NCBI RefSeq assembly: GCF_001758425.2
Contig: NZ_MDSS02000014.1
Location: 1 to 64,000 of the forward strand
Source: Nesterenkonia sp. PF2B19
GTDB taxonomy: Bacteria > Actinomycetota > Actinomycetes > Actinomycetales > Micrococcaceae
Direction of reading: 5' to 3'
Length of the DNA stretch: 64,000 bases
Shown: positions 1 to 64,000 of the stretch, in pieces
Layout: each line of letters opens with the position of its first letter
Numbering within the stretch: the stretch's first letter is position 1
Notes under the pieces: model-generated
Seen by the model: only the letters and a program-made list of their open reading frames with translations
Told to the model about the DNA's origin: nothing
The model's database searches: none
Translations under genes and position numbers: made by a program

Positions 1-2
1 GG

Positions 3-1740
3 CGGAGCCGCCCCGCGGACCAGCACGAGACCGCCGAGACCACTGTCAGCCCGCTGCCGGCCGCCGAGCTGCACGGTGAGGGAAGCCTCGTCGCGCGGCT
101 GCCGGTGCCGGCGGGCTCCGCGGCCAGGCTTCAGCTGCGCGTCACCGTGGACGGCGCCCCGGCCCATGACCCGCTGCTGGACGGCACGACCCTGCCCAGC
201 CCGCCACGGGAGGAGCTGGCGGCCCGCAGCGTCTTCCGGCTCGGGCCGACGCGGGACACGGGGGAGCCGCAAGGTGCTGGGAAACGGCAGGACACGGGGG
301 AGCGGCCGTGGTCCGCACAGCCCACGGAGGAGCTGCTGGCCGCCGCCCGCACTGGCGACCTCGCCGCCGAGGACGCGCTGGTGGAGCTCGTCTACGCCGC
401 CTCCCGGCACACGGTCATCTCCTCCACGGGGATGCTGCCGCCGAACCTGACCGGCCTGTGGCAGGGCACCTGGACGCCCGCCTGGTCCGGGGACTACACG
501 CTCAACGGCAACGTCACGCTGGGCGCCACCGCTTCGATGATCTCCACCGGCATGCCGGAGCTGCGCCTGAGTCTGCTGCGCCTGGTCTCCCGGCACCTTC
601 CGGCGTTCCGCGAGAACGCCCGCCGGATCTTCGGGGCGGAGGGAGTGCTGCTGCCCGCCCGGCTGAGCACCCACGGGCACGCCAGCCACTTCTCGGTGGG
701 ATTCCCGCATCTGTTCTGGCTCGGCGGCGGCCCCTGGGTGCTGCGGCAGGGCTGGGACCTGTTCTCCGCCACCGGGGACACGGCCCTTCTGCCGTGGCTG
801 TGGTCCTTCGCCCAGGAGGTCATGCGCTGCTGCGAGACCGCCGTCCACCACCACGACGGCGTCGCCCACCTGGTGCCCAGCTACTCGCCGGAGAACACCC
901 CGCGCGGGGCGGCGAACCCGCTGGCCGTGGACGCCACCTCCGACATCGCCGCGATCCGCGATGCCGCCGTCGTGGCCACGCGGATCGGCCGACTGATGGG
1001 GGACGAGTCGCACGCCGCGGACTGGGCTGGGCTGCGGGAGAGCCTCCCGGTGCCGCGGCTGACCTCCGAGGGTGCGCTCGCCGAGTGGGCGCACCCCGGC
1101 TTTCCGGATGAGCCGCACCACCGGCACACCTCTCACCTGTACCCCTTCGGGACGGAAGGGGACGAGGCCTTCGCCGCTGAGGAGATGCGGGCTGCGGCCC
1201 TGACCACGGTGCGGCAGCGGCTCGCCTACCGAGAGTCGGACCCGCCGGAGAGCATGGAGATGGCCTTCGGCCTGTGCGAACTCGGCGTGGTGGCCGCCCG
1301 ACTCGGTGACGCTGACCTGGCCCTGCGGGTGGTGCACACCCTCGCCGGCAACTACTGGCGTCCCAGCATGATGTCCACCCATGACCCCGGATCCATCCTC
1401 AACGCCGACGCCTCCGGCGGGTTCCCCGCCGTGGTGTCCGCCATGCTGCTGACCAGCGGCCCCGGCCAGGCCGTGCTGCTCCCTGCCCTGCCCGAGCGGT
1501 GGCCCACTGGTGCCGTCACCGGCCTGTGCGGGGCGGAGGGGCTGGCCCTCGAAGAGCTCGCATGGGACGCGGACCGGGCCCGGGCGACTCTGCGCCGTCG
1601 CCCCGGCTCCCAGGCGGCCTGGCCGTCACCGTGGCTGAACATCGTCGCAGGGCGCGGGTGGCGGCACGCCGACGGCGGCGAGCAGCCGCACCGTGGAGCT
1701 GACCGAGGCCCCGATGACCCTGGAGCTGCGGCGCGGCTGA
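3..1740 (+). CDS. GH95-type alpha-L-fucosidase/galactosidase, 3' part, frameshifted at the C-terminus
   Basis: The reading frame is open to the left edge, so the N-terminal part is outside the window. The visible part matches the GH95 (alpha/alpha)6 catalytic domain. An N-x-N pair follows the tyrosine of DYTLNGNV, an AEW glutamate precedes HHRHTSHLYPF, and an aspartate lies in NADASGG; these correspond to the family's catalytic Asn/Asn, acid Glu and Asp. Family enzymes remove terminal alpha-L-fucose or alpha-L-galactose from plant or host glycans. The last beta-sandwich strands appear split over two shifted frames: GGLAVTVAE from about 1616, then TVELTEAPMTLELRRG ending at the TGA at 1738-1740. 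The unshifted frame runs on to 1832 with implausible residues. Both shifts have the sign of a lost base. Family assignment is firm; substrate is not. Confidence 0.8.
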
Positions 1741-1761
1741 GCCGCCCCGAGGCCACGAGGG

Positions 1762-2739
1762 TCAGGCGCTGCGTGCCGCCTGCACCCGTCCCTCGCCGAG
1801 CTCCAGGAGCCGATCCACCTCGTCGGCGTTGACCCGGCGGTCCACGACGACGGCGAGCATCTCCACCGGGTACACCTCACCGGATGCCAGCTCCAGCGGG
1901 GCGTCCCAGGCCAGTGCTGGGCCCAGGCCGATGTAGTCGGAGGCCCGGACGAACCACGGGACCGGGTCCGCCGACTGCTGGGCCAGCACCAGGCTCGTCC
2001 AGTCCTCGCTGTGACGGACGGCCACTGAGACCCACCTCGCCGGCGCACCGTGGATGTCCTGGGCGCCGGCGGAGTTCAGGACCTCCACCTCGTCCCCGGA
2101 GGCCAGCCGCCAGAAGAATCCACCGTAGCCCGCCCCCGGACGGCCCCGCACCGCCGGGCTGGAGATGGTCAGAGCGTGCTCGGCCCGCAGCGCGGAGGAC
2201 CAGCGCAGCGCCCAGGCCTCCGTCTCCTCCAGTCCGGCGCCGGTGACCTCGCGCTGCTCGTGCAGCTGCGGTCGCTGGTCCTGGTCGATCCAGCGGATCT
2301 CCTGACGCAGCGTGGCCCCGCGGTGCAGCATCTGGGCGTGGTCCACATGCTGGTGCCCGTGGTTGGGCAGCAGCATCGGGCCGTGCTCCGGGTCGAAGGT
2401 GCGGCCTCCCCAGTAGGTGGTGCCGTCCACATCCGGGATGGTCAGCGAGACGCCGTAGTGGTGGCGGTGGTCGTCCGGGCTGCGGTCCGTAAGCAGGCGC
2501 CCGCGCAGGCTCCGCACCGGGTGCAGGTGGGGACGCGGGCTGTGGACCGTGGGCATCCGCTCGCCGCCCATGCTGTGGGCCAGGACCAGCTCCCCGAGCT
2601 CCAGCTGCCAGCTGGCACCGCGCGCGGACCAGCGGGGCCCGCCGTCGTCGTCAGCGTGCCGGTGGGCCCGGCCCGAGAGGTCCGTGGAGGGAGCGGTGAG
2701 CGCGCGCGGGGGCGGCACGGGACCGGTGCTGGTGCGCAC
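1762..2739 (-). CDS. DUF6807 (PmoA-like) domain, likely the C-terminal half of a LacI-DUF6807 fusion
   Basis: A 325-codon frame carries a complete DUF6807 domain: DVDGTTYWGGRTF, then a Gly-rich GYGGFFWRL segment, DIHG, and a late SDYIGLGPALAWDAP. The domain is found in actinobacterial and planctomycete sugar loci; its function is unproven despite the 'PmoA' label. The nominal start is a GTG whose first residues (VRTSTGPVPPP) are the typical C-terminus of a LacI repressor. No ribosome binding site precedes it, and the domain already begins before the first internal ATG. The simplest reading is that it continues the upstream LacI gene after one lost base. A second DUF6807 copy lies at 10204-10914. 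Confidence 0.75.
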   Translation of the reverse strand: MRTSTGPVPPPRALTAPSTDLSGRAHRHADDDGGPRWSARGASWQLELGELVLAHSMGGERMPTVHSPRPHLHPVRSLRGRLLTDRSPDDHRHHYGVSLTIPDVDGTTYWGGRTFDPEHGPMLLPNHGHQHVDHAQMLHRGATLRQEIRWIDQDQRPQLHEQREVTGAGLEETEAWALRWSSALRAEHALTISSPAVRGRPGAGYGGFFWRLASGDEVEVLNSAGAQDIHGAPARWVSVAVRHSEDWTSLVLAQQSADPVPWFVRASDYIGLGPALAWDAPLELASGEVYPVEMLAVVVDRRVNADEVDRLLELGEGRVQAARSA

Positions 2740-2741
2740 CG

Positions 2742-3725
2742 TCAGCTCCGGGACGAAGGTCTCGGGCGCCGGCCGGAGGCGGGCACGGGCCCGCCGGCGA
2801 CCACCTCGGCCAGCAGCTGCCAGGCCCGGCGGCCCAGCTCCGCGTGGGGGACGTTGACCGTGGTCAGCGCAGGGTTGGCGAAGCGAGCGAGCTCGATGTC
2901 GTCGAAGCCGGTGACCGAAAGGCCGTCGGGCACCCGCACCCCGGATTCGTTGAGCCGCGCCAGCAGCCCGAAGGCAGTCAGGTCATTGAACGCGACCACC
3001 GCTGTGGCCTCAGAGGCCAGCACCTGGTCGGCGGCCTCGAAGCCGGCGTCGATCGTCGACCCTCCGGCCAGGTGGTCCACCCGCAGCTCGGGGCGGCGGG
3101 CCACGGCATCCGCCAGCGCCTCCCGGCGAGGGATGTCGGAGATGCTGCCGGCCGGTCCGCGCAGATAGGCGAGATGCCGGTGGCCCAGCCCGGCCAGATG
3201 GTCCACCAGCCGGTGGATCCCCTGGGCGTGGTCGATGACCAGGCTGGGGATGTCCTCATGCGCGGTGGTGCGGTTGACCAGAACCACCGGGCGCAGCTGG
3301 GGGAGCAGCTCCTCCAGGGCCTCCTGCGGCATCCGCGGGTTCACCAGGATCACCGCATCGCAGCGGGCCCGGGCCTCCTGGGCGACGGCGGACTCGTCTG
3401 CGGTGCGGTCGGCCGTCTCAGCCACCAGCGTGCGGTAGTCCTCCGCCTCCGAGGCGTCCATGACGCCACGCAGCACCTGATGGAACATCGGATTGCGCAG
3501 ATCCGGCACGACGACTGCCACCGTGCTGGAGCGGCCCAGGGACAGGCTGCGGGCCAGGGTGCTGGGCCGGTAGTTCAGTTCCGCGGCGGCCTCCCGCACA
3601 CGGTCGGCGATGTCCGGGGCGACGGTGGACTGCCCGTTCATCACCCGGGAGACAGTGGCCCGGGAGACACCGGCGGCCGCGGCGACCTCGCCGATCTTGG
3701 GGCCGTCCTTCAGCACCCGTCCCAT
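2742..3725 (-). CDS. LacI-family transcriptional regulator (N-terminal part of a probable LacI-DUF6807 fusion)
   Basis: The protein has an N-terminal helix-turn-helix (IGEVAAAAGVSRATVSRVMN, about residues 8-27), the hinge YRPSTLARSLS, and a periplasmic-binding-like effector domain with the late VTGFDDIELA motif. The ATG at 3725 is preceded by AGGAGAG and overlaps the TGA of the GH43 gene, so it is coupled to GH43 in one operon. The printed frame stops at 2742 after non-homologous residues. The true C-terminus (ETFVPELTVRTSTG) is in the next frame, consistent with CCCC read as CCC near 2765. It is a candidate repressor of the GH43/SBP1 operon or of other units in the window. Confidence 0.85.
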   Translation of the reverse strand: MGRVLKDGPKIGEVAAAAGVSRATVSRVMNGQSTVAPDIADRVREAAAELNYRPSTLARSLSLGRSSTVAVVVPDLRNPMFHQVLRGVMDASEAEDYRTLVAETADRTADESAVAQEARARCDAVILVNPRMPQEALEELLPQLRPVVLVNRTTAHEDIPSLVIDHAQGIHRLVDHLAGLGHRHLAYLRGPAGSISDIPRREALADAVARRPELRVDHLAGGSTIDAGFEAADQVLASEATAVVAFNDLTAFGLLARLNESGVRVPDGLSVTGFDDIELARFANPALTTVNVPHAELGRRAWQLLAEVVAGGPVPASGRRPRPSSRS

Positions 3726-5395
3726 CACACTCTCCTGCCGTCCATGCAGACCGTCACGGCCGAGAATACCCCGTGGCCCACGGTGCCCGTCGCGGAGCGG
3801 GCACCGCCGGTCAGCGGAGCAGGGCGCCGGGCGAAGAGTCCCACCTCCGCCCCGATCCATCGGCCCTGCGTGGCCGTGAAGCCCGGGTCCACCTGGCGCC
3901 AGGGGTCCTGAGGGTGATGGCGCCAGAAGAAGGTGATCCGGGCGTCGTCGTCATGCGTCAGGGCCAGCTCGGCGGCATCGGAGGCGCGCAGCTCGGCGAC
4001 GGTCGCCTCCGCTGGGCCCGCTGCGGAGGCGTCTGGCGAGGCGTCTGCCGATACGGCGGCGTCAACTGCCGCGCCGCCGGTGCGGCAGACCAGCCAGGTG
4101 CCGTCCTCGCGATGCTCCAGGCCGAGCCAGGTATAGGTGTCTCCCAGCACCGCCAGGCCCGCCTGGGCGCCGGGGCTGGGATCCTCCAGGTGGAGGCGGG
4201 TGGTCCACCGGCCCGCCCGGCCGGGCAGCTGCTGCCCCAGCACGGCGCCGTGGCGACGGAGGTCGTCCCCGGCTGCGGGCAGGGCGCGCAGCCTCGCGGT
4301 GCCGTCTCCGGGCAGGTGCAGCCAGTCTGGCTCGGGGTTGGCCTGCCAGTGCCAGCGTGGTGCCAGCACGGCGCTGCGGAACTCGTCGCTGCGGGACGGT
4401 TCGCGCTGCGCGAGGGAGCCAGGGTGCGGCACCGGGTGGGGGACCGGATGCTCGAGGACCGGACGTCCGCTGACCTCGTCCACGGGCTCTCCCAGCCGGG
4501 GCCAGCCGTCGTCGTCCCACCGCATCGGCTGCAGGTGGACCACCCGGCCGAACGGGCCGCGGTCCTGGAAGTGGAGGAACCAGTCCTCCCCGGCCGGCGT
4601 GGTGACCCAGGCGCCCTGGTGCGGGCCGTTGACGTCGGTGTCGTGCTGCTCCAGGACGACGCGGTGCTCATAGGGCCCGGCGATGTCCCGGGAGCGGAAC
4701 ACATACTGCCACCCGGTGGCGACCCCTCCGGCCGGAGCGAAGATCCAGTGCCAGCCGTCGCGGCGGTAGATCTTCGGGCCCTCCAGGGTGGTGCAGCCGG
4801 GGATGGCGTCGCCGTCGATGATGACCCGGGATTCGCTCAGCGGCCGACGCAGCTGCGGGTCCACCTCCACCAGGCTGATGCGGTTCTTCACCCCGGCGCG
4901 GCTGCGCGCCCAGCCGAAGACCACATAAGCCCTCCCGTCTTCGGCCCACACGGGGCACGGGTCGATGAGTCCGCGGCCCGGCAGCAGCAGATGCGGCGTG
5001 CTCCACGGGCCGCGCGGGTCCTCCGCGGAGGTGACGAAGAGACCATGGTCGGGGTCGGGGTGGACGATGTGGAAGACGCCGTCGTGATGCCGCAGGCTCG
5101 GCGCCCAGACTCCTCCGCCGCGCCGCGGCACGGCGAAATGCTCCGACGGCGGCACCGCGGGCAGCGCATTGGTGACGTGCTCCCACCTCACGAGGTCCCG
5201 GGAGTGCAGCACCGGCAGGCCCGGCGCCCGGTTGAAGCTGGAGGCGATCATCCAATAGTCCTCGCCCACCCGGACGGCGTCCGGATCCGGCCAGTCGGCG
5301 TTGAGGATCGGATTGCGATAGGTCTCATGAGTCGCGGCGGGCGTCGGGGGCTGGGCTGTCTCGACGAGCTGGGCTGTCAGGCGGGGGTGGTCCAT
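3725..5395 (-). CDS. GH43-family glycosidase (beta-xylosidase/alpha-L-arabinofuranosidase type)
   Basis: The 556-residue protein starts with the five-bladed propeller typical of GH43: NPILNADWPDPDAVR carries the base aspartate, LIDPCPVW the pKa-modulating aspartate, and LEGPKIY the acid glutamate. A C-terminal beta-sandwich follows from about residue 340. There is no signal peptide, so it probably trims arabino- or xylo-oligosaccharides inside the cell. A strong Shine-Dalgarno (GGAGGAG) precedes the ATG. It lies downstream of SBP1 and is coupled to the LacI gene, suggesting the receptor, enzyme and regulator handle one substrate. Arabinan or xylan side chains are likely, but the exact linkage is not readable. 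Confidence 0.88.
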   Translation of the reverse strand: MDHPRLTAQLVETAQPPTPAATHETYRNPILNADWPDPDAVRVGEDYWMIASSFNRAPGLPVLHSRDLVRWEHVTNALPAVPPSEHFAVPRRGGGVWAPSLRHHDGVFHIVHPDPDHGLFVTSAEDPRGPWSTPHLLLPGRGLIDPCPVWAEDGRAYVVFGWARSRAGVKNRISLVEVDPQLRRPLSESRVIIDGDAIPGCTTLEGPKIYRRDGWHWIFAPAGGVATGWQYVFRSRDIAGPYEHRVVLEQHDTDVNGPHQGAWVTTPAGEDWFLHFQDRGPFGRVVHLQPMRWDDDGWPRLGEPVDEVSGRPVLEHPVPHPVPHPGSLAQREPSRSDEFRSAVLAPRWHWQANPEPDWLHLPGDGTARLRALPAAGDDLRRHGAVLGQQLPGRAGRWTTRLHLEDPSPGAQAGLAVLGDTYTWLGLEHREDGTWLVCRTGGAAVDAAVSADASPDASAAGPAEATVAELRASDAAELALTHDDDARITFFWRHHPQDPWRQVDPGFTATQGRWIGAEVGLFARRPAPLTGGARSATGTVGHGVFSAVTVCMDGRRV

Positions 5396-5469
5396 GGAGT
5401 CCTTCTCCTCCTGCCGGGCCGGACGGAACAGGTCGGCCGGACCGCGCAGGATCGTACGGGCGGGACGGT

Positions 5470-5501
5470 GGGCCGCCCCTCTCGCACCAGAGGGGCGGCC
5501 C
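5470..5501 (-). terminator. Strong intergenic hairpin between SBP1 and GH43
   Basis: A perfect 13-bp stem (GGGCCGCCCCTCT and its complement) with a 6-base loop lies between the SBP1 stop and the GH43 start. No U-tract follows. It could partly terminate transcription or protect the upstream mRNA, giving more receptor than enzyme. Confidence 0.6.
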
Positions 5502-5562
5502 AGGGGAGAGGCGCACCGCTCAGGCGCCTCGCCCCGGTTCGGGGGTCACTGGAGGTCGGGGG

Positions 5563-6884
5563 TCACTGCAGGGCCGTCTGCATCTCGGCCATCATCTCCG
5601 CGGCGGCCTGCTCCGGGGTGAGACGCTCGAAGTACACCTCGGACTCATAGCGGAAGAGGGTCTCACGCATCGTGGAGAAGCCGATGGCCGGCACCGGCTC
5701 CGGCTCGCCGAGCTCCGGTTCGATCTCCTGGACGAACTCCGCAGAGTGTGCGTCGGCGGCGTCGAGCTCGGGCAGCACGGCAGCGCGGACGTCTTCGTCT
5801 GCGGGCAGACCGCGGTCGGTCAGCGAGATCAGGCCGGCCTCCTCGGAGCTGATGACGTGCTCGATGAACGCCCGGACCTCCTCGGGGTGCTCGGTGTCGG
5901 CCGAGGCGGAGAGCAGCATGGCGGACTTGAACCACATGCCGCTGTCCTCGGCCTGTCCGGTCTGCGAGGGGAAGCGCAGCAGCTGCATCTCGGCGCCGCT
6001 CGCATTGGCCAGCGTGGGCAGCTCGTTGGTCCACCAGCCGCTCAGGGCGACCTGTCCCAGCCCGGCCAGGGACTGTTCCGGGCCCAGCTCCATGTCCTCG
6101 GCCAGCGCGTCGGCCGGCGGCATGCCGCCGTCGTCCATGAGGTCCAGGACGTACTGGAAGTAGTCGGCGGCGTGCTGCTCGTCGAAGCCGAGCTCGCCGT
6201 CCTCGGTGGTCAGGTGGGCGTCGTGCTGGCGCAGCCACACCTGGAAGGCGCCGGGCTGGTTCAGCGAGACCGCGCCCCAGGCGTCGTCGAGGTGGTCGCT
6301 GAGCTCCACCGTGAGGTGGTGGTAGTCGTCCCAGGTCCAGGTGGTGTCGTCCGGCATGTCCACACCGGCCGCCTCGAAGAGGTCCGGGTTGGCCACCAGG
6401 GCGAAGGAGTTGATGCCGATCGTCACGCCGTAGAGACCGTCACCGGTGCGCCCGTTGTCCACGATGTCCGGGTCCAGGCCGTCGACGTCCACGGCGGAGA
6501 GCTCCAGCAGGGCGCCGCGGTCGGCATACTCCCGCAGGTACTTGTCGTCCATCTGGACGACGTCGGGCATGTCCCCGGCGGCGGTCCGGGTGGCCATCTG
6601 ATCCCAGTAGCCGGAGTCCCCGTAGGCCGTCTCCACGGTGATCCCCGGGTGCGTGGCCTCGAAGGATTCGATGATCTCCTCGGTGAGCTGGAGTCGGTAG
6701 TCGGATCCCCAGAAAGCGAACTCCAGGGTCACGTCCCCGGAGTCCGCCTGCGCGTTCCCGCCGTCGCTGCAGGCGGTGAGCCCGACGACGGCCGCCAGGG
6801 CGAGGCCCGTGGGACGAAGCCGCGGGGGTGACGGGGTCCGCGGGGAGCACGTGCTCCAGGGCGAGAGCTGGGGGTGAACGTCAT
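5563..6884 (-). CDS. Sugar ABC transporter solute-binding lipoprotein (SBP1)
   Basis: Extracellular solute-binding protein of the CUT1 sugar type. The mature part opens with LEFAFWGSDYR and carries DMPDVVQMDDKYLREYADRG and DDTTWTWDD, shared with six other receptors in this window. The lipobox VGLTAC (cysteine codon near 6770) is in the main frame, but no start codon is in that frame upstream. The ATG at 6884, preceded by GGAG, opens a basic n-region in the neighbouring frame, so one base seems to be missing within the signal peptide. It is first in an operon with GH43 and LacI-DUF6807. No permease gene is near. Its ligand is probably the GH43 substrate. Confidence 0.85.
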
Positions 6885-6907
6885 GGTCTCCATCCGCGTC
6901 ATCATGC

Positions 6908-6925
6908 TGAGAAACCGGTTTCTCA
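6908..6925. promoter_or_regulatory. Perfect 18-bp palindromic LacI-type operator
   Basis: TGAGAAACCGGTTTCTCA is a perfect palindrome centred on CG, the LacI/GalR operator form. It lies about 10 bases downstream of the predicted transcription start of SBP1 and in the interval shared with the divergent LacI gene, so either LacI protein of this region could bind it. Confidence 0.75.
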
Positions 6926-6941
6926 TGGCTGTTGGATCCCG

Positions 6942-6970
6942 ACGTTAGTGAGGGGGACGGGTGGAGTCAA
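6942..6970 (-). promoter_or_regulatory. Promoter of the SBP1-GH43-LacI operon
   Basis: On the minus strand TTGACT is followed after 17 bases by TAACGT. The predicted start is near 6935, just before the palindromic operator. Confidence 0.6.
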
Positions 6971-7043
6971 GGGTCAGGGGAGGCTGTGACGGTGCCGGTG
7001 CGGCATCGTGGGATGCCGCGCGTGCGGCCGGGCGAGACGCGCC

Positions 7044-7055
7044 TACGATGGGGGG
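7044..7055 (+). promoter_or_regulatory. -10 box of a leaderless LacI gene
   Basis: TACGAT is followed by six G bases and then the ATG at 7056. This is the actinobacterial leaderless arrangement; no independent Shine-Dalgarno is needed. Confidence 0.5.
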
Positions 7056-8053
7056 ATGCCAGAGTCCAAGGCCACCATCGTCGCGATCGCGCATCAGCTC
7101 GGCCTGTCCAAGACCACAGTGTCGGATGCGTTGAACGGCACCGGACGGGTCTCGCCGGCCACGGTGGCTCGGGTACGGGACGCCGCTGAGGAGGCCGGAT
7201 ACGTGGTCAACCGGGCCGCGCGTGCGCTGCGGCAGAAGCGAGCGGGGGCCGTGGGCATCCACCTGCCCGCCGGCTCGCGAGAGCTCGACTTCTACATGCA
7301 GTTCACCTTCGGCGTCAGCGACGTCGTCGGCGAGGCTGACCTCGATCTCAGTCTGCTGCACCGTGGCCGCGGCGAGGAGCGTGGCTTCCACCTCGACGGA
7401 GCGCTCGTGCTCGACCCGACGCCCGAGGATCCGGTGCTCGCCGCTCTGCTGAGGGCCCGGGTCCCGGTGGTCACGGTCGGCCGTCACCGCGGAGCCGGCG
7501 CGGAGCAGGTGGCCGGCATGATCCGGGCGCGTCATGAGGAGCTGCAGCGCGAGGCGCTGGCCACGCTGCCTCCGCGCGGCCGACGCCGCCCGGTGTTCCT
7601 CGGGATCGACGAGGGGCTCCCCGCCTCCTGGGCGCTCGAGGCCCGCGCGGCCTATGAGGCCTGGTGTCAGGAGCATGACGTCGAGCCGTGGGTGGTGGAG
7701 GTCTCTCCGGAGCTGCGCATCCCGGAGCTGTCCGACCTGGTCGGCTCCGTGGTGAGCGACGGCGCTGATGCGATCGTCTGCTGCGCCCAGGGGTACGCGG
7801 CCCAGTCTCAGAGCATCCTGCAGGGCCTCGGGCTCGAGCCGGCCGGGACGTGGATCTGATCTCCTTCGCCGGTGACGAGCTCCACGAAGTGCGTGAACCA
7901 CGGATCACCGCTGTCGCGCTGGAGCCGCGGGCCTACGGGACCGCTTCCGCGGACCTGCTGCTGGAGGTCATGGCGCGGCCGCAGGAGAGCGCGCGGATCC
8001 GGGATTTCGACGGCGCCCATGTCGCGCCGGCCGAAAGGCCTCCGGGAGAGTGA
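7056..8053 (+). CDS. LacI-family transcriptional regulator, one frameshift
   Basis: An N-terminal helix-turn-helix (IVAIAHQLGLSKTTVSDALN) is followed by the RAARALRQKRAG hinge and an effector-binding domain shorter than usual. The first frame stops at 7859; the natural C-terminus (VDLISFAGDELHE to the TGA at 8053) continues in the next frame. Reading GGGG instead of GGG near 7847 restores one protein of about 332 residues. It is divergent from SBP1 across the interval with the perfect palindrome, so it is the most likely regulator of that operon and of itself. Confidence 0.82.
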
Positions 8054-8059
8054 AGTTGC

Positions 8060-8065
8060 TATGGT
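8060..8065 (+). promoter_or_regulatory. -10 box of a leaderless lipoprotein gene
   Basis: TATGGT lies six bases before the ATG at 8072, with no Shine-Dalgarno. This spacing fits a leaderless transcript. Confidence 0.4.
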
Positions 8066-8071
8066 CCTCCC

Positions 8072-8965
8072 ATGGGTATGACACAGACGAGGGGTCCCCA
8101 CGGATCTGACGTTGGGCGCTCCTCGAGCGGCCTGGCGGCGGTGCTGGTGGCCGCGGTCCCTCTGATTCTGACCGGCTGCGTCACGTTGTCGGAGCCGGGA
8201 GAGCACGACCCTGATGCCGATCCCGACGCGATCGCACCGGCCGAGCAGGACCCTGCTGACGACGGTCGCGCTCCGGGCGACGACGGCCTGACGGTGGAGG
8301 CCCTGCTGGACGTCGAGACGTTGGAGACGCTGGTCCCCTCGGGCCGGGACGTCCCGGACGGCTACACCCTGGAGGAGCCGAACGCCTCCGAGGACGACCC
8401 CGACTGGACCTGGGAGGACTGGCGCAGTCAGATCGCCGGGGAGGACGTCCTCGATGACTGGGAGGCCTCCATTCCGGACGACGCCGACCCCGTGCAGGAG
8501 GCGCTGTGCACCGCCTCCATGGCCGAGCACCGCCAGGCGATCCTCGACACGATCGACGCCCTCGAAGCCTCCGACGCCGCGGATGCCACCGGGAACTCCT
8601 GGGTCTGGGAGACCTACCGGGGCGAGGACGGGGAGGTCATCGAGGTCACGCTGGAGGGGTATCCGGCCGTCGTCGGCGGTGACCTCGACGAGGCCTGGCA
8701 TCAGCGCTCCGTGGACTGCTGGCCCGTGATCAACCACGCCCAGGAGGATCCTTACGCTCGACACCTGGAGCTGGACGGGCTCCTCGGCGTCGCGATGGGG
8801 TCCACGGACGAAGGCACCGAGATCAATGTGACCGCGGACCACGGCCAGCTGTGGGTGAACTACACGGCGCTCTCAGAGCGGCCCGGCGACGTCGATGCTC
8901 TCCTGACGACCGTGCAGGAGATCCACTCACACATCCTGGATCGCCTCGGCGCGCACGCCGACTGA
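8072..8965 (+). CDS. Acidic lipoprotein of unknown function
   Basis: The 297-residue protein has an N-terminal signal sequence and a lipobox ending LTGC (cysteine about residue 36), then an Asp/Glu/Pro-rich linker (to about residue 75). The following domain is acidic, with several tryptophans and two cysteines (EALC, DCW) that could form a disulfide. It should be anchored to the outer face of the membrane. No family was recognised. It sits between the LacI gene and the convergent M24-like gene with no clear link to sugar uptake. Confidence 0.7.
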   Translation: MGMTQTRGPHGSDVGRSSSGLAAVLVAAVPLILTGCVTLSEPGEHDPDADPDAIAPAEQDPADDGRAPGDDGLTVEALLDVETLETLVPSGRDVPDGYTLEEPNASEDDPDWTWEDWRSQIAGEDVLDDWEASIPDDADPVQEALCTASMAEHRQAILDTIDALEASDAADATGNSWVWETYRGEDGEVIEVTLEGYPAVVGGDLDEAWHQRSVDCWPVINHAQEDPYARHLELDGLLGVAMGSTDEGTEINVTADHGQLWVNYTALSERPGDVDALLTTVQEIHSHILDRLGAHAD

Positions 8966-8969
8966 GGCG

Positions 8970-10111
8970 TCATCGCCGCAGCACGGCCGGCCGTGCCAGC
9001 CCGGCGACCTCCACCGTCGGCCAGCGCTCGTCCACGCTGAGCACATCGATCCAGAGCCCGCTGTCGTGTCCCGCGGCCCCGCCGCCGGCGGCGCGCAGCA
9101 CCACGGTGTCCTCCACCTTCGCGCCCAGGCCGAGCTCCGCGCTCCAACCGGTGGGGTTCCACGCGAACGGCTGGTTCTCCCGGATCAGGTCCGGCACTCC
9201 GGGCGCCACGCGAGGATCCCGGCCCTGGTACCCGGCGGCCCCGCCCTGATGATGCTTCGTCCACTCGTCGGCGGGGAACCCATGCCGCACATAGGACTCC
9301 TGCAGCGTCTCCAGCACCGACTCCAGACGGGCTCCGGGGCGCAGCGCGGCGAACACGTCGGCCTCCACGCCGAGGATCCGTGCATCCAGGTCGTCCTCCC
9401 CGGTGACGGCGCCCCCGAAGCCCACCCAGCGGGTCACGTCGGCGATCAGCCCCTGACGGCGCGCGCACACCACCGCCATGGCGCGGCGGCCCAGCGGCGC
9501 ATCGGTGGGCAGCGGGTGGCGGTGGGCCGCTCGGGACTCACCGTTGACCAGCAGCACCACCGGGTCGGCGCCGGCGGCGATGATCCGCGGCGCCAGGGCG
9601 GCGGCCAGCTGCCGCTCGGTGGTCTCCGGGGTGACCTCGGAGAGCACGTCGGTCAGTGCCTTCGCGGAGGACCGGCACAGCGCCCGGTAGCGCTCCACCT
9701 CGACGTCCAGCAGCGAGGCTCTCACCGCTCGGAGCTGCTGGGCCGCCCCCGCCTCCCGGACCAGCGTCCAGCCGGCGGCCTGCGGCAGTCGCCGACGACG
9801 TCGTCCACATCGGCGTGCCACGGCAGCTCGTGCAGGCTCACGGTGCCGGCGTCGAGCAGCGCGGCCAGCGGCGCCAGCTCCTCGTCACGGATGCGGGCGA
9901 GCTCATTGGTGAACACCCCCACCGAGACGCCGTCGCGGTGCACCACGGCCCGCAGGATCGGGGCGCCGGCGAGGCTGATGTGCACCCGCGCCCCGGCCAG
10001 CAGCCAGGAGATCGCTCCTTCGGTGTCCAGCACGACGGCGTCGGCGCCCACCTCCTCCAGCACTCCGGTCAGCCGTGTGTGCTTGGCGTGGAACTCCTGC
10101 TCGGGGGTCAT
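8970..10111 (-). CDS. M24-like (creatinase/Xaa-Pro peptidase fold) protein, one frameshift
   Basis: The N-terminal creatinase-like domain is read from 10111 (ADAVVLDTEGAISWLLAGAR). The C-terminal pita-bread-like domain (HHQGGAAGYQGR, then NPTGWSAELG and KVEDTVVLR) is read from the next frame. The junction near 9790 (GAC CTG read as GACTG) fits one lost base, giving about 380 residues. The usual M24 metal ligands (Asp-Asp-His-Glu-Glu with HGxGH) are not obvious, so peptidase activity is doubtful. It closes the minus-strand operon of Gfo/Idh, DUF993, isomerase and Gfo-DUF6807, and may act on a sugar-derived substrate. Confidence 0.7.
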
Positions 10112-10203
10112 ACTCCTCCTCGTGGTGGGGTGATCGGCGTTGCCTCCGCGGTGTGGGCCCTGATGAGCGACGATCAGCGCTCACACGGGCCCGCTGCGCG
10201 GAC

Positions 10204-12308
10204 TCATCGTGAGACGCGGGTCGCGGTCAGCTCTGCCGACAGTCTGCTCCCCAGTGCGGCGGCTTCCGCACGGTCCAGCAGACCGTCGACGACGACGGCC
10301 CGCACTCGGCGTGCCACCGGCTCGCCCGGGCGAGCCATCACGGGGGCGTCCCAGGCCAGCGACCTGCCGATTCCGGGATAGCCGGAGTATCGCACGAACC
10401 AGGGGTCCTCGTCGGCGGAGGCCAGCACCAGTGTGGCCTCCCCGGCCCCCAGATGGGGGGCGATCTGCGCGGTGTCGAAGCGCCCGCTGATCGCCAGCCA
10501 GTCGCTGACGCTGCCGTGGACATCCTCCTCCCCGGAGGCCTGCGCGGTGAAGATCTCGGCCTCCCGCAGGGCGGGAAGCCGCCAGAAGAAGCCGCCGTAG
10601 CCGCCGCCTGCGCGCCCGTTGGAACCGGGGCTGCCCAGCGAGACCTCCCGGTCCACGGCCGGTGCGAGAGCGAAGCGGAAGTCCAACATCCATGACCGTT
10701 CGTCGCGGCCGGTCACCGTGACCTCGCGGTCCTCCTGCAGCAGTGTGGCACCGGTGCGGTCGATCCATGCCAGCTGCTGGGCCAGCCGCTGGCTGTGCGC
10801 GTCGTCGTCGAGCTGCTGCGCACGGATGACGATCCGGCCGTGGTCGTCGCGCCAGATGTACCGGCCGTCCTCCCGGGTGTAGGTGCGCCCGCCCCAGAAA
10901 TTGGTGCCGTCCACATCCTGCAGTGCGACGCCGACGCCAGGTGCCAGGTGTGGTCCAGCGGCTGCTGATCGGAGACCAGCACTCCGCCGCGCGTGCGCAC
11001 CCGGTCCAGGAAGGGCCGTGGGGAGTCGGTGGGGGAGATGTCGTCGCCGGTGCGCAGCTCTGCCACGGTCTGCGCCTCACCCGCGTCGGCGCCGGGAAGC
11101 GCCAGGGAACCGCTCGTGGCGGCGGGGGCCGCCCAGGGTGCCCCCAGCGAGGAGAACGTGGAGGGGGCCTTCACCGCGCGGGCGGCATAGTCCTCGATAT
11201 GCGGGATCACCGGGTGCCGCTCGGGGCCGGAATCCACCTGCTCCACATGCTCCTCGCCGATCTGTGCCGGATCCTCCGCGGTGCGGACCGCCTCCAGCAC
11301 GCGCATGAACGCCCCGGACTCGCGCAGCGGGGAGAGCAGCCTCTCGGCCTCCCCGGTGCGCACGTCGATCAGGTTCTCCAGCAGGTTGCTGCGCTCGAAC
11401 TCCAGCGTCCGCGGCTTGCCGGCCTCCCCGGCGTTGAACGGCGCCTCCCGGTTGGGTGTGATCTCCAGCCGGTCTTCGGTGTAGTAAAGCACCGCGTGGC
11501 CTTCTGTGCCGTAGATCGTCACCCACGGCGGCCGGTGGTCCTCCGGCGCGCAGAGCGTCAGCGCCGCGGTCACGGGGATTCCCTCGGTGGTGCGCAGCGA
11601 GACGGTGGACGTGTCGTCGGCCTCGATCTGGTGGGCGTGCAGCAGCTCGGTGCCCAACTGGGCGACGTCGTCGGCGTCCCGGGCGCCGGCGATGTGCAGG
11701 GCGGTGCGCACTGCGTGGGCCAACGGGTTGGTGATCACTCCGTCGACCACCTGGACGCCGTCGAGTACCCGTCGGCCCGCCCAGGGAGCGCGGGCGTAGT
11801 AGGCCTCCCGGCGCAGCCACAGCCCGGTGGCTCCGACCGCGCGCAGCTGTCCGATGGCACCCGGGGCGTGGGGGGCGGCCAGCAGCTCCTCCAGCGCGGG
11901 CAGGGCATGGGACCCCAGCGACTGGAAGCCCACCTGGATGCGCCGGCCGAGCCGATCGGCGGCGTCCAGCAGCTCCTCATACTGGGCGAAGGTCGCCGTC
12001 GGCGGCTTCTCCAGCAGCACGTCGGCGCCCATCTCGAGCGCCTCCAGTGCGAGGTCCCGGTGCGTGTTGATCGGCGTGGAGACGATGACGACGTCGGGGC
12101 GGTGCCCGGCCTCGCGCGCCTCGGTGAGCGTGCGGTGCACCGGGATGTCCCCGCGGACCTCTGGGCCGGGGTCGCTGTAGCTGGCGCCGGCGATCAGCCG
12201 AGCCTTGCCCGATGCGGCCAGGCGCTGCAGGTTCAGCAGATGCTGGCGGCCGAAGCCGTCCAGGCCGACCAGCAGCACCGACGTCGGGGCGGATCCTTCA
12301 GCGGTCAT
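10204..12308 (-). CDS. Gfo/Idh/MocA oxidoreductase fused to a DUF6807 domain, one frameshift
   Basis: The protein starts at 12308 with a Rossmann motif (VLLVGLDGFGRQH), then DVLLEKPP with the conserved EKP lysine at about residue 100, and a Gfo/Idh C-terminal sheet domain to about residue 395. After a linker the frame enters the DUF6807 N-terminal region (RTRGGVLVSD). It then shifts by one base near 10934 into GVALQDVDGTNFWGGRTY and the rest of DUF6807 up to 10204. The junction (CTGGGC read as CTGGC) restores a single protein of about 700 residues. Because DUF6807 has begun before the shift, the fusion is real unless both halves are mis-assembled. It is probably a sugar dehydrogenase linked to a domain acting on its product. 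Confidence 0.8.
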
Positions 12309-12331
12309 GGCTCTCCTCGGAGTGACTGGCG

Positions 12332-12415
12332 CATCGAGTGGCCACGAATCCCGGCATCTGCTTCCCCGACACGGCGTGTCAGCCGGGAGATCCCGTGGTT
12401 CGTGGCCACTCGATG
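12332..12415. repeat. Triple-nested inverted repeat, structured intergenic element
   Basis: A perfect 17-bp outer stem (CATCGAGTGGCCACGAA, 12332-12348 with 12399-12415) encloses a 7-bp stem (TCCCGGC with GCCGGGA). That encloses a 5-bp stem around GGC (GACAC-GGC-GTGTC, 12368-12380). The element fills the gap between the isomerase stop and the Gfo-DUF6807 start inside one operon. It could be a terminator, processing site or palindromic repeat. No U-tract is present. Confidence 0.7.
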
Positions 12416-12426
12416 GGTGGGGATGG

Positions 12427-13332
12427 TCAGACGGCGGCGGACGGGGTGTGGGCGGACGCGGCCGTCAGGAACGGCTCCACCAGGTCGGCGTAGCGCGTCT
12501 TCATCGTCTCCAGCGTCACGGCGGCGTCCTGGGCGTTGATCTCCTCGTTGAAGATCTCCACCTCGACCGGTCCCGTGTAGCCGGCCTCGGCCACCCACCG
12601 GGAGATCGTGGGGAAGTCCACATGGCCGTCGCCCATCATCCCGCGGGACTTCAGGGCGTCGGCGGCGATCGGCAGGTTGAAGTCGCACACCTGGTAGCTG
12701 GCGAGACGACCCTCGCGGCCGGCGCGGGCGATCTGCTCCTGCAGCTGGGGGTCCCACCACACATGGAAGGTGTCGACGACGACGCCGACCGTCTCCGCCG
12801 GATGCGGGGCCGCCAGGTCCAGGGCCTCTCCCAGCGTGGAGAGCACCGCACGGTCCGCCGCATACATCGGGTGCAGCGGCTCCAGCACCAGCCGCACGCC
12901 GTGCTCGGCGGCGTAGGGCAGCAGCTCGGCGATGCCGTCGGCCACGCGGGCGCGGGCGTCCACGATCGACTTGTCCGCCCGGTCGCCCTCCCCGCCCAGC
13001 AGGTGCGCGGCGGAGGGGAGCCCGCCGACCACCATGATCAGCTCACCGGTGCCGATGGCGGCCGCCTCACGGATCGCCGCCCGGTTGGACTCCAGCGCGG
13101 CGGCCCGCCCTGCGGCGTCGGCCGGGGTGAGGAATCCGCCGCGGCACAGCGTGGTGGCGCTCAGTCCGGCGCCGGAGATGATCTGCGCGGCCTTCTCCGC
13201 CCCGCCTGCCTGCTCCAGCAGGTGACGCCAGGGGCCGATGTGGGAGAGCCCGGCGGCGGCGACGGCGTCGACGGCCTCCTGCAGGGACAGCTGTGGGGTG
13301 GTGCCCGTGTTCAGCGACAGCTCGAAGCTCAT
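12427..13332 (-). CDS. Sugar phosphate isomerase/epimerase family (TIM-barrel, AP-endonuclease-2 fold)
   Basis: The 301-residue TIM barrel carries the metal-site pattern of this superfamily: LVLEPLHP (Glu), GVVVDTFHVWW (Asp, His), a YQVCDFN segment and a final VEVEIFNEE (Glu). Members isomerise keto-sugars, and some act as lyases on 3-keto glycosides. The ATG overlaps the DUF993 stop codon (ATGA), so translation is coupled. With the flanking Gfo/Idh enzymes it suggests oxidation of a sugar followed by rearrangement or elimination. The substrate is unknown. Confidence 0.85.
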   Translation of the reverse strand: MSFELSLNTGTTPQLSLQEAVDAVAAAGLSHIGPWRHLLEQAGGAEKAAQIISGAGLSATTLCRGGFLTPADAAGRAAALESNRAAIREAAAIGTGELIMVVGGLPSAAHLLGGEGDRADKSIVDARARVADGIAELLPYAAEHGVRLVLEPLHPMYAADRAVLSTLGEALDLAAPHPAETVGVVVDTFHVWWDPQLQEQIARAGREGRLASYQVCDFNLPIAADALKSRGMMGDGHVDFPTISRWVAEAGYTGPVEVEIFNEEINAQDAAVTLETMKTRYADLVEPFLTAASAHTPSAAV

Positions 13333-14614
13333 GCGAGGCCTCCGGTCTTCAGCAGGCTGGCCATGCGTTCGGCGGCCAGCTGCGGGTCGGGGAGCAGCCC
13401 GGCCTGGTCGGCCAGGACGAAGGTGTGCGCCAGGTGCGGCAGCGAGCGTCCCGCGTGCAGTCCGCCGACCAGCTGGAAGCCGGACTGGTGTCCGTTGAGC
13501 CAGGACAGGAAGGCGATGCCCGTCTTGTAGTAGAACGTCGGGGCGCTGAAGATGTGCTTCCCCAGCTCCCGGGTGGAGTCGAGGATGGCGCGCCCGCGGG
13601 CCGCATCGCCGGCGTCGTAGGCCTGCAGAGCCGTGGACGCCGCCGGGTAGATGGCGGCGAAGATGCCCAGCAGCGCATCCGAGTACGCCGTGTCGTCGCC
13701 GTCGATGAGCTCCGGGTAGTTGAAGTCGTCGCCGGTGTAGAGCCGCACGCCCTCCGGCAGAGCGGCGCGCAGGCGCTTCTCGTGCTCGGCGTCCAGCAGG
13801 GAGACCTTCACGCCGTCGACCTTCTCCGGGTTCTGCCGGATCAGGGTCAGGAAGGTCTCGGTGGCCTCGGCGACGTCGTCGGATCCCCAGTAGCCGGCCA
13901 GCGCCGGGTCGAACATGGGGCCGAGCCAGTGCAGCACCACCGGCTCCTGGGCGGTGGTCAGCAGGCGGGTGTAGACGTCCAGGTAGTCCTGGGCCCCGGA
14001 GGCGACCTTGGCCAGGGCGCGGGAGGCCATGAGGATCACCTTCGCCCCAGAGGTCTCCACGACCTCCAGCTGCTCCAGGTAGGCGGCGAGCACGGTCTGG
14101 ATCCCGGCCTCGCCCGGCTCCACGGAGGCCGGGTCCACCTGGTCGGTGCCGGCGCCGCAGGCGACGAGGTCGCGCACGGTGCGGCCGGCCAGTGCCGGGT
14201 AGGTGCCGGCCTCGACGACCGCCGCGGCCTCCGCCGCCGAACGACGGATGAGCTCCTTCGTGGCCTCATAGTCCAGGCCCATGCCGCGCTGGGCGGTGTC
14301 CATGCGTCGGCGACGCCGAGCCCGTAGGACCACAGCTCGTGCCGGTAGGCCAGCGTGGCCTCCCAGTCCAGCTGGGCCGGCGCGCCGGGGACGTTGTCCG
14401 CGGACATCACCGGCACCACATGGGCGGCGGCGTAGACCTTCCGGGAGGTCAGGGGCTTCTCCGGGCGGGTGAACGGCCCCAGGGAGGGGTCGGCCTGGCC
14501 GGTCATGGTGTACTCCACGGTGCCGCCGTCGAGCGACGGCAGCGTCAGCGTGGGCAGGGGCGTGGTCTGCTGTGCGGGGGCGCTGGCAGTGCTGGTGGTG
14601 CTGGTGGTGCTCAC
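13329..14614 (-). CDS. DUF993 family protein (dihydrodipicolinate synthase-like barrel), one frameshift
   Basis: The first part (to LGVADA) starts at 14614. The second part, from MDTAQRGMGLDYEATKELI on, is one frame away; restoring one base in GACGCATGG near 14303 joins them into about 428 residues. The sequence matches DUF993, a TIM-barrel family related to class I aldolases. VKVSLLDAEHE, with a lysine, may hold the Schiff-base residue, although this is inference. It sits between Gfo/Idh and the isomerase with a coupled downstream start. A retro-aldol or hydrolytic step on an oxidised sugar is possible. The C-terminus, YYKTGIAFLSWLNGHQ, is typical of the family. Confidence 0.8.
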
Positions 14615-15777
14615 AGGGTGATCTCCGGGATGTCGAGGGTGCGGCGCTCGGCGTGGGACTTCAGGCCGAGCTCGGCGAGCTGGACGCCGCGGGCGGCGGA
14701 GAGCAGGCCGAACCGGTGGTCACGGCCGGCGACGACGTCGGCGAGGAACTCCTCCCACTGCAGCTTGAAGCCGTTGTCCAGCTCGGCGTTGGCGGGGACC
14801 TCCATCCACTGGTCGCGGAAGGACTCGGTGACCGGGAGGTCCGGGTTCCACACCGGCTTCGGCGTGTGGGCGCGCTGCTGGGCCACACACTTGTTCAGGC
14901 CGGCGACGGCGGAGCCGTGGGTGCCGTCGATCTGGAACTCCACGAGTTCGTCGCGGTAGACGCGCACCGCCCAGGAGGAGTTGATCTGGCCGACCACCTG
15001 GTCGCCCTGCGGGGTCTCCAGGTCGAAGATGCCGTAGGCGGCGTCGTCGGCGTCGGCGTCGTAGGGCTCGCAGTTCTCGTCCCAGCGCGTGGGGATGTGG
15101 GTGGCGGTCCTGGACGTGACGGACTTGACCGTGCCGATGATGCCTTCGAGCACGTAGTTCCAGTGGCAGTACATGTCGGTGGTCATGGAGCCGCCGTCGG
15201 CCAGACGGTAGTTCCAGGAGGGGCGCTGGGCGGGCTGGACCTCGCCCTCGAAGACCCAGTACCCGAACTCGCCGCGCAGGGAGAGGATGCGGCCGAAGAA
15301 GCCCTCGTCCACCAGGCGGCGCAGCTTCACCAGGCCGGGCAGGTAGAGCTTGTCGTGGACGACGCCGGCGGTGATGCCGGCGGTCTTGGCCTGGCGCGCC
15401 AGGTCCACGGCCTCCTCGAGGGTCTCGGCGGTGGGCTTCTCGGTGAAGATGTGCTTGCCGGCGGCGATCGCCTTGGACAGCGTGGCGGGGCGCAGGGAGG
15501 TCATGGAGGCGTCGAAGACGATGTCCACTGACGGGTCGTTGATGGCCCCGTCGAGGTCGGTGGTCCAGTGCTCGACGTCGTGCCTGGCGGCGAGCTCCTT
15601 GATCTTGGACTCGTTGCGACCGACGAGGATCGGCTCGACGGTGACCTTGGAGCCGTCGGCGAGCGTGATGCCGCCCTGGTCGCGGATGGGGAGGATGGAG
15701 CGCAGCAGGTGCTGGCGGTAGCCCATCCGGCCGGTGATGCCGTTCATGGCGATGCGGAGGACGCGGGGCTCAGTCAT
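14611..15777 (-). CDS. Gfo/Idh/MocA family sugar oxidoreductase
   Basis: The 388-residue protein has an N-terminal Rossmann fold (LRIAMNGITGRMGYRQH), the EKP motif in HIFTEKPTAET, and the family's C-terminal alpha/beta domain with GSMTTDMYCHWNYVLE. The ATG at 15777 has an AAGGAGC Shine-Dalgarno; a longer frame upstream lacks one. It is the first gene of a five-gene operon ending at 8970. Its promoter carries both a LacI-type operator and a CRP-like site, so it should respond to an inducer sugar and to carbon status. Its likely job is NAD(P)-dependent oxidation of a sugar or glycoside. Confidence 0.88.
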   Translation of the reverse strand: MTEPRVLRIAMNGITGRMGYRQHLLRSILPIRDQGGITLADGSKVTVEPILVGRNESKIKELAARHDVEHWTTDLDGAINDPSVDIVFDASMTSLRPATLSKAIAAGKHIFTEKPTAETLEEAVDLARQAKTAGITAGVVHDKLYLPGLVKLRRLVDEGFFGRILSLRGEFGYWVFEGEVQPAQRPSWNYRLADGGSMTTDMYCHWNYVLEGIIGTVKSVTSRTATHIPTRWDENCEPYDADADDAAYGIFDLETPQGDQVVGQINSSWAVRVYRDELVEFQIDGTHGSAVAGLNKCVAQQRAHTPKPVWNPDLPVTESFRDQWMEVPANAELDNGFKLQWEEFLADVVAGRDHRFGLLSAARGVQLAELGLKSHAERRTLDIPEITL

Positions 15778-15820
15778 GGAATCGGGGCTCCTTGCAGGGG
15801 GTCTGGCGGGGCGATGATGT

Positions 15821-15836
15821 TGGAATGCGCTTTCCA
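15821..15836. promoter_or_regulatory. LacI-type operator, Gfo operon / divergent LacI
   Basis: TGGAATGCGCTTTCCA is a near-palindrome with TGGAA/TTCCA arms and a central CG. It lies just downstream of the -10 of the minus-strand operon, where bound repressor would block initiation. The divergent LacI gene at 15888 is the natural candidate regulator. Confidence 0.75.
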
Positions 15837-15873
15837 CGGTAGTATCGCTCCAAAGAGTGTGTCAACTGTCACA
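15836..15873 (-). promoter_or_regulatory. Promoter of the Gfo-DUF993 operon with overlapping CRP/GlxR-like site
   Basis: On the minus strand TTGACA (15865-15860) and TACCGT (15841-15836) are 18 bases apart. A CRP-like site, TGTGT-N6-TCACA, covers 15858-15873 and overlaps the -35. Confidence 0.6.
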
Positions 15874-15887
15874 GGCAGGAGCTTCAG

Positions 15888-16916
15888 ATGGCTGTCCGTC
15901 TGGCCGACGTGGCCAAGGCCGCCGGGGTGTCCCAGTCCACGGCCTCCCGAGTGCTCAACGGATCCACCCGTCGGCCCAAGCCCGAGATCGCCGACCGCGT
16001 GCGCGCGGCCGCCGAGGAGCTGGGCTATTTCCCCAATGCGCAGGCGCAAGCGCTTGCCCGATCCTCGGCCGGCCTGATGGGCCTGATCGTCCATGACATC
16101 GCCGATCCGTACTTCTCTTCGATCGCCCGCGGGGCGCAGCGCGGCCTGGCCGGGACCGGCGTCCAGCTCATGCTGGCCTCCACGGAACGCGAGGCCGCGG
16201 CGGAGGTAGAGGCGGTGCGCGCCTTCATGTCATACCGGACCGATGCGATACTCCTGGCCGGCTCCCGCGGCATGGAGGACGACGCCCTGCTGCAGAAGGT
16301 GCTGGAGACCTATCAGGACAACGGCGGGAAGGTCTCCATGATCGGTCAGCCCTTCCCGACCGCCGGCGGTGTGCAGATCGACAACGAGGCCGGGGCTGCC
16401 GCGCTGGCCTCCGAGCTGCTCAAGCTTGGGCACCGGCGCTTCGCCGTGCTCAGCGGAGAGCAGGAGCTGTCCACCTCGGCGCAGCGCTCCGACGGGTTCA
16501 TCGCCAAGCTCAAGGCGGCCGGCGTCGTTCCGGAGGTGGTCAAGGAGGGCACCTTCACCCGCGACGGCGGCTACTTCATGATGGGCGAGCTCATCAGCTC
16601 CGGTGCGGTCTCCGCGGCGGAGGGGTCTGAGGGGGGCGGGCCGCTGTGCGTGTTCTGCGTCAACGACGTCATGGCGCTGGGTGCCCTGGCGGCGATCCGC
16701 GAGGCGGGACTGCGCGTTCCCGAGGATGTCGCGCTCGCCGGCTTCGACGACATTCCGACGCTGGCCGACCAGTTCCCCTCGATCACCACCGTCCGGCTGC
16801 CCCTGGAAGAGATCGGCCGGATGACGGCGTCGATGACGCTGGCACCCGGGGATGCCGAACGCCGCATGGTGGTGGAGGGCGCCCCCGTGCTCCGGGAGAG
16901 CACCCGGCTGCCCTGA
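15888..16916 (+). CDS. LacI-family transcriptional regulator
   Basis: The intact 342-residue regulator has a helix-turn-helix (LADVAKAAGVSQSTASRVLN), the hinge NAQAQALARS, and a ligand-binding domain with AGFDDIPTLADQFPSITTV near the C-terminus. The ATG follows CAGGAG. It is divergent from the Gfo/DUF993 operon, sharing a 110-base interval with a well-formed LacI operator, and so probably represses that operon and itself until its sugar effector appears. Confidence 0.9.
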   Translation: MAVRLADVAKAAGVSQSTASRVLNGSTRRPKPEIADRVRAAAEELGYFPNAQAQALARSSAGLMGLIVHDIADPYFSSIARGAQRGLAGTGVQLMLASTEREAAAEVEAVRAFMSYRTDAILLAGSRGMEDDALLQKVLETYQDNGGKVSMIGQPFPTAGGVQIDNEAGAAALASELLKLGHRRFAVLSGEQELSTSAQRSDGFIAKLKAAGVVPEVVKEGTFTRDGGYFMMGELISSGAVSAAEGSEGGGPLCVFCVNDVMALGALAAIREAGLRVPEDVALAGFDDIPTLADQFPSITTVRLPLEEIGRMTASMTLAPGDAERRMVVEGAPVLRESTRLP

Positions 16917-16978
16917 GGCCCCACCGACCCGCCGATACGCCGTCTCCGCCCCGTGGTGGTTGCCTTCGGGGATCATCA

Positions 16979-17007
16979 TTGACCTGTGAGGTGAGTCACC
17001 TTAGATT
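16979..17007 (+). promoter_or_regulatory. SBP2 promoter with CRP/GlxR-like site filling the spacer
   Basis: TTGACC (16979-16984) and TAGATT (17002-17007) are 17 bases apart. The spacer contains TGTGAGGTGAGTCACC (16985-17000), matching the CRP/GlxR consensus TGTGA-N6-TCACA except for the last base. Confidence 0.7.
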
Positions 17008-17018
17008 GTCAGGACAAG

Positions 17019-17030
17019 GTGAACGATCAC
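17019..17030. promoter_or_regulatory. Operator-like palindrome downstream of the SBP2 start
   Basis: GTGAACGATCAC has GTGA/TCAC arms around a central CG and contains AACGAT, which recurs beside other receptor promoters. It lies just after the predicted +1. Confidence 0.45.
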
Positions 17031-17046
17031 TCTCCAGGGGGACATC

Positions 17047-18345
17047 ATGGACCATCGCCGTTCCACGCCCGTGCCGCGCCGCCGCCGTCGCGCCACGGTT
17101 CTGACCGCCGGCCTCGCCGCCGCCACGCTGGTGCTCGCCGGCTGCGGAGGACAAGAGGGCGACGACGGCGACGTCACCCTCCGCTTCGTCTGGTGGGGCT
17201 CGGACGCCCGTCACCAGAACACCCAGGAGATCATCGATGCCTTCGAAGCGGAGCACCCGCACATCAGCATCAATGGAGACTTCGGCGACTGGGACGGCTA
17301 CTGGGACCAGCTCGCCACGCAGACCGCCGCCGCCGACGCCCCGGACATCATCCAGATGGACGAGCTGTACCTGCGCGAGTACGCGGACCGCGGCTCGCTG
17401 CTGGACCTGGACGAGGTGGACACCTCGCAGATGGACGAGACCGTGGTGGACAACGGCCGCACCGAGGGCGGCCTGTACGGAGTGACCATCGGCATCAACG
17501 CCTTCACCGTCCTGGCCAATCCGGACCTCTTCGAGGAGGCCGGGGTGGACATGCCGGACGACACCACCTGGACTTGGGGCGACTACCGGGACATCGCCGT
17601 CGAGCTCAGCGAGGGCCTCGACGGCGCCTGGGGTGCTGGCGGCTTCGACGAGACCGGCGGATTCCAGACCTGGGTCCGCCAGCAGGGCGGACATCTCAGC
17701 GATGAGGACGGGCAGCTCGGCTTCACCGCGGAGGATGCCGAGAGCTACTTCGAGTACCTCGTCGAGCTGCTGGAGGCCGGAGCCACGCCGTCGGCCTCCG
17801 CGCTCGCGGAGGACCAGGGAGTGGGGCCGGATCAGTCGCTGACCACCGCCGGCCAGGTGGCGATGCGCGCCTGGTGGTCCAACCAGTCGGTGGCGCTCTC
17901 CGAATCGGCGGGCACCCAGCTGGAGCTGCTGCGGTTCCCCAGCCACACCGGCAGTGCCGAGGATGCCATGCCCTGGTACAAGTCCTCGATGTTCCTCTCC
18001 GGCAGCGCGACCACCGATCACCCGGAGGAGGTCCAGCAGTTCATCGACTTCTTCGTCAACTCGGAGGAGGCCGCGCTGATCGACATGGCCGAGCGTGGCA
18101 TCCCGCCGAACAACGAGATCCGCCAGGTGGTCACCGAGGAGCTGGACGGCGCCCAGCTGGTCATGGCCGAATACATCGACGAGATCGAGGGCGAGCTCGG
18201 TCCTTCCGAGCCTGTGCCGGCCATGGGCGGGTCCGCGTTCCAGCAGATCCTCTACCGGTACCAGGACGAGGTGCTCTTCGACCGCATGTCTCCGGCCGAC
18301 GCCGCCGAGGCGATGGTCTCCGAGATGGAGTCCGAGATCCGGTAG
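17047..18345 (+). CDS. Sugar ABC transporter solute-binding lipoprotein (SBP2)
   Basis: The 432-residue receptor has an Arg-rich signal peptide and a lipobox LVLAGC (cysteine about residue 35). The mature part holds LRFVWWGSDARHQNTQEII, YWDQLATQ, IIQMDELYLREYADRG and DDTTWTW. The intact gene is followed by the secreted PL9-like lyase, so it probably captures oligogalacturonides or rhamnogalacturonan fragments released by that enzyme. No permease genes adjoin it. CRP-like control is suggested by the promoter. Confidence 0.9.
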   Translation: MDHRRSTPVPRRRRRATVLTAGLAAATLVLAGCGGQEGDDGDVTLRFVWWGSDARHQNTQEIIDAFEAEHPHISINGDFGDWDGYWDQLATQTAAADAPDIIQMDELYLREYADRGSLLDLDEVDTSQMDETVVDNGRTEGGLYGVTIGINAFTVLANPDLFEEAGVDMPDDTTWTWGDYRDIAVELSEGLDGAWGAGGFDETGGFQTWVRQQGGHLSDEDGQLGFTAEDAESYFEYLVELLEAGATPSASALAEDQGVGPDQSLTTAGQVAMRAWWSNQSVALSESAGTQLELLRFPSHTGSAEDAMPWYKSSMFLSGSATTDHPEEVQQFIDFFVNSEEAALIDMAERGIPPNNEIRQVVTEELDGAQLVMAEYIDEIEGELGPSEPVPAMGGSAFQQILYRYQDEVLFDRMSPADAAEAMVSEMESEIR

Positions 18346-18371
18346 CGGGCTGCGCGCCTCTGTCGCCCTGC

Positions 18372-18417
18372 CCCGCGCGCCCCGTCGCACCTGTCCCGCG
18401 CGCCCCGTCGCACCTGT
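18372..18417 (+). repeat. Two tandem 23-bp repeats after SBP2
   Basis: A 23-bp GC-rich unit beginning CCCGCGCGCCCCG is repeated exactly twice directly downstream of the SBP2 gene. No function is evident. Confidence 0.6.
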
Positions 18418-18441
18418 CCCGCTCCGCCGCGCCCTCCCCGT

Positions 18442-18487
18442 CCAGATCTCTGATCCCCACGCAGATGCGAGGGGCTCGAGAATCTGG
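18442..18487. terminator. Hairpin downstream of SBP2
   Basis: CCAGAT (18442-18447) pairs with ATCTGG (18482-18487), with partial inner pairing of GATCCCC and GGGGCTC. It resembles the much stronger hairpin at 21174-21239 and may end SBP2 transcription. Confidence 0.45.
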
Positions 18488-18562
18488 TCGGGGCGCGCGG
18501 GCGCCATTCCCGCGCTGTATCGCCGCATGCCGCATCGGCACCGGAAAACGCTCTCCTCAGCA

Positions 18563-18592
18563 TTGAGCAGTGACTCATCTCACACATAGGGT
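18563..18592 (+). promoter_or_regulatory. Lyase promoter with CRP/GlxR-like site in the spacer
   Basis: TTGAGC (18563-18568) and TAGGGT (18587-18592) are 18 bases apart. The spacer holds AGTGACTCATCTCACA (18569-18584), a good CRP/GlxR match. Confidence 0.65.
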
Positions 18593-18627
18593 CAGGGGGT
18601 CCTATCGCCCACTCCCTGAGGAGATCC

Positions 18628-21153
18628 ATGGATTCCCCACGCCGCCGCATCCGCCGCGCACCGCTGGCGCTGCTCACCGCCTCGGCGCTGCTGGCCACCA
18701 CGATCACCGGCGCCACTGCTGCCACGGAGAGTGCCACCGGCCCCGAAGACGCCGACCGCTGGCACACCGCCCACACCGGAGTGGGCTCCGGCGGCGAGGT
18801 CATCACCCACGACGACGGCACACTCACCTTCGACGCCGTCGGCAACAGCGGCAAGATAGCCGACTCCGAGGACGGTTTCTGGTACCACTACACCGAGGTC
18901 GACCCGGAGACGGAGAACTTCACCCTGGAGGCGACCTTCGAGGTCGAGGACGCCTCCGGCAAGGACAATCAGTCCGGGTTCGGGCTGATCGCCGTCGACG
19001 ACTTCATTCCGAACTCCGGCGCCGCCCGGTACTTCAACTCCGCCGGGACGCAGGTCGCGAAGTACCACACCAGCCTCGACGGCGAGACCGGCACCCGCTA
19101 CGGCACCCCCGGCGGGAAGGTCGTCCACGGCTATACGGAGGCCCCCACGCAGAACTCCTCGGACCGGGACATGACCGATTCCCGGGCCTTCGACTGGCAC
19201 CACAAGGACGGCCTCGTGGAGGGGGGCAACACCAACCCGCCCCGGTTCGAGGCCGGGGACGTCTACGAGCTGAGCCTGCGGAAGTCCAACACCGGGTTCC
19301 ACGCGATCTGGCACCGCGACGGCGAAGAGCTCGAGTCCATCAGCTACGACCCGAACATGCTCCTGGTCCAGGACGAGGAGCGCTACTACGTCGGGCTGTT
19401 CACCGCACGCAACATCCGCACCGCCGTCACCGACTGGAGCTTCACCACCATCCACCCGGACGACGACGAGGATCCGCTGGAGCGTCCCACCGAGCAGGTG
19501 ACGCCGACCCTGTCCGCAGACATCACCAGCACCACCCCGCACGCCGAGATCGAAGTGCCGCTGCTCGCCGACGCCTACGGCGAAGCCGTCATCCTCGACG
19601 AGGACGGCGAGGAGGCCACCGAGACGGTGGACCTCGAGCCCGGCCAACGCGAGCTGGTGGAGCTCGCCGGACTGGAGCCCGGGGACAACTCCTTCACCGC
19701 CCGGCTGACCCCACACGAGGAGCAGCCGCACTACGAGAACTGGGAGGAGCTGGCCTCCACCGATCCGGTGGAGCTGGAGCTGAGCTTCCATGTGGCCCGC
19801 TACGGCGACCCGGGAGAGTCCCTCCACGTGGCCCCGAACGGCGACGCCGACGGTGACGGCACCCAGGCGGACCCGCTGGACCTGCCCACCGCGGTCGCCT
19901 ATGCCCAGCCGGGTCAGCAGATCGTGCTGGCCGAGGGCACGTATCGGCCGCAGGAGGCGATCGTCGTCGAGCGGGGCCGCGACGGCACCTCCGAGCAGCC
20001 CATCACGCTGATGTCCTCCCCCGAGGGCCGCGCCACGCTGGACCTCTCGGAGTCCTCCACCGGCGGCCTGGTGCTGCGGGGCGACCACTGGCACCTCCAT
20101 GACCTGGAGATCACCCGCTCGCGCGGCTATCAGAAGCCGCTGCTCATCCAGGGCCACCACAACGTGATCGAACGGATCGAGACCCACCACAACGGGGACA
20201 CCGGACTGCAGATCTCCGGCAACGGCAACGAGCCGTTCGAGATGTGGCCCTCCCACAACCTGGTGGTCTCCTCGGAGTCGCACAGCAACGCGGACCCCAA
20301 CGTCAACGACGCCGACGGCTTCGCCGCCAAGCTCACCGTGGGGGAGGGCAACGTCTTCCGCCACACGATCTCGCATCACAATATCGACGACGGCTATGAC
20401 CTCTATGCGAAGTCGACCACCGGGTCGATCGGCACCGTGACCATCGAGGACTCAGTGGCCTACAGCAACGGCTGGCTCGAGGAGCAGGGTCTGGACGTCC
20501 TGCGCCAGGGCAACGGCTTCAAGCTCGGCGGCGAGTCCATGCCGGGGGACCACCTGCTGCGCAACTCGGTGGCCTACAACAACCTCTCCCACGGGGTGAC
20601 CTCGAACTCCGGCCCGGATGTGCGCCTGCAGGACGTCACCACCGTGGGCAACGGGTTGGTCTCCGAGGAGATGGGTGGGTCCGGCATCCAGCTGCACACC
20701 AACGCGCCGGAGACGGCCTATGAGATCACCGGTGCGCTGTCCTGGCGGGGCAGCCGCGAGGACTCGCTGCAGCTGGGCCAGGAGGACACCTCGCTGCTGC
20801 AGGACCCGAGCAACTACTTCGACGGGCAGCGGGCCGGTGAAGACGACTCCCGCCCGGCGGAGGTGACCGAGGACTGGTTCGAGTCCGTGGACGTCGACGG
20901 CGTCCGCCCCGAGATCGGTGAGGACGGTTCGGTGCAGATGCACGGTCTTCTGGAGCTGACCGACGTCGCCCCCGAGGGCACCGGCGCGCGCATCGGCGCC
21001 ATCGAAGAGCCCACGGTCATCGAGCTGATGCCGGAGGTCGGCAGCGGCTCGGGTGACGGCGGTTCGGGCGACGGCGACCGCACGCCGCCGCGCGGGCCGG
21101 GCAACAACAACGGCAAGGGCCATGGCGCCGGGGAGCATCCGGTGCACGGCTGA
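18628..21153 (+). CDS. Secreted PL9-like pectate/rhamnogalacturonan lyase, right-handed beta-helix
   Basis: The 841-residue protein has a Sec signal peptide (Arg-rich start, hydrophobic core to ATAATE at about residue 33). A laminin-G-like beta-sandwich spans about residues 45-290 and a linker domain follows to about 385. A parallel beta-helix covers about residues 390-720: LHVAPNGDADGDGT, HHNGDTGLQI, NDADGFAAKL (Ca-ligand region, about residue 560) and GNGFKLGG (about 628), whose lysine matches the catalytic base of PL9 pectate lyases. The C-terminal tail is Gly/Asn/His-rich without an LPxTG motif. It should cut galacturonate-containing polymer outside the cell. It lies next to SBP2, the likely receptor for its products. 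Confidence 0.85.
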   Translation: MDSPRRRIRRAPLALLTASALLATTITGATAATESATGPEDADRWHTAHTGVGSGGEVITHDDGTLTFDAVGNSGKIADSEDGFWYHYTEVDPETENFTLEATFEVEDASGKDNQSGFGLIAVDDFIPNSGAARYFNSAGTQVAKYHTSLDGETGTRYGTPGGKVVHGYTEAPTQNSSDRDMTDSRAFDWHHKDGLVEGGNTNPPRFEAGDVYELSLRKSNTGFHAIWHRDGEELESISYDPNMLLVQDEERYYVGLFTARNIRTAVTDWSFTTIHPDDDEDPLERPTEQVTPTLSADITSTTPHAEIEVPLLADAYGEAVILDEDGEEATETVDLEPGQRELVELAGLEPGDNSFTARLTPHEEQPHYENWEELASTDPVELELSFHVARYGDPGESLHVAPNGDADGDGTQADPLDLPTAVAYAQPGQQIVLAEGTYRPQEAIVVERGRDGTSEQPITLMSSPEGRATLDLSESSTGGLVLRGDHWHLHDLEITRSRGYQKPLLIQGHHNVIERIETHHNGDTGLQISGNGNEPFEMWPSHNLVVSSESHSNADPNVNDADGFAAKLTVGEGNVFRHTISHHNIDDGYDLYAKSTTGSIGTVTIEDSVAYSNGWLEEQGLDVLRQGNGFKLGGESMPGDHLLRNSVAYNNLSHGVTSNSGPDVRLQDVTTVGNGLVSEEMGGSGIQLHTNAPETAYEITGALSWRGSREDSLQLGQEDTSLLQDPSNYFDGQRAGEDDSRPAEVTEDWFESVDVDGVRPEIGEDGSVQMHGLLELTDVAPEGTGARIGAIEEPTVIELMPEVGSGSGDGGSGDGDRTPPRGPGNNNGKGHGAGEHPVHG

Positions 21154-21173
21154 GCGACGCTGCCGGCGCTGCC

Positions 21174-21239
21174 CACGCCCCACCCAGATTCTCGATCCCC
21201 AGGCAGGTGGTCGGGGCTCAGCGATCTGGGTGGGGCGTG
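21174..21239. terminator. Strong hairpin after the lyase gene
   Basis: A perfect 16-bp stem (CACGCCCCACCCAGAT, 21174-21189, with 21224-21239) has further inner pairing of ATCCCC with GGGG. It lies 20 bases after the lyase stop. No U-run is present, but position and strength fit a terminator. Confidence 0.7.
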
Positions 21240-21278
21240 TCGGTGCATCGGACGATGCGCGACGGGCATCGCCGAATA

Positions 21279-21290
21279 TGAATCGATTCA
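21279..21290. promoter_or_regulatory. LacI-type operator upstream of SBP3 (site 1)
   Basis: TGAATCGATTCA is a perfect 12-bp palindrome centred on CG. It ends where the -35 of the SBP3 promoter begins. Confidence 0.65.
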
Positions 21291-21319
21291 TTGACTGTGC
21301 TGTGTATCATACATAGCCT
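21291..21319 (+). promoter_or_regulatory. SBP3-SBP4 promoter
   Basis: TTGACT (21291-21296) and TAGCCT (21314-21319) are 17 bases apart. The spacer contains a degenerate CRP-like site, TGTGC-N6-TCATA, in the same place as the better sites of SBP2 and SBP7. Confidence 0.55.
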
Positions 21320-21357
21320 GATGAGCAACCTGATCGCACAGGGGCGGGGCGCGAGAT

Positions 21358-21369
21358 TGAATCGTTACA
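21358..21369. promoter_or_regulatory. LacI-type operator downstream of the SBP3 promoter (site 2)
   Basis: TGAATCGTTACA fits TGnAnCGnTnCA and shares its first half with site 1. The two centres are 79 bases apart and flank the promoter, an arrangement that would allow DNA looping. Confidence 0.5.
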
Positions 21370-21413
21370 CTTCGGGATCGGAGCCCCATCACCGCATACA
21401 CGAGGGGACACGC

Positions 21414-22691
21414 ATGAAGCACACGAAGCTGGTCACGCTGACCGCGGCGGCCGCCGTCGGGGCCGTGACGCTCACAGCCTGCGGCGGCGGAGACGGCGGA
21501 GGCGACGCCGGAGGGGACGAAGAGGTCCACCTCCGCGTGGCCTGGTGGGGATCCGACCACCGGCACGCCAACACCCAGGCGATCATCGACGACTTCACCG
21601 AAGAGCACCCGCACATCACCATCGACGGTGAGTTCAACGACTGGACGGGCTACCAGGACACCCTGGCCACCCAGGTCGCCTCGGGCGACGCTCCCGACGT
21701 CGTGCAGCTCGATGACGAGTTCATCCGCGAGTACGCCGACCGCGGCGCCCTGCTGGAGCTGACCGACGTCGACACCTCCGGCATCGACCCCACGATCGTG
21801 GAGGGCGGCCAGTCCGAAGGTGTCCAGTACGCCATCCCCACCGGCGTCAACGCCCTGGTCATGATGGCCAACCCGGAGCTCTTCGAGGAGGCCGGCGTGG
21901 AGATTCCCGATGACACCACCTGGACCTGGGACGACTTCATCGACATCTCCTCGACCATCCAGGAGGAGACCGGCGCCTACGGCACCAACAACCCCATCGC
22001 CCAGACGCTCATGGTCTGGCTGCGCCAGCAGGACAAGGGGCTGTTCACCGAGGAGGGCCAGCTCGGGGCGGAGTCCGAGGACATCGAGGAGTACTTCACC
22101 TTCCTCGAGGAGCTCATCGACGAAGGCGGCCTGCCGAGCGCCTCGGAGATGGCCGAGGAGGAGTCCGCCGTCATGGAGGACTCCCTGATCGCCACCCACC
22201 GCGCCGCGATGGGCATGTCCTGGACCAACCAGCTGCCCGCCCTGACCGAGGCGGCCGGAGTGGACCTGATCCCGCTGCGCTTCCCCAGCCCCACCGGTCA
22301 GGCCGAGGACAACGGCCTCTGGTTCAAGAACACCATGCTGCTGGGCGCCACCGCAGGGACCGACCACCCCGAAGAGGCGCAGCTGTTCATCGACCACTTC
22401 ATCAACTCGGTGGACGCGGGCATGCACAACATGATGGACCGTGGACTGCCGTCCAACGACGAGGTGCGCGAGGCCGTGGTCGAGGAGGTGGACGGGCAGG
22501 ACCTGGTGGTCGCCGAGCTGGTGGACGCGCTCGGGGACGAGATCACCTCGGCCGAGCCCATGCCGCCCGTCGGATTCACCGGCATCTCCGACGAGCTCTC
22601 CCTGCGCAGCCAGGACGTCTTCTTCGGCCGCATGGATGCCGATGAGGCCGCGGAGTCCTTCGTCGACGCCGCGAACCGCATCCTCGAGTGA
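21414..22691 (+). CDS. Sugar ABC transporter solute-binding lipoprotein (SBP3)
   Basis: The 425-residue receptor starts at the ATG at 21414, which gives a proper signal peptide (MKHTKLVTLTAAAAVGAV) and a lipobox LTAC; the longer upstream frame has no signal. The mature part carries LRVAWWGSDHRHANTQ, VVQLDDEFIREYADRG and DDTTWTWDDF. The stop codon overlaps the SBP4 start (TGATG), so two receptors are translated in tandem. GH106 follows SBP4, pointing to rhamnose-containing oligosaccharides as possible ligands. Confidence 0.9.
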   Translation: MKHTKLVTLTAAAAVGAVTLTACGGGDGGGDAGGDEEVHLRVAWWGSDHRHANTQAIIDDFTEEHPHITIDGEFNDWTGYQDTLATQVASGDAPDVVQLDDEFIREYADRGALLELTDVDTSGIDPTIVEGGQSEGVQYAIPTGVNALVMMANPELFEEAGVEIPDDTTWTWDDFIDISSTIQEETGAYGTNNPIAQTLMVWLRQQDKGLFTEEGQLGAESEDIEEYFTFLEELIDEGGLPSASEMAEEESAVMEDSLIATHRAAMGMSWTNQLPALTEAAGVDLIPLRFPSPTGQAEDNGLWFKNTMLLGATAGTDHPEEAQLFIDHFINSVDAGMHNMMDRGLPSNDEVREAVVEEVDGQDLVVAELVDALGDEITSAEPMPPVGFTGISDELSLRSQDVFFGRMDADEAAESFVDAANRILE

Positions 22692-23974
22692 TGGGCATCC
22701 GCACCGCACGCCTGACCGGCGCCGCACTCGCCGCCGTCGTGGCCCTCACGGGCTGCGGCGCCGGCGGTGCGGGCGACGGGGACGCCGCAGCGGCGGACGA
22801 GGACGTCACGCTCCGCTTCGCCTTCTGGGGCTCGGACACTCGGGTGCAGAACACCGAGGCGATCATCGAGATCTTCGAGGAGGACCACCCGCACATCGAG
22901 GTGGTCATCGAATACAACGACTGGGACGGGTTCTGGGACCAGCTGGCCACCCAGGCCGCCGGAGGCCAGGCGCCCGACATCTTCCAGATGGACGCCCCCT
23001 ATCTGCGTGAATACGGGGAGCGCGGCGCTCTGCTGGACCTCTCGGCGGTGGACCTGAGCGCAATGCCGGAGGAGATCATCGAGTCCGGCACGGTCGACGG
23101 CGAGTACTACGGGCTCGCCTCCGGAATGAACGCGGTGGCCGTGGTGGCCAATCCGCGGCTCTTCGAGGAGGCCGGCGTCGAGATGCCCGACGACTCCACC
23201 TGGACCTGGGATGACTTCGCGCAGATCGCGGAGCAGATCAGCGCGGAGCTCGACGACGTCTACGGCGCCTCCGGGCCCGCCGAGCCGCAGTCTCTGCAGG
23301 CCTGGGTGCGCCAGCAGGGCGTGCAGCTCACCGACGCCGACGGTCAGCTCGGAGTGGAGGTCGAGCACCTCGAGGAGTATCTGCGCTTCACCGACGAGCT
23401 GCGCCGTTCCGGGGCCTACCCGCCGGCGGAGATCATGGTGGAGGAGCTCACGGCCCCGCAGGACCAGTCGCTGGAGGCCACCGGCGGCGCGGCGATGGCG
23501 TTCAGCTGGACCAATCTGCTCGGTGCCCTGCGCGATGCGGGCGGGGAGGAGCTCGAGCTCCTGCGCCTGCCCAGCCCCAGCGGAGACGTGGCCGACGCCC
23601 AGCAGTGGTACAACACCGGCATGGTCTCCGCCTCGGCGACCACCGAACATCCGGAGGAGGTCGTGGAATTCCTGGACTTCTTCGTCAACGACCTGCGGTC
23701 GGCGGAGATCAACATGACCGACCGCGGTCTCTCCGCCAACACGGAGATCAGGCCGCAGCTGATGAACAGCATGGACGAGGCCAATACGGCCGCCACGGAG
23801 TTCATGGACACCATCGAGGACGAGCTCGGCGAGCCGGTGCCGGTGCCCGCCACCGGCTTCGGGCAGCTGGCCGACATCATCCACCGCTATGAGGCCGAGG
23901 TGTTCTTCGAGCGCATGACCCCTGCCGAGGCGGCCGAGGCCATGCACGCCGAGTTCGAGTCCACCATCGGCTGA
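22691..23974 (+). CDS. Sugar ABC transporter solute-binding lipoprotein (SBP4)
   Basis: The 427-residue receptor has a signal peptide with a VALTGC lipobox and the family signatures LRFAFWGSDTRVQNTE, FWDQLATQAAGGQAPD and DSTWTWDDF. The ATG at 22691 shares its A with the SBP3 stop; a GTG three bases upstream is an alternative start. Its sequence diverges from SBP3 more than expected for a recent duplication (IFQMDAPYLREYGERG), so the pair probably binds different sugars or works in different oligomer-length ranges. Confidence 0.9.
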   Translation: MGIRTARLTGAALAAVVALTGCGAGGAGDGDAAAADEDVTLRFAFWGSDTRVQNTEAIIEIFEEDHPHIEVVIEYNDWDGFWDQLATQAAGGQAPDIFQMDAPYLREYGERGALLDLSAVDLSAMPEEIIESGTVDGEYYGLASGMNAVAVVANPRLFEEAGVEMPDDSTWTWDDFAQIAEQISAELDDVYGASGPAEPQSLQAWVRQQGVQLTDADGQLGVEVEHLEEYLRFTDELRRSGAYPPAEIMVEELTAPQDQSLEATGGAAMAFSWTNLLGALRDAGGEELELLRLPSPSGDVADAQQWYNTGMVSASATTEHPEEVVEFLDFFVNDLRSAEINMTDRGLSANTEIRPQLMNSMDEANTAATEFMDTIEDELGEPVPVPATGFGQLADIIHRYEAEVFFERMTPAEAAEAMHAEFESTIG

Positions 23975-24009
23975 GGACGGCCGACGCCGGGCCAGCCCGG
24001 CATAAGACG

Positions 24010-24042
24010 CGCCGCCGGGTCCCTGTGATCCGCCCGGCGGCG
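24010..24042. terminator. Hairpin between SBP4 and GH106
   Basis: A perfect 10-bp stem (CGCCGCCGGG with CCCGGCGGCG) has a 13-base loop, followed by a second small GC hairpin around 24048. No U-tract. It may attenuate readthrough into GH106. Confidence 0.5.
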
Positions 24043-24134
24043 GAGGCCCCGCGGGGTCTCATGGAGGGGACGGCCTGGTGCGAGGTCGTCCCCTCCAGCA
24101 CGACCACCCATCCGACACCGTTGAGAGGCACTCC

Positions 24135-26864
24135 ATGACGCCGGCCGCTTCCCCCGCCCAGACTCGCGCTGAGACCCCCGCCCAGACTCCCGCAGAGGTT
24201 CCCGCAGGGGCCCAGGTCGCTCGGGCGGAGCTGCTGGAAGGCTTCCGTGCCCCCGACCCCGCCGCCCGCCCCATGATGCGCTGGTGGTGGTTCGGTCCCG
24301 ACGTCGTCCGGGACGACCTGGTACGGGACCTGGACAGGATGCGCGAGGCCGGCCTGGGCGGCGTCGAGGTCGCCGTGGTCTACCCGCTCAGCGCCCGGAC
24401 GGACCGCTACCTCTCGGAGACCTTCCTGGCGGATCTTCGGTTCGCCGCCGAGGCCGCACAGCAGCGGGGCCTGCGCTTCGACGTCACCCTGGGCTCCGGC
24501 TGGCCCTACGGCGGGCCCCATGTGGACGAGTCCACGGCGGCCCGGAAGATCAGCTGGACCCACGAAGAAGTCCCGATGGCCGCGCATCGGCTGCCGATCC
24601 CCGCCGTCTGGCCCGGCGACGAGTTCATCGCCGGCTACATCGGCGACGGCACCACCCACGAGACGCCTCAGGCCTTCACCCCGCTGGCGACCGACGGCGG
24701 GGACTTGCTCATCCCGGAGGGCCGGGGGCCGCGGGTGGTCCTCATCGCAGTGTCCCGGCTGACCCGGCAGGCGCTGAAACGTGCCGCCGTCGGGGCCGAG
24801 GGCTGGGCGCTGGACCACCTCTCGGCCGAAGCTGCCCGCGCCCATCTCGACGCCGTCGCGGAGCCGCTGGTCGAGGCCGTCGGGGTCGATCGGATCGGCA
24901 CCGTGTTCTGCGACAGCCTCGAGGTCTACGACGCCGACTGGACGCCGCGGCTGCCGGAGGAGTTCGCCGCCCGACGCGGCTACGACGTCGTGCCTCACCT
25001 GTGGAAGCTGCCCCTGCCCGGGCAGGAGGGCGCCGCGTTCCGCGCGGACTACCACCGCACGCTCACCGAGCTGCTGGAGGAGAACTTCATCCGCGTGATC
25101 GGCGACTGGGCCCGGCAGAAGGGTGTGCCGTTCCGGATCCAGGGCTATGGGGAGCCTGCCGCCACGGTGAGCTCCTACCGGCACGCGGACCGCTATGAGG
25201 GCGAGGGCTGGGGCTGGGACGTGGTCACCGCCTGCCGGTGGGCCAGCTCCGCCGGGCAGATCCACGGCCAGCAGGTGATCTCCTCCGAGGCCTGGACCTG
25301 GACGCACTCGCCGTCCTTCCGTTCCACCCCGCTGGACATCCTGGCCGAGGCCCAGGACCACCTGCTGATGGGCATCAACCAGTTCATCGGCCACGGCTGG
25401 CCGAACTCTTCGCGGCCCGAGGACGGCAGCCTGGGGCGGGTCTTCTACGCCTCCGGGGCTCTGGATGATCGCAACACCTGGTGGGCCGCCGCTCCGGCCC
25501 TGTGGGGCACCGTCCACCGGCTGTCCTGGCTGATGCGGCAGGGGCGCCGCCTCTCCGACGTCGGGATCTACGTGCCCGCCCGGGACGTCTATGCCGGATT
25601 CGCCGCCGCCGGCCGCCGCGACCTCTACAAGGAGACCCGGCAGCACATCGGCGACGAGCTGCCGCATGCGCTGCGCACCGCCGGGGCGGACTTCGACCTG
25701 TTCGACGACGACGCCGTCGCCCACCTGGATCCGGGGCGGTTCCCCGTGGTGGTGCTTCCGTCCGCCCGCGACATCCCCGAGCCCACGCGGGCCTGGCTGG
25801 CCGCCGTGGTGGAGGCCGGCGGGGCGGTGCTGGACCTCGGCGGCACTGCGCGGCTCGGGGTGAGCGTGGACTCGGCCGCTGAGGCGACCCGGTGGGTGTC
25901 CGGCCCGGTGCGCCTGGCCGGAGCCGACGGCGCGCCGAATGAGACCGTCGCCGTGACCACCCGGCAGCTGGGGGCGGGCCGATCGGCCCTGCGGGTGCAC
26001 TTCGTGGCGAACACCGGCTCCGCGCCTGCCGAGGTGACGCTGTCCTTCCGACAGGACCCCGGGCGGGACCCCGCCGGGTCCACGGTGGAGCGTTGGGATG
26101 CGGAGACCGGTGAGGTGCTCAGCGTCCATCACCTGGATCCGGGCGGCGAGGGCGGCGACCTGCCGTTGCGTCTGGAGGCCTATGAGGCCGCCGTGCTGAT
26201 CCAGCACGACGGCGAGCCTCAGGAGGGTGACCAGGTGAACCCGAGCAGCACCTCGGCGGCCGGGGACGAGGCCGCCGTCGAGCTCACCGACTGGCAGGTG
26301 CGCTTTCCGGACGAGCCGGAGCCGCGTCCCGTCTCGCTGCCGCATCAGTGGGAGCAGGTGCCCGGGCGGGAGCTGTACTCCGGCGCCGCCGAGTACACGA
26401 CCACCCTCCGGGTGGACGACGACGCCCGGCAGGTGATCCTCGACTTCGGAGCCGCCGAGCCGCATGAGCTGGCCGATCCCGCCTCCAGCGGACTCATGGA
26501 GGCCTCCTTCCGGGCCGAGGTGACTCCGCCGGTGGGCGTGGTGGCGGTGGTTCGGGTGGACGGGCGCGAGGCCGGCGTGGTCTGGCGGACCCCGTACCGG
26601 GTGGACCTCACCGGACTGGTCACCCCCGGGGGCACCCATGTGCTCACCGTGGAGGTCGCCAATGTCACCAGCCACCGCCTGGCCGCCGACGACGCCCTGA
26701 CCCGCATGGTGGAGACCGCCCGGGAGCATCACGGCCGCCGCTTCGGCATGCAGGCCCTGGAGCTGGCGCTCGCCGACGTCGCCTCCGGGCTGCTGGCGGT
26801 GCCGCGGCTGCGGGTGGGCCGAAGGAGCCGTCTCCGCCCCGTTCGATCGACACCCCTCGGGTAA
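24135..26864 (+). CDS. GH106-type alpha-L-rhamnosidase
   Basis: The 909-residue protein opens, after a Pro/Ala/Thr-rich leader, with PAARPMMRWWWFGPDVV and a GLGGVEVAVVYPL segment, the hallmark N-terminal barrel of GH106. A C-terminal galactose-binding-like sandwich (GREAGVVWRTPYRVDL) is present. The ATG at 24135 was chosen because the frame upstream is low-complexity and non-homologous. There is no signal peptide, so it acts on imported oligosaccharides, probably removing rhamnose from rhamnogalacturonan fragments. It follows the SBP3-SBP4 pair. Confidence 0.88.
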   Translation: MTPAASPAQTRAETPAQTPAEVPAGAQVARAELLEGFRAPDPAARPMMRWWWFGPDVVRDDLVRDLDRMREAGLGGVEVAVVYPLSARTDRYLSETFLADLRFAAEAAQQRGLRFDVTLGSGWPYGGPHVDESTAARKISWTHEEVPMAAHRLPIPAVWPGDEFIAGYIGDGTTHETPQAFTPLATDGGDLLIPEGRGPRVVLIAVSRLTRQALKRAAVGAEGWALDHLSAEAARAHLDAVAEPLVEAVGVDRIGTVFCDSLEVYDADWTPRLPEEFAARRGYDVVPHLWKLPLPGQEGAAFRADYHRTLTELLEENFIRVIGDWARQKGVPFRIQGYGEPAATVSSYRHADRYEGEGWGWDVVTACRWASSAGQIHGQQVISSEAWTWTHSPSFRSTPLDILAEAQDHLLMGINQFIGHGWPNSSRPEDGSLGRVFYASGALDDRNTWWAAAPALWGTVHRLSWLMRQGRRLSDVGIYVPARDVYAGFAAAGRRDLYKETRQHIGDELPHALRTAGADFDLFDDDAVAHLDPGRFPVVVLPSARDIPEPTRAWLAAVVEAGGAVLDLGGTARLGVSVDSAAEATRWVSGPVRLAGADGAPNETVAVTTRQLGAGRSALRVHFVANTGSAPAEVTLSFRQDPGRDPAGSTVERWDAETGEVLSVHHLDPGGEGGDLPLRLEAYEAAVLIQHDGEPQEGDQVNPSSTSAAGDEAAVELTDWQVRFPDEPEPRPVSLPHQWEQVPGRELYSGAAEYTTTLRVDDDARQVILDFGAAEPHELADPASSGLMEASFRAEVTPPVGVVAVVRVDGREAGVVWRTPYRVDLTGLVTPGGTHVLTVEVANVTSHRLAADDALTRMVETAREHHGRRFGMQALELALADVASGLLAVPRLRVGRRSRLRPVRSTPLG

Positions 26865-26873
26865 CGTCTGATC
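26862..26873 (+). promoter_or_regulatory. -10 box of a leaderless metallophosphoesterase gene
   Basis: TAACGT lies six bases before the ATG at 26874 with no Shine-Dalgarno, inside the end of GH106. This suggests an independent leaderless transcript. Confidence 0.45.
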
Positions 26874-27623
26874 ATGCGTATCGCCGCCATCGCCGACGTC
26901 CATGGCAACTGCTTCGCCGCGGAGGCCGTCCTTCAGGTCCTCGATGCTGAGCGAGCCGATGTGCTCGTCAACCTCGGAGATCATCTCTCCGGAGGTGTCG
27001 CTCCGGCGGAGACGGCGGACCTGCTGATGCGTGTCGGCATCCCCACGATCGATGTCCGGGGAAACCACGAGCGGCAGGTGCTCGAGACGCCGCCCGAGGA
27101 CATGGGAGAGTCCGACCGACTGGCCCATGATCAGCTGGAGGACCACCACCGACGCTGGCTTGCCGAGATGCCGCTGACGGTGGAGATTCGCCCCGACGTG
27201 CTGGCGTTTCATGGCACGCCCACCAGCGACACGGAGTACCTTCTCGACACGATCACTCCCGACGGCGCCAGGGCGGCCGAGCCTCACGAGGTCGAGGAGC
27301 GTCTCGGGGGATTCCTCTCCTACGACCTGTTGCTGTGCGGGCATACGCACCTGCAGCGGGCTGTCACGCTCTCCAACGGCTCACTGGTGGTGAACCCGGG
27401 CAGCGTCGGCTATCCGGCCTATGACTCCTCGACGCCGTACCCCCATGTGATGGAGGCGGGCACGCCGCACGCCCAGTACGCGATCATCGATGACGTCTGT
27501 GGTCGGTGGAGGGTCGAGCTGCGCTCCATTGCCTATGACTGGGACCAGGCGGCCGCCCTGGCCCGCCACCATGGACGGAGGGATGTGGAACATGCCCTCC
27601 TCACGGGTCGAGTGCTGGGGTGA
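26874..27623 (+). CDS. Metallophosphoesterase family protein (calcineurin-like)
   Basis: The 249-residue protein carries the complete dimetal set: ADVHGN (Asp, His), NLGDH (Asp), RGNHE (Asn, His), FHG and GHTH near residue 156, followed by NPGSVG. It belongs to the YfcE/MJ0936-like group of small cytoplasmic phosphodiesterases/phosphatases. The substrate is not predictable. It has its own likely promoter and sits between sugar genes without an evident pathway role. Confidence 0.88.
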   Translation: MRIAAIADVHGNCFAAEAVLQVLDAERADVLVNLGDHLSGGVAPAETADLLMRVGIPTIDVRGNHERQVLETPPEDMGESDRLAHDQLEDHHRRWLAEMPLTVEIRPDVLAFHGTPTSDTEYLLDTITPDGARAAEPHEVEERLGGFLSYDLLLCGHTHLQRAVTLSNGSLVVNPGSVGYPAYDSSTPYPHVMEAGTPHAQYAIIDDVCGRWRVELRSIAYDWDQAAALARHHGRRDVEHALLTGRVLG

Positions 27624-27696
27624 GGCTTCGAGTCTTCCGCTCTCGGCGTCGTCCATGAGATCAATGAAGCCTGACCACAGAAAGGCGAGCCCTTCC

Positions 27697-29751
27697 ATGA
27701 CCCCAGGTCACCAGCACATCGTCCGTCCCGGCGACATTCTCCCCGGTTCAGGGATCCGCTTCCCCGAGCCGGACTGGGAGTCCAGCCCGTACACGGGATA
27801 CACGCGCGCCCACTGGGAGGCGATGGCGGACCACCTGGTCGGCTCGGCCTGGCAGTGGGCCAGCCCGGCCGGGGCGCATCTGAACCTGCCGGGTCCCGCA
27901 TCGCGTAGCGGGGTCCGCTCGGACGGCCTGGAGGGCTTCGCCCGCTCGTTCCTGGCCGCCGCTTTCCGGGTCCGCGGGGCCGACGGTGCGGACCCGCACG
28001 GCTGGCTGGACCGCTACGCCGAGGGCCTGCGGGCAGGGACCGCGCCCGCGGGGTCTCCGGGAGCGGAGCCGTGGCTGACCATCCGGGACCATGACGTCCA
28101 GGGGCAGCCGATGGTGGAGTCCGCCTCCATCGCGCTGTGTCTGCGCCTGACCCGCCCCTGGCTGTGGGACCGGCTCGACGAGGACGTCCAGGACGCCGTG
28201 GAGTCCTGGCTGCGCGGAGCGATCACCTCCCTGCCGGCGGCCAACAACTGGTACCTCTTCCCCTACTCGGTGGCCGGCTTCCTGGAGTCCGTGGGCCGTG
28301 GGGACGAGCTCACCGCGGCCGCCCGGGAGCGGGCCCTGCACCTGCTGGAGCAGTGGAACCTCGGGCAGGGCTGGTACACCGACGGCGACGGGCAGAGCAT
28401 CGACCACTACATCGGCTGGGCGCTGCACCTCTATCCGGTCCTGGACGACCACCTGCGGGGCGAGTCGGGGATCCACGGCTCCCGCCTGGAGGAGTTCCTC
28501 CAGGAGTACCGGCACCTCTTCGGCGCCGACGGCGCCCCGCTGTTCCAGGGCCGCTCCATGACTTACCGGTTCGCCGCCGTCGCCGCCGTCGCGCTGGGGG
28601 CGGTCACCGGGGACACGCCGATGCCCCCGGGGGAGTCCAAGCGGCTGCTGAACGCCACCCTGCGCCACTTCCTGGAGCATGGCGCACTCACCGAGCACGG
28701 GCTGCTGAGCCTCGGCTGGCACGGTCCGCATCCGGCCACGGTGCAGCGCTACTCCGGGCCGGCCTCCCCGCTGTGGGCCGCCAAGGCGTTCGTCGGGCTG
28801 CTGCAGCCCGATGACGCACCGCTGTGGCGCAGCGTGGAGGGGCGCCGACCCCTGGACGACCATGACGTCGCCTTCGGCATGTCCGCCACCGGCTGGGCGG
28901 TGCAGGCCACCCGTGACGACGGCGTCGTGCGGATCCACAACCACGGCAGCGACCACCTCCGCCCGCACCAGGGGGAGGAGTCCGGCGTGGAGGATCCGCT
29001 CTACTCCCGGCTCGCGTACTCCACGGCCACCGGACCCACACCGCGCGGCGAGGTTCCGGACAACCACGTGGCCATCCGTTTCCGCGGGCGCACCAGTGTG
29101 CGCCGTCGGATCCACCGCATCGGGGCCGGTGGGGGCGGCGGATGGGCGTGGGCGGCCTCCTGGCACACGCCGATCTTCCCGCAGGGTGCACCGGCGATCC
29201 CCGGGCTCCGCGTGGAGTCCTGGGTGGTGGCCCGGGGAGCCGACGAGGTCCGCATCGACCGGATCATCGGTGCATGCTTCCCCCTGGAGGTCCAGCACAC
29301 CGGCTGGGCCGTGCAGCCCGGCGGACACCTGCGCTCCACCCTGCAGGGGCTGCACGGCTGGCACGGCGAGGAGACGCTGAGCTCCCCCGCCGGCACGGCA
29401 TTCGCTGAATGGTGCGAGATCCCTGCGCTGCAGGCCTCGCTCAGCGGCTCCGTCACGGCCGGGCCGGCCGTGCTGGTGTCGCACGCCCGCGTGACGGGCC
29501 GGACGGCCGATGTTGCCGCCGGTCATGCCGAGGGTGACACTGGCTCCACGGGAGACGCTGACGTGAGGGCCGACGCCGACGGCAGGGTCGACGCTGACGG
29601 CAGGGTCGACGCTGACGCCCCGGTCGGCGTCGTGGATCTGACCGTGACCCCGGAGGAGGTCTCCTTCCGCTGGGCCGGCGAGCCGGCGCTCATCACGGTG
29701 CGGTTCGAGGCCGCAGAGGTCCGGCGCTACGACGAGGGAGAAGGATCATGA
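27697..29751 (+). CDS. DUF2264 protein (GH154-like, possible beta-glucuronidase)
   Basis: The 684-residue protein has the DUF2264 (alpha/alpha)6 domain with NNWYLFPYSVAGFLES, YTDGDGQSIDHYIGWALH and YSGPASPLWAAKAF, then a C-terminal beta-sandwich. DUF2264 proteins are placed in glycoside hydrolase family GH154, which includes beta-glucuronidases; I am less sure of the activity than of the family. The start at 27697 gives the normal N-terminus; an upstream ATG at 27664 is possible. There is no signal peptide. A four-copy Asp-Ala repeat interrupts the C-terminal domain. The stop overlaps the next gene (ATGA). Confidence 0.82.
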   Translation: MTPGHQHIVRPGDILPGSGIRFPEPDWESSPYTGYTRAHWEAMADHLVGSAWQWASPAGAHLNLPGPASRSGVRSDGLEGFARSFLAAAFRVRGADGADPHGWLDRYAEGLRAGTAPAGSPGAEPWLTIRDHDVQGQPMVESASIALCLRLTRPWLWDRLDEDVQDAVESWLRGAITSLPAANNWYLFPYSVAGFLESVGRGDELTAAARERALHLLEQWNLGQGWYTDGDGQSIDHYIGWALHLYPVLDDHLRGESGIHGSRLEEFLQEYRHLFGADGAPLFQGRSMTYRFAAVAAVALGAVTGDTPMPPGESKRLLNATLRHFLEHGALTEHGLLSLGWHGPHPATVQRYSGPASPLWAAKAFVGLLQPDDAPLWRSVEGRRPLDDHDVAFGMSATGWAVQATRDDGVVRIHNHGSDHLRPHQGEESGVEDPLYSRLAYSTATGPTPRGEVPDNHVAIRFRGRTSVRRRIHRIGAGGGGGWAWAASWHTPIFPQGAPAIPGLRVESWVVARGADEVRIDRIIGACFPLEVQHTGWAVQPGGHLRSTLQGLHGWHGEETLSSPAGTAFAEWCEIPALQASLSGSVTAGPAVLVSHARVTGRTADVAAGHAEGDTGSTGDADVRADADGRVDADGRVDADAPVGVVDLTVTPEEVSFRWAGEPALITVRFEAAEVRRYDEGEGS
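29554..29625 (+). repeat. Four in-frame 18-bp tandem repeats in the DUF2264 gene
   Basis: Four 18-bp units (GACGCTGACGGCAGGGTC and variants) encode DADVRA, DADGRV, DADGRV and DADAPV. The acidic insert lies in a surface loop near the C-terminus and may vary in copy number between strains. Confidence 0.75.
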
Positions 29752-30533
29752 CCTGGAGGCTGAGCTTCAGCACGCTGGGGATGCCCGGCCGGCCCGTGGT
29801 GGAAGCGGTCCGCACCGGGCTGGATCACGGCTGCGACGGGATCGAGCTGCGCGTGCATCCCGATGAGGAGGTCACCCTCGGCATGGGGGAGACGGCCGCC
29901 CGGGAGGCGGCGAAGCACGTCACCGACGCCGGACTGCAGATCTCCTGTCTGGCCGGCTATGCGCGGGTCTGCGGCGGCGAGGATGGGGACGACGACGCCG
30001 TCATCGAGGAGCTGCGCGCACTGATCCGGCTCGCCGAGGTCATGGAGGCGCCGGCGATCCGCGTGTTCCCCGGCGGGACCTCCGCCGGCCGCCCGGCCGC
30101 GCGGCGCAGGATCGAGGCGGTGCTGGAGGACCTCGAGGCCACCGGGGTGCAGCTGCTGTTGGAGACGCACGACTCCCACCCGACCGCCGAGGACGTCCTG
30201 GCGCTGCTGGGGCCGCTGGCCGACGACGCCCGAGTCGGCGTCATCTGGGACGTGCTGCACCCGTACATCAACGGAGAGGAGCCGGCAGACTCCGCCCGCC
30301 TGCTGGGTGAGAACGCGCACTACGTGCAGGTCAAGGACGCCTCGATGGAGCGCGGGTGGGGTCCTGCCGTGACCGGGGAGGGCGACCTGCCGCTGGAGGA
30401 GATCGGGCGGCTGCTGGCCGGCGGCTCCGGCTGGATCTCCCTGGAGTGGGAGCGCGCCTGGTATCCGGAGATTCCGGAGATCGCCGTGCCGCTGGCCGCC
30501 ACCGCCGCATGGTTCGAGAAGACCCTCCGGTGA
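29748..30533 (+). CDS. Sugar phosphate isomerase/epimerase family (TIM-barrel)
   Basis: The 261-residue TIM barrel has LLLETHDSH (Glu, His), GVIWDVLHPY (Asp, His), VQVKDAS (lysine, Asp) and WISLEWERAW (final Glu), the metal-binding pattern of this superfamily. It is coupled to DUF2264 by an ATGA overlap and to the following serine hydrolase by a GTGA overlap, so the three proteins are made together. It probably converts a sugar freed by the DUF2264 enzyme; the sugar is unknown. Confidence 0.85.
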   Translation: MTWRLSFSTLGMPGRPVVEAVRTGLDHGCDGIELRVHPDEEVTLGMGETAAREAAKHVTDAGLQISCLAGYARVCGGEDGDDDAVIEELRALIRLAEVMEAPAIRVFPGGTSAGRPAARRRIEAVLEDLEATGVQLLLETHDSHPTAEDVLALLGPLADDARVGVIWDVLHPYINGEEPADSARLLGENAHYVQVKDASMERGWGPAVTGEGDLPLEEIGRLLAGGSGWISLEWERAWYPEIPEIAVPLAATAAWFEKTLR

Positions 30534-32050
30534 GGCCAGCCCCGGGACCGGGATGGTTCCGCCGGCAGGTGGAGGACCACCTCCTTCCGCGGCTCCAGGC
30601 GCGAGGTCTCGTGATGCACAGCGTGGTGGTTGTGCACGCCGGGGAGCTGCAGCATGAGACGTACTGGCGGCCCTACGGACCCGACCGTCCGCATCGGCTC
30701 TACTCGGCGGGCAAGTCACTGGTGGCGCTGGCGGTCGGGGTGCTCCTCGACGACGGCGCGCTCAGCCTGGATGACCGCATCATCGACCACTTTCCCGAGC
30801 ATGCCGACGGCGCCCACCCATGGATCCGGGCCATGGAGGTTCAGGACCTGCTGACCATGCGCACCGCGCACGGGCAGAGCACCTACACCCAGGTGGCGGA
30901 CGCGGACTGGGTCCGCACCTTCTTCACGGTGGCGCCGACCCGGCCTCCCGGCGCCGTCTTCGCCTATGACACCTCCGCCACCCTGGTGCTCACCGCCCTG
31001 GTGGAGCGGCTGACCGGGCTGCCCTTCGAGGAGTTCTTCGCCGCCCGCATCGGCCGCCCCCTGGGCATGGGGCCGCTGCGCGCCCTGCGCAGCCCGCTGG
31101 GGCTCCCGGAGGAGGCATTCGCCGGCCGACCCACCTGGCGGGAGGTCGTGGAGAACCCGGGTGGCGTCGCCCATGGCGGTTCGGGGCTGTTCGCCGCCCC
31201 GCGGGACCTGGCGCGGATCGCCCAGCTGTGCCTCCAGCGCGGTCGGTGGGGCGATGAGCAGCTGGTCTCCGCCGAGTTCCTGCAGGCCGCCACAGCGGTG
31301 CAGACGCCCACGGTCACCGGCGGCTTCGTGCATCCCGAGGCACAGTGGGGTTATGGGTACCAGATCTGGCGCTGCCGGCGAGAGAGCTACGCCGCCTGGG
31401 GGATGGGTGGTCAGATCATGCTGGTGGTGCCCTGGCTGGACGCCGCCGTCGTCGTGACCGGAGACAACCAGCACCTCGAGTCCGACGCGCAGCTGCTGCA
31501 CGACGCCCTGTGGAGCGAGCTTCTCGAGCCGCTGGCCGCGTGGACGCGCAGCGGCCGGTCTCCCGAGCCTGAGTCTCCTCCCGAACTGGAGCCTGAGCCC
31601 GTCCGGACCCGGGGGCTCACGCCGGTGGCCGGCGTCGCGCTGCCCGCGTCCGCGCCGCGCGACGCCGAGAGCTTCCGCGTCCGCGTCCGCCTGGAGGGGG
31701 CGTCGTCGGCAGAGTTCGACTCCCTGGAGCTGACCTGCGGCACGGACGGCGGAGAGCTCCTGCTGACCACCGCCGACGGCGACCGCAGGGTCTTCCCCTA
31801 CCGCGTGGGAGGCCACCGAGAGCACCCGCTGCCCGGCTACGGCTACGAGACCCACACCTCCGCGGCCTGGCAGGGGAATGCGTTCTTCCTGCACGCCCAT
31901 GTGGTGGGAGACTGGCTCGCCCAGCTGCAGGTTCTGGTCCAGCTCGCCGCGGATGCGGACGGCGCCCCCGACGTCGTGTGCCGGATGCAGGCCTCTGCTG
32001 AGCACTTCGCCCAGGAGTACGAGGGCCTGCTCATCGGGCGGAAAGACTGA
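30530..32050 (+). CDS. Serine hydrolase, beta-lactamase/class C family
   Basis: The 506-residue protein starts at the GTG at 30530, which overlaps the isomerase stop. The beta-lactamase-like domain has the SxxK motif (YSAGKSL, nucleophile Ser about residue 63), YDTSATL in place of Tyr-x-Asn, and a late GMGGQ in the KTG position. There is no signal peptide, so it is probably a cytoplasmic esterase rather than an antibiotic resistance enzyme. A C-terminal beta-rich domain follows a Pro/Glu linker (about residues 340-360). In this context it could remove acyl or methyl esters from pectic oligosaccharides. Confidence 0.8.
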   Translation: MRPAPGPGWFRRQVEDHLLPRLQARGLVMHSVVVVHAGELQHETYWRPYGPDRPHRLYSAGKSLVALAVGVLLDDGALSLDDRIIDHFPEHADGAHPWIRAMEVQDLLTMRTAHGQSTYTQVADADWVRTFFTVAPTRPPGAVFAYDTSATLVLTALVERLTGLPFEEFFAARIGRPLGMGPLRALRSPLGLPEEAFAGRPTWREVVENPGGVAHGGSGLFAAPRDLARIAQLCLQRGRWGDEQLVSAEFLQAATAVQTPTVTGGFVHPEAQWGYGYQIWRCRRESYAAWGMGGQIMLVVPWLDAAVVVTGDNQHLESDAQLLHDALWSELLEPLAAWTRSGRSPEPESPPELEPEPVRTRGLTPVAGVALPASAPRDAESFRVRVRLEGASSAEFDSLELTCGTDGGELLLTTADGDRRVFPYRVGGHREHPLPGYGYETHTSAAWQGNAFFLHAHVVGDWLAQLQVLVQLAADADGAPDVVCRMQASAEHFAQEYEGLLIGRKD

Positions 32051-32146
32051 CGCCGCGATGCTCGGGTGCTCACCTGAGCGCGGTCACCCATACGCGGTGA
32101 GAATCACTGCATGTCCAAGGGGCAACGGCGAAGGCCGGTCAGTCCG

Positions 32147-32211
32147 TTGACGCTGTCTCCGACACCGCTCTACAGTCAGTGGAAACCGCTTGCCCAGTGA
32201 TGGTGGTCACA
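32147..32211 (+). promoter_or_regulatory. SBP5 control region: promoter, LacI operator, CRP/GlxR-like site
   Basis: TTGACG (32147-32152) and TACAGT (32171-32176) are 18 bases apart. GGAAACCGCTTGCC (32181-32194) fits GGnAAnCGnTTnCC and lies at the predicted +1. AGTGATGGTGGTCACA (32196-32211) is a strong CRP/GlxR-like site directly after it. Confidence 0.6.
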
Positions 32212-32271
32212 CTCTCACAGCTCGGGGGCCGGCGGTGACTCGCACCGTATCGCTCGATGAATGAGGACTCC

Positions 32272-33558
32272 ATGACGACCTTCACACGACTGTCCAAACT
32301 AGTGGCGGTGACCTCGCTGTCAGCACTGGCGCTGACCGCCTGCGGCGGAGACGCCGACGGCGGTGGGGAGGCCGGCGGGGACGAGGACGTCCAGCTGCGC
32401 TTCACCTGGTGGGGCTCGGACTCCCGCCATCAGACCACCCAGGAGATCATCGACGCCTTCGAGGAGGAGCACCCGCACATCTCGATCTCCGCCGAGTACG
32501 GCGACTGGTCCGGCTACTGGGACCAGCTGGCCACCCAGTCCGCCGGCAATGACATGCCCGACGTCATCCAGATGGACGACAAGTATCTGCGCGAGTACGC
32601 GGACCGCGGCGCCCTGCTGGACCTCAGCGACGTCGACGTCTCCGAATTCGACCAGGACGCGGTGGACAACGGCCGCACCGAGGAGGGCCTGTTCGGCATC
32701 ACCACCGGCATCAACTCCCTGGCGCTGATCGCCAACCCGGAGCTCTTCGACGAGGCCGGCGTCGAGCTGCCTGACGACACCACCTGGACCTGGGACGACT
32801 TCGCCGAGATCAGCGCCGAGCTGAGTGAGAACCTCGACGACGGCTACGGCACCAACGACCCCAACGAGCCCGGGGGCTTCCAGGTCTGGCTGCGTCAGCA
32901 GGACAAGCACATGACCACCGACGAGGGGGAACTCGGCTTCGACGCCGACGACGCCGCCGACTACTTCCAGTACTACCTGGACATGGTGGGTGAGGGGATT
33001 CCCTCGGCCGCTGTGATGTCGGAGAACCAGTCCAGCGGCCCGGACCAGTCCCTGCTGGGCACCGGTCAGGTGGCCATGGCGCCGTGGTGGACGAACCAGA
33101 TCAACGGGCTCTCCGAGGCCTCCGGCGTGGACCTGGAGCTGCTCCGGTTCCCCAGCAGCACCGGCAGCGCGGAGGACAACGGCATGTGGTACAAGTCCTC
33201 CATGCTGATGTCCGCCGCGGCCACCACGGACCACCCGGAGGAGGCGCAGCTGTTCATCGACTTCTTCGTCAACTCCGAGGAGGCGGGGATGCTGAACCTG
33301 GTGGACCGCGGACTGCCCGGCAACAACTCGGTCCGCGAGGCTATCCTGCCCGAGCTCGAGGGCCCTGACCTGGTCTCAGCTGAGTTCATCGCCGACATCG
33401 AGGACGAGCTGGCCGGGCCCGAGCCGGTCCCGTCCCTGGGCTTCTCCGGCCTGCAGGACATCATCTACCGGTATGAGATGGAGGTGTTCTTCGAGCGCCA
33501 GTCGCCCCAGGATGCTGCGGAGAACATGATCTCGGAGATGGAAGCGGAGCTGAACTGA
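32272..33558 (+). CDS. Sugar ABC transporter solute-binding lipoprotein (SBP5)
   Basis: The 428-residue receptor starts at the ATG at 32272 (GAGGA upstream) rather than 32257. It has a VTSLSALALTAC signal/lipobox and the family signatures LRFTWWGSDSRHQTTQEII, VIQMDDKYLREYADRG and DDTTWTWDDF. It is closest by eye to SBP6 and SBP7. The GH35 gene begins at its stop codon, so the ligand is probably a galactose-containing oligosaccharide. Confidence 0.9.
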   Translation: MTTFTRLSKLVAVTSLSALALTACGGDADGGGEAGGDEDVQLRFTWWGSDSRHQTTQEIIDAFEEEHPHISISAEYGDWSGYWDQLATQSAGNDMPDVIQMDDKYLREYADRGALLDLSDVDVSEFDQDAVDNGRTEEGLFGITTGINSLALIANPELFDEAGVELPDDTTWTWDDFAEISAELSENLDDGYGTNDPNEPGGFQVWLRQQDKHMTTDEGELGFDADDAADYFQYYLDMVGEGIPSAAVMSENQSSGPDQSLLGTGQVAMAPWWTNQINGLSEASGVDLELLRFPSSTGSAEDNGMWYKSSMLMSAAATTDHPEEAQLFIDFFVNSEEAGMLNLVDRGLPGNNSVREAILPELEGPDLVSAEFIADIEDELAGPEPVPSLGFSGLQDIIYRYEMEVFFERQSPQDAAENMISEMEAELN

Positions 33559-35782
33559 CACCCCGGATCACCGCCGCAGAGAAGTGGATCTCCCGGGACG
33601 GGGAACCCTGGTTCCCCGTCACCGGGGAGATCCACTTCAGCCGGATCGCGCCCGAGCACTGGTCTGATGTGCTCGGTCTGGCGCGGTCCGGCGGACTCAC
33701 GTCGGTGGCCAGCTATGTGTTCTGGCGGCATCATGAGCCCCGCCTCGGTGAGTTCGACTGGAGCGGTGCGCGGGATCTGCGGCGTTTCGTGCGGCTCGCC
33801 GCCGCCCACGGACTCGACGTCGTCGTCCGGCTGGGCCCGTGGTCCCATGGCGAGATGCGCCACGGAGGCTTCCCGGACTGGCTGGTGGACTCCGGCATCC
33901 CCCTCCGGCAGGACCACCCCGAGTACCTGCGCTTGGTGCGGCGGCTCTATGGCAGATCATCGCCCAGCTGGAGGGGCTGACCCACGACGACGGCGGCCCT
34001 GTCATCGCCGCGCAGATCGAGAACGAGCTGGCGGATCAGCCGGAGCACCTGGCCACGCTGCGGGGCATCGCCGAGGAGCACGGGCTCCGCGTGCCGCTGT
34101 GGACCGCCACCGGATGGGGGCGAACCCTGCTGCCCCGGCGGGACCAGGGGCTTCCCCTGCTGCCGGTCTGCAGCGGCTACGCCGACGGCTTCTGGGCGGA
34201 CTCATCCGTCGAGCAGCTGCCCTTCGCCGCCGCGCACTTCCACTACGAGGAGGTCCGCGACGACCTCGACGACGGCCAGCCCAGTGAGATCCAGCCCAGT
34301 GCGGTGCTGGCCAGTGCCGCCGACGCCCCGTTCATCACCTGCGAGCTGGGCGGCGGCATGCATGTGGCCTATCACCGCCGCCCGCTGGTCACGGCCGAGG
34401 ACGTCGCCGCTCTCGCCCTGGCCACAGTGGGCAGCGGCTCCGTCTGGCAGGGCTACTACATGTACGCGGGAGGCAGCACCCCGGACGGGGATCAGGAGTC
34501 CCAGGAGGCCGGGCAGCCCCAGGATGTGCCCCGCATCAGCTATGACTTCGGCGCGCCGCTCGGCGAGCACGCCACCGTGCGGGCGCACCACGGGATGCTC
34601 CGCCGCCAGCACCTGTGGCTCGCCGCGGAGGGCTCCCGGCTGGCCCCCATGCGCAGCACGGTCGGGAGCGGGGTCGCGGATGATCCACGCAGCCTGCGCT
34701 GGGCGTGCGCACCGACGGCGAGTCCGGCTGGCTCTTCCTGAGCACCTATCGCCCCCACGGACACCTCGACCCCCAGCCGCAGCTGCAGCTCCATCTGGGT
34801 GCCCGGGAGGGGCTGCGCCGGCCCCAGACCGTTCCTGCCCGGCCGATCGACCTCCCGGCGGGGGTCTCCACCGTGTGGCCGGTGAACCTCCCGCTCGGCG
34901 GGCCGGAGGGCCCTGTGCTGCGCTGCGCCACCGCCGAGGTGCTGACCCGGCGTCGAATCGAGGGCGGCTCCGCCGAGCTGCTGGTGCTGACCGCGCGCGG
35001 CGCGCGTCGCGTCCAGCTGCTCCTCGCCGGTGAGCCGGAGATTACCGGCCCCGGCCGCAGGTCGGTGACCTCCACCGGCGACACGCTGCTGGAGTTCAGC
35101 GCCGTGCCGGGCCCGGAGGACCTGGTCCGCTGCGGAGAGGTGCGCATCATGATCCTGGACGAGACCGACGCCGATCGACTGGGTGTGCTGGCTGACCGGA
35201 TGGTCCTGAGCTCCGCACCCGTGCACGCGGATCCGGAGTCCCCGGGCGGGCTGGTGGTGCACACGGAGGAGTCGGAGGTGGAGCTCGCGGTCTTCGACGA
35301 CGCCGCGGCCCGGTGGCGGCGTCGTCGCGTCCACGCTCCGCGCGCGGCGACCAGCTGGTGCTGCTGATGACCTGGCCCCGCCGGCCGCGGTCCCGGTGCC
35401 ACGAGCCGGCGGCCCGGAGGGCCGGCTCGCCGCACCCGAGGACTTCAGCGGCGCCGCCGTCGTCGAGTTGGACGTCCCTGCTGAGCATCTGGCGGAGGAC
35501 GGGCGGCTGCTAGTGCGTGTCGACTGGACGGGAGATGTCGGCAGGGCCTGGATCGGTGACAGGCTGGTCAGCGAGCACTACTGGCACGGGCGCGTGTGGG
35601 AGCTCGAGGTGACCGCCTGGCGGGAGGAGCTGCGGGCCGCTCCGCTGGTCCTGGAGCTGCTGCCGTGGAGCGCTGAGAGCGGGGTCTGGGTGCATCCGTC
35701 CGTGCGTCCGGTGCGGACGGGCGTGCATCTCAGGAGGGCGTGGCTGGTGCGCCGCGCACGACATCTCGTCGCTCCATGTTGA
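33555..35782 (+). pseudogene. GH35-type beta-galactosidase, broken by several frameshifts
   Basis: Conserved GH35 blocks run through successive frames. DGEPWFPVTGEIHFSRIAP and ASYVFWRHHEP come first; QIENEL (acid/base Glu) and TCELGGGM (nucleophile Glu) lie in the second frame from about 33953. The third frame, from about 34705, carries GWLFLSTYRPHG, and C-terminal sandwich strands follow after one or two more shifts near 35345-35385. Every shift is a missing base (e.g. GGCCAG read as GGCAG). No ATG, GTG or TTG precedes the first block; CTG at 33555 overlaps the SBP5 stop. With the bases restored it would be an intracellular enzyme of about 740 residues. Confidence 0.8.
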
Positions 35783-35827
35783 TTCTTGTTTGATCATGGT
35801 GGTTTAATGGCTGTGACGTGAACCACC
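35779..35827 (+). promoter_or_regulatory. deoR-galTK promoter region with inverted repeat
   Basis: TTGATT (35779-35784) and TTTAAT (35803-35808) are 18 bases apart. GGTGGTT (35798-35804) is repeated inverted as AACCACC (35821-35827). A CRP-like GTGA-N6-CCAC (35813-35826) overlaps the second arm. Confidence 0.5.
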
Positions 35828-35844
35828 TACCTCTGTGAGGTCCC

Positions 35845-36639
35845 ATGCTGGCAGCCCAGCGCCAATCCCGCATCGCGGAGATCGTCCAGACCGACGGCGC
35901 CGTGAGCGTCACCGCTCTGGTGGAGCAGTTCGGCGTCTCCGACATGACGATCCGCCGTGACCTGGACGCCCTCGCCGCCCAGGGCGCCCTGGTGAAGGTC
36001 CACGGCGGGGCCGTGAGGGCCGAGACCCGCCGCACCGAGGAGCCCGGCTTCGAGGCCAAGTCCGGCCAGATGGAGGCGGAGAAGGCCGCGATCGCCCAGG
36101 AGGCGGCCCAGCTGGTGCGCCCGGGCACGTCCGTGGCGCTCTCGGCAGGCACCACCACGTGGGCCCTGGCCCGCCTGCTCCGCGAGGTCGAGGACCTCAC
36201 GGTGGTCACCAACTCCACCCGCATCTCCGACGTCTTCCAGGCGGAGCCGCGCGCAGACCGCACGGTGATCCTCACCGGCGGCGTCCGGACACCTTCCGAC
36301 GCCCTCGTCGGACCACTGGCTGCGGCCTCTCTGCGCAGCCTGCACGCCGATCTGGCCTTCCTTGGCGCCCACGGGGTGTCCGTGCCGGAGGGCTTCACCA
36401 CGCCGAACTACCTCGAGGCCGAGACCAACCAGGCCCTGTTGGCCACAGGGCAGCGACGCATCCTGTTGACCGACCACAGCAAATGGGGCGTGCTGGGCAT
36501 CTCCACCTTCGCCGAGCTGACGGAGGTGGACATGGTCATCCTGGACGGCGCGCTGCCGGCGGAGGCGGCGGACGCGCTGCGCGACCACATCGACGAGGTG
36601 CGTCTCGTCAGCCCGCGTACGGCGCGTGCCGCCGGCTGA
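35845..36639 (+). CDS. DeoR/GlpR-family transcriptional regulator
   Basis: The 264-residue regulator has an N-terminal DeoR helix-turn-helix (VSVTALVEQFGVSDMTIRRDL) and a C-terminal DeoR sensor domain (SAGTTTWALARLL, TNSTRISDVF, LTDHSKWG) that binds phosphorylated sugar intermediates. GAGG precedes the ATG. It is followed at 41 bases by galT and galK, so it probably represses Leloir genes until a galactose-derived phosphate accumulates. Confidence 0.9.
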   Translation: MLAAQRQSRIAEIVQTDGAVSVTALVEQFGVSDMTIRRDLDALAAQGALVKVHGGAVRAETRRTEEPGFEAKSGQMEAEKAAIAQEAAQLVRPGTSVALSAGTTTWALARLLREVEDLTVVTNSTRISDVFQAEPRADRTVILTGGVRTPSDALVGPLAAASLRSLHADLAFLGAHGVSVPEGFTTPNYLEAETNQALLATGQRRILLTDHSKWGVLGISTFAELTEVDMVILDGALPAEAADALRDHIDEVRLVSPRTARAAG

Positions 36640-36680
36640 TCGGCCCGTCCCCTCGCCCCACCCCTCAGGAGAGAACACCG

Positions 36681-37787
36681 GTGAACAGAACCCAGGCCAC
36701 GCTCGCCGACGGCCGCGAGATCTTCTTCTACGACGACGTCGCCCGCACCCGTCAGGTGCATGACACCCGCGATATCAGTCGCCCCGGCGGCGGCTCCGAG
36801 CTGCGCTGGGACGCCTATCTGGGCGAATGGGTGGCCGTGGCGGCCGCGCGGCAGAACCGCACCCACAAGCCTGCCACCAACGACTGTCCGCTGTGCCCCA
36901 GCACTGAGGAGCGGGCCACCGAGATCCCCCAGTCCGACTATGACGTGGTGGTCTTCGAGAACCGCTTCCCCTCCCTGGCCGGCGGGCCCGCCCTGCCCCC
37001 GGACTTCGCGGAGGCGGCCATCGCCGCCGGAGAGGACCTCACCACAGTGCGTCATCCCGGCGCCGGACGGTGTGAGGTCGTCTGCTTCACCCCCGAGCAC
37101 ACCACCTCGCTGGCCCAGCTGGACGTGCGGCGCCTCCGCACCGTCGTCGACGCCTGGGCGGACCGCACCGCCGCCCTGCTGGCGATGCCCGAGGTGGATC
37201 AGGTGTACTGCTTCGAGAACCGGGGCGAGGAGATCGGGGTGACGCTGCATCACCCGCACGGCCAGATCTACGGCTACCCGTTCCCCACTCCCCGGACCTC
37301 GAGGATGCTGGAGCAGGCACGAGCGACCCGCGAGGCCACCGGAGAGGACCTGTTCGCCCGGACGCTGGCCGCCGAGCGGGCCGCCGGGGAGCGGGTCATC
37401 GCCGACAACGAGCACTGGACCGCCTTCGTGCCGTCCTGGGCCCGCTGGCCCGTGGAGATCCACCTCATGCCGCACCGCAGCGTGCGCACCCTGCCGGAGC
37501 TGACCGACGACGAGCGGGACGCCTTCGCCGCGCTGTATCTGGATGTGCTGCAGCGCGGGGATCGGCTCTTCGCCACGCCGCTGCCCTACATCTCCGGCTG
37601 GCAGCAGGCGCCGGCCTCCGCCGAGGGCACCGACTTCCGGCTGCACCTGCAGCTGTTCTCCATCCGGCGGGCGGACACCAAGCTGAAGTACCTGGCCGGC
37701 TCCGAGTCGGGCGTCGGGGTGTTCATCAATGACATCCCGCCCGAGCAGATGGCTCAGCGACTGCGGGAGGCAGGTGAGACCCGGTGA
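36681..37787 (+). CDS. galT: Galactose-1-phosphate uridylyltransferase
   Basis: The 368-residue enzyme exchanges UMP between UDP-glucose and galactose-1-phosphate in the Leloir pathway. The catalytic HPHGQ histidine is at about residue 190, the CPLC zinc-binding pair is near residue 64, and late metal/structural histidines occur in EIHLMPH. The GTG start at 36681 has AGGAGAG upstream; the longer upstream frame is a shadow of deoR. It overlaps galK (GTGA). Confidence 0.95.
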   Translation: MNRTQATLADGREIFFYDDVARTRQVHDTRDISRPGGGSELRWDAYLGEWVAVAAARQNRTHKPATNDCPLCPSTEERATEIPQSDYDVVVFENRFPSLAGGPALPPDFAEAAIAAGEDLTTVRHPGAGRCEVVCFTPEHTTSLAQLDVRRLRTVVDAWADRTAALLAMPEVDQVYCFENRGEEIGVTLHHPHGQIYGYPFPTPRTSRMLEQARATREATGEDLFARTLAAERAAGERVIADNEHWTAFVPSWARWPVEIHLMPHRSVRTLPELTDDERDAFAALYLDVLQRGDRLFATPLPYISGWQQAPASAEGTDFRLHLQLFSIRRADTKLKYLAGSESGVGVFINDIPPEQMAQRLREAGETR

Positions 37788-38977
37788 CGGAGGTGCTGCT
37801 GGAACGCGCAGAGGCGGTGCGGGAGGAGTTCCGGAGGGTCTTCGGCGAGGCCGCCGACGGCGTCTGGGCCGCCCCGGGGCGGGTGAACCTCATCGGGGAG
37901 CACACCGACTACAACGACGGCTTCGTCCTGCCCTTCGCCCTGCCACAGGCCACGCTCGTCGCCGCCCGCCGGCGCGCGGACGGCCTCGTGCGGGCGCATT
38001 CGCTGTTCACGGGGGAGACCGTCGAGTTCGCGCTGGAGGAGCTGAGGCCCGGCGGCGTGGACGGCTGGGCGGCCTATGTGGCGGCCATGTGCTGGTCCCT
38101 GCGTACCGCGGGCCAGGCAGGTCTGCTCGCTGAGGACGTCGACGTCGCAGGCGTGGACCTGCTGATCGAGTCCGACGTCCCGCACGGGGCGGGGCTGTCC
38201 TCCTCGGCGGCGCTGGAGTGCTCCGTGGGGCTGGCCGTCGCCGACCTCGCCGGCGCGGCGGTGCGGCCCCTGGAGATGGCGCGCCTCGCCCAGCGTGCCG
38301 AGAATGACTACGTGGGCATGCCGTGCGGGCTGATGGACCAGATGATCTCCATGCTCGGGCAGGCCGGGCATGCGGTGCTCTTCGACACCCGCAGCCTGCA
38401 GCCCACCCCGGTGCCGCTGGCCCCGGAGGGCGACGCCGAGGTGCTGGTCATCGACACCAGGGCCCCGCATCGTCTGGTCGATGGGGAGTATGCGGCCCGA
38501 CGTCGGCAGTGCGAGGAGGCGGCCCGCGTCCTCGGTGTGGAGTCGCTGCGGGTGCTCAGCGACACGGAGGCCGACGTCGCCGAGATCCTCACCCCGGTGG
38601 AGGACGAGGTGCTGCGGCGCCGGGCCCGGCATGTCCTCACGGAGAACCGTCGCGTGATCGAGACCGTCGATCTGCTGCGCGCCGGCGACCTGGCCGGCGT
38701 CGGGGAGAGGATGCGCGCGTCTCACCTGTCCCTGCGGGACGACTATGAGGTCACGGTGGAGGAGATCGATGTGGCCTTCGAAGCGGTCTCCGCCCAGGGC
38801 GTGCACGGCGCGCGCATCACCGGAGGCGGCTTCGGCGGCTGTGTGATCGCCCTGGCTCCGGTGGGGCTGCATGAGCGGGTGCGGTCTGCGGTGAGGGAGG
38901 CCTTCGCTGCGGACCGGTTCACCGAGCCGGAGGTGTTCCGGGCACCGCCGGCCGCCGGTGCCCGCCGCGTGGTGTGA
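37784..38977 (+). CDS. galK: Galactokinase
   Basis: The 397-residue GHMP kinase phosphorylates galactose with ATP. The galactose signature GRVNLIGEHTDYNDG is near residue 32, the phosphate loop PHGAGLSSSAAL near 132, and the GGGFGGC motif near 346. Its GTG start overlaps the galT stop, giving coupled translation. It supplies galactose-1-phosphate for GalT from galactose released by the GH35, GH42 and GH4 enzymes of this window. Confidence 0.95.
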   Translation: MTEVLLERAEAVREEFRRVFGEAADGVWAAPGRVNLIGEHTDYNDGFVLPFALPQATLVAARRRADGLVRAHSLFTGETVEFALEELRPGGVDGWAAYVAAMCWSLRTAGQAGLLAEDVDVAGVDLLIESDVPHGAGLSSSAALECSVGLAVADLAGAAVRPLEMARLAQRAENDYVGMPCGLMDQMISMLGQAGHAVLFDTRSLQPTPVPLAPEGDAEVLVIDTRAPHRLVDGEYAARRRQCEEAARVLGVESLRVLSDTEADVAEILTPVEDEVLRRRARHVLTENRRVIETVDLLRAGDLAGVGERMRASHLSLRDDYEVTVEEIDVAFEAVSAQGVHGARITGGGFGGCVIALAPVGLHERVRSAVREAFAADRFTEPEVFRAPPAAGARRVV

Positions 38978-38995
38978 CGGGGGTGACCCACCCGG

Positions 38996-39346
38996 TCACG
39001 CCCGCAGGTCGAGCACCTGTCGCAGGCCCTCGTCGACTCCGTCCATCAGGTGAGCAGGCACCTGACCGACAGGGTGAGCATCGAGGTCCCGACGGTCGAC
39101 GGTCATGAGTGCCGTGACATTGGCGACGGAGTCACGAGGAAGACCCGTGAGGGCTGCTGGCAGGAACCTGTTGCCCGGCATGGCAGCGAGTGCGGTGTTG
39201 GAGGTCAACGCCACGACGATCGTGGTCGCCAACCGACTGGCATTGTATGAATCGTCCTGGATGATCAGCACGGGGCGCCGCTTGGCGGGGGCGCTCGAGG
39301 TCGGAGGCGGGAGGTGGCACCAATGGATGTCGCCCCTCCTCACCAT
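38996..39346 (-). CDS. MazF/PemK-type toxin
   Basis: The 116-residue protein has the MazF pattern: RRGDIHWCHLPP at the N-terminus, RRPVLIIQDDSYN, and VVALTSN, with a later PRDSVANVTALMTVDR. Family members are mRNA endoribonucleases held inactive by a cognate antitoxin. It overlaps the antitoxin gene by 7 bases. It is not obviously related to sugar use and lies convergent to galK. Confidence 0.85.
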   Translation of the reverse strand: MVRRGDIHWCHLPPPTSSAPAKRRPVLIIQDDSYNASRLATTIVVALTSNTALAAMPGNRFLPAALTGLPRDSVANVTALMTVDRRDLDAHPVGQVPAHLMDGVDEGLRQVLDLRA

Positions 39347-39582
39347 TCGTCGTCCCCGTCAGCCATGCGATGTCCGGAGGCGACGGCGAAGCGAGCCGAT
39401 TCGTCGGCATTGACCACATCCACGACGCTGTCGATGGTCGCTGTCGTGTCGTGGGCATCGAGCTCGTCCGCGTAGCGCTCGGCGGCCTTCGCGTAGAACT
39501 GCGACCTGTTCATGCCGTGTCTCAGTGCCACGCGCTCGGCGCGTTCGAAGGTCCCGTCGGGTACTGATATCGCAGTCTTCAT
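39340..39582 (-). CDS. Ribbon-helix-helix antitoxin
   Basis: The 80-residue protein begins MKTAISVPDGTFERAERVA and has GMNRSQFYAKAAERYADEL, a ribbon-helix-helix DNA-binding domain, followed by an acidic tail likely to wrap the toxin. It is first in a two-gene minus-strand operon with the MazF-like toxin. The ATG lies six bases after a TATACT box. Confidence 0.85.
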   Translation of the reverse strand: MKTAISVPDGTFERAERVALRHGMNRSQFYAKAAERYADELDAHDTTATIDSVVDVVNADESARFAVASGHRMADGDDEW

Positions 39583-39588
39583 GAATCG

Positions 39589-39594
39589 AGTATA
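39589..39594 (-). promoter_or_regulatory. -10 box of the leaderless toxin-antitoxin operon
   Basis: On the minus strand TATACT is followed by CGATTC and then the antitoxin ATG. There is no Shine-Dalgarno. Confidence 0.55.
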
Positions 39595-39622
39595 ACCGGG
39601 TATGACTCGGAGCTCCAGGAGC

Positions 39623-40012
39623 TCACCGCTTGTGCTCGAGCAGCTGGATGAGATTGCCGCAGGTGTCGTCGAAGACCGCCATGATCGCGGGGCCGATGTC
39701 CATGGGCGGCTGGGTGAACTCCACGCCGCGGGCGGTGAGGCGCTCGTGCTCGGCGGCGACGTCGTCTACGGCGAAGGAGGCGAACGGGATGCCGTCAGCC
39801 ACCAGCGCCTCCTTGAACGGAGGGACGGCCGGATGGCCGCTGGGCTCGAGCACCAGCTCGGTGCCGTCGGGGTCTTCGGGCGAGACCACGGTGATCCAGC
39901 GGGCCTCGCCCATCGGGATGTCGTGGCGGACCTGGAAGCCCAGCACGTCGGTGTAGAACTGCAGTGCGCGGTCTTGGTCGTCGACCATCACGCTCATCTG
40001 GTGAAGTCTCAT
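39623..40012 (-). CDS. VOC family (glyoxalase/bleomycin-resistance-like) protein
   Basis: The 129-residue protein has the two beta-alpha-beta-beta-beta modules of the VOC fold: MSVMVDDQDRALQFYTDVLGF, then TELVLEPSG and the second half ending GNLIQLLEHKR with a terminal Glu ligand. It is probably a small metal-dependent lyase, isomerase or binding protein. Its ATG overlaps the ArsR stop codon, making it the second gene of a regulator-enzyme pair often seen in actinomycetes. The substrate is unknown. Confidence 0.88.
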   Translation of the reverse strand: MRLHQMSVMVDDQDRALQFYTDVLGFQVRHDIPMGEARWITVVSPEDPDGTELVLEPSGHPAVPPFKEALVADGIPFASFAVDDVAAEHERLTARGVEFTQPPMDIGPAIMAVFDDTCGNLIQLLEHKR

Positions 40013-40314
40013 CGGGGTTCCTCCTGGTCAGGTGGGGTGGTGTGCGTCGGGATCAGCCAGCGGTCCACGATCGGCTGCAGCGGGGCGGTGTTGATGCGGT
40101 GGATCTTGTAGCGGCCGCGCCGGGAGGTCTCCACCAGCCCGGCCTCCTCCAGGACGTCCACGTGCTGGGAGATCGCCTGCCGGGACGAGCTCAGCTGGTG
40201 CTTCGCGTAGAGCCGGGAGCAGATCTCGAAGAGCGTCTGCTCCTCGTTCTCCGTGAGTCCGTCGAGGATCGCCCGGCGCGTGGGGTCGGCGAGGGCTTTG
40301 AAGACGTCGGCCAT
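40009..40314 (-). CDS. ArsR-family winged-helix regulator
   Basis: The 101-residue regulator opens with ADVFKALADPTRRAILDGL and contains SSSRQAISQHVDVLEEAGLV, the recognition helix region. The cysteine metal-site motif of ArsR/SmtB is absent, so it is probably an autoregulated switch for the VOC gene. It appears to be leaderless. Confidence 0.88.
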   Translation of the reverse strand: MADVFKALADPTRRAILDGLTENEEQTLFEICSRLYAKHQLSSSRQAISQHVDVLEEAGLVETSRRGRYKIHRINTAPLQPIVDRWLIPTHTTPPDQEEPR

Positions 40315-40320
40315 GCCCGC

Positions 40321-40350
40321 ACATTACGCAAGTGACTGATTGCATGTCAA
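40321..40350 (-). promoter_or_regulatory. Leaderless promoter and operator of arsR-VOC
   Basis: On the minus strand TTGACA (40350-40345) and TAATGT (40326-40321) are 18 bases apart, and the ATG follows six bases after the -10. The spacer holds an imperfect palindrome, CAATCAGTCACTTG, a plausible ArsR binding site. Confidence 0.65.
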
Positions 40351-40414
40351 GCATTCCAGGGCCGTCATTCCCGTCGGGGGTGACGGTCCTCTGGCAACGT
40401 CGGGCCTATATCGA

Positions 40415-40433
40415 TACAGTGATGCTGATCACC
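40415..40433 (+). promoter_or_regulatory. -10 box and CRP/GlxR-like site upstream of the Gfo-ThuA-Gfo operon
   Basis: TACAGT (40415-40420) is a candidate -10. AGTGATGCTGATCACC (40418-40433) is a palindromic GTGA-N6-TCAC site overlapping it. The -35 is weak (CTGGCA near 40391). Confidence 0.5.
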
Positions 40434-40471
40434 AGTTCATGCCAGACCTTCCCATGCCTCAAGGAGAGACG

Positions 40472-41645
40472 ATGTCTCAACCTGTCCGGATCGCGGTCAT
40501 CGGCCATGCTTCATGGGTGCGGCCCATCTGCACGCCTGGCGCACCGCGCCGCGCTTCTTCGATCTCCCGCGTCGGCCCGAGGTCGCGCTGCTCGTCGGAC
40601 GGGACGAGGCCCGCACCCGCGCGGCGGCCGAGAAGCTCGGCGTCGAGGAGATCGCCACCGACTGGCGCGACGCCGTGACCCGGGAGGACATCGACGTCGT
40701 CGACATCTGCACCCCCGGTGACACCCACGCGGTGATCGCGGAGGCCGCCCTGGCCGCAGGCAAGCATGTGCTGTGCGAGAAGCCGCTGGCCAACTCGGTG
40801 CAGGAGGCGGAGTCCATGGCCGCCGCCGCGGCGCAGGCGGCCGAGCGGGGTGTCCACACGTTCTGCGGCTTCAGCTACCGCCGCACCCCGGCGCTGGCCC
40901 TGGCTCGCCGCTTCGTGGAGGAGGGGCGGCTGGGCGAGATCCGGCATGTGCGGGCGCAGTACCTGCAGGACTGGCTCTCCGACGCGGACGCGCCGCTGAC
41001 CTGGCGACTGGACAAGGAGACTGCCGGCAGCGGCGCCCTGGGCGACATCGGCGCCCACTCCATCGACGCCGCCCAGTGGGTGACCGGCCAGCAGATCGAC
41101 GGCGTCTCGGCGCTGCTGCACACCTTCGTCACCTCCCGCCCGGTCTCCGGCTCCGCGGAAGGGCTCGGCGCGCCGGGGACGTGACCGGGGAGCGCGGGCC
41201 GGTGACGGTCGACGACGCGGCCGCCTTCACCGCCCGGTTCTCCGGCGGCGCGGTGGGCGTCTTCGAGGCCACCCGGTTCGCCCTGGGCCGGCGCAACGCC
41301 AACCGGCTGGAGATCAACGGCTCCCGAGGCTCGGTGGCCTTCGACTTCGAGCGGATGAACCAGCTGGAGTACTTCGACGGCGATGACCCCCAGCAGACCC
41401 AGGGATTCCGGACCATCCAGGTCACCGACGCCGTCCACCCCTACACCGACCACTGGTGGCCGGTGGGTCACGGCCTGGGCTACGGGGACCTCTTCGTGCA
41501 CCAGGTGGCCGACGTGCTGACCGCCCTGGATGCCCCCGAGGGTGCCCGGCCCGACTTCGGGGAGGCCCTCGACGTCCAGCGCGTGCTCGACGCCGTGGAG
41601 CGCAGCGCCGAGGATTCCAGCCGGTACACCTCCGTGACCCGCTGA
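40472..41645 (+). CDS. Gfo/Idh/MocA family oxidoreductase, two frameshifts
   Basis: The ATG at 40472 follows AAGGAGAG. The Rossmann motif is split by one lost base: VRIAVIGH, then MGAAHLHAW in the next frame (CATGGC read as CATGC). The middle part has VLCEKPLA (EKP motif). A second lost base near 41180 moves the C-terminal domain (TVDDAAAFTARFSGGAVGVFEATRF) to a third frame ending at 41645. Repaired, it is a normal enzyme of about 391 residues. It heads an operon with ThuA and a second Gfo/Idh gene, probably oxidising a sugar or glycoside. Confidence 0.82.
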
Positions 41646-41704
41646 GGGCCGCCTGATCGCCTGACCACCCCTTCGTCTGACCACGTTTTCGTCTGAGGAG
41701 ATCC

Positions 41705-42391
41705 ATGACCAAGAGAGCGCTCATCGTCCGCGGCGGCTGGGACGGCCACCAGCCCATGGAGGCCACCGAGCTGTTCCTGCCGTTCCTTCGGGAGAACGGC
41801 TACGACTGCCAGGTGCACGATTCCCCCGAGGTCTACGCCGATGCGGACACGATGGGGGAGGTGGATCTGATCGTGCAGTGCATGACCATGTCCACCATTG
41901 AGGCCGACCAGCTCACGGGCCTGCGCACCGCCGTCGCCGGTGGGGCCGGTCTGGCCGGCTGGCACGGCGGCATCGCCGACTCCTACCGGAACAGCGACGG
42001 GTACCTGCAGCTGATCGGCGGCCAGTTCGCCCACCACCCGCCGGTGGCGCCGGAGGAGCGCACGGGTGAGCAGTCCGACTACTACATCCCGTATCGGGTG
42101 GACGTCCTGGAGAAGGACCACCCGATCACCCGCGGCATCGAGAGCTTCGACCTGGTCACCGAGCAGTACTGGGTGCTGCACGATGACCTGATCGACGTGC
42201 TGGCCACCACCACGCTGCCTCGTCGGGACTTCGACGATTGGGAGCGCCCGCACGTCAACCCGGCCGTGTGGACTCGCCGCTGGGGGAAGGGGCGGGTCTT
42301 CGTCTCCACTCCGGGCCACCGGGTGGAGGTCCTGGAGCATCCCAGTGTCCGCACCATCATCGAACGGGGGATGCTGTGGGCGAGTCGATGA
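41705..42391 (+). CDS. ThuA-like (trehalose utilisation) domain protein
   Basis: The 228-residue protein has the ThuA class-I-glutamine-amidotransferase-like fold: ALIVRGGWDGHQP, then LAGWHGGIADSYRN, GGQFAHHPP and YVIDV-like strands ending KGRVFVSTPGH. The fold lacks an evident catalytic cysteine triad. ThuA-type proteins co-occur with Gfo/Idh oxidoreductases and are linked to 3-keto sugar formation, but the reaction is not settled. Its TGA overlaps the next ATG. Confidence 0.85.
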   Translation: MTKRALIVRGGWDGHQPMEATELFLPFLRENGYDCQVHDSPEVYADADTMGEVDLIVQCMTMSTIEADQLTGLRTAVAGGAGLAGWHGGIADSYRNSDGYLQLIGGQFAHHPPVAPEERTGEQSDYYIPYRVDVLEKDHPITRGIESFDLVTEQYWVLHDDLIDVLATTTLPRRDFDDWERPHVNPAVWTRRWGKGRVFVSTPGHRVEVLEHPSVRTIIERGMLWASR

Positions 42392-43551
42392 GCGAGGAGA
42401 TGAGCGATCAGGGAGGCCAGGTGCGGCCTGGAGCGGAGCACGTGCGTCTCGGCATGGTCGGCGCCGGGAACATCAGCGGCCAGTACTTGGAGACGATCAG
42501 CCGGCTGGAGGCCCTCGAGCTCGTCGCCGTCGCGGATCTTGACCTGGACCGTGCGCGAGCCGTGGCCGAGCCCCACGGGGCGGCCGCGGAGGACCTGGAC
42601 GGGCTGCTGGGGCGTGACGATGTGGACCTCGTGCTCAACCTGACGGTGCCGCAGGCCCACGCCGACGTCTCCTCCGCGGCGATCCGTGCGGGCAAGGGCG
42701 TCTACGCGGAGAAGCCCTTCACCGCCGACGTCGCCTCCGGGCGCGAGGTGCTCCGGCAGGCGCGCGAGGCCGGGGTGGTCATCGGCAGCGCCCCGGACAC
42801 TGTGCTGGGCACCGGGGTGCAGACGGCCCGCGCCGCACTCGACGCCGGGCAGATCGGCACCCCCATGAGCGCCACGGCGACCATGGTCATCCCCGGGCAC
42901 GAGGCCTGGCACCCGAACCCGGACTTCTACTACCAGCCCGGCGGCGGCCCGCTGCTGGACATGGGCCCCTACTACCTGACCACCTTGGTGACCCTGTTGG
43001 GTCCGGTCCGGCAGGTCATCGGTGCCGCCGGCGCGCTGCGGGACGAGCGGGTCATCGGCTCCGGCCCCCGAGCCGGGGAGCGCATCCCGGTCACCACGCC
43101 GAGCCACGTGACCGGCGCGCTGGTCCACACCTCGGGTGCCATCTCCACCGTGGTGATGAGCTTCGACGGCGCGGCCACCCATGCCGCGCCGATCGAGATC
43201 CAGGGCACCGCGGGCGCGCTCGCAGTGCCCGACCCCAACCGCTTCGACGGCTCCGTGTCCCTGTTCCGCGGCGGTGCCGGCTGGCAGGAGCTGCCGGTTG
43301 CGGCCGGTTACCGGGAGGCCGCCCGCGGCTATGGGATCGCCGATCTGCTCTGGTCCGGCGCCTTTGACGGGGACCCCCTGCGCGGGCGGGCCCAGGGAGA
43401 GCTGGGGCTTCACGTGCTGGAGGTCATGGAGGGGCTGCTGTCCTCGGCGACGGCCGGTCGGGCCGTGGACATGACCACCACGACGGAGCGTCCGGAGCCG
43501 GTGCCGCTCAGCTCCGCAGCGCATCCGGCAGCAGCGCAGCGTGCGCGGTGA
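42388..43551 (+). CDS. Gfo/Idh/MocA family oxidoreductase
   Basis: The 387-residue enzyme has LGMVGAGNISGQYLET (Rossmann), VYAEKPFTADVASG (EKP motif) and GGGPLLDMGPYYLTTLV, typical of inositol/sugar dehydrogenases. The start at 42388 overlaps the ThuA stop codon (ATGA). The C-terminus runs 44 bases past the convergent GH4 stop, an unusual overlap that could also mean a lost base near the 3' end. Likely partner of ThuA and the first Gfo/Idh in oxidative sugar breakdown. Confidence 0.87.
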   Translation: MSEEMSDQGGQVRPGAEHVRLGMVGAGNISGQYLETISRLEALELVAVADLDLDRARAVAEPHGAAAEDLDGLLGRDDVDLVLNLTVPQAHADVSSAAIRAGKGVYAEKPFTADVASGREVLRQAREAGVVIGSAPDTVLGTGVQTARAALDAGQIGTPMSATATMVIPGHEAWHPNPDFYYQPGGGPLLDMGPYYLTTLVTLLGPVRQVIGAAGALRDERVIGSGPRAGERIPVTTPSHVTGALVHTSGAISTVVMSFDGAATHAAPIEIQGTAGALAVPDPNRFDGSVSLFRGGAGWQELPVAAGYREAARGYGIADLLWSGAFDGDPLRGRAQGELGLHVLEVMEGLLSSATAGRAVDMTTTTERPEPVPLSSAAHPAAAQRAR

Positions 43552-44956
43552 GCAGCTCCTCGGTCATCTCACGGATCTCCTCCACCGTGAGCAGGGCGGC
43601 GGTGAGCGGGTCCAGGGCGACGGCGTGATGGACGTGCTCGCGCGAGCCCTCCAGAGCTGCGCGCACGGCCAGCTCCTGCACGTTGACGTTGGTCCGGTTC
43701 ACCGCGGCCAGCTGCGGGGGCAGATCGCCGAAACGGGTGGGCCGCACCCCGGCGCCGTCCACGAGGCAGGCGACCTCCACGCAGGCTGATCCCGGCAGGT
43801 TCGTGATCACGGAGCCTTGGGAGCCGGGGGCGAATCCGGCGTCGCTGTTGGGGACGTTGCCGTGCACCACGGCCGGCCGGCCGGTGACCATCGCATTGAC
43901 GATGATCGCCCCGTACTCCACTGACGGCTTCAGCTCCGCCTGCAGCTCGGCCAGTTGATCGCTGAGATCCCCGGATTCGTCATGGGCGGCACAGATCTCG
44001 TAGTAGTCCCAGCGGCTGGGGATGTACTCCTCCACCAGCTCCGGAGTCTTGCGGAAGTAGGGCAGGTATTCGGAGGCGTGGTGGCTGGACTCGGTCTGGA
44101 AGTGTCCGAAGGTCTGCATGATCGCTGTGCGGACCTGCTCGTTGCCGCCCTCGTAGTCGCTGGCGGCGTCAGCTTCGCCACTGTGGTCGCCGTCGTCGGC
44201 GGTCAGCGATGCCGCCGCCCGTCCGCGCCGGTGCCGGGCGCCCATGACCTCTCGCAGCCGCGGGTACAGGTCCTCCTCCCCGCGGCGGAAGGAGAGGATC
44301 CAGGCCTGGTGATTGATGCCTGCGCTGGTGAAGGTGACGTCCTCATAGGGCACGCCCAGGGTGCGGGCCAGCATCCGGGTGGTGCCCTGCACGCTGTGGC
44401 ACAGCCCCACGGTGCGGAGCCCCTCGGCGTTCAGGTAGGCGGTGGCCATGGCCATGGGGTTGGCGTAGTTGATGAACTGCGCGTCGGGGCACAGCTCGAG
44501 GGCGTCCTCGGCGATCGCGTCGTAGGCGGTCACGGAGCGCAGGAAGCGGAACACGCCGCCGGGGCCGAGGGTGTCGCCCACCGCCTGGTCGATGCCGTGG
44601 CGGCGGGGGATCTCGACGTCGTGCCGGTAGGACTCGATGCCGCCCACCTGGAAGGTGATGATGACGACGTCGGCGCCTCGGAGGGCTTCGCGGCGGTCGG
44701 TGGTCTGCTCGACGACGGTGGGGAACCCGTGATGCTCCACCAGGCGACGGGCCGCGCCGGCGACGCGGTCGAGCCGCTGCGGGTCGATGTCCATCAGGGC
44801 CAGCGTCGCGCCGCGCAGGGCGGGGAAGCTGACCAGGTCTCCGATGAGGCGGAAGGGGAACACGAATCCTCCGGCGCCGATGATGGCGATCCGGGGTCCT
44901 GCAGGTGCGTGCTCGATGCTGACGGGGGCGGGGGCTTCTGCTGTGATGTGGCTCAT
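43508..44956 (-). CDS. GH4-family glycosidase (alpha-galactosidase/alpha-galacturonidase type)
   Basis: The 482-residue protein has the NAD-binding GAGGFVFP near residue 28, FINYANPMAMATAYL, LCHSVQGTTRML (Cys and His metal ligands near residue 180) and TSAGINHQAWILSF, the GH4 alpha-galactosidase pattern. GH4 enzymes use NAD+ and Mn2+ in a redox-elimination mechanism. In a pectin locus alpha-galacturonidase activity is as likely as melibiase activity. The start is the ATG at 44956, seven bases after an apparent -10, with the divergent AraC gene 22 bases away. Confidence 0.88.
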   Translation of the reverse strand: MSHITAEAPAPVSIEHAPAGPRIAIIGAGGFVFPFRLIGDLVSFPALRGATLALMDIDPQRLDRVAGAARRLVEHHGFPTVVEQTTDRREALRGADVVIITFQVGGIESYRHDVEIPRRHGIDQAVGDTLGPGGVFRFLRSVTAYDAIAEDALELCPDAQFINYANPMAMATAYLNAEGLRTVGLCHSVQGTTRMLARTLGVPYEDVTFTSAGINHQAWILSFRRGEEDLYPRLREVMGARHRRGRAAASLTADDGDHSGEADAASDYEGGNEQVRTAIMQTFGHFQTESSHHASEYLPYFRKTPELVEEYIPSRWDYYEICAAHDESGDLSDQLAELQAELKPSVEYGAIIVNAMVTGRPAVVHGNVPNSDAGFAPGSQGSVITNLPGSACVEVACLVDGAGVRPTRFGDLPPQLAAVNRTNVNVQELAVRAALEGSREHVHHAVALDPLTAALLTVEEIREMTEELLTAHAALLPDALRS

Positions 44957-44962
44957 AGTTGC

Positions 44963-44969
44963 TACGCTA
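44963..44969. promoter_or_regulatory. Overlapping divergent -10 boxes of GH4 and AraC genes
   Basis: TACGCT reads rightward (44963-44968) and TAGCGT reads leftward (44969-44964). Each lies 7 bases before a start codon (GTG 44976 or ATG 44956). Both genes would be leaderless and could not initiate at once. Confidence 0.45.
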
Positions 44970-44978
44970 GACCGGGTG

Positions 44979-45842
44979 ATGTTGAAGAAACTTCCGGATA
45001 TCCCCCCAGATCCTCCTGGATCCTCAGCTGTGCAGGACATGCCTCCGGCGCTGTGGGTCCGGCGCGGCAGTCCCCCGGTGATGGAGCGGGCGCATCGGCA
45101 TGATGATCTCGAGGTCAACATCGTGGTCAGCGGTCAGCTCGACTACCTGCTGGGCGGACGCCGGGTCAGCATCGGTCCCGGGCAGATCGCCCTGTTCTGG
45201 GCGGCCTTCCCGCATCGGCTCATCGACCCCGGTGAGGCGGACGTCTGCTGGGTGCACCTGCCGCTGAGCACCGTGCTCAGCTGGGGGCTGGGTGAGCGGG
45301 ACATCGGGATGCTGCTGCGGATGCAGCCTGTGGTGGTGCCTCTGGAGGACGTGCCGGTGCGCGCCGTCGACCTCTTCGAGGTGTGGCGCACCGAGCTTGC
45401 CGGCGACGACGCCGAGATCGCCCTGCTGGAGGCGCAGGCTCTGGTGCGCCGGGTGCTCGCCTGCCACCGTGCGGGCACGGAGCCCTCGCCGTCTGCGCCG
45501 GGCCAGGGTGCGGCCGAGCATGCGGTGGTCATGGCGCGCTTCCTGGCCACCCATCACCGCCGTCCCGTCACCGTGGCTGACGCCGCCGGGGCCGCCCACC
45601 TCTCGCCCACCTATGCGATGGGCGTGTTCAAGAAGGTGCTGGGCATGACCGTGGCCGACTATCTGACCATGTGCCGGCTGGCGGAGGCCAAACGCCTGCT
45701 GCTGACCACGGACTGGTCCGCCGCCGACGTCGCCCACGCCGCCGGCTTCTCCTCGCAGAGCAGCTTCTACGTGCACTTTCGGCGCGACGCGGGCACCTCG
45801 CCTTCCGGGTATCGCCGGCGGTATGACTCCATGCCGGACTGA
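44979..45842 (+). CDS. AraC-family transcriptional regulator
   Basis: The 287-residue regulator has an N-terminal cupin ligand domain (HRHDDLEVNIVVSGQLDYLLGG region) and a C-terminal double helix-turn-helix (VTVADAAGAAHLSPTYAMGVFKK and DVAHAAGFSSQSSFYVHFRR). It starts at the ATG at 44979 or the preceding GTG at 44976. No Shine-Dalgarno is visible. Divergent from the GH4 gene across 22 bases, it is probably its activator. Confidence 0.87.
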   Translation: MLKKLPDIPPDPPGSSAVQDMPPALWVRRGSPPVMERAHRHDDLEVNIVVSGQLDYLLGGRRVSIGPGQIALFWAAFPHRLIDPGEADVCWVHLPLSTVLSWGLGERDIGMLLRMQPVVVPLEDVPVRAVDLFEVWRTELAGDDAEIALLEAQALVRRVLACHRAGTEPSPSAPGQGAAEHAVVMARFLATHHRRPVTVADAAGAAHLSPTYAMGVFKKVLGMTVADYLTMCRLAEAKRLLLTTDWSAADVAHAAGFSSQSSFYVHFRRDAGTSPSGYRRRYDSMPD

Positions 45843-45856
45843 CATGCTGGGCGGCG

Positions 45857-45885
45857 TTGACCGTGACATGGGCCACTCATAGTCT
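45857..45885 (+). promoter_or_regulatory. SBP6 promoter with CRP/GlxR-like site in the spacer
   Basis: TTGACC (45857-45862) and TAGTCT (45880-45885) are 17 bases apart. The spacer contains CGTGACATGGGCCACT (45862-45877), a CRP-like site with mismatches in the right half and at the outer left base. Confidence 0.65.
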
Positions 45886-45887
45886 TA

Positions 45888-45899
45888 TGGAACGATTAA
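45888..45899. promoter_or_regulatory. Operator-like site at the SBP6 transcription start
   Basis: TGGAACGATTAA shares the AACGATT core with sites beside SBP3 and SBP7 and lies at the predicted +1. Confidence 0.45.
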
Positions 45900-45918
45900 A
45901 TCCCGAGGAAGGCCCGCC

Positions 45919-47214
45919 ATGCCCCGGCACGTGTCCCATCCCTTCTCACCTCGCGGGCTCCAGAGCGTCGCCTCCTGCGGAATCGGCGCCCTGGTGCTGA
46001 CCTCCTGCTCCGCAGGGGACGCCGGCACCGCCGACGGCGACGTCGACCTGCGATTCTCCTGGTGGGGCAGCGGCCTGCGCGTGGAGCGGACCGAGGCCAT
46101 CATCGACGCCTTCGAGCAGGAGCATCCGCACATCAGCATCGAGGGCTCATACTCGGACTTCGGCGGCCACTGGGAGCAGCTGGCCACGCAGACCGCAGGC
46201 GGCGACGCCCCCGACATCATCCAGATGGACGACAAGTACCTGCGCGAATACGCCGACCGCGGCGCGCTGCTGGATCTCACCGACGTGGACACCTCCGGCA
46301 TCGACCAGGATGCCGTGGACAACGGCCGCACCGAGGATGGGCTCTTCGGCATCACCACGGGCATCAACTCGCTGGCTCTGGGGGCGAACCCCGAGCTCTT
46401 CGCCGAGGCGGGGGTGGAGATGCCCGACGACGAGACCTGGACCTGGGAGGACTTCGCCGCAATCACCGAGGAGCTCAGTGCGAACCTCGACGACGCCTAC
46501 GGCACCAACGAGACCAATGAGCCCGGCGGCTTTCAGGTCTGGCTGCGTCAGCAGGGCCAGCACCTGACCACCGACGAGGGAGAGCTGGGATTCGAGGTCG
46601 ACGACCTCGCCGAGTACTACGACTACTGGCTGGAGCTCCTGCACGCCGGGGCCATGTCTGCGGCCGGAGTCATGGCGGAGAACCGCGGCGCCGACCCGGA
46701 GCAGCAGCTCATCCACACCGGGCGGGTGGCTCTGGCGCCGATGTGGACCAGCTCGCTGGCCGGGATCTCCGAGTCCGCAGGAGTGGACATGGAGCTTCTG
46801 CGCTTCCCCAGCCTCACCGGCAGTGCGGAGAACAACGGGCTCTGGTGCAAGTCCTCCATGTTCCTCTCCGCGTCCTCCCAGACCGAGCACCCGGAGGAGG
46901 CGCAGCTGTTCATCGACTTCATGGTCAGCGACGTCGACGCCGGCCTGCTGGGCCTCACCGACCGGGGCCTGCCGGCCAACCCGGCGGTGCGCGAGGCGGT
47001 CCTGGACGCCATCGACGGTCAGGACCTGGTCTCAGCCGAGTTCATCGCCGACATCGAGGACGAGCTCGCCGGGCCCGAACCGGTGCCTGCGCTGGGATTC
47101 TCCGCACTCCAGGAGATCATGATGCGCTACGAGGACGAGCTGTACTTCGAGCGGCTCACCCCGCAGGAGGCGGCCGAGCGCGTCCATCAGGAGATGGAGG
47201 GCGTCCTTGACTGA
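45919..47214 (+). CDS. Sugar ABC transporter solute-binding lipoprotein (SBP6)
   Basis: The 431-residue receptor has a signal peptide with a LVLTSC lipobox and the family signatures LRFSWWGSGLRVERTE, IIQMDDKYLREYADRG and DDETWTWEDF. GAGGAAGG precedes the ATG. The next gene starts 8 bases before its stop, coupling receptor and glycosidase. The ligand is unknown. Confidence 0.9.
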   Translation: MPRHVSHPFSPRGLQSVASCGIGALVLTSCSAGDAGTADGDVDLRFSWWGSGLRVERTEAIIDAFEQEHPHISIEGSYSDFGGHWEQLATQTAGGDAPDIIQMDDKYLREYADRGALLDLTDVDTSGIDQDAVDNGRTEDGLFGITTGINSLALGANPELFAEAGVEMPDDETWTWEDFAAITEELSANLDDAYGTNETNEPGGFQVWLRQQGQHLTTDEGELGFEVDDLAEYYDYWLELLHAGAMSAAGVMAENRGADPEQQLIHTGRVALAPMWTSSLAGISESAGVDMELLRFPSLTGSAENNGLWCKSSMFLSASSQTEHPEEAQLFIDFMVSDVDAGLLGLTDRGLPANPAVREAVLDAIDGQDLVSAEFIADIEDELAGPEPVPALGFSALQEIMMRYEDELYFERLTPQEAAERVHQEMEGVLD

Positions 47215-48928
47215 GGTGTCCGGGCCTGACGCGTCTGTGCCTGAAGTCTCCGTGCCTGAACTCTCCGTGCCTGAGCTCTCTCCGCCCGCGACGCAGGCGC
47301 TCGCCTGCCTGCGCGAGGCTGACCGATCCGCTCTCTCCTCCGCGCTCGCGGAGGGGCTGGCCGCCACCGGGGCGGGCTTCGCCGCCGTCGGGGGCCCGCT
47401 GCAGGAGAGGTGGGGCCAGGCGCTCGCGGACCTGGACGCCTGCCTCCGGAAGCAGCGTGGGGTCACCGTGCTGCATGAGGGCGGGGCGTACGACGGCGCC
47501 TGGGTCGAGTCCACCGGCACCATCAGTGCCGAGGTGCTCTCTCGGTTCGCCCCGCAGGCCGCCGCCGACACCTTCGCCCTCTTCGCCGAGCACCAGCGCG
47601 ACGACGGGCTCATCCCCTATAAGGTCACGCGGGACGGTCCGGTCTTCAGCCAGATCCAGATGGTCACCCCGCTGGCCCGCTCCGTGTGGACCCACCACCG
47701 CCTGCACACCGAGAGCACCGCGTGGCTGCGCCGGATGTATGAGGCGATGTCCGCGCACGACGCATGGCTCGCCGCGCACCGGGACACCCGCGGCACCGGG
47801 GCGGTGGAGGCCTTCTGCACCTTCGACGCCGGCCATGACCTGTCCCCGCGGTTCTGGTTCGCCCCGGACCGATGCCTCGGCGGCGAGGCTTCCCGCTGCG
47901 ACCCCGAGGCGCCGGGGATGCCGTACATCGCCCCGGACCTCACGGCGAACGTGGCCTGCCAACGGACCTATCTGGCCCAGATCGCCGAGGAGCTCGGGGA
48001 GGACCCGACGCCGTGGCGGGCGGCCGCCGCCGCCAGCGGGGAGGCGCTGTTCGCCCACTGCTGGGATGCCGTGGACGCCGCCTTCTACGACCTCGACGCC
48101 GCGGGGCAGCCGGTGCGGGTGCTCAGCGATGTGCAGCTGCGCGTCATGGCCTGCGAGATCGGCGACGACGACCTCTTCGCCGAGGTGCTGCGCCGCCACC
48201 TGTTCGCCACCTCCCGGTTCCTGTCCCACTACGGGCTGACCTCCCTGGCCATGGACGACCCTCGTTTCGACGGCGACCACACCCGCAACTCCTGGGCCGG
48301 GCCGGTGAACATGCTCACCATGATCCGGGCGCCGCATGCCTTCGAGCATCACGGCCGTCCCGCCGAGCTGGCCGTGCTCCTCAAGCCCGTGCTCACCGCG
48401 CTGGCCGTCGCGGACCGCTATCCGCAGTGCCTGGACCCGTGGAGCGGGGAGGCCGGCTACACCTCCCGCTACTCCCCGGCGGCGCTGTGGCTGCTCGACG
48501 CCGTCGAGCGCATCTGCGGCATCCTGCCGATGCCCTCCGGCGGCTTTGCGGTCACCTCCCTGGCGCCGACCCGACTGGAGCACGGCGCCGCGGCCGAGGC
48601 GGTGGCCGCCTCCCGCAGGCTGGGCGGGGTGGCCTGGGAGGCCGTGTCCGACGACACCGGCACCGTGCTGCTGCGCGACGGGGCGGAGCATCTGCGGATC
48701 CCGCGCGGTTGGCGGGCCGAGCTGACCGAGGACGGCACGCTCACCGCCGTCGTCGGGGTCGCTCCGCGGCCGGTGACAGGGCGGCTGACGGGACCGGGCG
48801 CGCCGGGCGCCCCGGACGGCGCAGCAGGTGGCGGTGAGCTCACCCTGGCTCCGGATGAGCGGGTGCGCTGGGCCGAGGGGGTCGTCGTGGGCCGCGGCGG
48901 ACCGACGTTCATCGCTCCCCGAGCGTGA
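47207..48928 (+). CDS. Glycoside hydrolase of the (alpha/alpha)6 MGH1/GH63-like group
   Basis: The 573-residue protein starts at a TTG (GGAGG upstream) inside the end of SBP6. After a Val-Pro-Glu repeat it has an (alpha/alpha)6 barrel with EHQRDDGLIPYKV, CTFDAGHDLSPRFW, PDLTANVACQRTYL and RNSWAGPVNMLTM, resembling the trehalase/GH63/mannosylglycerate hydrolase superfamily. Acid and base residues cannot be fixed by eye. There is no signal peptide. Coupling to SBP6 implies it cleaves the imported ligand. The exact family is uncertain. Confidence 0.72.
   Translation: MTEVSGPDASVPEVSVPELSVPELSPPATQALACLREADRSALSSALAEGLAATGAGFAAVGGPLQERWGQALADLDACLRKQRGVTVLHEGGAYDGAWVESTGTISAEVLSRFAPQAAADTFALFAEHQRDDGLIPYKVTRDGPVFSQIQMVTPLARSVWTHHRLHTESTAWLRRMYEAMSAHDAWLAAHRDTRGTGAVEAFCTFDAGHDLSPRFWFAPDRCLGGEASRCDPEAPGMPYIAPDLTANVACQRTYLAQIAEELGEDPTPWRAAAAASGEALFAHCWDAVDAAFYDLDAAGQPVRVLSDVQLRVMACEIGDDDLFAEVLRRHLFATSRFLSHYGLTSLAMDDPRFDGDHTRNSWAGPVNMLTMIRAPHAFEHHGRPAELAVLLKPVLTALAVADRYPQCLDPWSGEAGYTSRYSPAALWLLDAVERICGILPMPSGGFAVTSLAPTRLEHGAAAEAVAASRRLGGVAWEAVSDDTGTVLLRDGAEHLRIPRGWRAELTEDGTLTAVVGVAPRPVTGRLTGPGAPGAPDGAAGGGELTLAPDERVRWAEGVVVGRGGPTFIAPRA
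47237..47281 (+). repeat. Three in-frame 15-bp repeats at the start of the glycosidase
   Basis: Three 15-bp units (GTGCCTGAACTCTCC and variants) encode VPEVS, VPELS and VPELS directly after the start codon, producing a short flexible leader. Confidence 0.7.
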
Positions 48929-48960
48929 GGGGCGTCTCGGACGGCGCTTTCCCGGGCGTA

Positions 48961-48990
48961 TTGACAGGTGAGTGGGATCACATCTATCGT
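48961..48990 (+). promoter_or_regulatory. SBP7 promoter with CRP/GlxR-like site in the spacer
   Basis: TTGACA (48961-48966) and TATCGT (48985-48990) are 18 bases apart. The spacer contains GGTGAGTGGGATCACA (48967-48982), a strong CRP/GlxR match. Confidence 0.72.
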
Positions 48991-48995
48991 GAGAA

Positions 48996-49007
48996 AAAAT
49001 CGTTTCA
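48996..49007. promoter_or_regulatory. Operator-like site at the SBP7 transcription start
   Basis: The minus strand reads TGAAACGATTTT, sharing AACGATT with the sites of SBP3 and SBP6. It lies at the predicted +1. Confidence 0.45.
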
Positions 49008-49052
49008 ATTCTCTGGGACGAGTTGCACCCCCTCACCTAGACGGAGAATCCC

Positions 49053-50348
49053 ATGCCCCTCACCGGATCCCACCTGTCCGGCCGCATCGGCCGCTTCACC
49101 TCGCTCGCCGCGGCGGCCACCGTCGGCACCCTGGCCCTGACCTCCTGCGGCGGAGGCGGCGACGACGACGGCGACGTCGAGCTGCGCTTCGCCTGGTGGG
49201 GTTCCGACTCCCGTCATCAGGCCACCCAGGAGATCATCGACGCCTTCGAGGAGCAGAACCCCGGCATCACGGTCACCCCGGAGTTCGGCGACTGGTCCGG
49301 CTACTGGGACCAGCTGGCTACTCAGACCGCCGCCGGCGAGATGCCCGACATCGTCCAGATGGACGACGCCTACCTGCGCGAGTACGCCGACCGTGGTGCC
49401 CTGCTGGACCTCGACCAGGTGGACACCTCCGGGCTGGACCCGGACGTGGTGGAGAACGGTCGCACCGAGGACGGGCTGATCGGCATCACCACCGGCATCA
49501 ACGCCATGGTGATCATGGCCAACCCGGACGTCTTCGACGAGGCAGGGGTCGAGATGCCGGACGACTCCACCTGGACCTGGGACGACTACCTGGAGATCAC
49601 CTCCACCATCACGGAGAACGTGGACGGCGTCTATGGCGCCACCGGCCCGGGCCAGCCTGCGGACCTGCAGATCTGGCTGCGGCAGCAGGACAAGAACCTC
49701 ACCACCGAGGACGGTGAGCTCGGCTTCGAGGAGTCCGACGCCGCCGAGTACTTCGAGCACCTGCTCGAACTGATGGAGGAGGGCGGCTACCCGCCGGCCT
49801 CGGTGATCGCGGAGGACCAGACCCCCGGTCCGGACGAGTCCATGACCGCCTCCGGCGAGGTCGCCATGGGCATGTGGTGGACCAACCAGCTGGCGGCGAT
49901 CTCCGGGGCCGCAGGCGCGGACATGGTGCCGCTGCGCATGCCCTCCCACACCGGCAGTGCCGAGGACAACGGCATGTGGTTCAAGTCCACCATGCTGATG
50001 TCGGTGGCCTCCACCACCGATCACCCGGAGGAGGCCCAGCAGTTCGTGGACTTCATGATCAACTCCGAGGAGGCCGGCGAGGCCAATCTGACCGACCGCG
50101 GTCTGCCCACGAACCTGGACGTCCGGGACGCCGTCGTCGACCAGATCGACGGCGCCGACCTGACCTCGGCTGAGTTCATCGAGGAGATCGACGCCGAGAT
50201 CGGCGACCCCGAGCCGGTCCCCGCCATGGGCTTCTCCGGGATGCAGCAGATCCTTCAGCGCTACGAGCTGGAGGTCTTCTTCGAGCGGCTCTCCCCGGAG
50301 GACGCCGCCTCCCAGATGATGTCCGAGATGGAGAACGAGCTGCGCTGA
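49053..50348 (+). CDS. Sugar ABC transporter solute-binding lipoprotein (SBP7)
   Basis: The 431-residue receptor has a signal peptide and LALTSC lipobox, then LRFAWWGSDSRHQATQEII, IVQMDDAYLREYADRG and DDSTWTWDDY. The gene is intact. It precedes the GH42 gene, suggesting galacto-oligosaccharides as ligand, with a strong hairpin between the two. Confidence 0.9.
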   Translation: MPLTGSHLSGRIGRFTSLAAAATVGTLALTSCGGGGDDDGDVELRFAWWGSDSRHQATQEIIDAFEEQNPGITVTPEFGDWSGYWDQLATQTAAGEMPDIVQMDDAYLREYADRGALLDLDQVDTSGLDPDVVENGRTEDGLIGITTGINAMVIMANPDVFDEAGVEMPDDSTWTWDDYLEITSTITENVDGVYGATGPGQPADLQIWLRQQDKNLTTEDGELGFEESDAAEYFEHLLELMEEGGYPPASVIAEDQTPGPDESMTASGEVAMGMWWTNQLAAISGAAGADMVPLRMPSHTGSAEDNGMWFKSTMLMSVASTTDHPEEAQQFVDFMINSEEAGEANLTDRGLPTNLDVRDAVVDQIDGADLTSAEFIEEIDAEIGDPEPVPAMGFSGMQQILQRYELEVFFERLSPEDAASQMMSEMENELR

Positions 50349-50378
50349 CCCTTCCGCGCTGACCCTTCCGCGCTGACC
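50343..50378 (+). repeat. 14-bp direct repeats across the SBP7 stop codon
   Basis: CGCTGACCCTTCCG is present twice with a partial third copy, beginning in the last codons of SBP7. No function is evident. Confidence 0.5.
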
Positions 50379-50402
50379 TGTCCTCGCTGATCAGGCGTTT
50401 CG

Positions 50403-50460
50403 TCCCCGTCGTCTTCGCGTGTCCGTGGAATCCCACGAGGACACGCGAAGACGACGGGGA
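50403..50460. terminator. Very strong hairpin between SBP7 and GH42
   Basis: A perfect 22-bp stem (50403-50424 with 50439-50460, beginning TCCCCGTCGTCTTCG) encloses a loop that itself can pair as GTGG-AATC-CCAC. It ends 40 bases before the GH42 start. It could terminate SBP7 transcription or protect its mRNA. Confidence 0.75.
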
Positions 50461-50499
50461 CTGACGCACATCCGTCCCCACCACCAGGAGATGCGACGC

Positions 50500-52539
50500 A
50501 TGACCGCCTCGGAGCACGACGCCACCGCCCGCGACACCACCCGCCTCGGCTGGCCCGCCGTGCACGGCCTCGCCTACGGCGGCGACTACAACCCCGAGCA
50601 GTGGCCGCAGGACGTCCGGGAGGAGGACGTCGAACTCATGCGGCAGGCCGGGGTGAACCTGGTCAGCGTCGGCATCTTCTCCTGGGCCATGCTCGAACCC
50701 CGCGAGGGCGAGTATGACTGGGGCTGGCTCGATGACGTTCTGGACCGTCTCCATGCGCAGGGGGTCTCCGCGGCGCTGGCCACCGCCACCGCCTCGCCCC
50801 CGCCGTGGCTGACCCACCGTCACCCGGAGATCCTGCCGCAGGATGCCGACGGCACGATCCTCTGGCCGGGTGCACGGCAGGCCTATTCCGTGTCCTCCCC
50901 GGTCTTCCGCGAGTATGCGCTACGGATGACCCGGGCGATCGCGGAACGCTATGCACAGCACCCGGCCCTGGCCCTGTGGCATGTGGACAATGAGTTGGGC
51001 TGCCACAACGCCCATGACTTCTCCGACGACGCCGCGGCGGCCTTCCGCGCCTGGCTGGAGGCCCGGTACGGCACGGTGGAGGAGCTCAACGCCGCCTGGG
51101 GGACGGCGTTCTGGTCCCAGCGGTACAGCAGCTTCGAGGAGGTCCTGCCGCCGCGCAGGGCCCCGATGTTCGTGAACCCCACCCAGCAGCTGGACTTCCA
51201 TCGGTACTCCTCGGACGAGTTCCTGGCCTACTTCCGGGAGATGAGGGCCATCCTGCGGGAGGTGACCCCGGGCGTCCCGGTGACCACGAATTTCATGTGC
51301 ACCACCCGGTCCAAGACCATGGACTACTTCTCCTGGGCCGCAGAGATGGACGTCATCGCCACCGACCACTACACGATCGCCGACGACGACGAGCGGCACA
51401 TCGAGCTGGCCTTCAGTGCGGACCTGACCCGCGGTGTGGCCGCAGGACGTCCCTGGATGCTGATGGAGCACTCCACCAGTGCGGTGAACTGGCAGCTGCA
51501 CAACCGCACCAAGTCCCCGCAGGAGATGCTGAGGGACTCGCTGGGGCATGTGGCCCGCGGGGCGGATGCGGTCATGTTCTTCCAGTGGCGGCAGTCGGCC
51601 GCCGGGGCGGAGAAGTACCACTCGGCGATGGTCCCGCATGCCGGCCCGGACTCCGACGTCTTCCGCACCACCGTCCGGCTGGGGGAGGCGCTGCGGGCCC
51701 TGGAGCCGGTGAAGGGGTCCACCGTGCGGGCGCAGGTGGCGCTGGTGTTCGACTATGAGGCCTGGTGGGCCTCCGAGCTGGACTCGCACCCGCGCAATGA
51801 CTTCTCCTACCCGGAGGAGGTCATGCACCTCTACCGGGCGCTGTGGCTGGCCGGGATGACGGTCGACGTCGTCCATCCCTCCGCCGACCTCTCCGGCTAC
51901 CGTGCCATCGTGGTGCCCTCCCTGTATCTGGTCCGGGAGGAGCACGCGCAGGCGCTGGCCGACGCCGCCGAGGCCGGAGCGTCGGTGCTGATCAGCTTCT
52001 TCAGCGGCATCGTGGACGAGCACGACGCCGTCCGGCTGGGCGGCTACCCCGGGGCGTTCCGTGAGCTGCTGGGCATCCGCACCGAGGAGTTCTGGCCGTT
52101 GCAGGGCGCGGAGTCCCACGCCCTCCACGGCGGCGGCCGTGGCGAGTTCTGGGCGGAGAACACCCATCTGGAAGGAGCGGCTGAGGTGCACACCTGGGCC
52201 GAGGGCCCGTTGGCCGGGCGGCCGGCGGTCACGCGTCGTCCGGTGGGCCAGGGTGCGGCCTGGTATCTGGGCACCCGCCCCGACGCGGAGACGCTGCAGT
52301 CCCTCGTGGGCCGGGTGCTCGATGAGGCCGGCGTGGCGGCTGAGGCCGAGGCGCCGGAGGGCGTCGACGTCGTGCGGCGCCACGGCGAGGACGGAGCGAC
52401 GTACCTCTTCGTGCTCAATCACACGGCGCAGGACGCCGTCATCGGCGCCGACGGCCGTGAGCTGATCACCGGCGCCGAGGTGGCTGGAGACCTCACCGTG
52501 CGGGCGGGGGAGGTCGCCGTCGTCGCGGAGGGTTGCTAA
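50500..52539 (+). CDS. GH42 beta-galactosidase
   Basis: The 679-residue protein has the GH42 barrel: GGDYNPEQWPQDV at the N-terminus, ALWHVDNELGCHN (acid/base Glu about residue 164) and WMLMEHSTSAVNWQ (nucleophile Glu about 321). A trimerisation/Rossmann-like domain and a small C-terminal sheet domain follow. The ATG at 50500 has AGGAG nine bases upstream; the ATG at 50491 abuts it and is less likely. There is no signal peptide, so it acts on imported galactosides such as pectic galactan fragments, feeding galK/galT. Confidence 0.93.
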   Translation: MTASEHDATARDTTRLGWPAVHGLAYGGDYNPEQWPQDVREEDVELMRQAGVNLVSVGIFSWAMLEPREGEYDWGWLDDVLDRLHAQGVSAALATATASPPPWLTHRHPEILPQDADGTILWPGARQAYSVSSPVFREYALRMTRAIAERYAQHPALALWHVDNELGCHNAHDFSDDAAAAFRAWLEARYGTVEELNAAWGTAFWSQRYSSFEEVLPPRRAPMFVNPTQQLDFHRYSSDEFLAYFREMRAILREVTPGVPVTTNFMCTTRSKTMDYFSWAAEMDVIATDHYTIADDDERHIELAFSADLTRGVAAGRPWMLMEHSTSAVNWQLHNRTKSPQEMLRDSLGHVARGADAVMFFQWRQSAAGAEKYHSAMVPHAGPDSDVFRTTVRLGEALRALEPVKGSTVRAQVALVFDYEAWWASELDSHPRNDFSYPEEVMHLYRALWLAGMTVDVVHPSADLSGYRAIVVPSLYLVREEHAQALADAAEAGASVLISFFSGIVDEHDAVRLGGYPGAFRELLGIRTEEFWPLQGAESHALHGGGRGEFWAENTHLEGAAEVHTWAEGPLAGRPAVTRRPVGQGAAWYLGTRPDAETLQSLVGRVLDEAGVAAEAEAPEGVDVVRRHGEDGATYLFVLNHTAQDAVIGADGRELITGAEVAGDLTVRAGEVAVVAEGC

Positions 52540-52578
52540 GGTTCCGGCACGGCCACGCGAGTGCCGCAAGGAGGCGCC

Positions 52579-53343
52579 ATGGACCTGCCGGAGAGCTTCG
52601 TCATCCGCGAGTCGGGCTCACGCATCCTCAATCCTCTGGACCCGGCCAAGCTGGACCAGCTCGGTCGCTCCCTGCGTCTGCCGCCCGGCAGCCGCCTGCT
52701 CGATCTGGCCTGCGGCAAGGGGGAGGCGCTGTGCACCTGGGCGCGTGATCTCGGGTTCACCGGCACCGGCGTGGACATCAGTCGGGCGTTCTTGGCCGAC
52801 GCGGAGGCTCGTGCGGAGGAGCTCGGCGTCGCGGAGGCGGTGCGCTTCGTGCACGGGGACGCCGCCGAGCACGTCGCGGAGGAGCCGGTGGAGGTGGTCT
52901 CCTGTCTGGGGGCCAGCTGGATCGGCGGTGGCGAGAGCTGGGAGACCCACGTGAGCGGCACGGTGGCCCTCATGCGCCGCAGCCTGGCCCCGGGCGGGAT
53001 GCTGCTGCTCGGTGAGCCCTGGTGGCGCAGGGTCCCGGAGACGCGGGAGGCGTTGGACGGATGCTACGCGAGTTCCGTGGAGTCCTACGCGGAGCTTCCT
53101 GCCTTGCTGGATCTCCTGGACCATGAGGGCTTGGACGTCGTGGGCGCCACTGTGGCGGATCCGGACAGCTGGGACCGCTACGCCGCTCCGCAGTGGCTCT
53201 CGGTGCGACGCTGGTTGGACCGTCATCCGCATCACCCGCTGGCCGACGAGATGCGGGAGGATCTCTCGGTCGCCCCGCGGCGCGATCTGCTGCACCAGCG
53301 GGAGCATCTGGGCTGGGGTGTCTTCACTCTGATGCCACGGTGA
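52579..53343 (+). CDS. SAM-dependent methyltransferase (class I)
   Basis: The 254-residue protein has motif I LLDLACGKGEALCTWA, an acidic motif II end (GTGVDIS), HGDAAEH and a late GGMLLLGEPWW, the class I Rossmann-fold methyltransferase pattern. AAGGAGG precedes the ATG at 52579. A TAAGGT box near 52536 is a candidate -10. The methyl acceptor is unknown and no neighbour suggests it. Confidence 0.87.
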   Translation: MDLPESFVIRESGSRILNPLDPAKLDQLGRSLRLPPGSRLLDLACGKGEALCTWARDLGFTGTGVDISRAFLADAEARAEELGVAEAVRFVHGDAAEHVAEEPVEVVSCLGASWIGGGESWETHVSGTVALMRRSLAPGGMLLLGEPWWRRVPETREALDGCYASSVESYAELPALLDLLDHEGLDVVGATVADPDSWDRYAAPQWLSVRRWLDRHPHHPLADEMREDLSVAPRRDLLHQREHLGWGVFTLMPR

Positions 53344-53356
53344 GGCGGCCCTGACC

Positions 53357-54112
53357 TCAGAGCTCGTCGAGCAGCTGCTCCAGCCGGGAGATCTCCGCGG
53401 TCTGGTCGGAGTGGACGTGGCCGGCCAGCTCCTGGACGGCCAGGTCGATGCCGTGCGCCTGGGCACCTTCGCTCATCTCCAGGGCGCCCTCATGGTGGAC
53501 GATCATGCCTTCGAGGAAGAGGCGGTCGAACTCCTCGCCCTCGGTCTGCCGCAGCGCGGTCATCTCCTCCTGGCTGAGCATCCCCGGCATCGGGGTTTCG
53601 CCGTGGGAGTGGGTGTCCGGCGAGGGGATCTCGCCCTCGGCGACCTCCCGGGCCTCCTGGGGGACCGGCTGGTCGCGGGCCTCCAGCCAGTCCGCCATGT
53701 AGCCGATCTCGCCCTTCTGGGCCAGGTGCATCCGTTCGGCGAAGGTCTTCAGCTGCTCGGACTCTGCGCGGGCCGGGACCAGGGCGGTCATCTCGAGGGC
53801 CTGGGCGTGATGGGCGATCATCATGGTCATGAACTCCGCGTCCACGTCATTCCACTCGTCGCTGAGGCCCTGTACGCCCTCATAGTCCTCCGGGTCCACC
53901 CGCTCGGTGTCCTCGCCGGGCCCGGAGGACAGCAGGACCGAGGACGACGGCGCGGCCGCCTCCTCGGGCTCCGGGCCCTCGTTCCCGCAGCCGACGAGGG
54001 CGAGTGCGCCGCCCAGCAGCGCTGCGCACAGGGCCGTCCGCGGCCGGTCAGATGTCGGCCGTACGGCCGTTCCTTCGCGCTGACCTGGGGTGATGCGGGC
54101 GAGGCGTGTCAC
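53357..54112 (-). CDS. DUF305 family lipoprotein
   Basis: The 251-residue protein starts at a GTG at 54112 with GGAGAG upstream, giving a signal peptide with lipobox ALVGC. It contains two DUF305 repeats, each with the His-His motif: FMTMMIAHHAQALEMT and FLEGMIVHHEGALEMS, plus a Met/His-rich middle (HSHGETPMPGMLS). DUF305 proteins are four-helix, often metal (copper)-associated extracytoplasmic proteins. It is divergent from the LVIVD protein. Confidence 0.87.
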   Translation of the reverse strand: MTRLARITPGQREGTAVRPTSDRPRTALCAALLGGALALVGCGNEGPEPEEAAAPSSSVLLSSGPGEDTERVDPEDYEGVQGLSDEWNDVDAEFMTMMIAHHAQALEMTALVPARAESEQLKTFAERMHLAQKGEIGYMADWLEARDQPVPQEAREVAEGEIPSPDTHSHGETPMPGMLSQEEMTALRQTEGEEFDRLFLEGMIVHHEGALEMSEGAQAHGIDLAVQELAGHVHSDQTAEISRLEQLLDEL

Positions 54113-54226
54113 AGAGAAATCTCTCCATCGATAGGTGATCAGGCGAACAAATATGTCGTCAACCCTAGACCTGAAGCAGTTGATTCGTAATACTACCTCT
54201 ATCCGATCTAGGAGGTGTTGACGCCC

Positions 54227-55738
54227 GTGCGTCTTCCACGAATCACTCGACAACAGGCGAAGGCTGGGGCGGGGGCGACCATGTCCGTGCTGCTGGCAGG
54301 AGCTGTCCTGTCCCTGTCGGCCCCTCTCGCCGCCGCCACTCCGGACGACGGTTCCACCGTCCCCGAGGACGCCTTCAATGAGGACTTCTTCAGCGAGGAG
54401 GAGGTCAGCGAGGAGGCCTTCGATGAGGAGGAGGTCATCGAGCGGCTGAACCAGCTGGAGAGCGGCCCCGGGGAGCCCGACGTCGGGCCCGGCGAGGTGG
54501 CCAGCCACAATATGGAGCACCTGAGCAACGTCCCGAAGAATGGGCCGCTGCAGTCCACCGGCTCCGACATCGCCTTCCAGGGCGAGTACGCCTATGTGGG
54601 CAACTATGACGGCTTCACCGTCTACGACCTCGCCGACCCGGCGAACCCCGAGCAGCTGGTGCAGGTCCACTGTCCGGGCCCGCAGAACGACGTCTCAGTC
54701 TACAAGGACGTCCTGGTGCTCTCCGTGGATGCCCGCATGGAGGACGACACCTGCGGCGCCGACCGCACCTCCGACACCGAGGAGTACTGGGAGGGCCTGC
54801 GGATCTTCGACATCAGCGACCCTGCCGAGCCGGAGTACGTGAAGGCTGTGGAGACCAAGTGCGGCTCCCACACCAACTCGCTGGCGCCCTCGAAGAACGG
54901 CAACATGCTCTACGTGTACGTCTCCTCGTACTCGCCGAACCCGGCGCTGGCGAACTGCCAGCCCCCGCACGACCTGATCTCCGTGGTGCAGATCCCGGTC
55001 AACGCCCCGCACGCCGCAAAGGTGGCCTCCGAGCCGGTGCTGTTCCCCGACGGCGGCTATGAGGGTGACGACCGCGGCGGATACACCGAGACCAGCGGCT
55101 GCCACGACATCACCACCTACATCGAGCATGACCTGGCCGCCGGCGCCTGCATGGGCGACGGCATCCTGATGGACATCTCGGACCGCAAGCAGCCGAAGGT
55201 CATCAGTCAGGTGCGCGACGTGGAGAACTTCGCGTTCTGGCACTCGGCGACGTTCAACAACGACGCCAGCAAGGTCGTCTTCACCGATGAGCTCGGGGGT
55301 GGCGGCTGGGCCACCTGCACCGAGGAGTTCGGCGAGACCCTCGGCGCGAACGCCATCTATGACATCGTCGACGGTGAGCTGGAGTTCGCCTCCTACTACA
55401 AGATCCCGCGCATCAACTCGGAGAACGAGAACTGCGTGGCGCACAACGGCTCGCTGATCCCGGTGGAGGGTCGGGACCTGATGGTGCAGTCCTGGTACCA
55501 GGGCGGCATCTCGGTGTTCGACTTCACCGACTCGGCGAACCCGGAGGAGGTCGCCTGGTTCGACTGCGGTGAGGGCATCAGCGACGGCGGCACCTGGTCG
55601 TCGTACTACTACAACGGCTATGTGTACTCCTCGGACCTGTCCATCGGCTTCGACACGTTCCAGCTGGACCCGTCCATCGACGGTGACGCCCGCCGGGACC
55701 TGCCCGAGCTGAACCCGCAGGGTCAGGAGAGCTTCTGA
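54227..55738 (+). CDS. Secreted LVIVD-repeat beta-propeller protein
   Basis: The 503-residue protein has a signal peptide (cleavage probably after LAAAT near residue 40) and a very acidic segment (about 45-75). LVIVD-type repeats follow, each like TVYDLADPANPEQL, IFDISDPAEPEYV and VFDFTDSANPEEV, which form a propeller. GTG at 54227 has GGAGGT at good spacing; the GTG at 54215 is embedded in that Shine-Dalgarno. Cysteines in VHCPGP, DTCGAD and ETKCGS may form disulfides. Its function is unknown; it is divergent from the DUF305 lipoprotein. Confidence 0.85.
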   Translation: MRLPRITRQQAKAGAGATMSVLLAGAVLSLSAPLAAATPDDGSTVPEDAFNEDFFSEEEVSEEAFDEEEVIERLNQLESGPGEPDVGPGEVASHNMEHLSNVPKNGPLQSTGSDIAFQGEYAYVGNYDGFTVYDLADPANPEQLVQVHCPGPQNDVSVYKDVLVLSVDARMEDDTCGADRTSDTEEYWEGLRIFDISDPAEPEYVKAVETKCGSHTNSLAPSKNGNMLYVYVSSYSPNPALANCQPPHDLISVVQIPVNAPHAAKVASEPVLFPDGGYEGDDRGGYTETSGCHDITTYIEHDLAAGACMGDGILMDISDRKQPKVISQVRDVENFAFWHSATFNNDASKVVFTDELGGGGWATCTEEFGETLGANAIYDIVDGELEFASYYKIPRINSENENCVAHNGSLIPVEGRDLMVQSWYQGGISVFDFTDSANPEEVAWFDCGEGISDGGTWSSYYYNGYVYSSDLSIGFDTFQLDPSIDGDARRDLPELNPQGQESF

Positions 55739-55739
55739 T

Positions 55740-55769
55740 CACCCCTGGCTGATCCACCCCTGGCTGATC
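55740..55769 (+). repeat. Two tandem 15-bp repeats after the LVIVD gene
   Basis: CACCCCTGGCTGATC occurs twice in tandem just after the stop codon. No function is evident. Confidence 0.5.
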
Positions 55770-55803
55770 ACTCGTGACTGATCAGCGCTGACCTGCACAG
55801 ACG

Positions 55804-55837
55804 GAAGCGCCGAGCCGGATCACCGGCTCGGCGCTTC
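55804..55837. terminator. Bidirectional terminator between LVIVD and aldehyde dehydrogenase genes
   Basis: A perfect 15-bp stem (GAAGCGCCGAGCCGG with its complement) has a 4-base loop between two convergent genes. It is a clear terminator for both directions. Confidence 0.85.
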
Positions 55838-55857
55838 TGCGTGTGGGGAGGGTGGGG

Positions 55858-57472
55858 TCAGCCGTTGAGCTGGATCTGCCCGTCCACCCGTCGGTTGAGG
55901 TGCCACGGGTTGGCGGCCTGCACGGGGGCGGGCAGCAGCTCCTCGGGAAGGTTCTGGTAGGCCAGGGGGCGCAGGAACCGCTCGATCGCGAGCGTGCCCA
56001 CGCTGGTGGTCCGGGAGTCGGAGGTCGCGGGGAACGGACCGCCGTGGACCATCGCGTGGCCCACCTCGACACCGGTGGGCCAGCCGTTGGCCAGGATGCG
56101 CCCGGCCTTCTGCTCCAGGACCGGCACCAGGGGCCGGGCGGTCTCGTGGTCGCCGTCGGTGAGGTGCAGGGTGGCGGTGAGCTGGCCCTCCAGGCGACCG
56201 GCCGCGGCCAGCAGGTCCTCGACGCCGTCATAGCGGACCACCAGGGAGGCCGCGCCGAAGATCTCCTCGTGCAGCACCGGGTTGTCCAGGAACTGCGCGG
56301 TGGTCGCGCTGAACACCACCGGGGCAGGGGCGTTGGCGCCCTCGCCGGTGCTGCCGCGGCCGACCAGCGCCACGCCGGCCTGCGCACCCAGCTGCTCCAC
56401 ACCGGCGTTCCAGGATTCGGCGATGGACCGGGTGAGCATGGTCTGGCCGCTGTGCCCGGCGGCGGCTTCACCGACGGCGGCGACGAAGGCGTCACCGGCC
56501 TCGCCGGTCGGCACGAAGACCAGGCCTGGGGAGGTGCACAGCTGGCCGGAGGATCCGGTCACCGAGGTCAGGTAGGCGGAGGCCAGGCTCTGCACGGACT
56601 CCGGGCCGCCGGAGAGTGCGCCGTCGAAGAGGAACACCGGGTTGATGGAGCTCATCTCCGCGTACACCGGGATCGGCACCTCCCTCGCCGCGGCGGCCTT
56701 CATCAGGGACACCCCGGCTGCACGGGAGCCGGTGAAGCCCACCGCCCGGATGACCGGGTCGGAGGCCAGCGCCTGGCCGATGGAGGCGCCGGGTCCGTAG
56801 ATCAGGGAGAACACTCCGGGGTGCAGGTCGAAGGCCGCGACGGCGTCGGTGATGGCCCGGCCCACCAGCTCCGAGGTGCCGGGGTGGGCGTTGTGGGCCT
56901 TGAACACCACGGGGCAGCCGGCGGCCAGCGCGGAGGCGGTGTCGCCCCCGGCGGTGGAGAAGGCCAGCGGGAAGTTGGAGGCGCCGAAGACGGCCACCGG
57001 CCCCAGGGGGATGCGGCGCTGGCGGACGTCCGGCTTCGGCAGCGGGCTGCGCTGCGGGTCCGGGGCGTCCAGCCGGGCGCCCCGGAAGTCGCCCTGACGC
57101 ACGACCGGAGGCGAAGAGCCGCAGCTGGTTCACGGTGCGTCCTCGTTCGCCCACCAGGCGGGCCTCCGGGAGGCCGGTCTCCGCCATCGCGCGGGCGGTG
57201 AGCTCCTCACCGAGCGCGTCGATGTTCGCGGCGACCTGCTCCAGGAAGGCGGCGTGGGTCTCCGGGGCGAGCTGGGAGAAGCTCGGGTACGCCTCGGCGG
57301 CCGCGCCGGTGGCCTCGGCGAGCTGGGACTCGTCGATCAGCGAGTAGCCCGGTTCGAGTGCCTCATCGGTGGAGGGGTCGAAGCCGGTGACGGTGCGGCC
57401 GGTGCCGGCCACGGAGCGTCCGGCGATGATCGACTGCCCGGTGAGGGCGGTTGCGGTGGTCTGTGCGGTCAT
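55858..57472 (-). CDS. 2,5-dioxovalerate (alpha-ketoglutaric semialdehyde) dehydrogenase, one frameshift
   Basis: The N-terminus (TGQSIIAGRSV, about residues 11-21) is read from 57472. From VRQGDFRGARLDAPDP on, the protein is one frame away; the junction GCCTCCGGTCGTG near 57110 has one extra base, the only shift in the window of insertion sign. The rest has GPVAVFGASNFPLAFS, FTGSRAAG, the glutamate EMSSINPVF and the nucleophile cysteine in GSSGQLCTSPG. This matches hexarate-pathway KGSADH of about 537 residues, oxidising alpha-ketoglutarate semialdehyde to 2-oxoglutarate. KdgD is directly upstream. Confidence 0.87.
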
Positions 57473-57514
57473 GCTCAGCTCCTTGTGGGTGCGTGGCGTC
57501 TGATGTCGATCCTC

Positions 57515-58482
57515 TCAGACGGCGGAGAGGGCGGGGGAGGGGTTCGCGGGGCGGACTCCGGCGGCGTCGATCAGGTCGCGGAGGTCCTGCAGGTCGGCCT
57601 CGGTGAGGTCCTGCAGCGGCGGGCGGACCGGGCCGGCGTCGCGTCCGACGGCCTTCAGTCCGCCCTTGACGATGGAGACGCCGTAGCCCTTCACCCGGTC
57701 CCGGATCTCCAGGTACGGCAGCACGAAGCGGGTGAGCTTCTCGGTGACGGCGGCGCGGTCCTGGCGGCGCACGTCGGCGTAGAACTCCAGGGCGAACTCG
57801 GGGACGAAGTTGTACATGGCCGAGGAGTAGGTGCTCATGCCCAGCTGCAGCATCGGCAGGGCGAAGGTCTCGGCGGTGGGAAGTCCGCCCAGGTAGAAGA
57901 GCCGGTCGCCGTTGGTGGCGACCACCTTCGTGACGGCCTCGATGTCACCGGTGGCGTCCTTGAAGCCGATGAAGTTCTCGTGCTTCTCCGCCAGTCGGGC
58001 GACGGTCTCGGCGGAGTAGACCGCGTTGGCCCGGTTGTAGACGATCACGCCGATGTCGGTGGCGGAGCAGACGGCGTCGACGTGGGCCTGCAGGCCCTGC
58101 TGGTCGCATTCGGTGAGGTAGGGCGGAAGCAGCAGCAGCCCCTGGCAGCCGGCGGCCTCGGCGGCCTGCGCGTTGGCCACGGCCTGGGAGGTGGACCCTC
58201 CGGCGGAGCCGAGCACCGGCACGTGGGCGCCGGCTCCTCCACCACGAGCCGCACGACCCGGGCGTTCTCCTCACCGGAGAGGCTGAAGCCTTCGCCGGTG
58301 CCGCCCGCGGCGAACAGCCCGGCCACGCCCTGGCGCGCCTGCCAGTTCAGGTGCTCACGGTACGCGTCCTCGTCCAGGGCGAGGTCCTGGGTGAAGGCGG
58401 TGACGGGGAAGGAGAGCAGCCCGTCCTTGAGGTGCTCGGCGAGCTCGAAGGGGGTGAACTGCTGGATGGAGTGCTGGGACAC
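57515..58482 (-). CDS. kdgD: 5-dehydro-4-deoxyglucarate dehydratase, one frameshift
   Basis: A DapA-family TIM barrel of about 322 residues once one lost base near 58233 is restored. The start GTG at 58482 follows GGAAGG. Visible features are FAAGGTGEGFSLS, the catalytic-base tyrosine in VYNRANAVYS, and the Schiff-base lysine in FIGFKDATGD. It removes water and CO2 from 5-keto-4-deoxyglucarate to give alpha-ketoglutarate semialdehyde, the substrate of the adjacent dehydrogenase. It forms a pathway with the dehydratase at 60351-61483. Confidence 0.88.
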
Positions 58483-58586
58483 GGGGGACCTTCCTGGATC
58501 GGGATGCGGCGAGCACCGGGGGCGACTCGTGACCTTCACTGTAGGAAGGCGGTCAGCCGGGCGTCCAAGGCCGCTTCGGCATGAGC

Positions 58587-59477
58587 TCATGTTGAGCTGA
58601 CATGACCGTCGAGGGCGGCCAGGAGGCGGTGCAGGGCAGGGTTGCGCTGACCCCTGCGCCAGATGGCATGGAGCTCGACGACGTCGGTGGTCTGGTCGGC
58701 CAGCGGCAGGTGGGTCACGCCGGCGACGCCCAGGCGCTGGGCGGAGGCGGGCACCAGGGCCACGCCGCGGCCGGCGGCGACCAGGGACACCATGGTGAGG
58801 ATCTGGCTGACGGTGTGCACCACATTGCCGTGTTGGATGGGCACATTGCGGATGGCGAGGTCGTAGAAGTACCGAGCCTTGGTGGGGGAGTACATGATCA
58901 GCGGGACCTCGCGGAGGTCGGCCCCGGCGACGGGCCGGTCCAGGGCGGCCAGCGGGTGGCCCTCCGGGACGACCAGCTCGAGGGCTTCGGAGAGCAGCAG
59001 GCGGGACTCGAAGAGCTCATGGTCGATGGGCGGGCGGGCCAGGCCCAGGTCGATCTCGCCGTTGACCAGCGAGTCGACCTGCTCCCGGGTCACCTGTTCC
59101 CGCAGGTCGACGTCGACGTCGGGCAGCTGCTCGGAGAGGGTGGAGAGCAGGGTGCCCAGCACGGAGAATCCGGACGCGGCGGTGAATCCGATGCGCAGCA
59201 CGCCGGCCTGACCGCGGGCGATGCGCCGGGCGGTCAGAGGCGCCTGCTCCGCGGAGACCAGCAGCTTGCGGGCGTCGGCGAGGAAGGCCTTGCCGGCGGT
59301 GGTGAGGGCGACCTTGCGGTTGTCGCGCTCGATGAGCTGCACCCCGACCGTCTTCTCCAGCTTCTGGATCTGTCGGCTCAGCGGCGGCTGGGTCATGTTG
59401 AGGCGCTCGGCGGCGTGGCCGAAGTGCAGCTCTTCGGCGACGGCGACGAAGCTGCGGATCTGGTCCAGCGTGAACAC
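58587..59477 (-). CDS. LysR-family transcriptional regulator
   Basis: The 296-residue regulator begins at a GTG (VFTLDQIRSFVAVAEELHFG) with GGAG upstream; a TTG at 59489 is a less likely start. It has the LysR helix-turn-helix (HAAERLNMTQPPLSRQIQKLE) and a substrate-binding effector domain. It lies between the KdgD/KGSADH pair and the GntR/dehydratase pair, all on the minus strand, so it probably controls hexarate breakdown. Confidence 0.9.
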   Translation of the reverse strand: MFTLDQIRSFVAVAEELHFGHAAERLNMTQPPLSRQIQKLEKTVGVQLIERDNRKVALTTAGKAFLADARKLLVSAEQAPLTARRIARGQAGVLRIGFTAASGFSVLGTLLSTLSEQLPDVDVDLREQVTREQVDSLVNGEIDLGLARPPIDHELFESRLLLSEALELVVPEGHPLAALDRPVAGADLREVPLIMYSPTKARYFYDLAIRNVPIQHGNVVHTVSQILTMVSLVAAGRGVALVPASAQRLGVAGVTHLPLADQTTDVVELHAIWRRGQRNPALHRLLAALDGHVSST

Positions 59478-59641
59478 TATGCACTCCAAGTATTGATCAG
59501 GTGGTGAGTGATCCCTTCAGTGCATCATGGTGTCATGCGCGTCACAGCCCTTCAAGGCGTCGTGGCTCTGATGCCGAAGGGGCATCGCGCAGTGCAGAAA
59601 GAGACGTCGCGCAGTGCTGAACGCGTGGTTCGGGAGTGATG

Positions 59642-60336
59642 TCAGGCCAGGACCCGGCGTCGGGAGGCGGTGAGGTGGGCGCGCATCGCGGAGGACGCCG
59701 CCCGGGGATCGGCCTCCGCGATCGCGTCGAGCACCGCATGGTGCTCCGCCAGCGCCGCAGTGGCCGGGGCCTCGCCATCCGGCGACTCGGCGCCCTGTGG
59801 TGCTTTCTCCCCGCCCTCCAGCCGGCGGCGCGGCATGGCGATCATGGAGGCCCCGAGCTGCTCGACGGCGGTGAGCAGGTGCGGGTTCCCGGAGGCGGCG
59901 GCGATCTCCCGGTGGAAGGCGAAGTCCTGTTCCACCGCCGTGGCCGGATGGGTCGCTCCCGCGGCGAAGGCGGCCAGGGCCGCCCGCAGGTTCTCCAGCT
60001 GCGCGGGGCTGCCGTGCTCGGCGGCGAGCGCGCAGCCTCACATTCCAGCGCCATGCGGAACTCGCTGAGCGTCTCGCGCTCTCCGGGTCGGGCGGGGCGG
60101 GAACCCTGCGCATGCTCGGCAGGCGGGGTGAGCGCGAAGCTGCCGGCGCCGCGCCGGGTGCGGATCAGGCCGGCGGCCTGGAGCCGCCCGAGCGCCTCCC
60201 GCACCACGGTGCGGCTGACGCCATGCTCGGTGATCAGCTCGGCCTCGGAGGGGAGCTTCTGGCCGACGGTGATCTCGCCGTCGAGGATCTGGCGACGCAG
60301 GGTTTCGGTGAGCCGGGCGGTGCGGTTGGTGCTCAT
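59642..60336 (-). CDS. GntR/FadR-family transcriptional regulator, one frameshift
   Basis: The N-terminal winged helix (LPSEAELITEHGVSRTVVREALGRL) starts at 60336. The FadR-type C-terminal helical domain (VEQDFAFHREIAAASGNPHLL, then HHAVLDAI) is in the next frame after one lost base near 60035. Repaired, it has about 231 residues. It follows the dehydratase gene by 14 bases. A 19-bp inverted repeat in the dehydratase promoter is a candidate binding site. Confidence 0.85.
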
Positions 60337-60350
60337 AGGCCGATTCTGCC

Positions 60351-61483
60351 TCAGCGGGTGCCGAACTCCACGGTCTCGGTGGTCCAGGCGCGGGCCTGCT
60401 CGCTCAGCGTGATGCCCAGTCCGGGGCGGTCAGGCACCATCATGCGGCCGTCGGCGATCTCCAGGCGCTCCTCGAACAGCGGGTTCAGCCAGTCGAAGTG
60501 CTCCACCCATGGTTCGGTGGGGTAGGCGGCAGCCAGGTGCAGGTGGATCTCCATGGCGAAGTGCGGGGCCAGTGTGAGCCCAGCATGGTGGGCGAGTCCG
60601 GCCAGTCGCAGGAACTGGGTGATGCCACCGACGCGCGGGGCGTCGGGCTGGATGATGTCGCAGGCGCGGGCGGCGATGAGCCGCTCATGCTCGGCAACTG
60701 AGGCCAGCATCTCTCCGGTGGCGATGGGGGTGTCCAGTGCGGAGGCCAGGGCGGCGTGGCCCTCGGCGTCATAGGCGTCCAGCGGCTCCTCGATCCAGAT
60801 GAGGTCGAACTCCTCCAGGCGGCGGCCCATGCGCAGGGCGGTGGCCCGGTCCCACTGTTGGTTGGCGTCCACCATGAGCGGAGTGTCGGGGCCGAGGTGT
60901 TCGCGGACGGCGGTCACTCGGCGGAGGTCCTCGGCGGTGTCCGGCAGGCCGACCTTGATCTTGATGCCGCCGATTCCGGCGGCCAGCGACTCATCCGCCC
61001 GGGCGGTGATCTCCTCCACCGAGGCGTGCAGGAAGCTCCGGAGGTGTTGTAGGTGCGCACCGAGTCTCGGTGGGCGCCGAGCAGCTTGGCCAGAGGGAGC
61101 CGGGCGCGGCGGGCCTTCAGGTCGTACAGAGCGATGTCGAGCGCGGCCAGGGCCTGGGTGGCCACCCCGGAGCGGCCGACGGAGGCGCCGGCCCAGAGCA
61201 GCTTGTCGTAGAGCTTGGCGATGTCGTTCGGGTCCTCGCCGAGGGCGTTCTCGGCGACCTCTCGGGCGTGGGCGTACTGGGCGGGGCCGCCGGCGCGCTT
61301 GGAGTAGGAGAAGCCGACGCCCTCGTGGCCCTGCTCGGTGGTGATCTCCGCGAAGAGGAAGACGACCTCCGTCATGGGCTTCTGCCGACCGGTGAACACT
61401 TTGGCGTCGGAGATGGCGGTGGCCAGGGGCAGGGTGGCAGTGGAGAGGCGGATGTGGCGGATGGTGTCGGGAGTGTAAGCCAT
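60351..61483 (-). CDS. Mandelate racemase-like galactarate/talarate dehydratase, one frameshift
   Basis: An enolase-superfamily enzyme of about 377 residues after restoring one base near 61045. It has the KIKVGLP lysine pair, metal ligands VDANQQW (Asp), IEEPLDA (Glu) and TGEM (Glu), and the base histidine in APHFAMEIHLHLA. The segment EHFDWLNPLF resembles L-talarate/galactarate dehydratase. It dehydrates a hexarate to the keto-deoxy acid used by KdgD. The gene appears leaderless, with its -10 7 bases before the ATG. Confidence 0.87.
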
Positions 61484-61490
61484 GCCACAG

Positions 61491-61519
61491 ATCGTACAAG
61501 TCGACTACTTGTATGACTA
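61491..61519 (-). promoter_or_regulatory. Promoter and GntR-type operator of the dehydratase-gntR operon
   Basis: On the minus strand TAGTCA (61519-61514) and TACGAT (61496-61491) are 17 bases apart. The spacer is filled by TACAAGT-CGACT-ACTTGTA (61495-61513), a perfect 7-bp-arm inverted repeat. Confidence 0.65.
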
Positions 61520-61636
61520 CTGCCGGTCGTGCATGACGCGATGCCAGTACGGTGAATCTCCAGCGGGGTGCTGGTCCCGTGACGCCGACGGGCGGGGCCG
61601 CCTACAGTGGCTCTCCCGACCAGGATGGAGGAGATC

Positions 61637-61885
61637 ATGAGTCCAGCCTCGACGCCCCAGAAAGGTCGCCCCGGTCCCGAGCCGGAGGAGACTCCGGGTC
61701 TGGAGCCTGGAGGCGGTGTGCCGCCGGGCGAGACGCCGCCCGAGTCGGGGAGCACCGCGGAGGCCCATCCCGAGACTGCGCCTCGTCGGCCGCCGCGGGC
61801 GAAGGCCGTCGTGACGGTCATCGCCGTGCTGGTAGGACTCCTGCTGCTGGTCTTCCTCGGCTACATCGCCGGCATCCTCGGCTGA
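61637..61885 (+). CDS. Small single-span membrane protein
   Basis: The 82-residue protein has a Pro/Gly/Glu-rich N-terminal half, a basic RRPPRAKA segment, and one C-terminal transmembrane helix (VVTVIAVLVGLLLLVFLGYI). GGAGGAG precedes the ATG at 61637, and TACAGT near 61600 may be its -10. It looks tail-anchored. No family was recognised. Confidence 0.7.
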   Translation: MSPASTPQKGRPGPEPEETPGLEPGGGVPPGETPPESGSTAEAHPETAPRRPPRAKAVVTVIAVLVGLLLLVFLGYIAGILG

Positions 61886-61898
61886 CCGGCGGCTGAGC

Positions 61899-62906
61899 TC
61901 AGGCTCCGACCGTGGACTCCCGCGGCACCAGGGTGGGAGTGAACACCGGGTGCTGGACCGGGGAGTCAGGGTCGTCGATCGCTGCGACCAGCAGCTCAGC
62001 GGCCCGCTCACCCATCTCCGCGGCGGGCTGCCGCACCGAGCTGATCGGAACCGTTGCGGAGGCGGCGAACTCGATGTCGTCGTAGCCGATCAGCGCGATG
62101 TCCTCGGGGACGCTCACGCCGGTCCGTGCCAGCTCCTGGAGCACCCCCAAGGCGACCAGGTCGTTGGTCGCGAAGATCGCGTCCGGCCGCTGCCCGGAGG
62201 GCAGGTCCAGCAGCTCGCGGGTGGCCTGCCGACCCGACCCGACGTCCATCGCGCCGGTGTCGCACATCCGCACCGAGACGCCGTCGTGCTCCGCCGCCGC
62301 GGCCTCGGCGCCGGCCAGACGGTGGGCCACCTGCCGAATGCCCATCGGACCGCCGATCACTGCGATCCGTCGTCGCCCCTGGGCGATCAGGTGCTCGGCG
62401 GCCAGGCGGCCCCCGAGCCGGTCATCGGTGGAGACGGAGGAGAACTCGTCGGCCCCGGACTTGCGATCCACGATCACCACGGCGGTGCCGTGCTCCTTGA
62501 GCCGACGCAGCCGGGCGAGCACGTCGCCCACCGGGGAGATGAGCAGTCCGGAGACGCGCTGCTCCTCGAACAGCCGGAGGTGGGTCAGCTCCCGCTGGCG
62601 GTCCTGCCCGGAGTTGCCCAGCAACAGGGGCCGGTTCATCTCGCCGAGGCTCTTCTCGGCGCCGGAGGCCACATCGGCGAAGAACGGGTTCGCGACGTCG
62701 AGGACGATCATGCCGACCGCGCGATTCTGCCGCTGACGCAGCTGCCGGGCAGCCTCGTTGCGCACGTAGCCCAGCTCCTCGATGGCGGCCTGGACGCGCT
62801 CGCGGGTGGTCTCGGAGACCTTCTCCGGATGGTTCAGGGCGTTGGAGACCGTGGCCGGCGAGACGCCGGCACGTGCCGCGACGTCCCGCACTTGAGCCAT
62901 AGCCAT
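61899..62906 (-). CDS. LacI-family transcriptional regulator
   Basis: The intact 335-residue regulator starts MAMAQVRDVAARAGVSPATV with the LacI helix-turn-helix, the hinge EAARQLRQRQNRAVG, and a ligand-binding domain ending IGYDDIEFAASATVPISSV. The ATG at 62906 lies six bases after TATTCT and has no Shine-Dalgarno, so it is probably leaderless. Target genes are not evident; the hexarate genes or the divergent oxidase are possible. Confidence 0.9.
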   Translation of the reverse strand: MAMAQVRDVAARAGVSPATVSNALNHPEKVSETTRERVQAAIEELGYVRNEAARQLRQRQNRAVGMIVLDVANPFFADVASGAEKSLGEMNRPLLLGNSGQDRQRELTHLRLFEEQRVSGLLISPVGDVLARLRRLKEHGTAVVIVDRKSGADEFSSVSTDDRLGGRLAAEHLIAQGRRRIAVIGGPMGIRQVAHRLAGAEAAAAEHDGVSVRMCDTGAMDVGSGRQATRELLDLPSGQRPDAIFATNDLVALGVLQELARTGVSVPEDIALIGYDDIEFAASATVPISSVRQPAAEMGERAAELLVAAIDDPDSPVQHPVFTPTLVPRESTVGA

Positions 62907-62912
62907 GGGGAC

Positions 62913-62918
62913 AGAATA
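62913..62918 (-). promoter_or_regulatory. -10 box of the leaderless LacI gene
   Basis: On the minus strand TATTCT is followed by six bases and the ATG at 62906. Confidence 0.5.
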
Positions 62919-63012
62919 CCCATCCCGTCCCGGGCGGGGGCGATTCCGACCTCGCATGGCTCAATGCCTTCAGTGTTGCTAGCATCACATCGGACTGACC
63001 AGGGAGGATGCG

Positions 63013-64000
63013 ATGACGCAGACGGCACACCGGTTGACGGCCTTCGGCCCGGACTTTCCGTTCCCCTATGACCGGTGGCTGGAACACCCCGCGGGGCTGG
63101 GCCAGGTTCCCGCCGAGGCCCATGGACGGGAGGTGGCGATCATCGGCGGCGGCATCGCTGGTCTGGTGGCCGCCCATGAGCTGATGCGCCTGGGGCTGCG
63201 CCCGGTGGTCCATGAGGCCGAACGGCTCGGCGGCCGGCTGCGCTCCGAGGCGTTCCGCGTCCCCGGGGAGGAGGACTCCCAGGTGATCGCCGAGCTCGGC
63301 GGGATGCGGTTCCCCCGCTCCTCCGCGGCGTTCTTCCACTACGTGGACCTCCTGGGCCTGGAGACCGCTCCCTTCCCGAACCCGCTCACCGAGGCGGCCG
63401 GCAGCACCGTCATCGAGCTGGGCGGGCAGGCCTGGTACGCCCGCACCCTGGAGGACCTGCCCGCGCTGTTCCAGGAGATCGCCCAGGCCTGGGACGGCGC
63501 CCTGGACTCGGTGCTGCACCTGAGTGCCCTGCAGGAGGCCATGCGTCGTCGTGATGCCGCCGCGGTCAAGCAGATCTGGGACGAGCTGGTGCCCGCCTGG
63601 GACGACCACAGCTTCTACGAGTTCATCGCCTCCTCTGAGGAGTTCTCCCGGCTCTCCTTCCGGCACCGGGAGGTCTTCGGCCAGGTGGGGTTCGGCACCG
63701 GCGGCTGGGACTCCGACTTCCCCAACACCATGTTGGAGATCCTCCGCGTGGCGGTCTGCGAGTTCGACGACGACCAGCACCTCATCCGCGGCGGCGTCGA
63801 GCAGGTGCCGCGCGGCCTGTGGGCCCAGCCGGTGGACGACGCCGCCCACTGGCGGCCGGCACCTCCCTGGCGGATCTGCACGGCGGCCACCCCCGGGGCG
63901 CGGTCACCCGAGTGTTCCGGGCCGATGACGGACGCTTCGGCGTCGTCGACCACACCGGAGAGGAGCGCCGCTACGACGCGGTGCTGGCGACCTGCCAGTC
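63013..64000 (+). CDS. Flavin-dependent amine oxidase, truncated by the window edge, one frameshift
   Basis: The ATG at 63013 follows AGGGAGG. The dinucleotide motif EVAIIGGGIAGLVAAHELMR (about residues 40-59) and GGRL (about 74) define an FAD/monoamine oxidase-like Rossmann domain. ELGGMRFPRSS fits the amine oxidase/tryptophan monooxygenase group. One lost base near 63855 shifts the downstream frame to GTSLADLHGGHPRGAV and on to the right edge. The C-terminal half is outside the window, so the substrate cannot be judged. Confidence 0.82.
   Translation, partial: MTQTAHRLTAFGPDFPFPYDRWLEHPAGLGQVPAEAHGREVAIIGGGIAGLVAAHELMRLGLRPVVHEAERLGGRLRSEAFRVPGEEDSQVIAELGGMRFPRSSAAFFHYVDLLGLETAPFPNPLTEAAGSTVIELGGQAWYARTLEDLPALFQEIAQAWDGALDSVLHLSALQEAMRRRDAAAVKQIWDELVPAWDDHSFYEFIASSEEFSRLSFRHREVFGQVGFGTGGWDSDFPNTMLEILRVAVCEFDDDQHLIRGGVEQVPRGLWAQPVDDAAHWRPAPPWRICTAATPGARSPECSGPMTDASASSTTPERSAATTRCWRPAS

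Follow-up and report, generated by a model that had tools for sequence, protein, structure and literature searches.

The operon at 8970-15777 on the minus strand of the 64,000-nucleotide stretch of DNA from a Nesterenkonia-type bacterium analysed here (the window) contains five genes, encoding in this order GfoA, DUF993, ISO, GfoB-DUF6807 and an M24-like protein, of which three (GfoA-DUF993-ISO), and not all five, form the conserved unit. This triad recurs as a unit in many soil bacteria and probably represents a catabolic route yet to be worked out. The reading we prefer, with confidence somewhat short of even, is that a keto sugar is formed by oxidation and then cleaved at a C-C bond by way of a Schiff base, reactions which we infer from protein families, conserved residues and gene neighbours. 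As both the regulator site and the set of three enzymes are conserved, the pathway is open to direct test.

Operon organization, control region and conservation

The first gene (14611-15777, ATG at 15777) encodes GfoA, an oxidoreductase of the Gfo/Idh/MocA family that is NAD(P)-dependent by family (PF01408/PF22725/PF02894). It is followed by the gene for DUF993, a DHDPS-fold protein (13329-14614), and the gene for ISO, a xylose-isomerase-like TIM barrel (12427-13332, PF01261). Further downstream are GfoB fused to DUF6807 (10204-12308; PF01408/PF22725 and PF14100) and the M24-like protein (8970-10111; PF00557). All five products were thus found in the single orientation and order claimed in the earlier note, which also proposed at least two stop-start overlaps; the sequence has these, each of 4 nt, between GfoA and DUF993 (GTGA, 14614-14611) and between DUF993 and ISO (ATGA, 13332-13329). 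The operon is surrounded in the window by plant-polysaccharide genes (GH95, GH43, GH106 and a beta-helix protein), from which pectin may reasonably be guessed to be the inducer, but no more than that. A second AP_endonuc_2 barrel is encoded in the window apart from the operon, at 29748-30533.

The sequence does not show the single promoter proposed for all five genes: ISO and GfoB are 118 nt apart, the gap between them contains a strong hairpin (12332-12415; 28-nt arms, 89% complementary), and a scan of 8900-16000 for the sigma-70 consensus gave no match. The RNA fold of the gap has an energy of -57.8 kcal/mol (z -4.2), and the hairpin pattern occurs at a single place in the genome. Among the seven relatives' loci compared, a strong gap fold was also found in L056 (-45.7, a value that has no shuffle control).

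The LacI operator and CRP-like site expected before the operon were both located. The pattern of the predicted LacI-type operator, TGGAATGCGCTTTCCA (15821-15836), matches nowhere else in the window. The occurrence of this operator upstream of GfoA was assessed in 97 loci, 89 of which carry the operator core as compared to 0.02 expected from shuffling; since the core pattern was composed after the sites had been inspected, this count is descriptive. A stricter pattern matched 5/97 loci, whereas a search for near-palindromes found 41/97 against 10 in shuffles. The core was not found in the Chloroflexota locus L090. The CRP-like site, TGTGACAGTTGACACA (15858-15873, minus strand), is a 16-mer with TTGACA inside that agrees with 9 of 10 bases of a CRP consensus. 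Such sites precede GfoA in 16/97 loci (0.48 expected), 14 of the 16 being from Nesterenkonia. The divergent LacI-family regulator (15888-16916, plus strand; PF00356/PF13377) is likely the repressor of the operon; relatives of it are encoded near the triad in 17/20 relatives' loci and 76/80 named loci, within the stretch examined. The adjoining gene for a solute-binding protein (17047-18345, plus strand; PF01547), a relative of which adjoins the LacI gene in several related loci (e.g. L026, L027, L029 and L035), encodes a possible sugar uptake partner of the operon.

Comparison of gene neighbourhoods showed GfoA, DUF993 and ISO together in all 20 relatives' loci and in 79/80 named loci; the idea of a conserved neighbourhood therefore stands for the triad, but not for the five genes as a single conserved unit. 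The triad occurs in Actinomycetota and in one Chloroflexota genome (L090); of the ten annotated proteobacterial loci, three have it with a Gfo protein (L129, L132 and L135). L087 has DUF993 without GfoA and ISO. The gene order of L082 and L119 looks different with stop-to-stop frames ordered by midpoint. L016, L036 and L044 are one genome, which is thus duplicated in counts spanning both locus sets, and L124 is a near-copy of L136. Gfo is replaced by an SDR and CoA-pathway enzymes in five annotated proteobacterial loci, so the route may differ there. The DUF993 family was found in 28/296 sampled Actinomycetota genomes, the source genome counted. It was also found in plasmids, with 147 records, of which Sinorhizobium or Rhizobium account for 88. 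Antisense shadow clusters (4 and 5) produced by simple gene calling were judged by position and set aside.

Three of the five genes are frame-split, and the breaks noticed earlier are indeed present in this assembly: DUF993 runs from 14614 to about 14303 and from there to 13329, GfoB-DUF6807 from 12308 to about 10938 and on to 10204, and the M24-like gene occupies the frames 10111-9722 and 9821-8970, with the changeover between 9821 and 9722. By comparison, DUF993 is one open frame in 20/20 relatives' loci and fragmented in one further genome (G065), and GfoB-DUF6807 is one open frame in relatives. If these breaks were real mutations, the operon would be broken and inactive in this genome, and in keeping with this the genome also has splits in a gene of the DHDPS family and in two of its three glycerate kinase loci, while the six matched tRNA-synthetase genes are each one open frame. 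However, the split operon genes are otherwise open and a DUF993 piece shows 87% identity to a relative, a pattern that errors of sequencing or assembly would explain just as well, and we consider an inactive operon rather doubtful.

DUF993 and its partner enzymes

The two pieces of DUF993 match PF06187 with 478.6 and 74.8 bits, and the protein scores 319 bits against 4dnh. A model of a relative's copy (L044; pLDDT 93.8) superimposes on DHDPS chains with Z scores of about 29-30 (rmsd 2.3-2.5, 283-290 residues aligned). K251 is present in 115/115 alignment rows and lies on strand 247-253 of the model. In a profile alignment with a modest probability of 72 (E value of 3.4e-5 for a single comparison), it pairs with the DHDPS lysine; an earlier, shallow profile alignment of four sequences gave no match. 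The structural model shows DUF993 to have the TIM-barrel fold of the DHDPS/NAL superfamily, and the lysine is at the Schiff-base position on strand 6; the aldolase-like character suggested earlier agrees with this fold and the invariant lysine. As in the class I aldolases DHDPS and NAL, the lysine is on the matching strand of this fold, but identity in structural alignments is about 11-18%, and it differs in having an N-terminal extension, in belonging to a separate Pfam family and in the replacement of the catalytic tyrosine of DHDPS strand 5 by a histidine (H210, 115/115 rows). Another conserved stretch occupies the position of the GTTGE-type motif of DHDPS. Since the tyrosine is a histidine and the DHDPS/NAL superfamily also includes dehydratases, C-C cleavage is not implied by the DUF993 fold.

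GfoA scores 449 bits against 3oqb and has the sequence E133-K134-P135 in 105/105 rows. ISO matches PF01261 with 118 bits and the structures 7vpf, 3ju2 and 3qc0 with about 208-211 bits; its residues E151, D187, H190, E257 and E259 are conserved in 107/107 rows. Close relatives of DUF993, ISO and GfoA thus have solved structures, i.e. 4dnh (SMc04132), 3ju2 (SMc04130) and 3oqb, respectively, which are labelled as hypothetical, uncharacterized or oxidoreductase, no function being given in the entries and papers found. For DUF993, the crystal structure dates from 2012 and the searched literature gave no function. The view that no pathway had been assigned to these genes also agrees with our searches, which covered DUF993, DUF6807, S. 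meliloti SMc04130-35, related gene-name combinations and Pfam and PDB codes in largely non-subscription literature and returned no functional paper; SMc04132/33 are listed in a PhaR regulon table.

Proposed pathway and its alternatives

In the preferred reading, GfoA-DUF993-ISO would be the core of a route under LacI control that acts on a sugar or a derivative of one. GfoA, judging from its family and the conserved EKP motif, would oxidize a hydroxyl group with NAD(P) to give a keto sugar, which ISO, a TIM barrel of metal-binding type, may isomerize, epimerize or dehydrate. The invariant lysine of DUF993 would then form a Schiff base, and the enzyme would cut a C-C bond as the DHDPS/NAL aldolases do. 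The three-carbon product might be converted to glycerate and phosphorylated by a glycerate kinase, a step suggested by neighbours in a minority of loci. A PF02595-type glycerate kinase is found near the cassette in 9/114 loci and neither kinase type in 99/114 within the stretch examined; the kinase genes of L060, L062 and L064 lie on the opposite strand, 4.6-7.7 kb off. A non-homologous glycerate kinase, of the MOFRL type, is found in 6/12 proteobacterial loci (two of the six being near-copies), which suggests a C3-acid product. An aldehyde dehydrogenase is encoded near the cassette in L127 and L132. Cleavage of glycosides through 3-keto intermediates, as proposed earlier, is one possibility; the recurring glycerate kinases and the occasional aldehyde dehydrogenases fit C-C cleavage at least equally well.

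A glycoside or anhydrosugar might instead be cleaved by oxidation, elimination and hydration, the scheme of the Lgd (levoglucosan) and A. tumefaciens OGE routes. This is in our opinion unlikely, but these routes use the same kinds of parts, Gfo dehydrogenases and AP_endonuc_2 barrels (PMC7676230; PMC10628242). GfoA would form a 3-keto glycoside, either DUF993 or ISO would eliminate the aglycone and the other would carry out the hydration, and a Gfo protein, which in the Nesterenkonia clade could be GfoB, would reduce the 3-keto sugar; elimination at C1 would presumably also be favoured by a Schiff base at C3, and glycerate could be the released aglycone. As far as the accessible text describes it, the Lgd pathway of Bacillus smithii and Paenarthrobacter resembles the operon in its Gfo dehydrogenase, xylose-isomerase-like barrels, LacI regulator, sugar ABC uptake and initial oxidation, but has two Gfo enzymes and two barrels (LgdB1 and LgdB2), and that text mentions no DUF993. 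In contrast, the triad has one Gfo protein and one AP_endonuc_2 barrel, and the operon no second such barrel. GfoA also scores 73.1 bits against a cut-off of 650 for the levoglucosan dehydrogenase (LgdA-type) model, so that membership of the Lgd pathway was rejected, although Paenarthrobacter nitroguajacolicus LG01 carries the triad, as does a P. histidinolovorans strain; the main text of the LG01/LG02 paper (PMC10066097), in the form available, does not contain the word dihydrodipicolinate. For the A. tumefaciens glycoside route (OGE plus hydratase), too, a Gfo oxidoreductase and two putative sugar phosphate isomerases are encoded in a single operon; the part of its description at hand names no DHDPS-fold enzyme, and at the sequence level the eight relatives listed for ISO at E 0.001 do not include AtOGE (8BVK). 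Mn2+ is used in both the Lgd and the OGE examples described in the text available (PMC7676230; PMC10628242).

An acid-sugar route resembling the non-phosphorylative Entner-Doudoroff pathway appears improbable. An aldonate would be dehydrated, DUF993 would act as keto-deoxy-acid aldolase or dehydratase, and glyceraldehyde would yield glycerate, in agreement with the DUF993 fold, the glycerate kinases and the aldehyde dehydrogenases. In four Nocardiopsis loci, moreover, ISO is soon followed on the same strand by a protein of the enolase superfamily that is closest to acid-sugar dehydratases. However, a relative of this dehydratase was found in 6/114 loci, its best NCBIfam score (207.9) is below the cut-off of that model (500), and DUF993 differs from DHDPS at the GTTGE-type motif. 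An acid-sugar dehydratase common to Nocardiopsis and Chelatococcus was considered and dropped, the Chelatococcus 'enolase' (L129) giving no Pfam or NCBIfam match at E 0.001. Inositol catabolism also starts with a Gfo protein and an AP_endonuc_2 barrel, and an analogous cyclitol route could proceed through a dehydrogenase, a dehydratase barrel and ring opening; with GfoA at 53.7 bits as compared to an IolG model cut-off of 355, we regard this as very improbable. Arthrobacter neighbours taken for rhamnose genes proved, in their representatives, to be xylose isomerase and xylulokinase (NCBIfam); no xylose link is claimed, nine of 11 loci with the isomerase being one Arthrobacter-type group.

Returning to the keto-sugar route with Schiff-base cleavage, a wider and more speculative proposal is that DUF993 proteins are metal-free Schiff-base keto-sugar lyases or aldolases whose step falls between those of a Gfo dehydrogenase and a TIM-barrel isomerase. 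The oxidative sugar pathway they belong to would be widespread, as yet undescribed and would end in glycerate. In the Nesterenkonia clade it would be extended to a conjugated plant-derived substrate by an M24-type hydrolase that is metal-free and by the fusion of a dehydrogenase with a mutarotase-like domain. Should DUF993 act as suggested here, a Schiff-base step would be added to the oxidative keto-sugar routes and DUF6807 would gain a setting.

Additional genes of the Nesterenkonia clade

GfoB-DUF6807 and the M24-like protein would be a clade add-on, probably preparing or finishing a particular substrate. Among the loci compared, ISO is followed by both genes in Nesterenkonia, in two Arthrobacter and in Paeniglutamicibacter, and nowhere else. 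The DUF6807 domain models as a galactose-mutarotase-like beta supersandwich. The model, built from six rows (pLDDT 78.2), aligns to GalM (4bze) with a Z score of 15.0 (rmsd 3.4, 216 aligned), the best structural match being 8x1b (Z 16.6); Foldseek gave poor overlaps, with TM scores to the model of at most 0.46 among the 50 matches listed.

The M24-like protein has a Pfam M24 domain (PF00557, 50 bits at a cut-off of 23), and its description as non-canonical is borne out by the metal ligands, two of five being lost in the window protein and three in most relatives. At the five positions that we take to be the M24 metal ligands, mapped by alignment to 5giu and 5cdl, the first Asp is Cys in 12/12 rows, the second Asp is Asn in 10/12 rows (Asp being retained in the window piece and in L035) and one Glu is Asn in 12/12 rows, while the His and the last Glu appear to be retained in the 12 rows. 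Four Nesterenkonia have a glycerate kinase where others have GfoB-DUF6807 and M24.

Gene layout and the conserved core

All five gene products named in the earlier note were found on the minus strand of the window, at the coordinates given there: GfoA, with Gfo/Idh/MocA oxidoreductase domains (15777-14611), the PF06187 protein DUF993 (14614-13329), the xylose-isomerase-like TIM-barrel protein ISO (13332-12427), a second Gfo fused to DUF6807 (GfoB-DUF6807, 12308-10204) and an M24-like protein (10111-8970). On inspection of the sequence, the end of GfoA and the start of DUF993 have GTGA in common, as have the end of DUF993 and the start of ISO with ATGA. A LacI-family gene (15888-16916) diverges from the GfoA operon, and a solute-binding protein gene (17047-18345) lies beyond it on that other side.

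The order GfoA-DUF993-ISO on one strand was found in all 20 loci from relatives. A scan of named genomes gave at least 586 stretches encoding a DUF993 relative, and in 79 of the best 80, which were kept, all three genes are on one strand. GfoB-DUF6807 and M24 follow ISO in 8 of the 20 relatives' loci and in 4 of the best 80 of at least 586 named stretches (Nesterenkonia halophila, which is counted in both sets, Arthrobacter sp. MYb229, Arthrobacter sp. MYb213 and Paeniglutamicibacter terrestris). The proposed conservation of a five-gene neighbourhood holds for GfoA-DUF993-ISO but not for all five genes as a unit. The observation itself is borne out, on stronger support than the earlier note could know; its unit is the three-gene core.

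In the relatives search, PF06187 is present in 22 of the 58 genomes (own genome counted); of the 29 other genomes of this genus, 15 have it. An even draw of Actinomycetota genomes gave it in 28 of 296 (own counted; one borderline at 23.2 bits), and none of 14 control genomes gave a match. In a plasmid collection 147 records match DUF993, 88 of them from Sinorhizobium or Rhizobium.

ISO has an intact frame, and DUF993, GfoB-DUF6807 and the M24-like gene are each split over two reading frames. DUF993 occupies a single open frame in 20 of 20 relatives' loci, as do the fusion and M24 in those 8 of the 20 where they follow ISO; in one further genome, G065, DUF993 is broken into three pieces. Elsewhere in the own genome (3.7 Mb, 134 contigs, with the window on contig C40), a gene of the dihydrodipicolinate synthase (DHDPS) family at 57563-58422 of the window is split, as are two of the three loci for glycerate kinase (on contigs C11 and C113); all six matched tRNA-synthetase genes are each in one open frame. 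The breaks in the operon and elsewhere fit either sequence or assembly error or recent decay. Two more genes of catabolic type in the window, one for a LacI protein (7008-7859) and one for a solute-binding protein (5563-6732), are apparently shortened, which suggests assembly error or decay here too.

Regulatory sites

An operator core, GAA[ACT]GCGCTT[TGA]C or G[ACT]AAGCGC[AGT]TTC, occurs upstream of GfoA in 89 of 97 loci compared to 0.02 on average after dinucleotide shuffling, figures to be read bearing in mind that the pattern was shaped after inspection of the sites. The base is the 97 of 100 loci with a placeable GfoA start; the core is absent from 8 of these, among them the Chloroflexota locus L090. 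In the window the site is at 15821-15836. A LacI-family relative is found near the core genes in 17 of 20 relatives' loci and in 76 of the best 80 of at least 586 named stretches. The CRP-like site noticed earlier is borne out as a pattern (16 of 97 loci versus 0.48 expected); 14 of the 16 loci are from Nesterenkonia, and the window site includes TTGACA.

Structure, proposed chemistry and neighbours of DUF993

The AlphaFold2 model of DUF993 (37 rows, N. halophila protein first; pLDDT 93.8) is matched best among solved structures by 4dnh, which is SMc04132 of S. meliloti (Z 56.4, rmsd 1.5, 383 aligned), followed by DHDPS-type chains (Z about 29-30, rmsd 2.3-2.5, 283-290 aligned). K251 of the GVK.SLLD motif is invariant across the 115-row DUF993 alignment. 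Profile alignment with 24 DHDPS-family rows (E 3.4e-5 as a single comparison, probability 72) lined K251 up with the lysine of DHDPS, TGDD with SGDD, and H210 with the DHDPS tyrosine, the paired residues being catalytic in DHDPS; a shallower alignment of the two profiles gave no match. The EKP motif of GfoA (E133, K134, P135) is present in 105 of 105 rows, and E151, D187, H190, E257 and E259 of ISO in 107 of 107. Among their relatives, structures are solved for 3oqb (GfoA) and for 7vpf, 3ju2 and 3qc0 (ISO). GfoA scored far below the cut-offs (in brackets) of the models for levoglucosan 73.1 (650), inositol 53.7 (355) and disaccharide 3-dehydrogenase 28.2 (650).

Most weight is given to a reaction in which GfoA would make a keto sugar that would then undergo Schiff-base cleavage. 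The nearest worked-out chemistry is that of the levoglucosan route (PMC7676230) and of the A. tumefaciens O-glycoside eliminase route (PMC10628242). SMc04132 and SMc04133 are listed in a regulon table (PMC12542648). The words DUF993 or PF06187 were found in no paper of the open-access literature searched.

A PF02595 glycerate kinase is encoded near the core genes in 9 of 114 loci: on the same strand 3' of ISO, with a gap of 0 to about 0.5 kb, in L024, L025, L030, L032 and L071, directly after DUF993 in L127, and on the opposite strand 4.6-7.7 kb off in L060, L062 and L064. Of 12 proteobacterial loci, 6 (two being near-copies) have a MOFRL-type kinase, non-homologous to PF02595, in the vicinity of DUF993; by annotation, Paracoccus yeei and Qingshengfaniella have a glycerate kinase along with Gfo-DUF993-ISO, and Chelatococcus has these three genes without one. 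Mainly because two lineages use unrelated kinases, glycerate is expected as product of the DUF993 route, with moderate confidence since the kinases occur in a minority of loci.

DUF993 has a second setting, with SDR, CoA-transferase and enoyl-CoA hydratase genes, in S. meliloti, P. kondratievae, Sagittula, Janthinobacterium and Caballeronia; four of the five, all except Caballeronia, also have an acyl-CoA dehydrogenase. The full set is seen in L124 (3130-13779, S. meliloti plasmid), L133 and L134, and an Etf gene in L124 and L133; these loci apparently represent a separate, unassigned pathway. DUF993 lacks an annotated ISO beside it in Roseibium, in Rhizobium SL42 and on a Streptomyces plasmid. 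L131 (8935-19113) differs again in setting, with a polyketide synthase gene adjoining DUF993 on a Streptomyces plasmid. Xylose isomerase and xylulokinase relatives are found near the core genes in L045, L046, L049-L052, L054, L057, L100 and L041, an Arthrobacter-type group plus one distant Nesterenkonia locus.

Downstream genes and genomic setting

A 75-row tree of DUF993 places the 11 rows from loci with GfoB-DUF6807 and M24 in one supported clade of 15, together with 4 Nesterenkonia rows, which have a glycerate kinase downstream instead. DUF6807 relatives are found near the core genes in 17 of 114 loci, Saccharopolyspora and Nocardiopsis included. A strong hairpin with 28-nt arms (12332-12415) lies between ISO and GfoB and may terminate or process the transcript; its exact pattern was found nowhere else in the own genome. 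The DUF6807 model, built from six rows (pLDDT 78.2), matches galactose-mutarotase-like supersandwiches, with 8x1b on top (Z 16.6, rmsd 3.2, 219 aligned) and GalM 4bze at Z 15.0 (rmsd 3.4, 216 aligned); TM-scores from Foldseek were low for this model, and a sequence search of the PDB found no convincing relative (best E 0.11). The M24 protein retains the fold signature. Of the five positions that we take to be M24 metal ligands, two are replaced by Cys and Asn in 12 of 12 aligned rows and a third by Asn in 10 of 12; the window piece belongs to the two rows that retain Asp.

Plant-polysaccharide genes are abundant in the window, with GH95, DUF6807 and GH43 on one side of the operon. The other side carries GH106, DUF2264 and galactose genes, together with several for solute-binding proteins and one for a beta-helix protein that matched weakly. 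This setting is consistent with a pectin or rhamnogalacturonan diet, without naming the substrate of the cassette. The plant-polysaccharide island spans 105-5395 and 18628-38977 and comprises several solute-binding protein genes as well as GH95, DUF6807, LacI, GH43, beta-helix protein, GH106, DUF2264, galT and galK genes.
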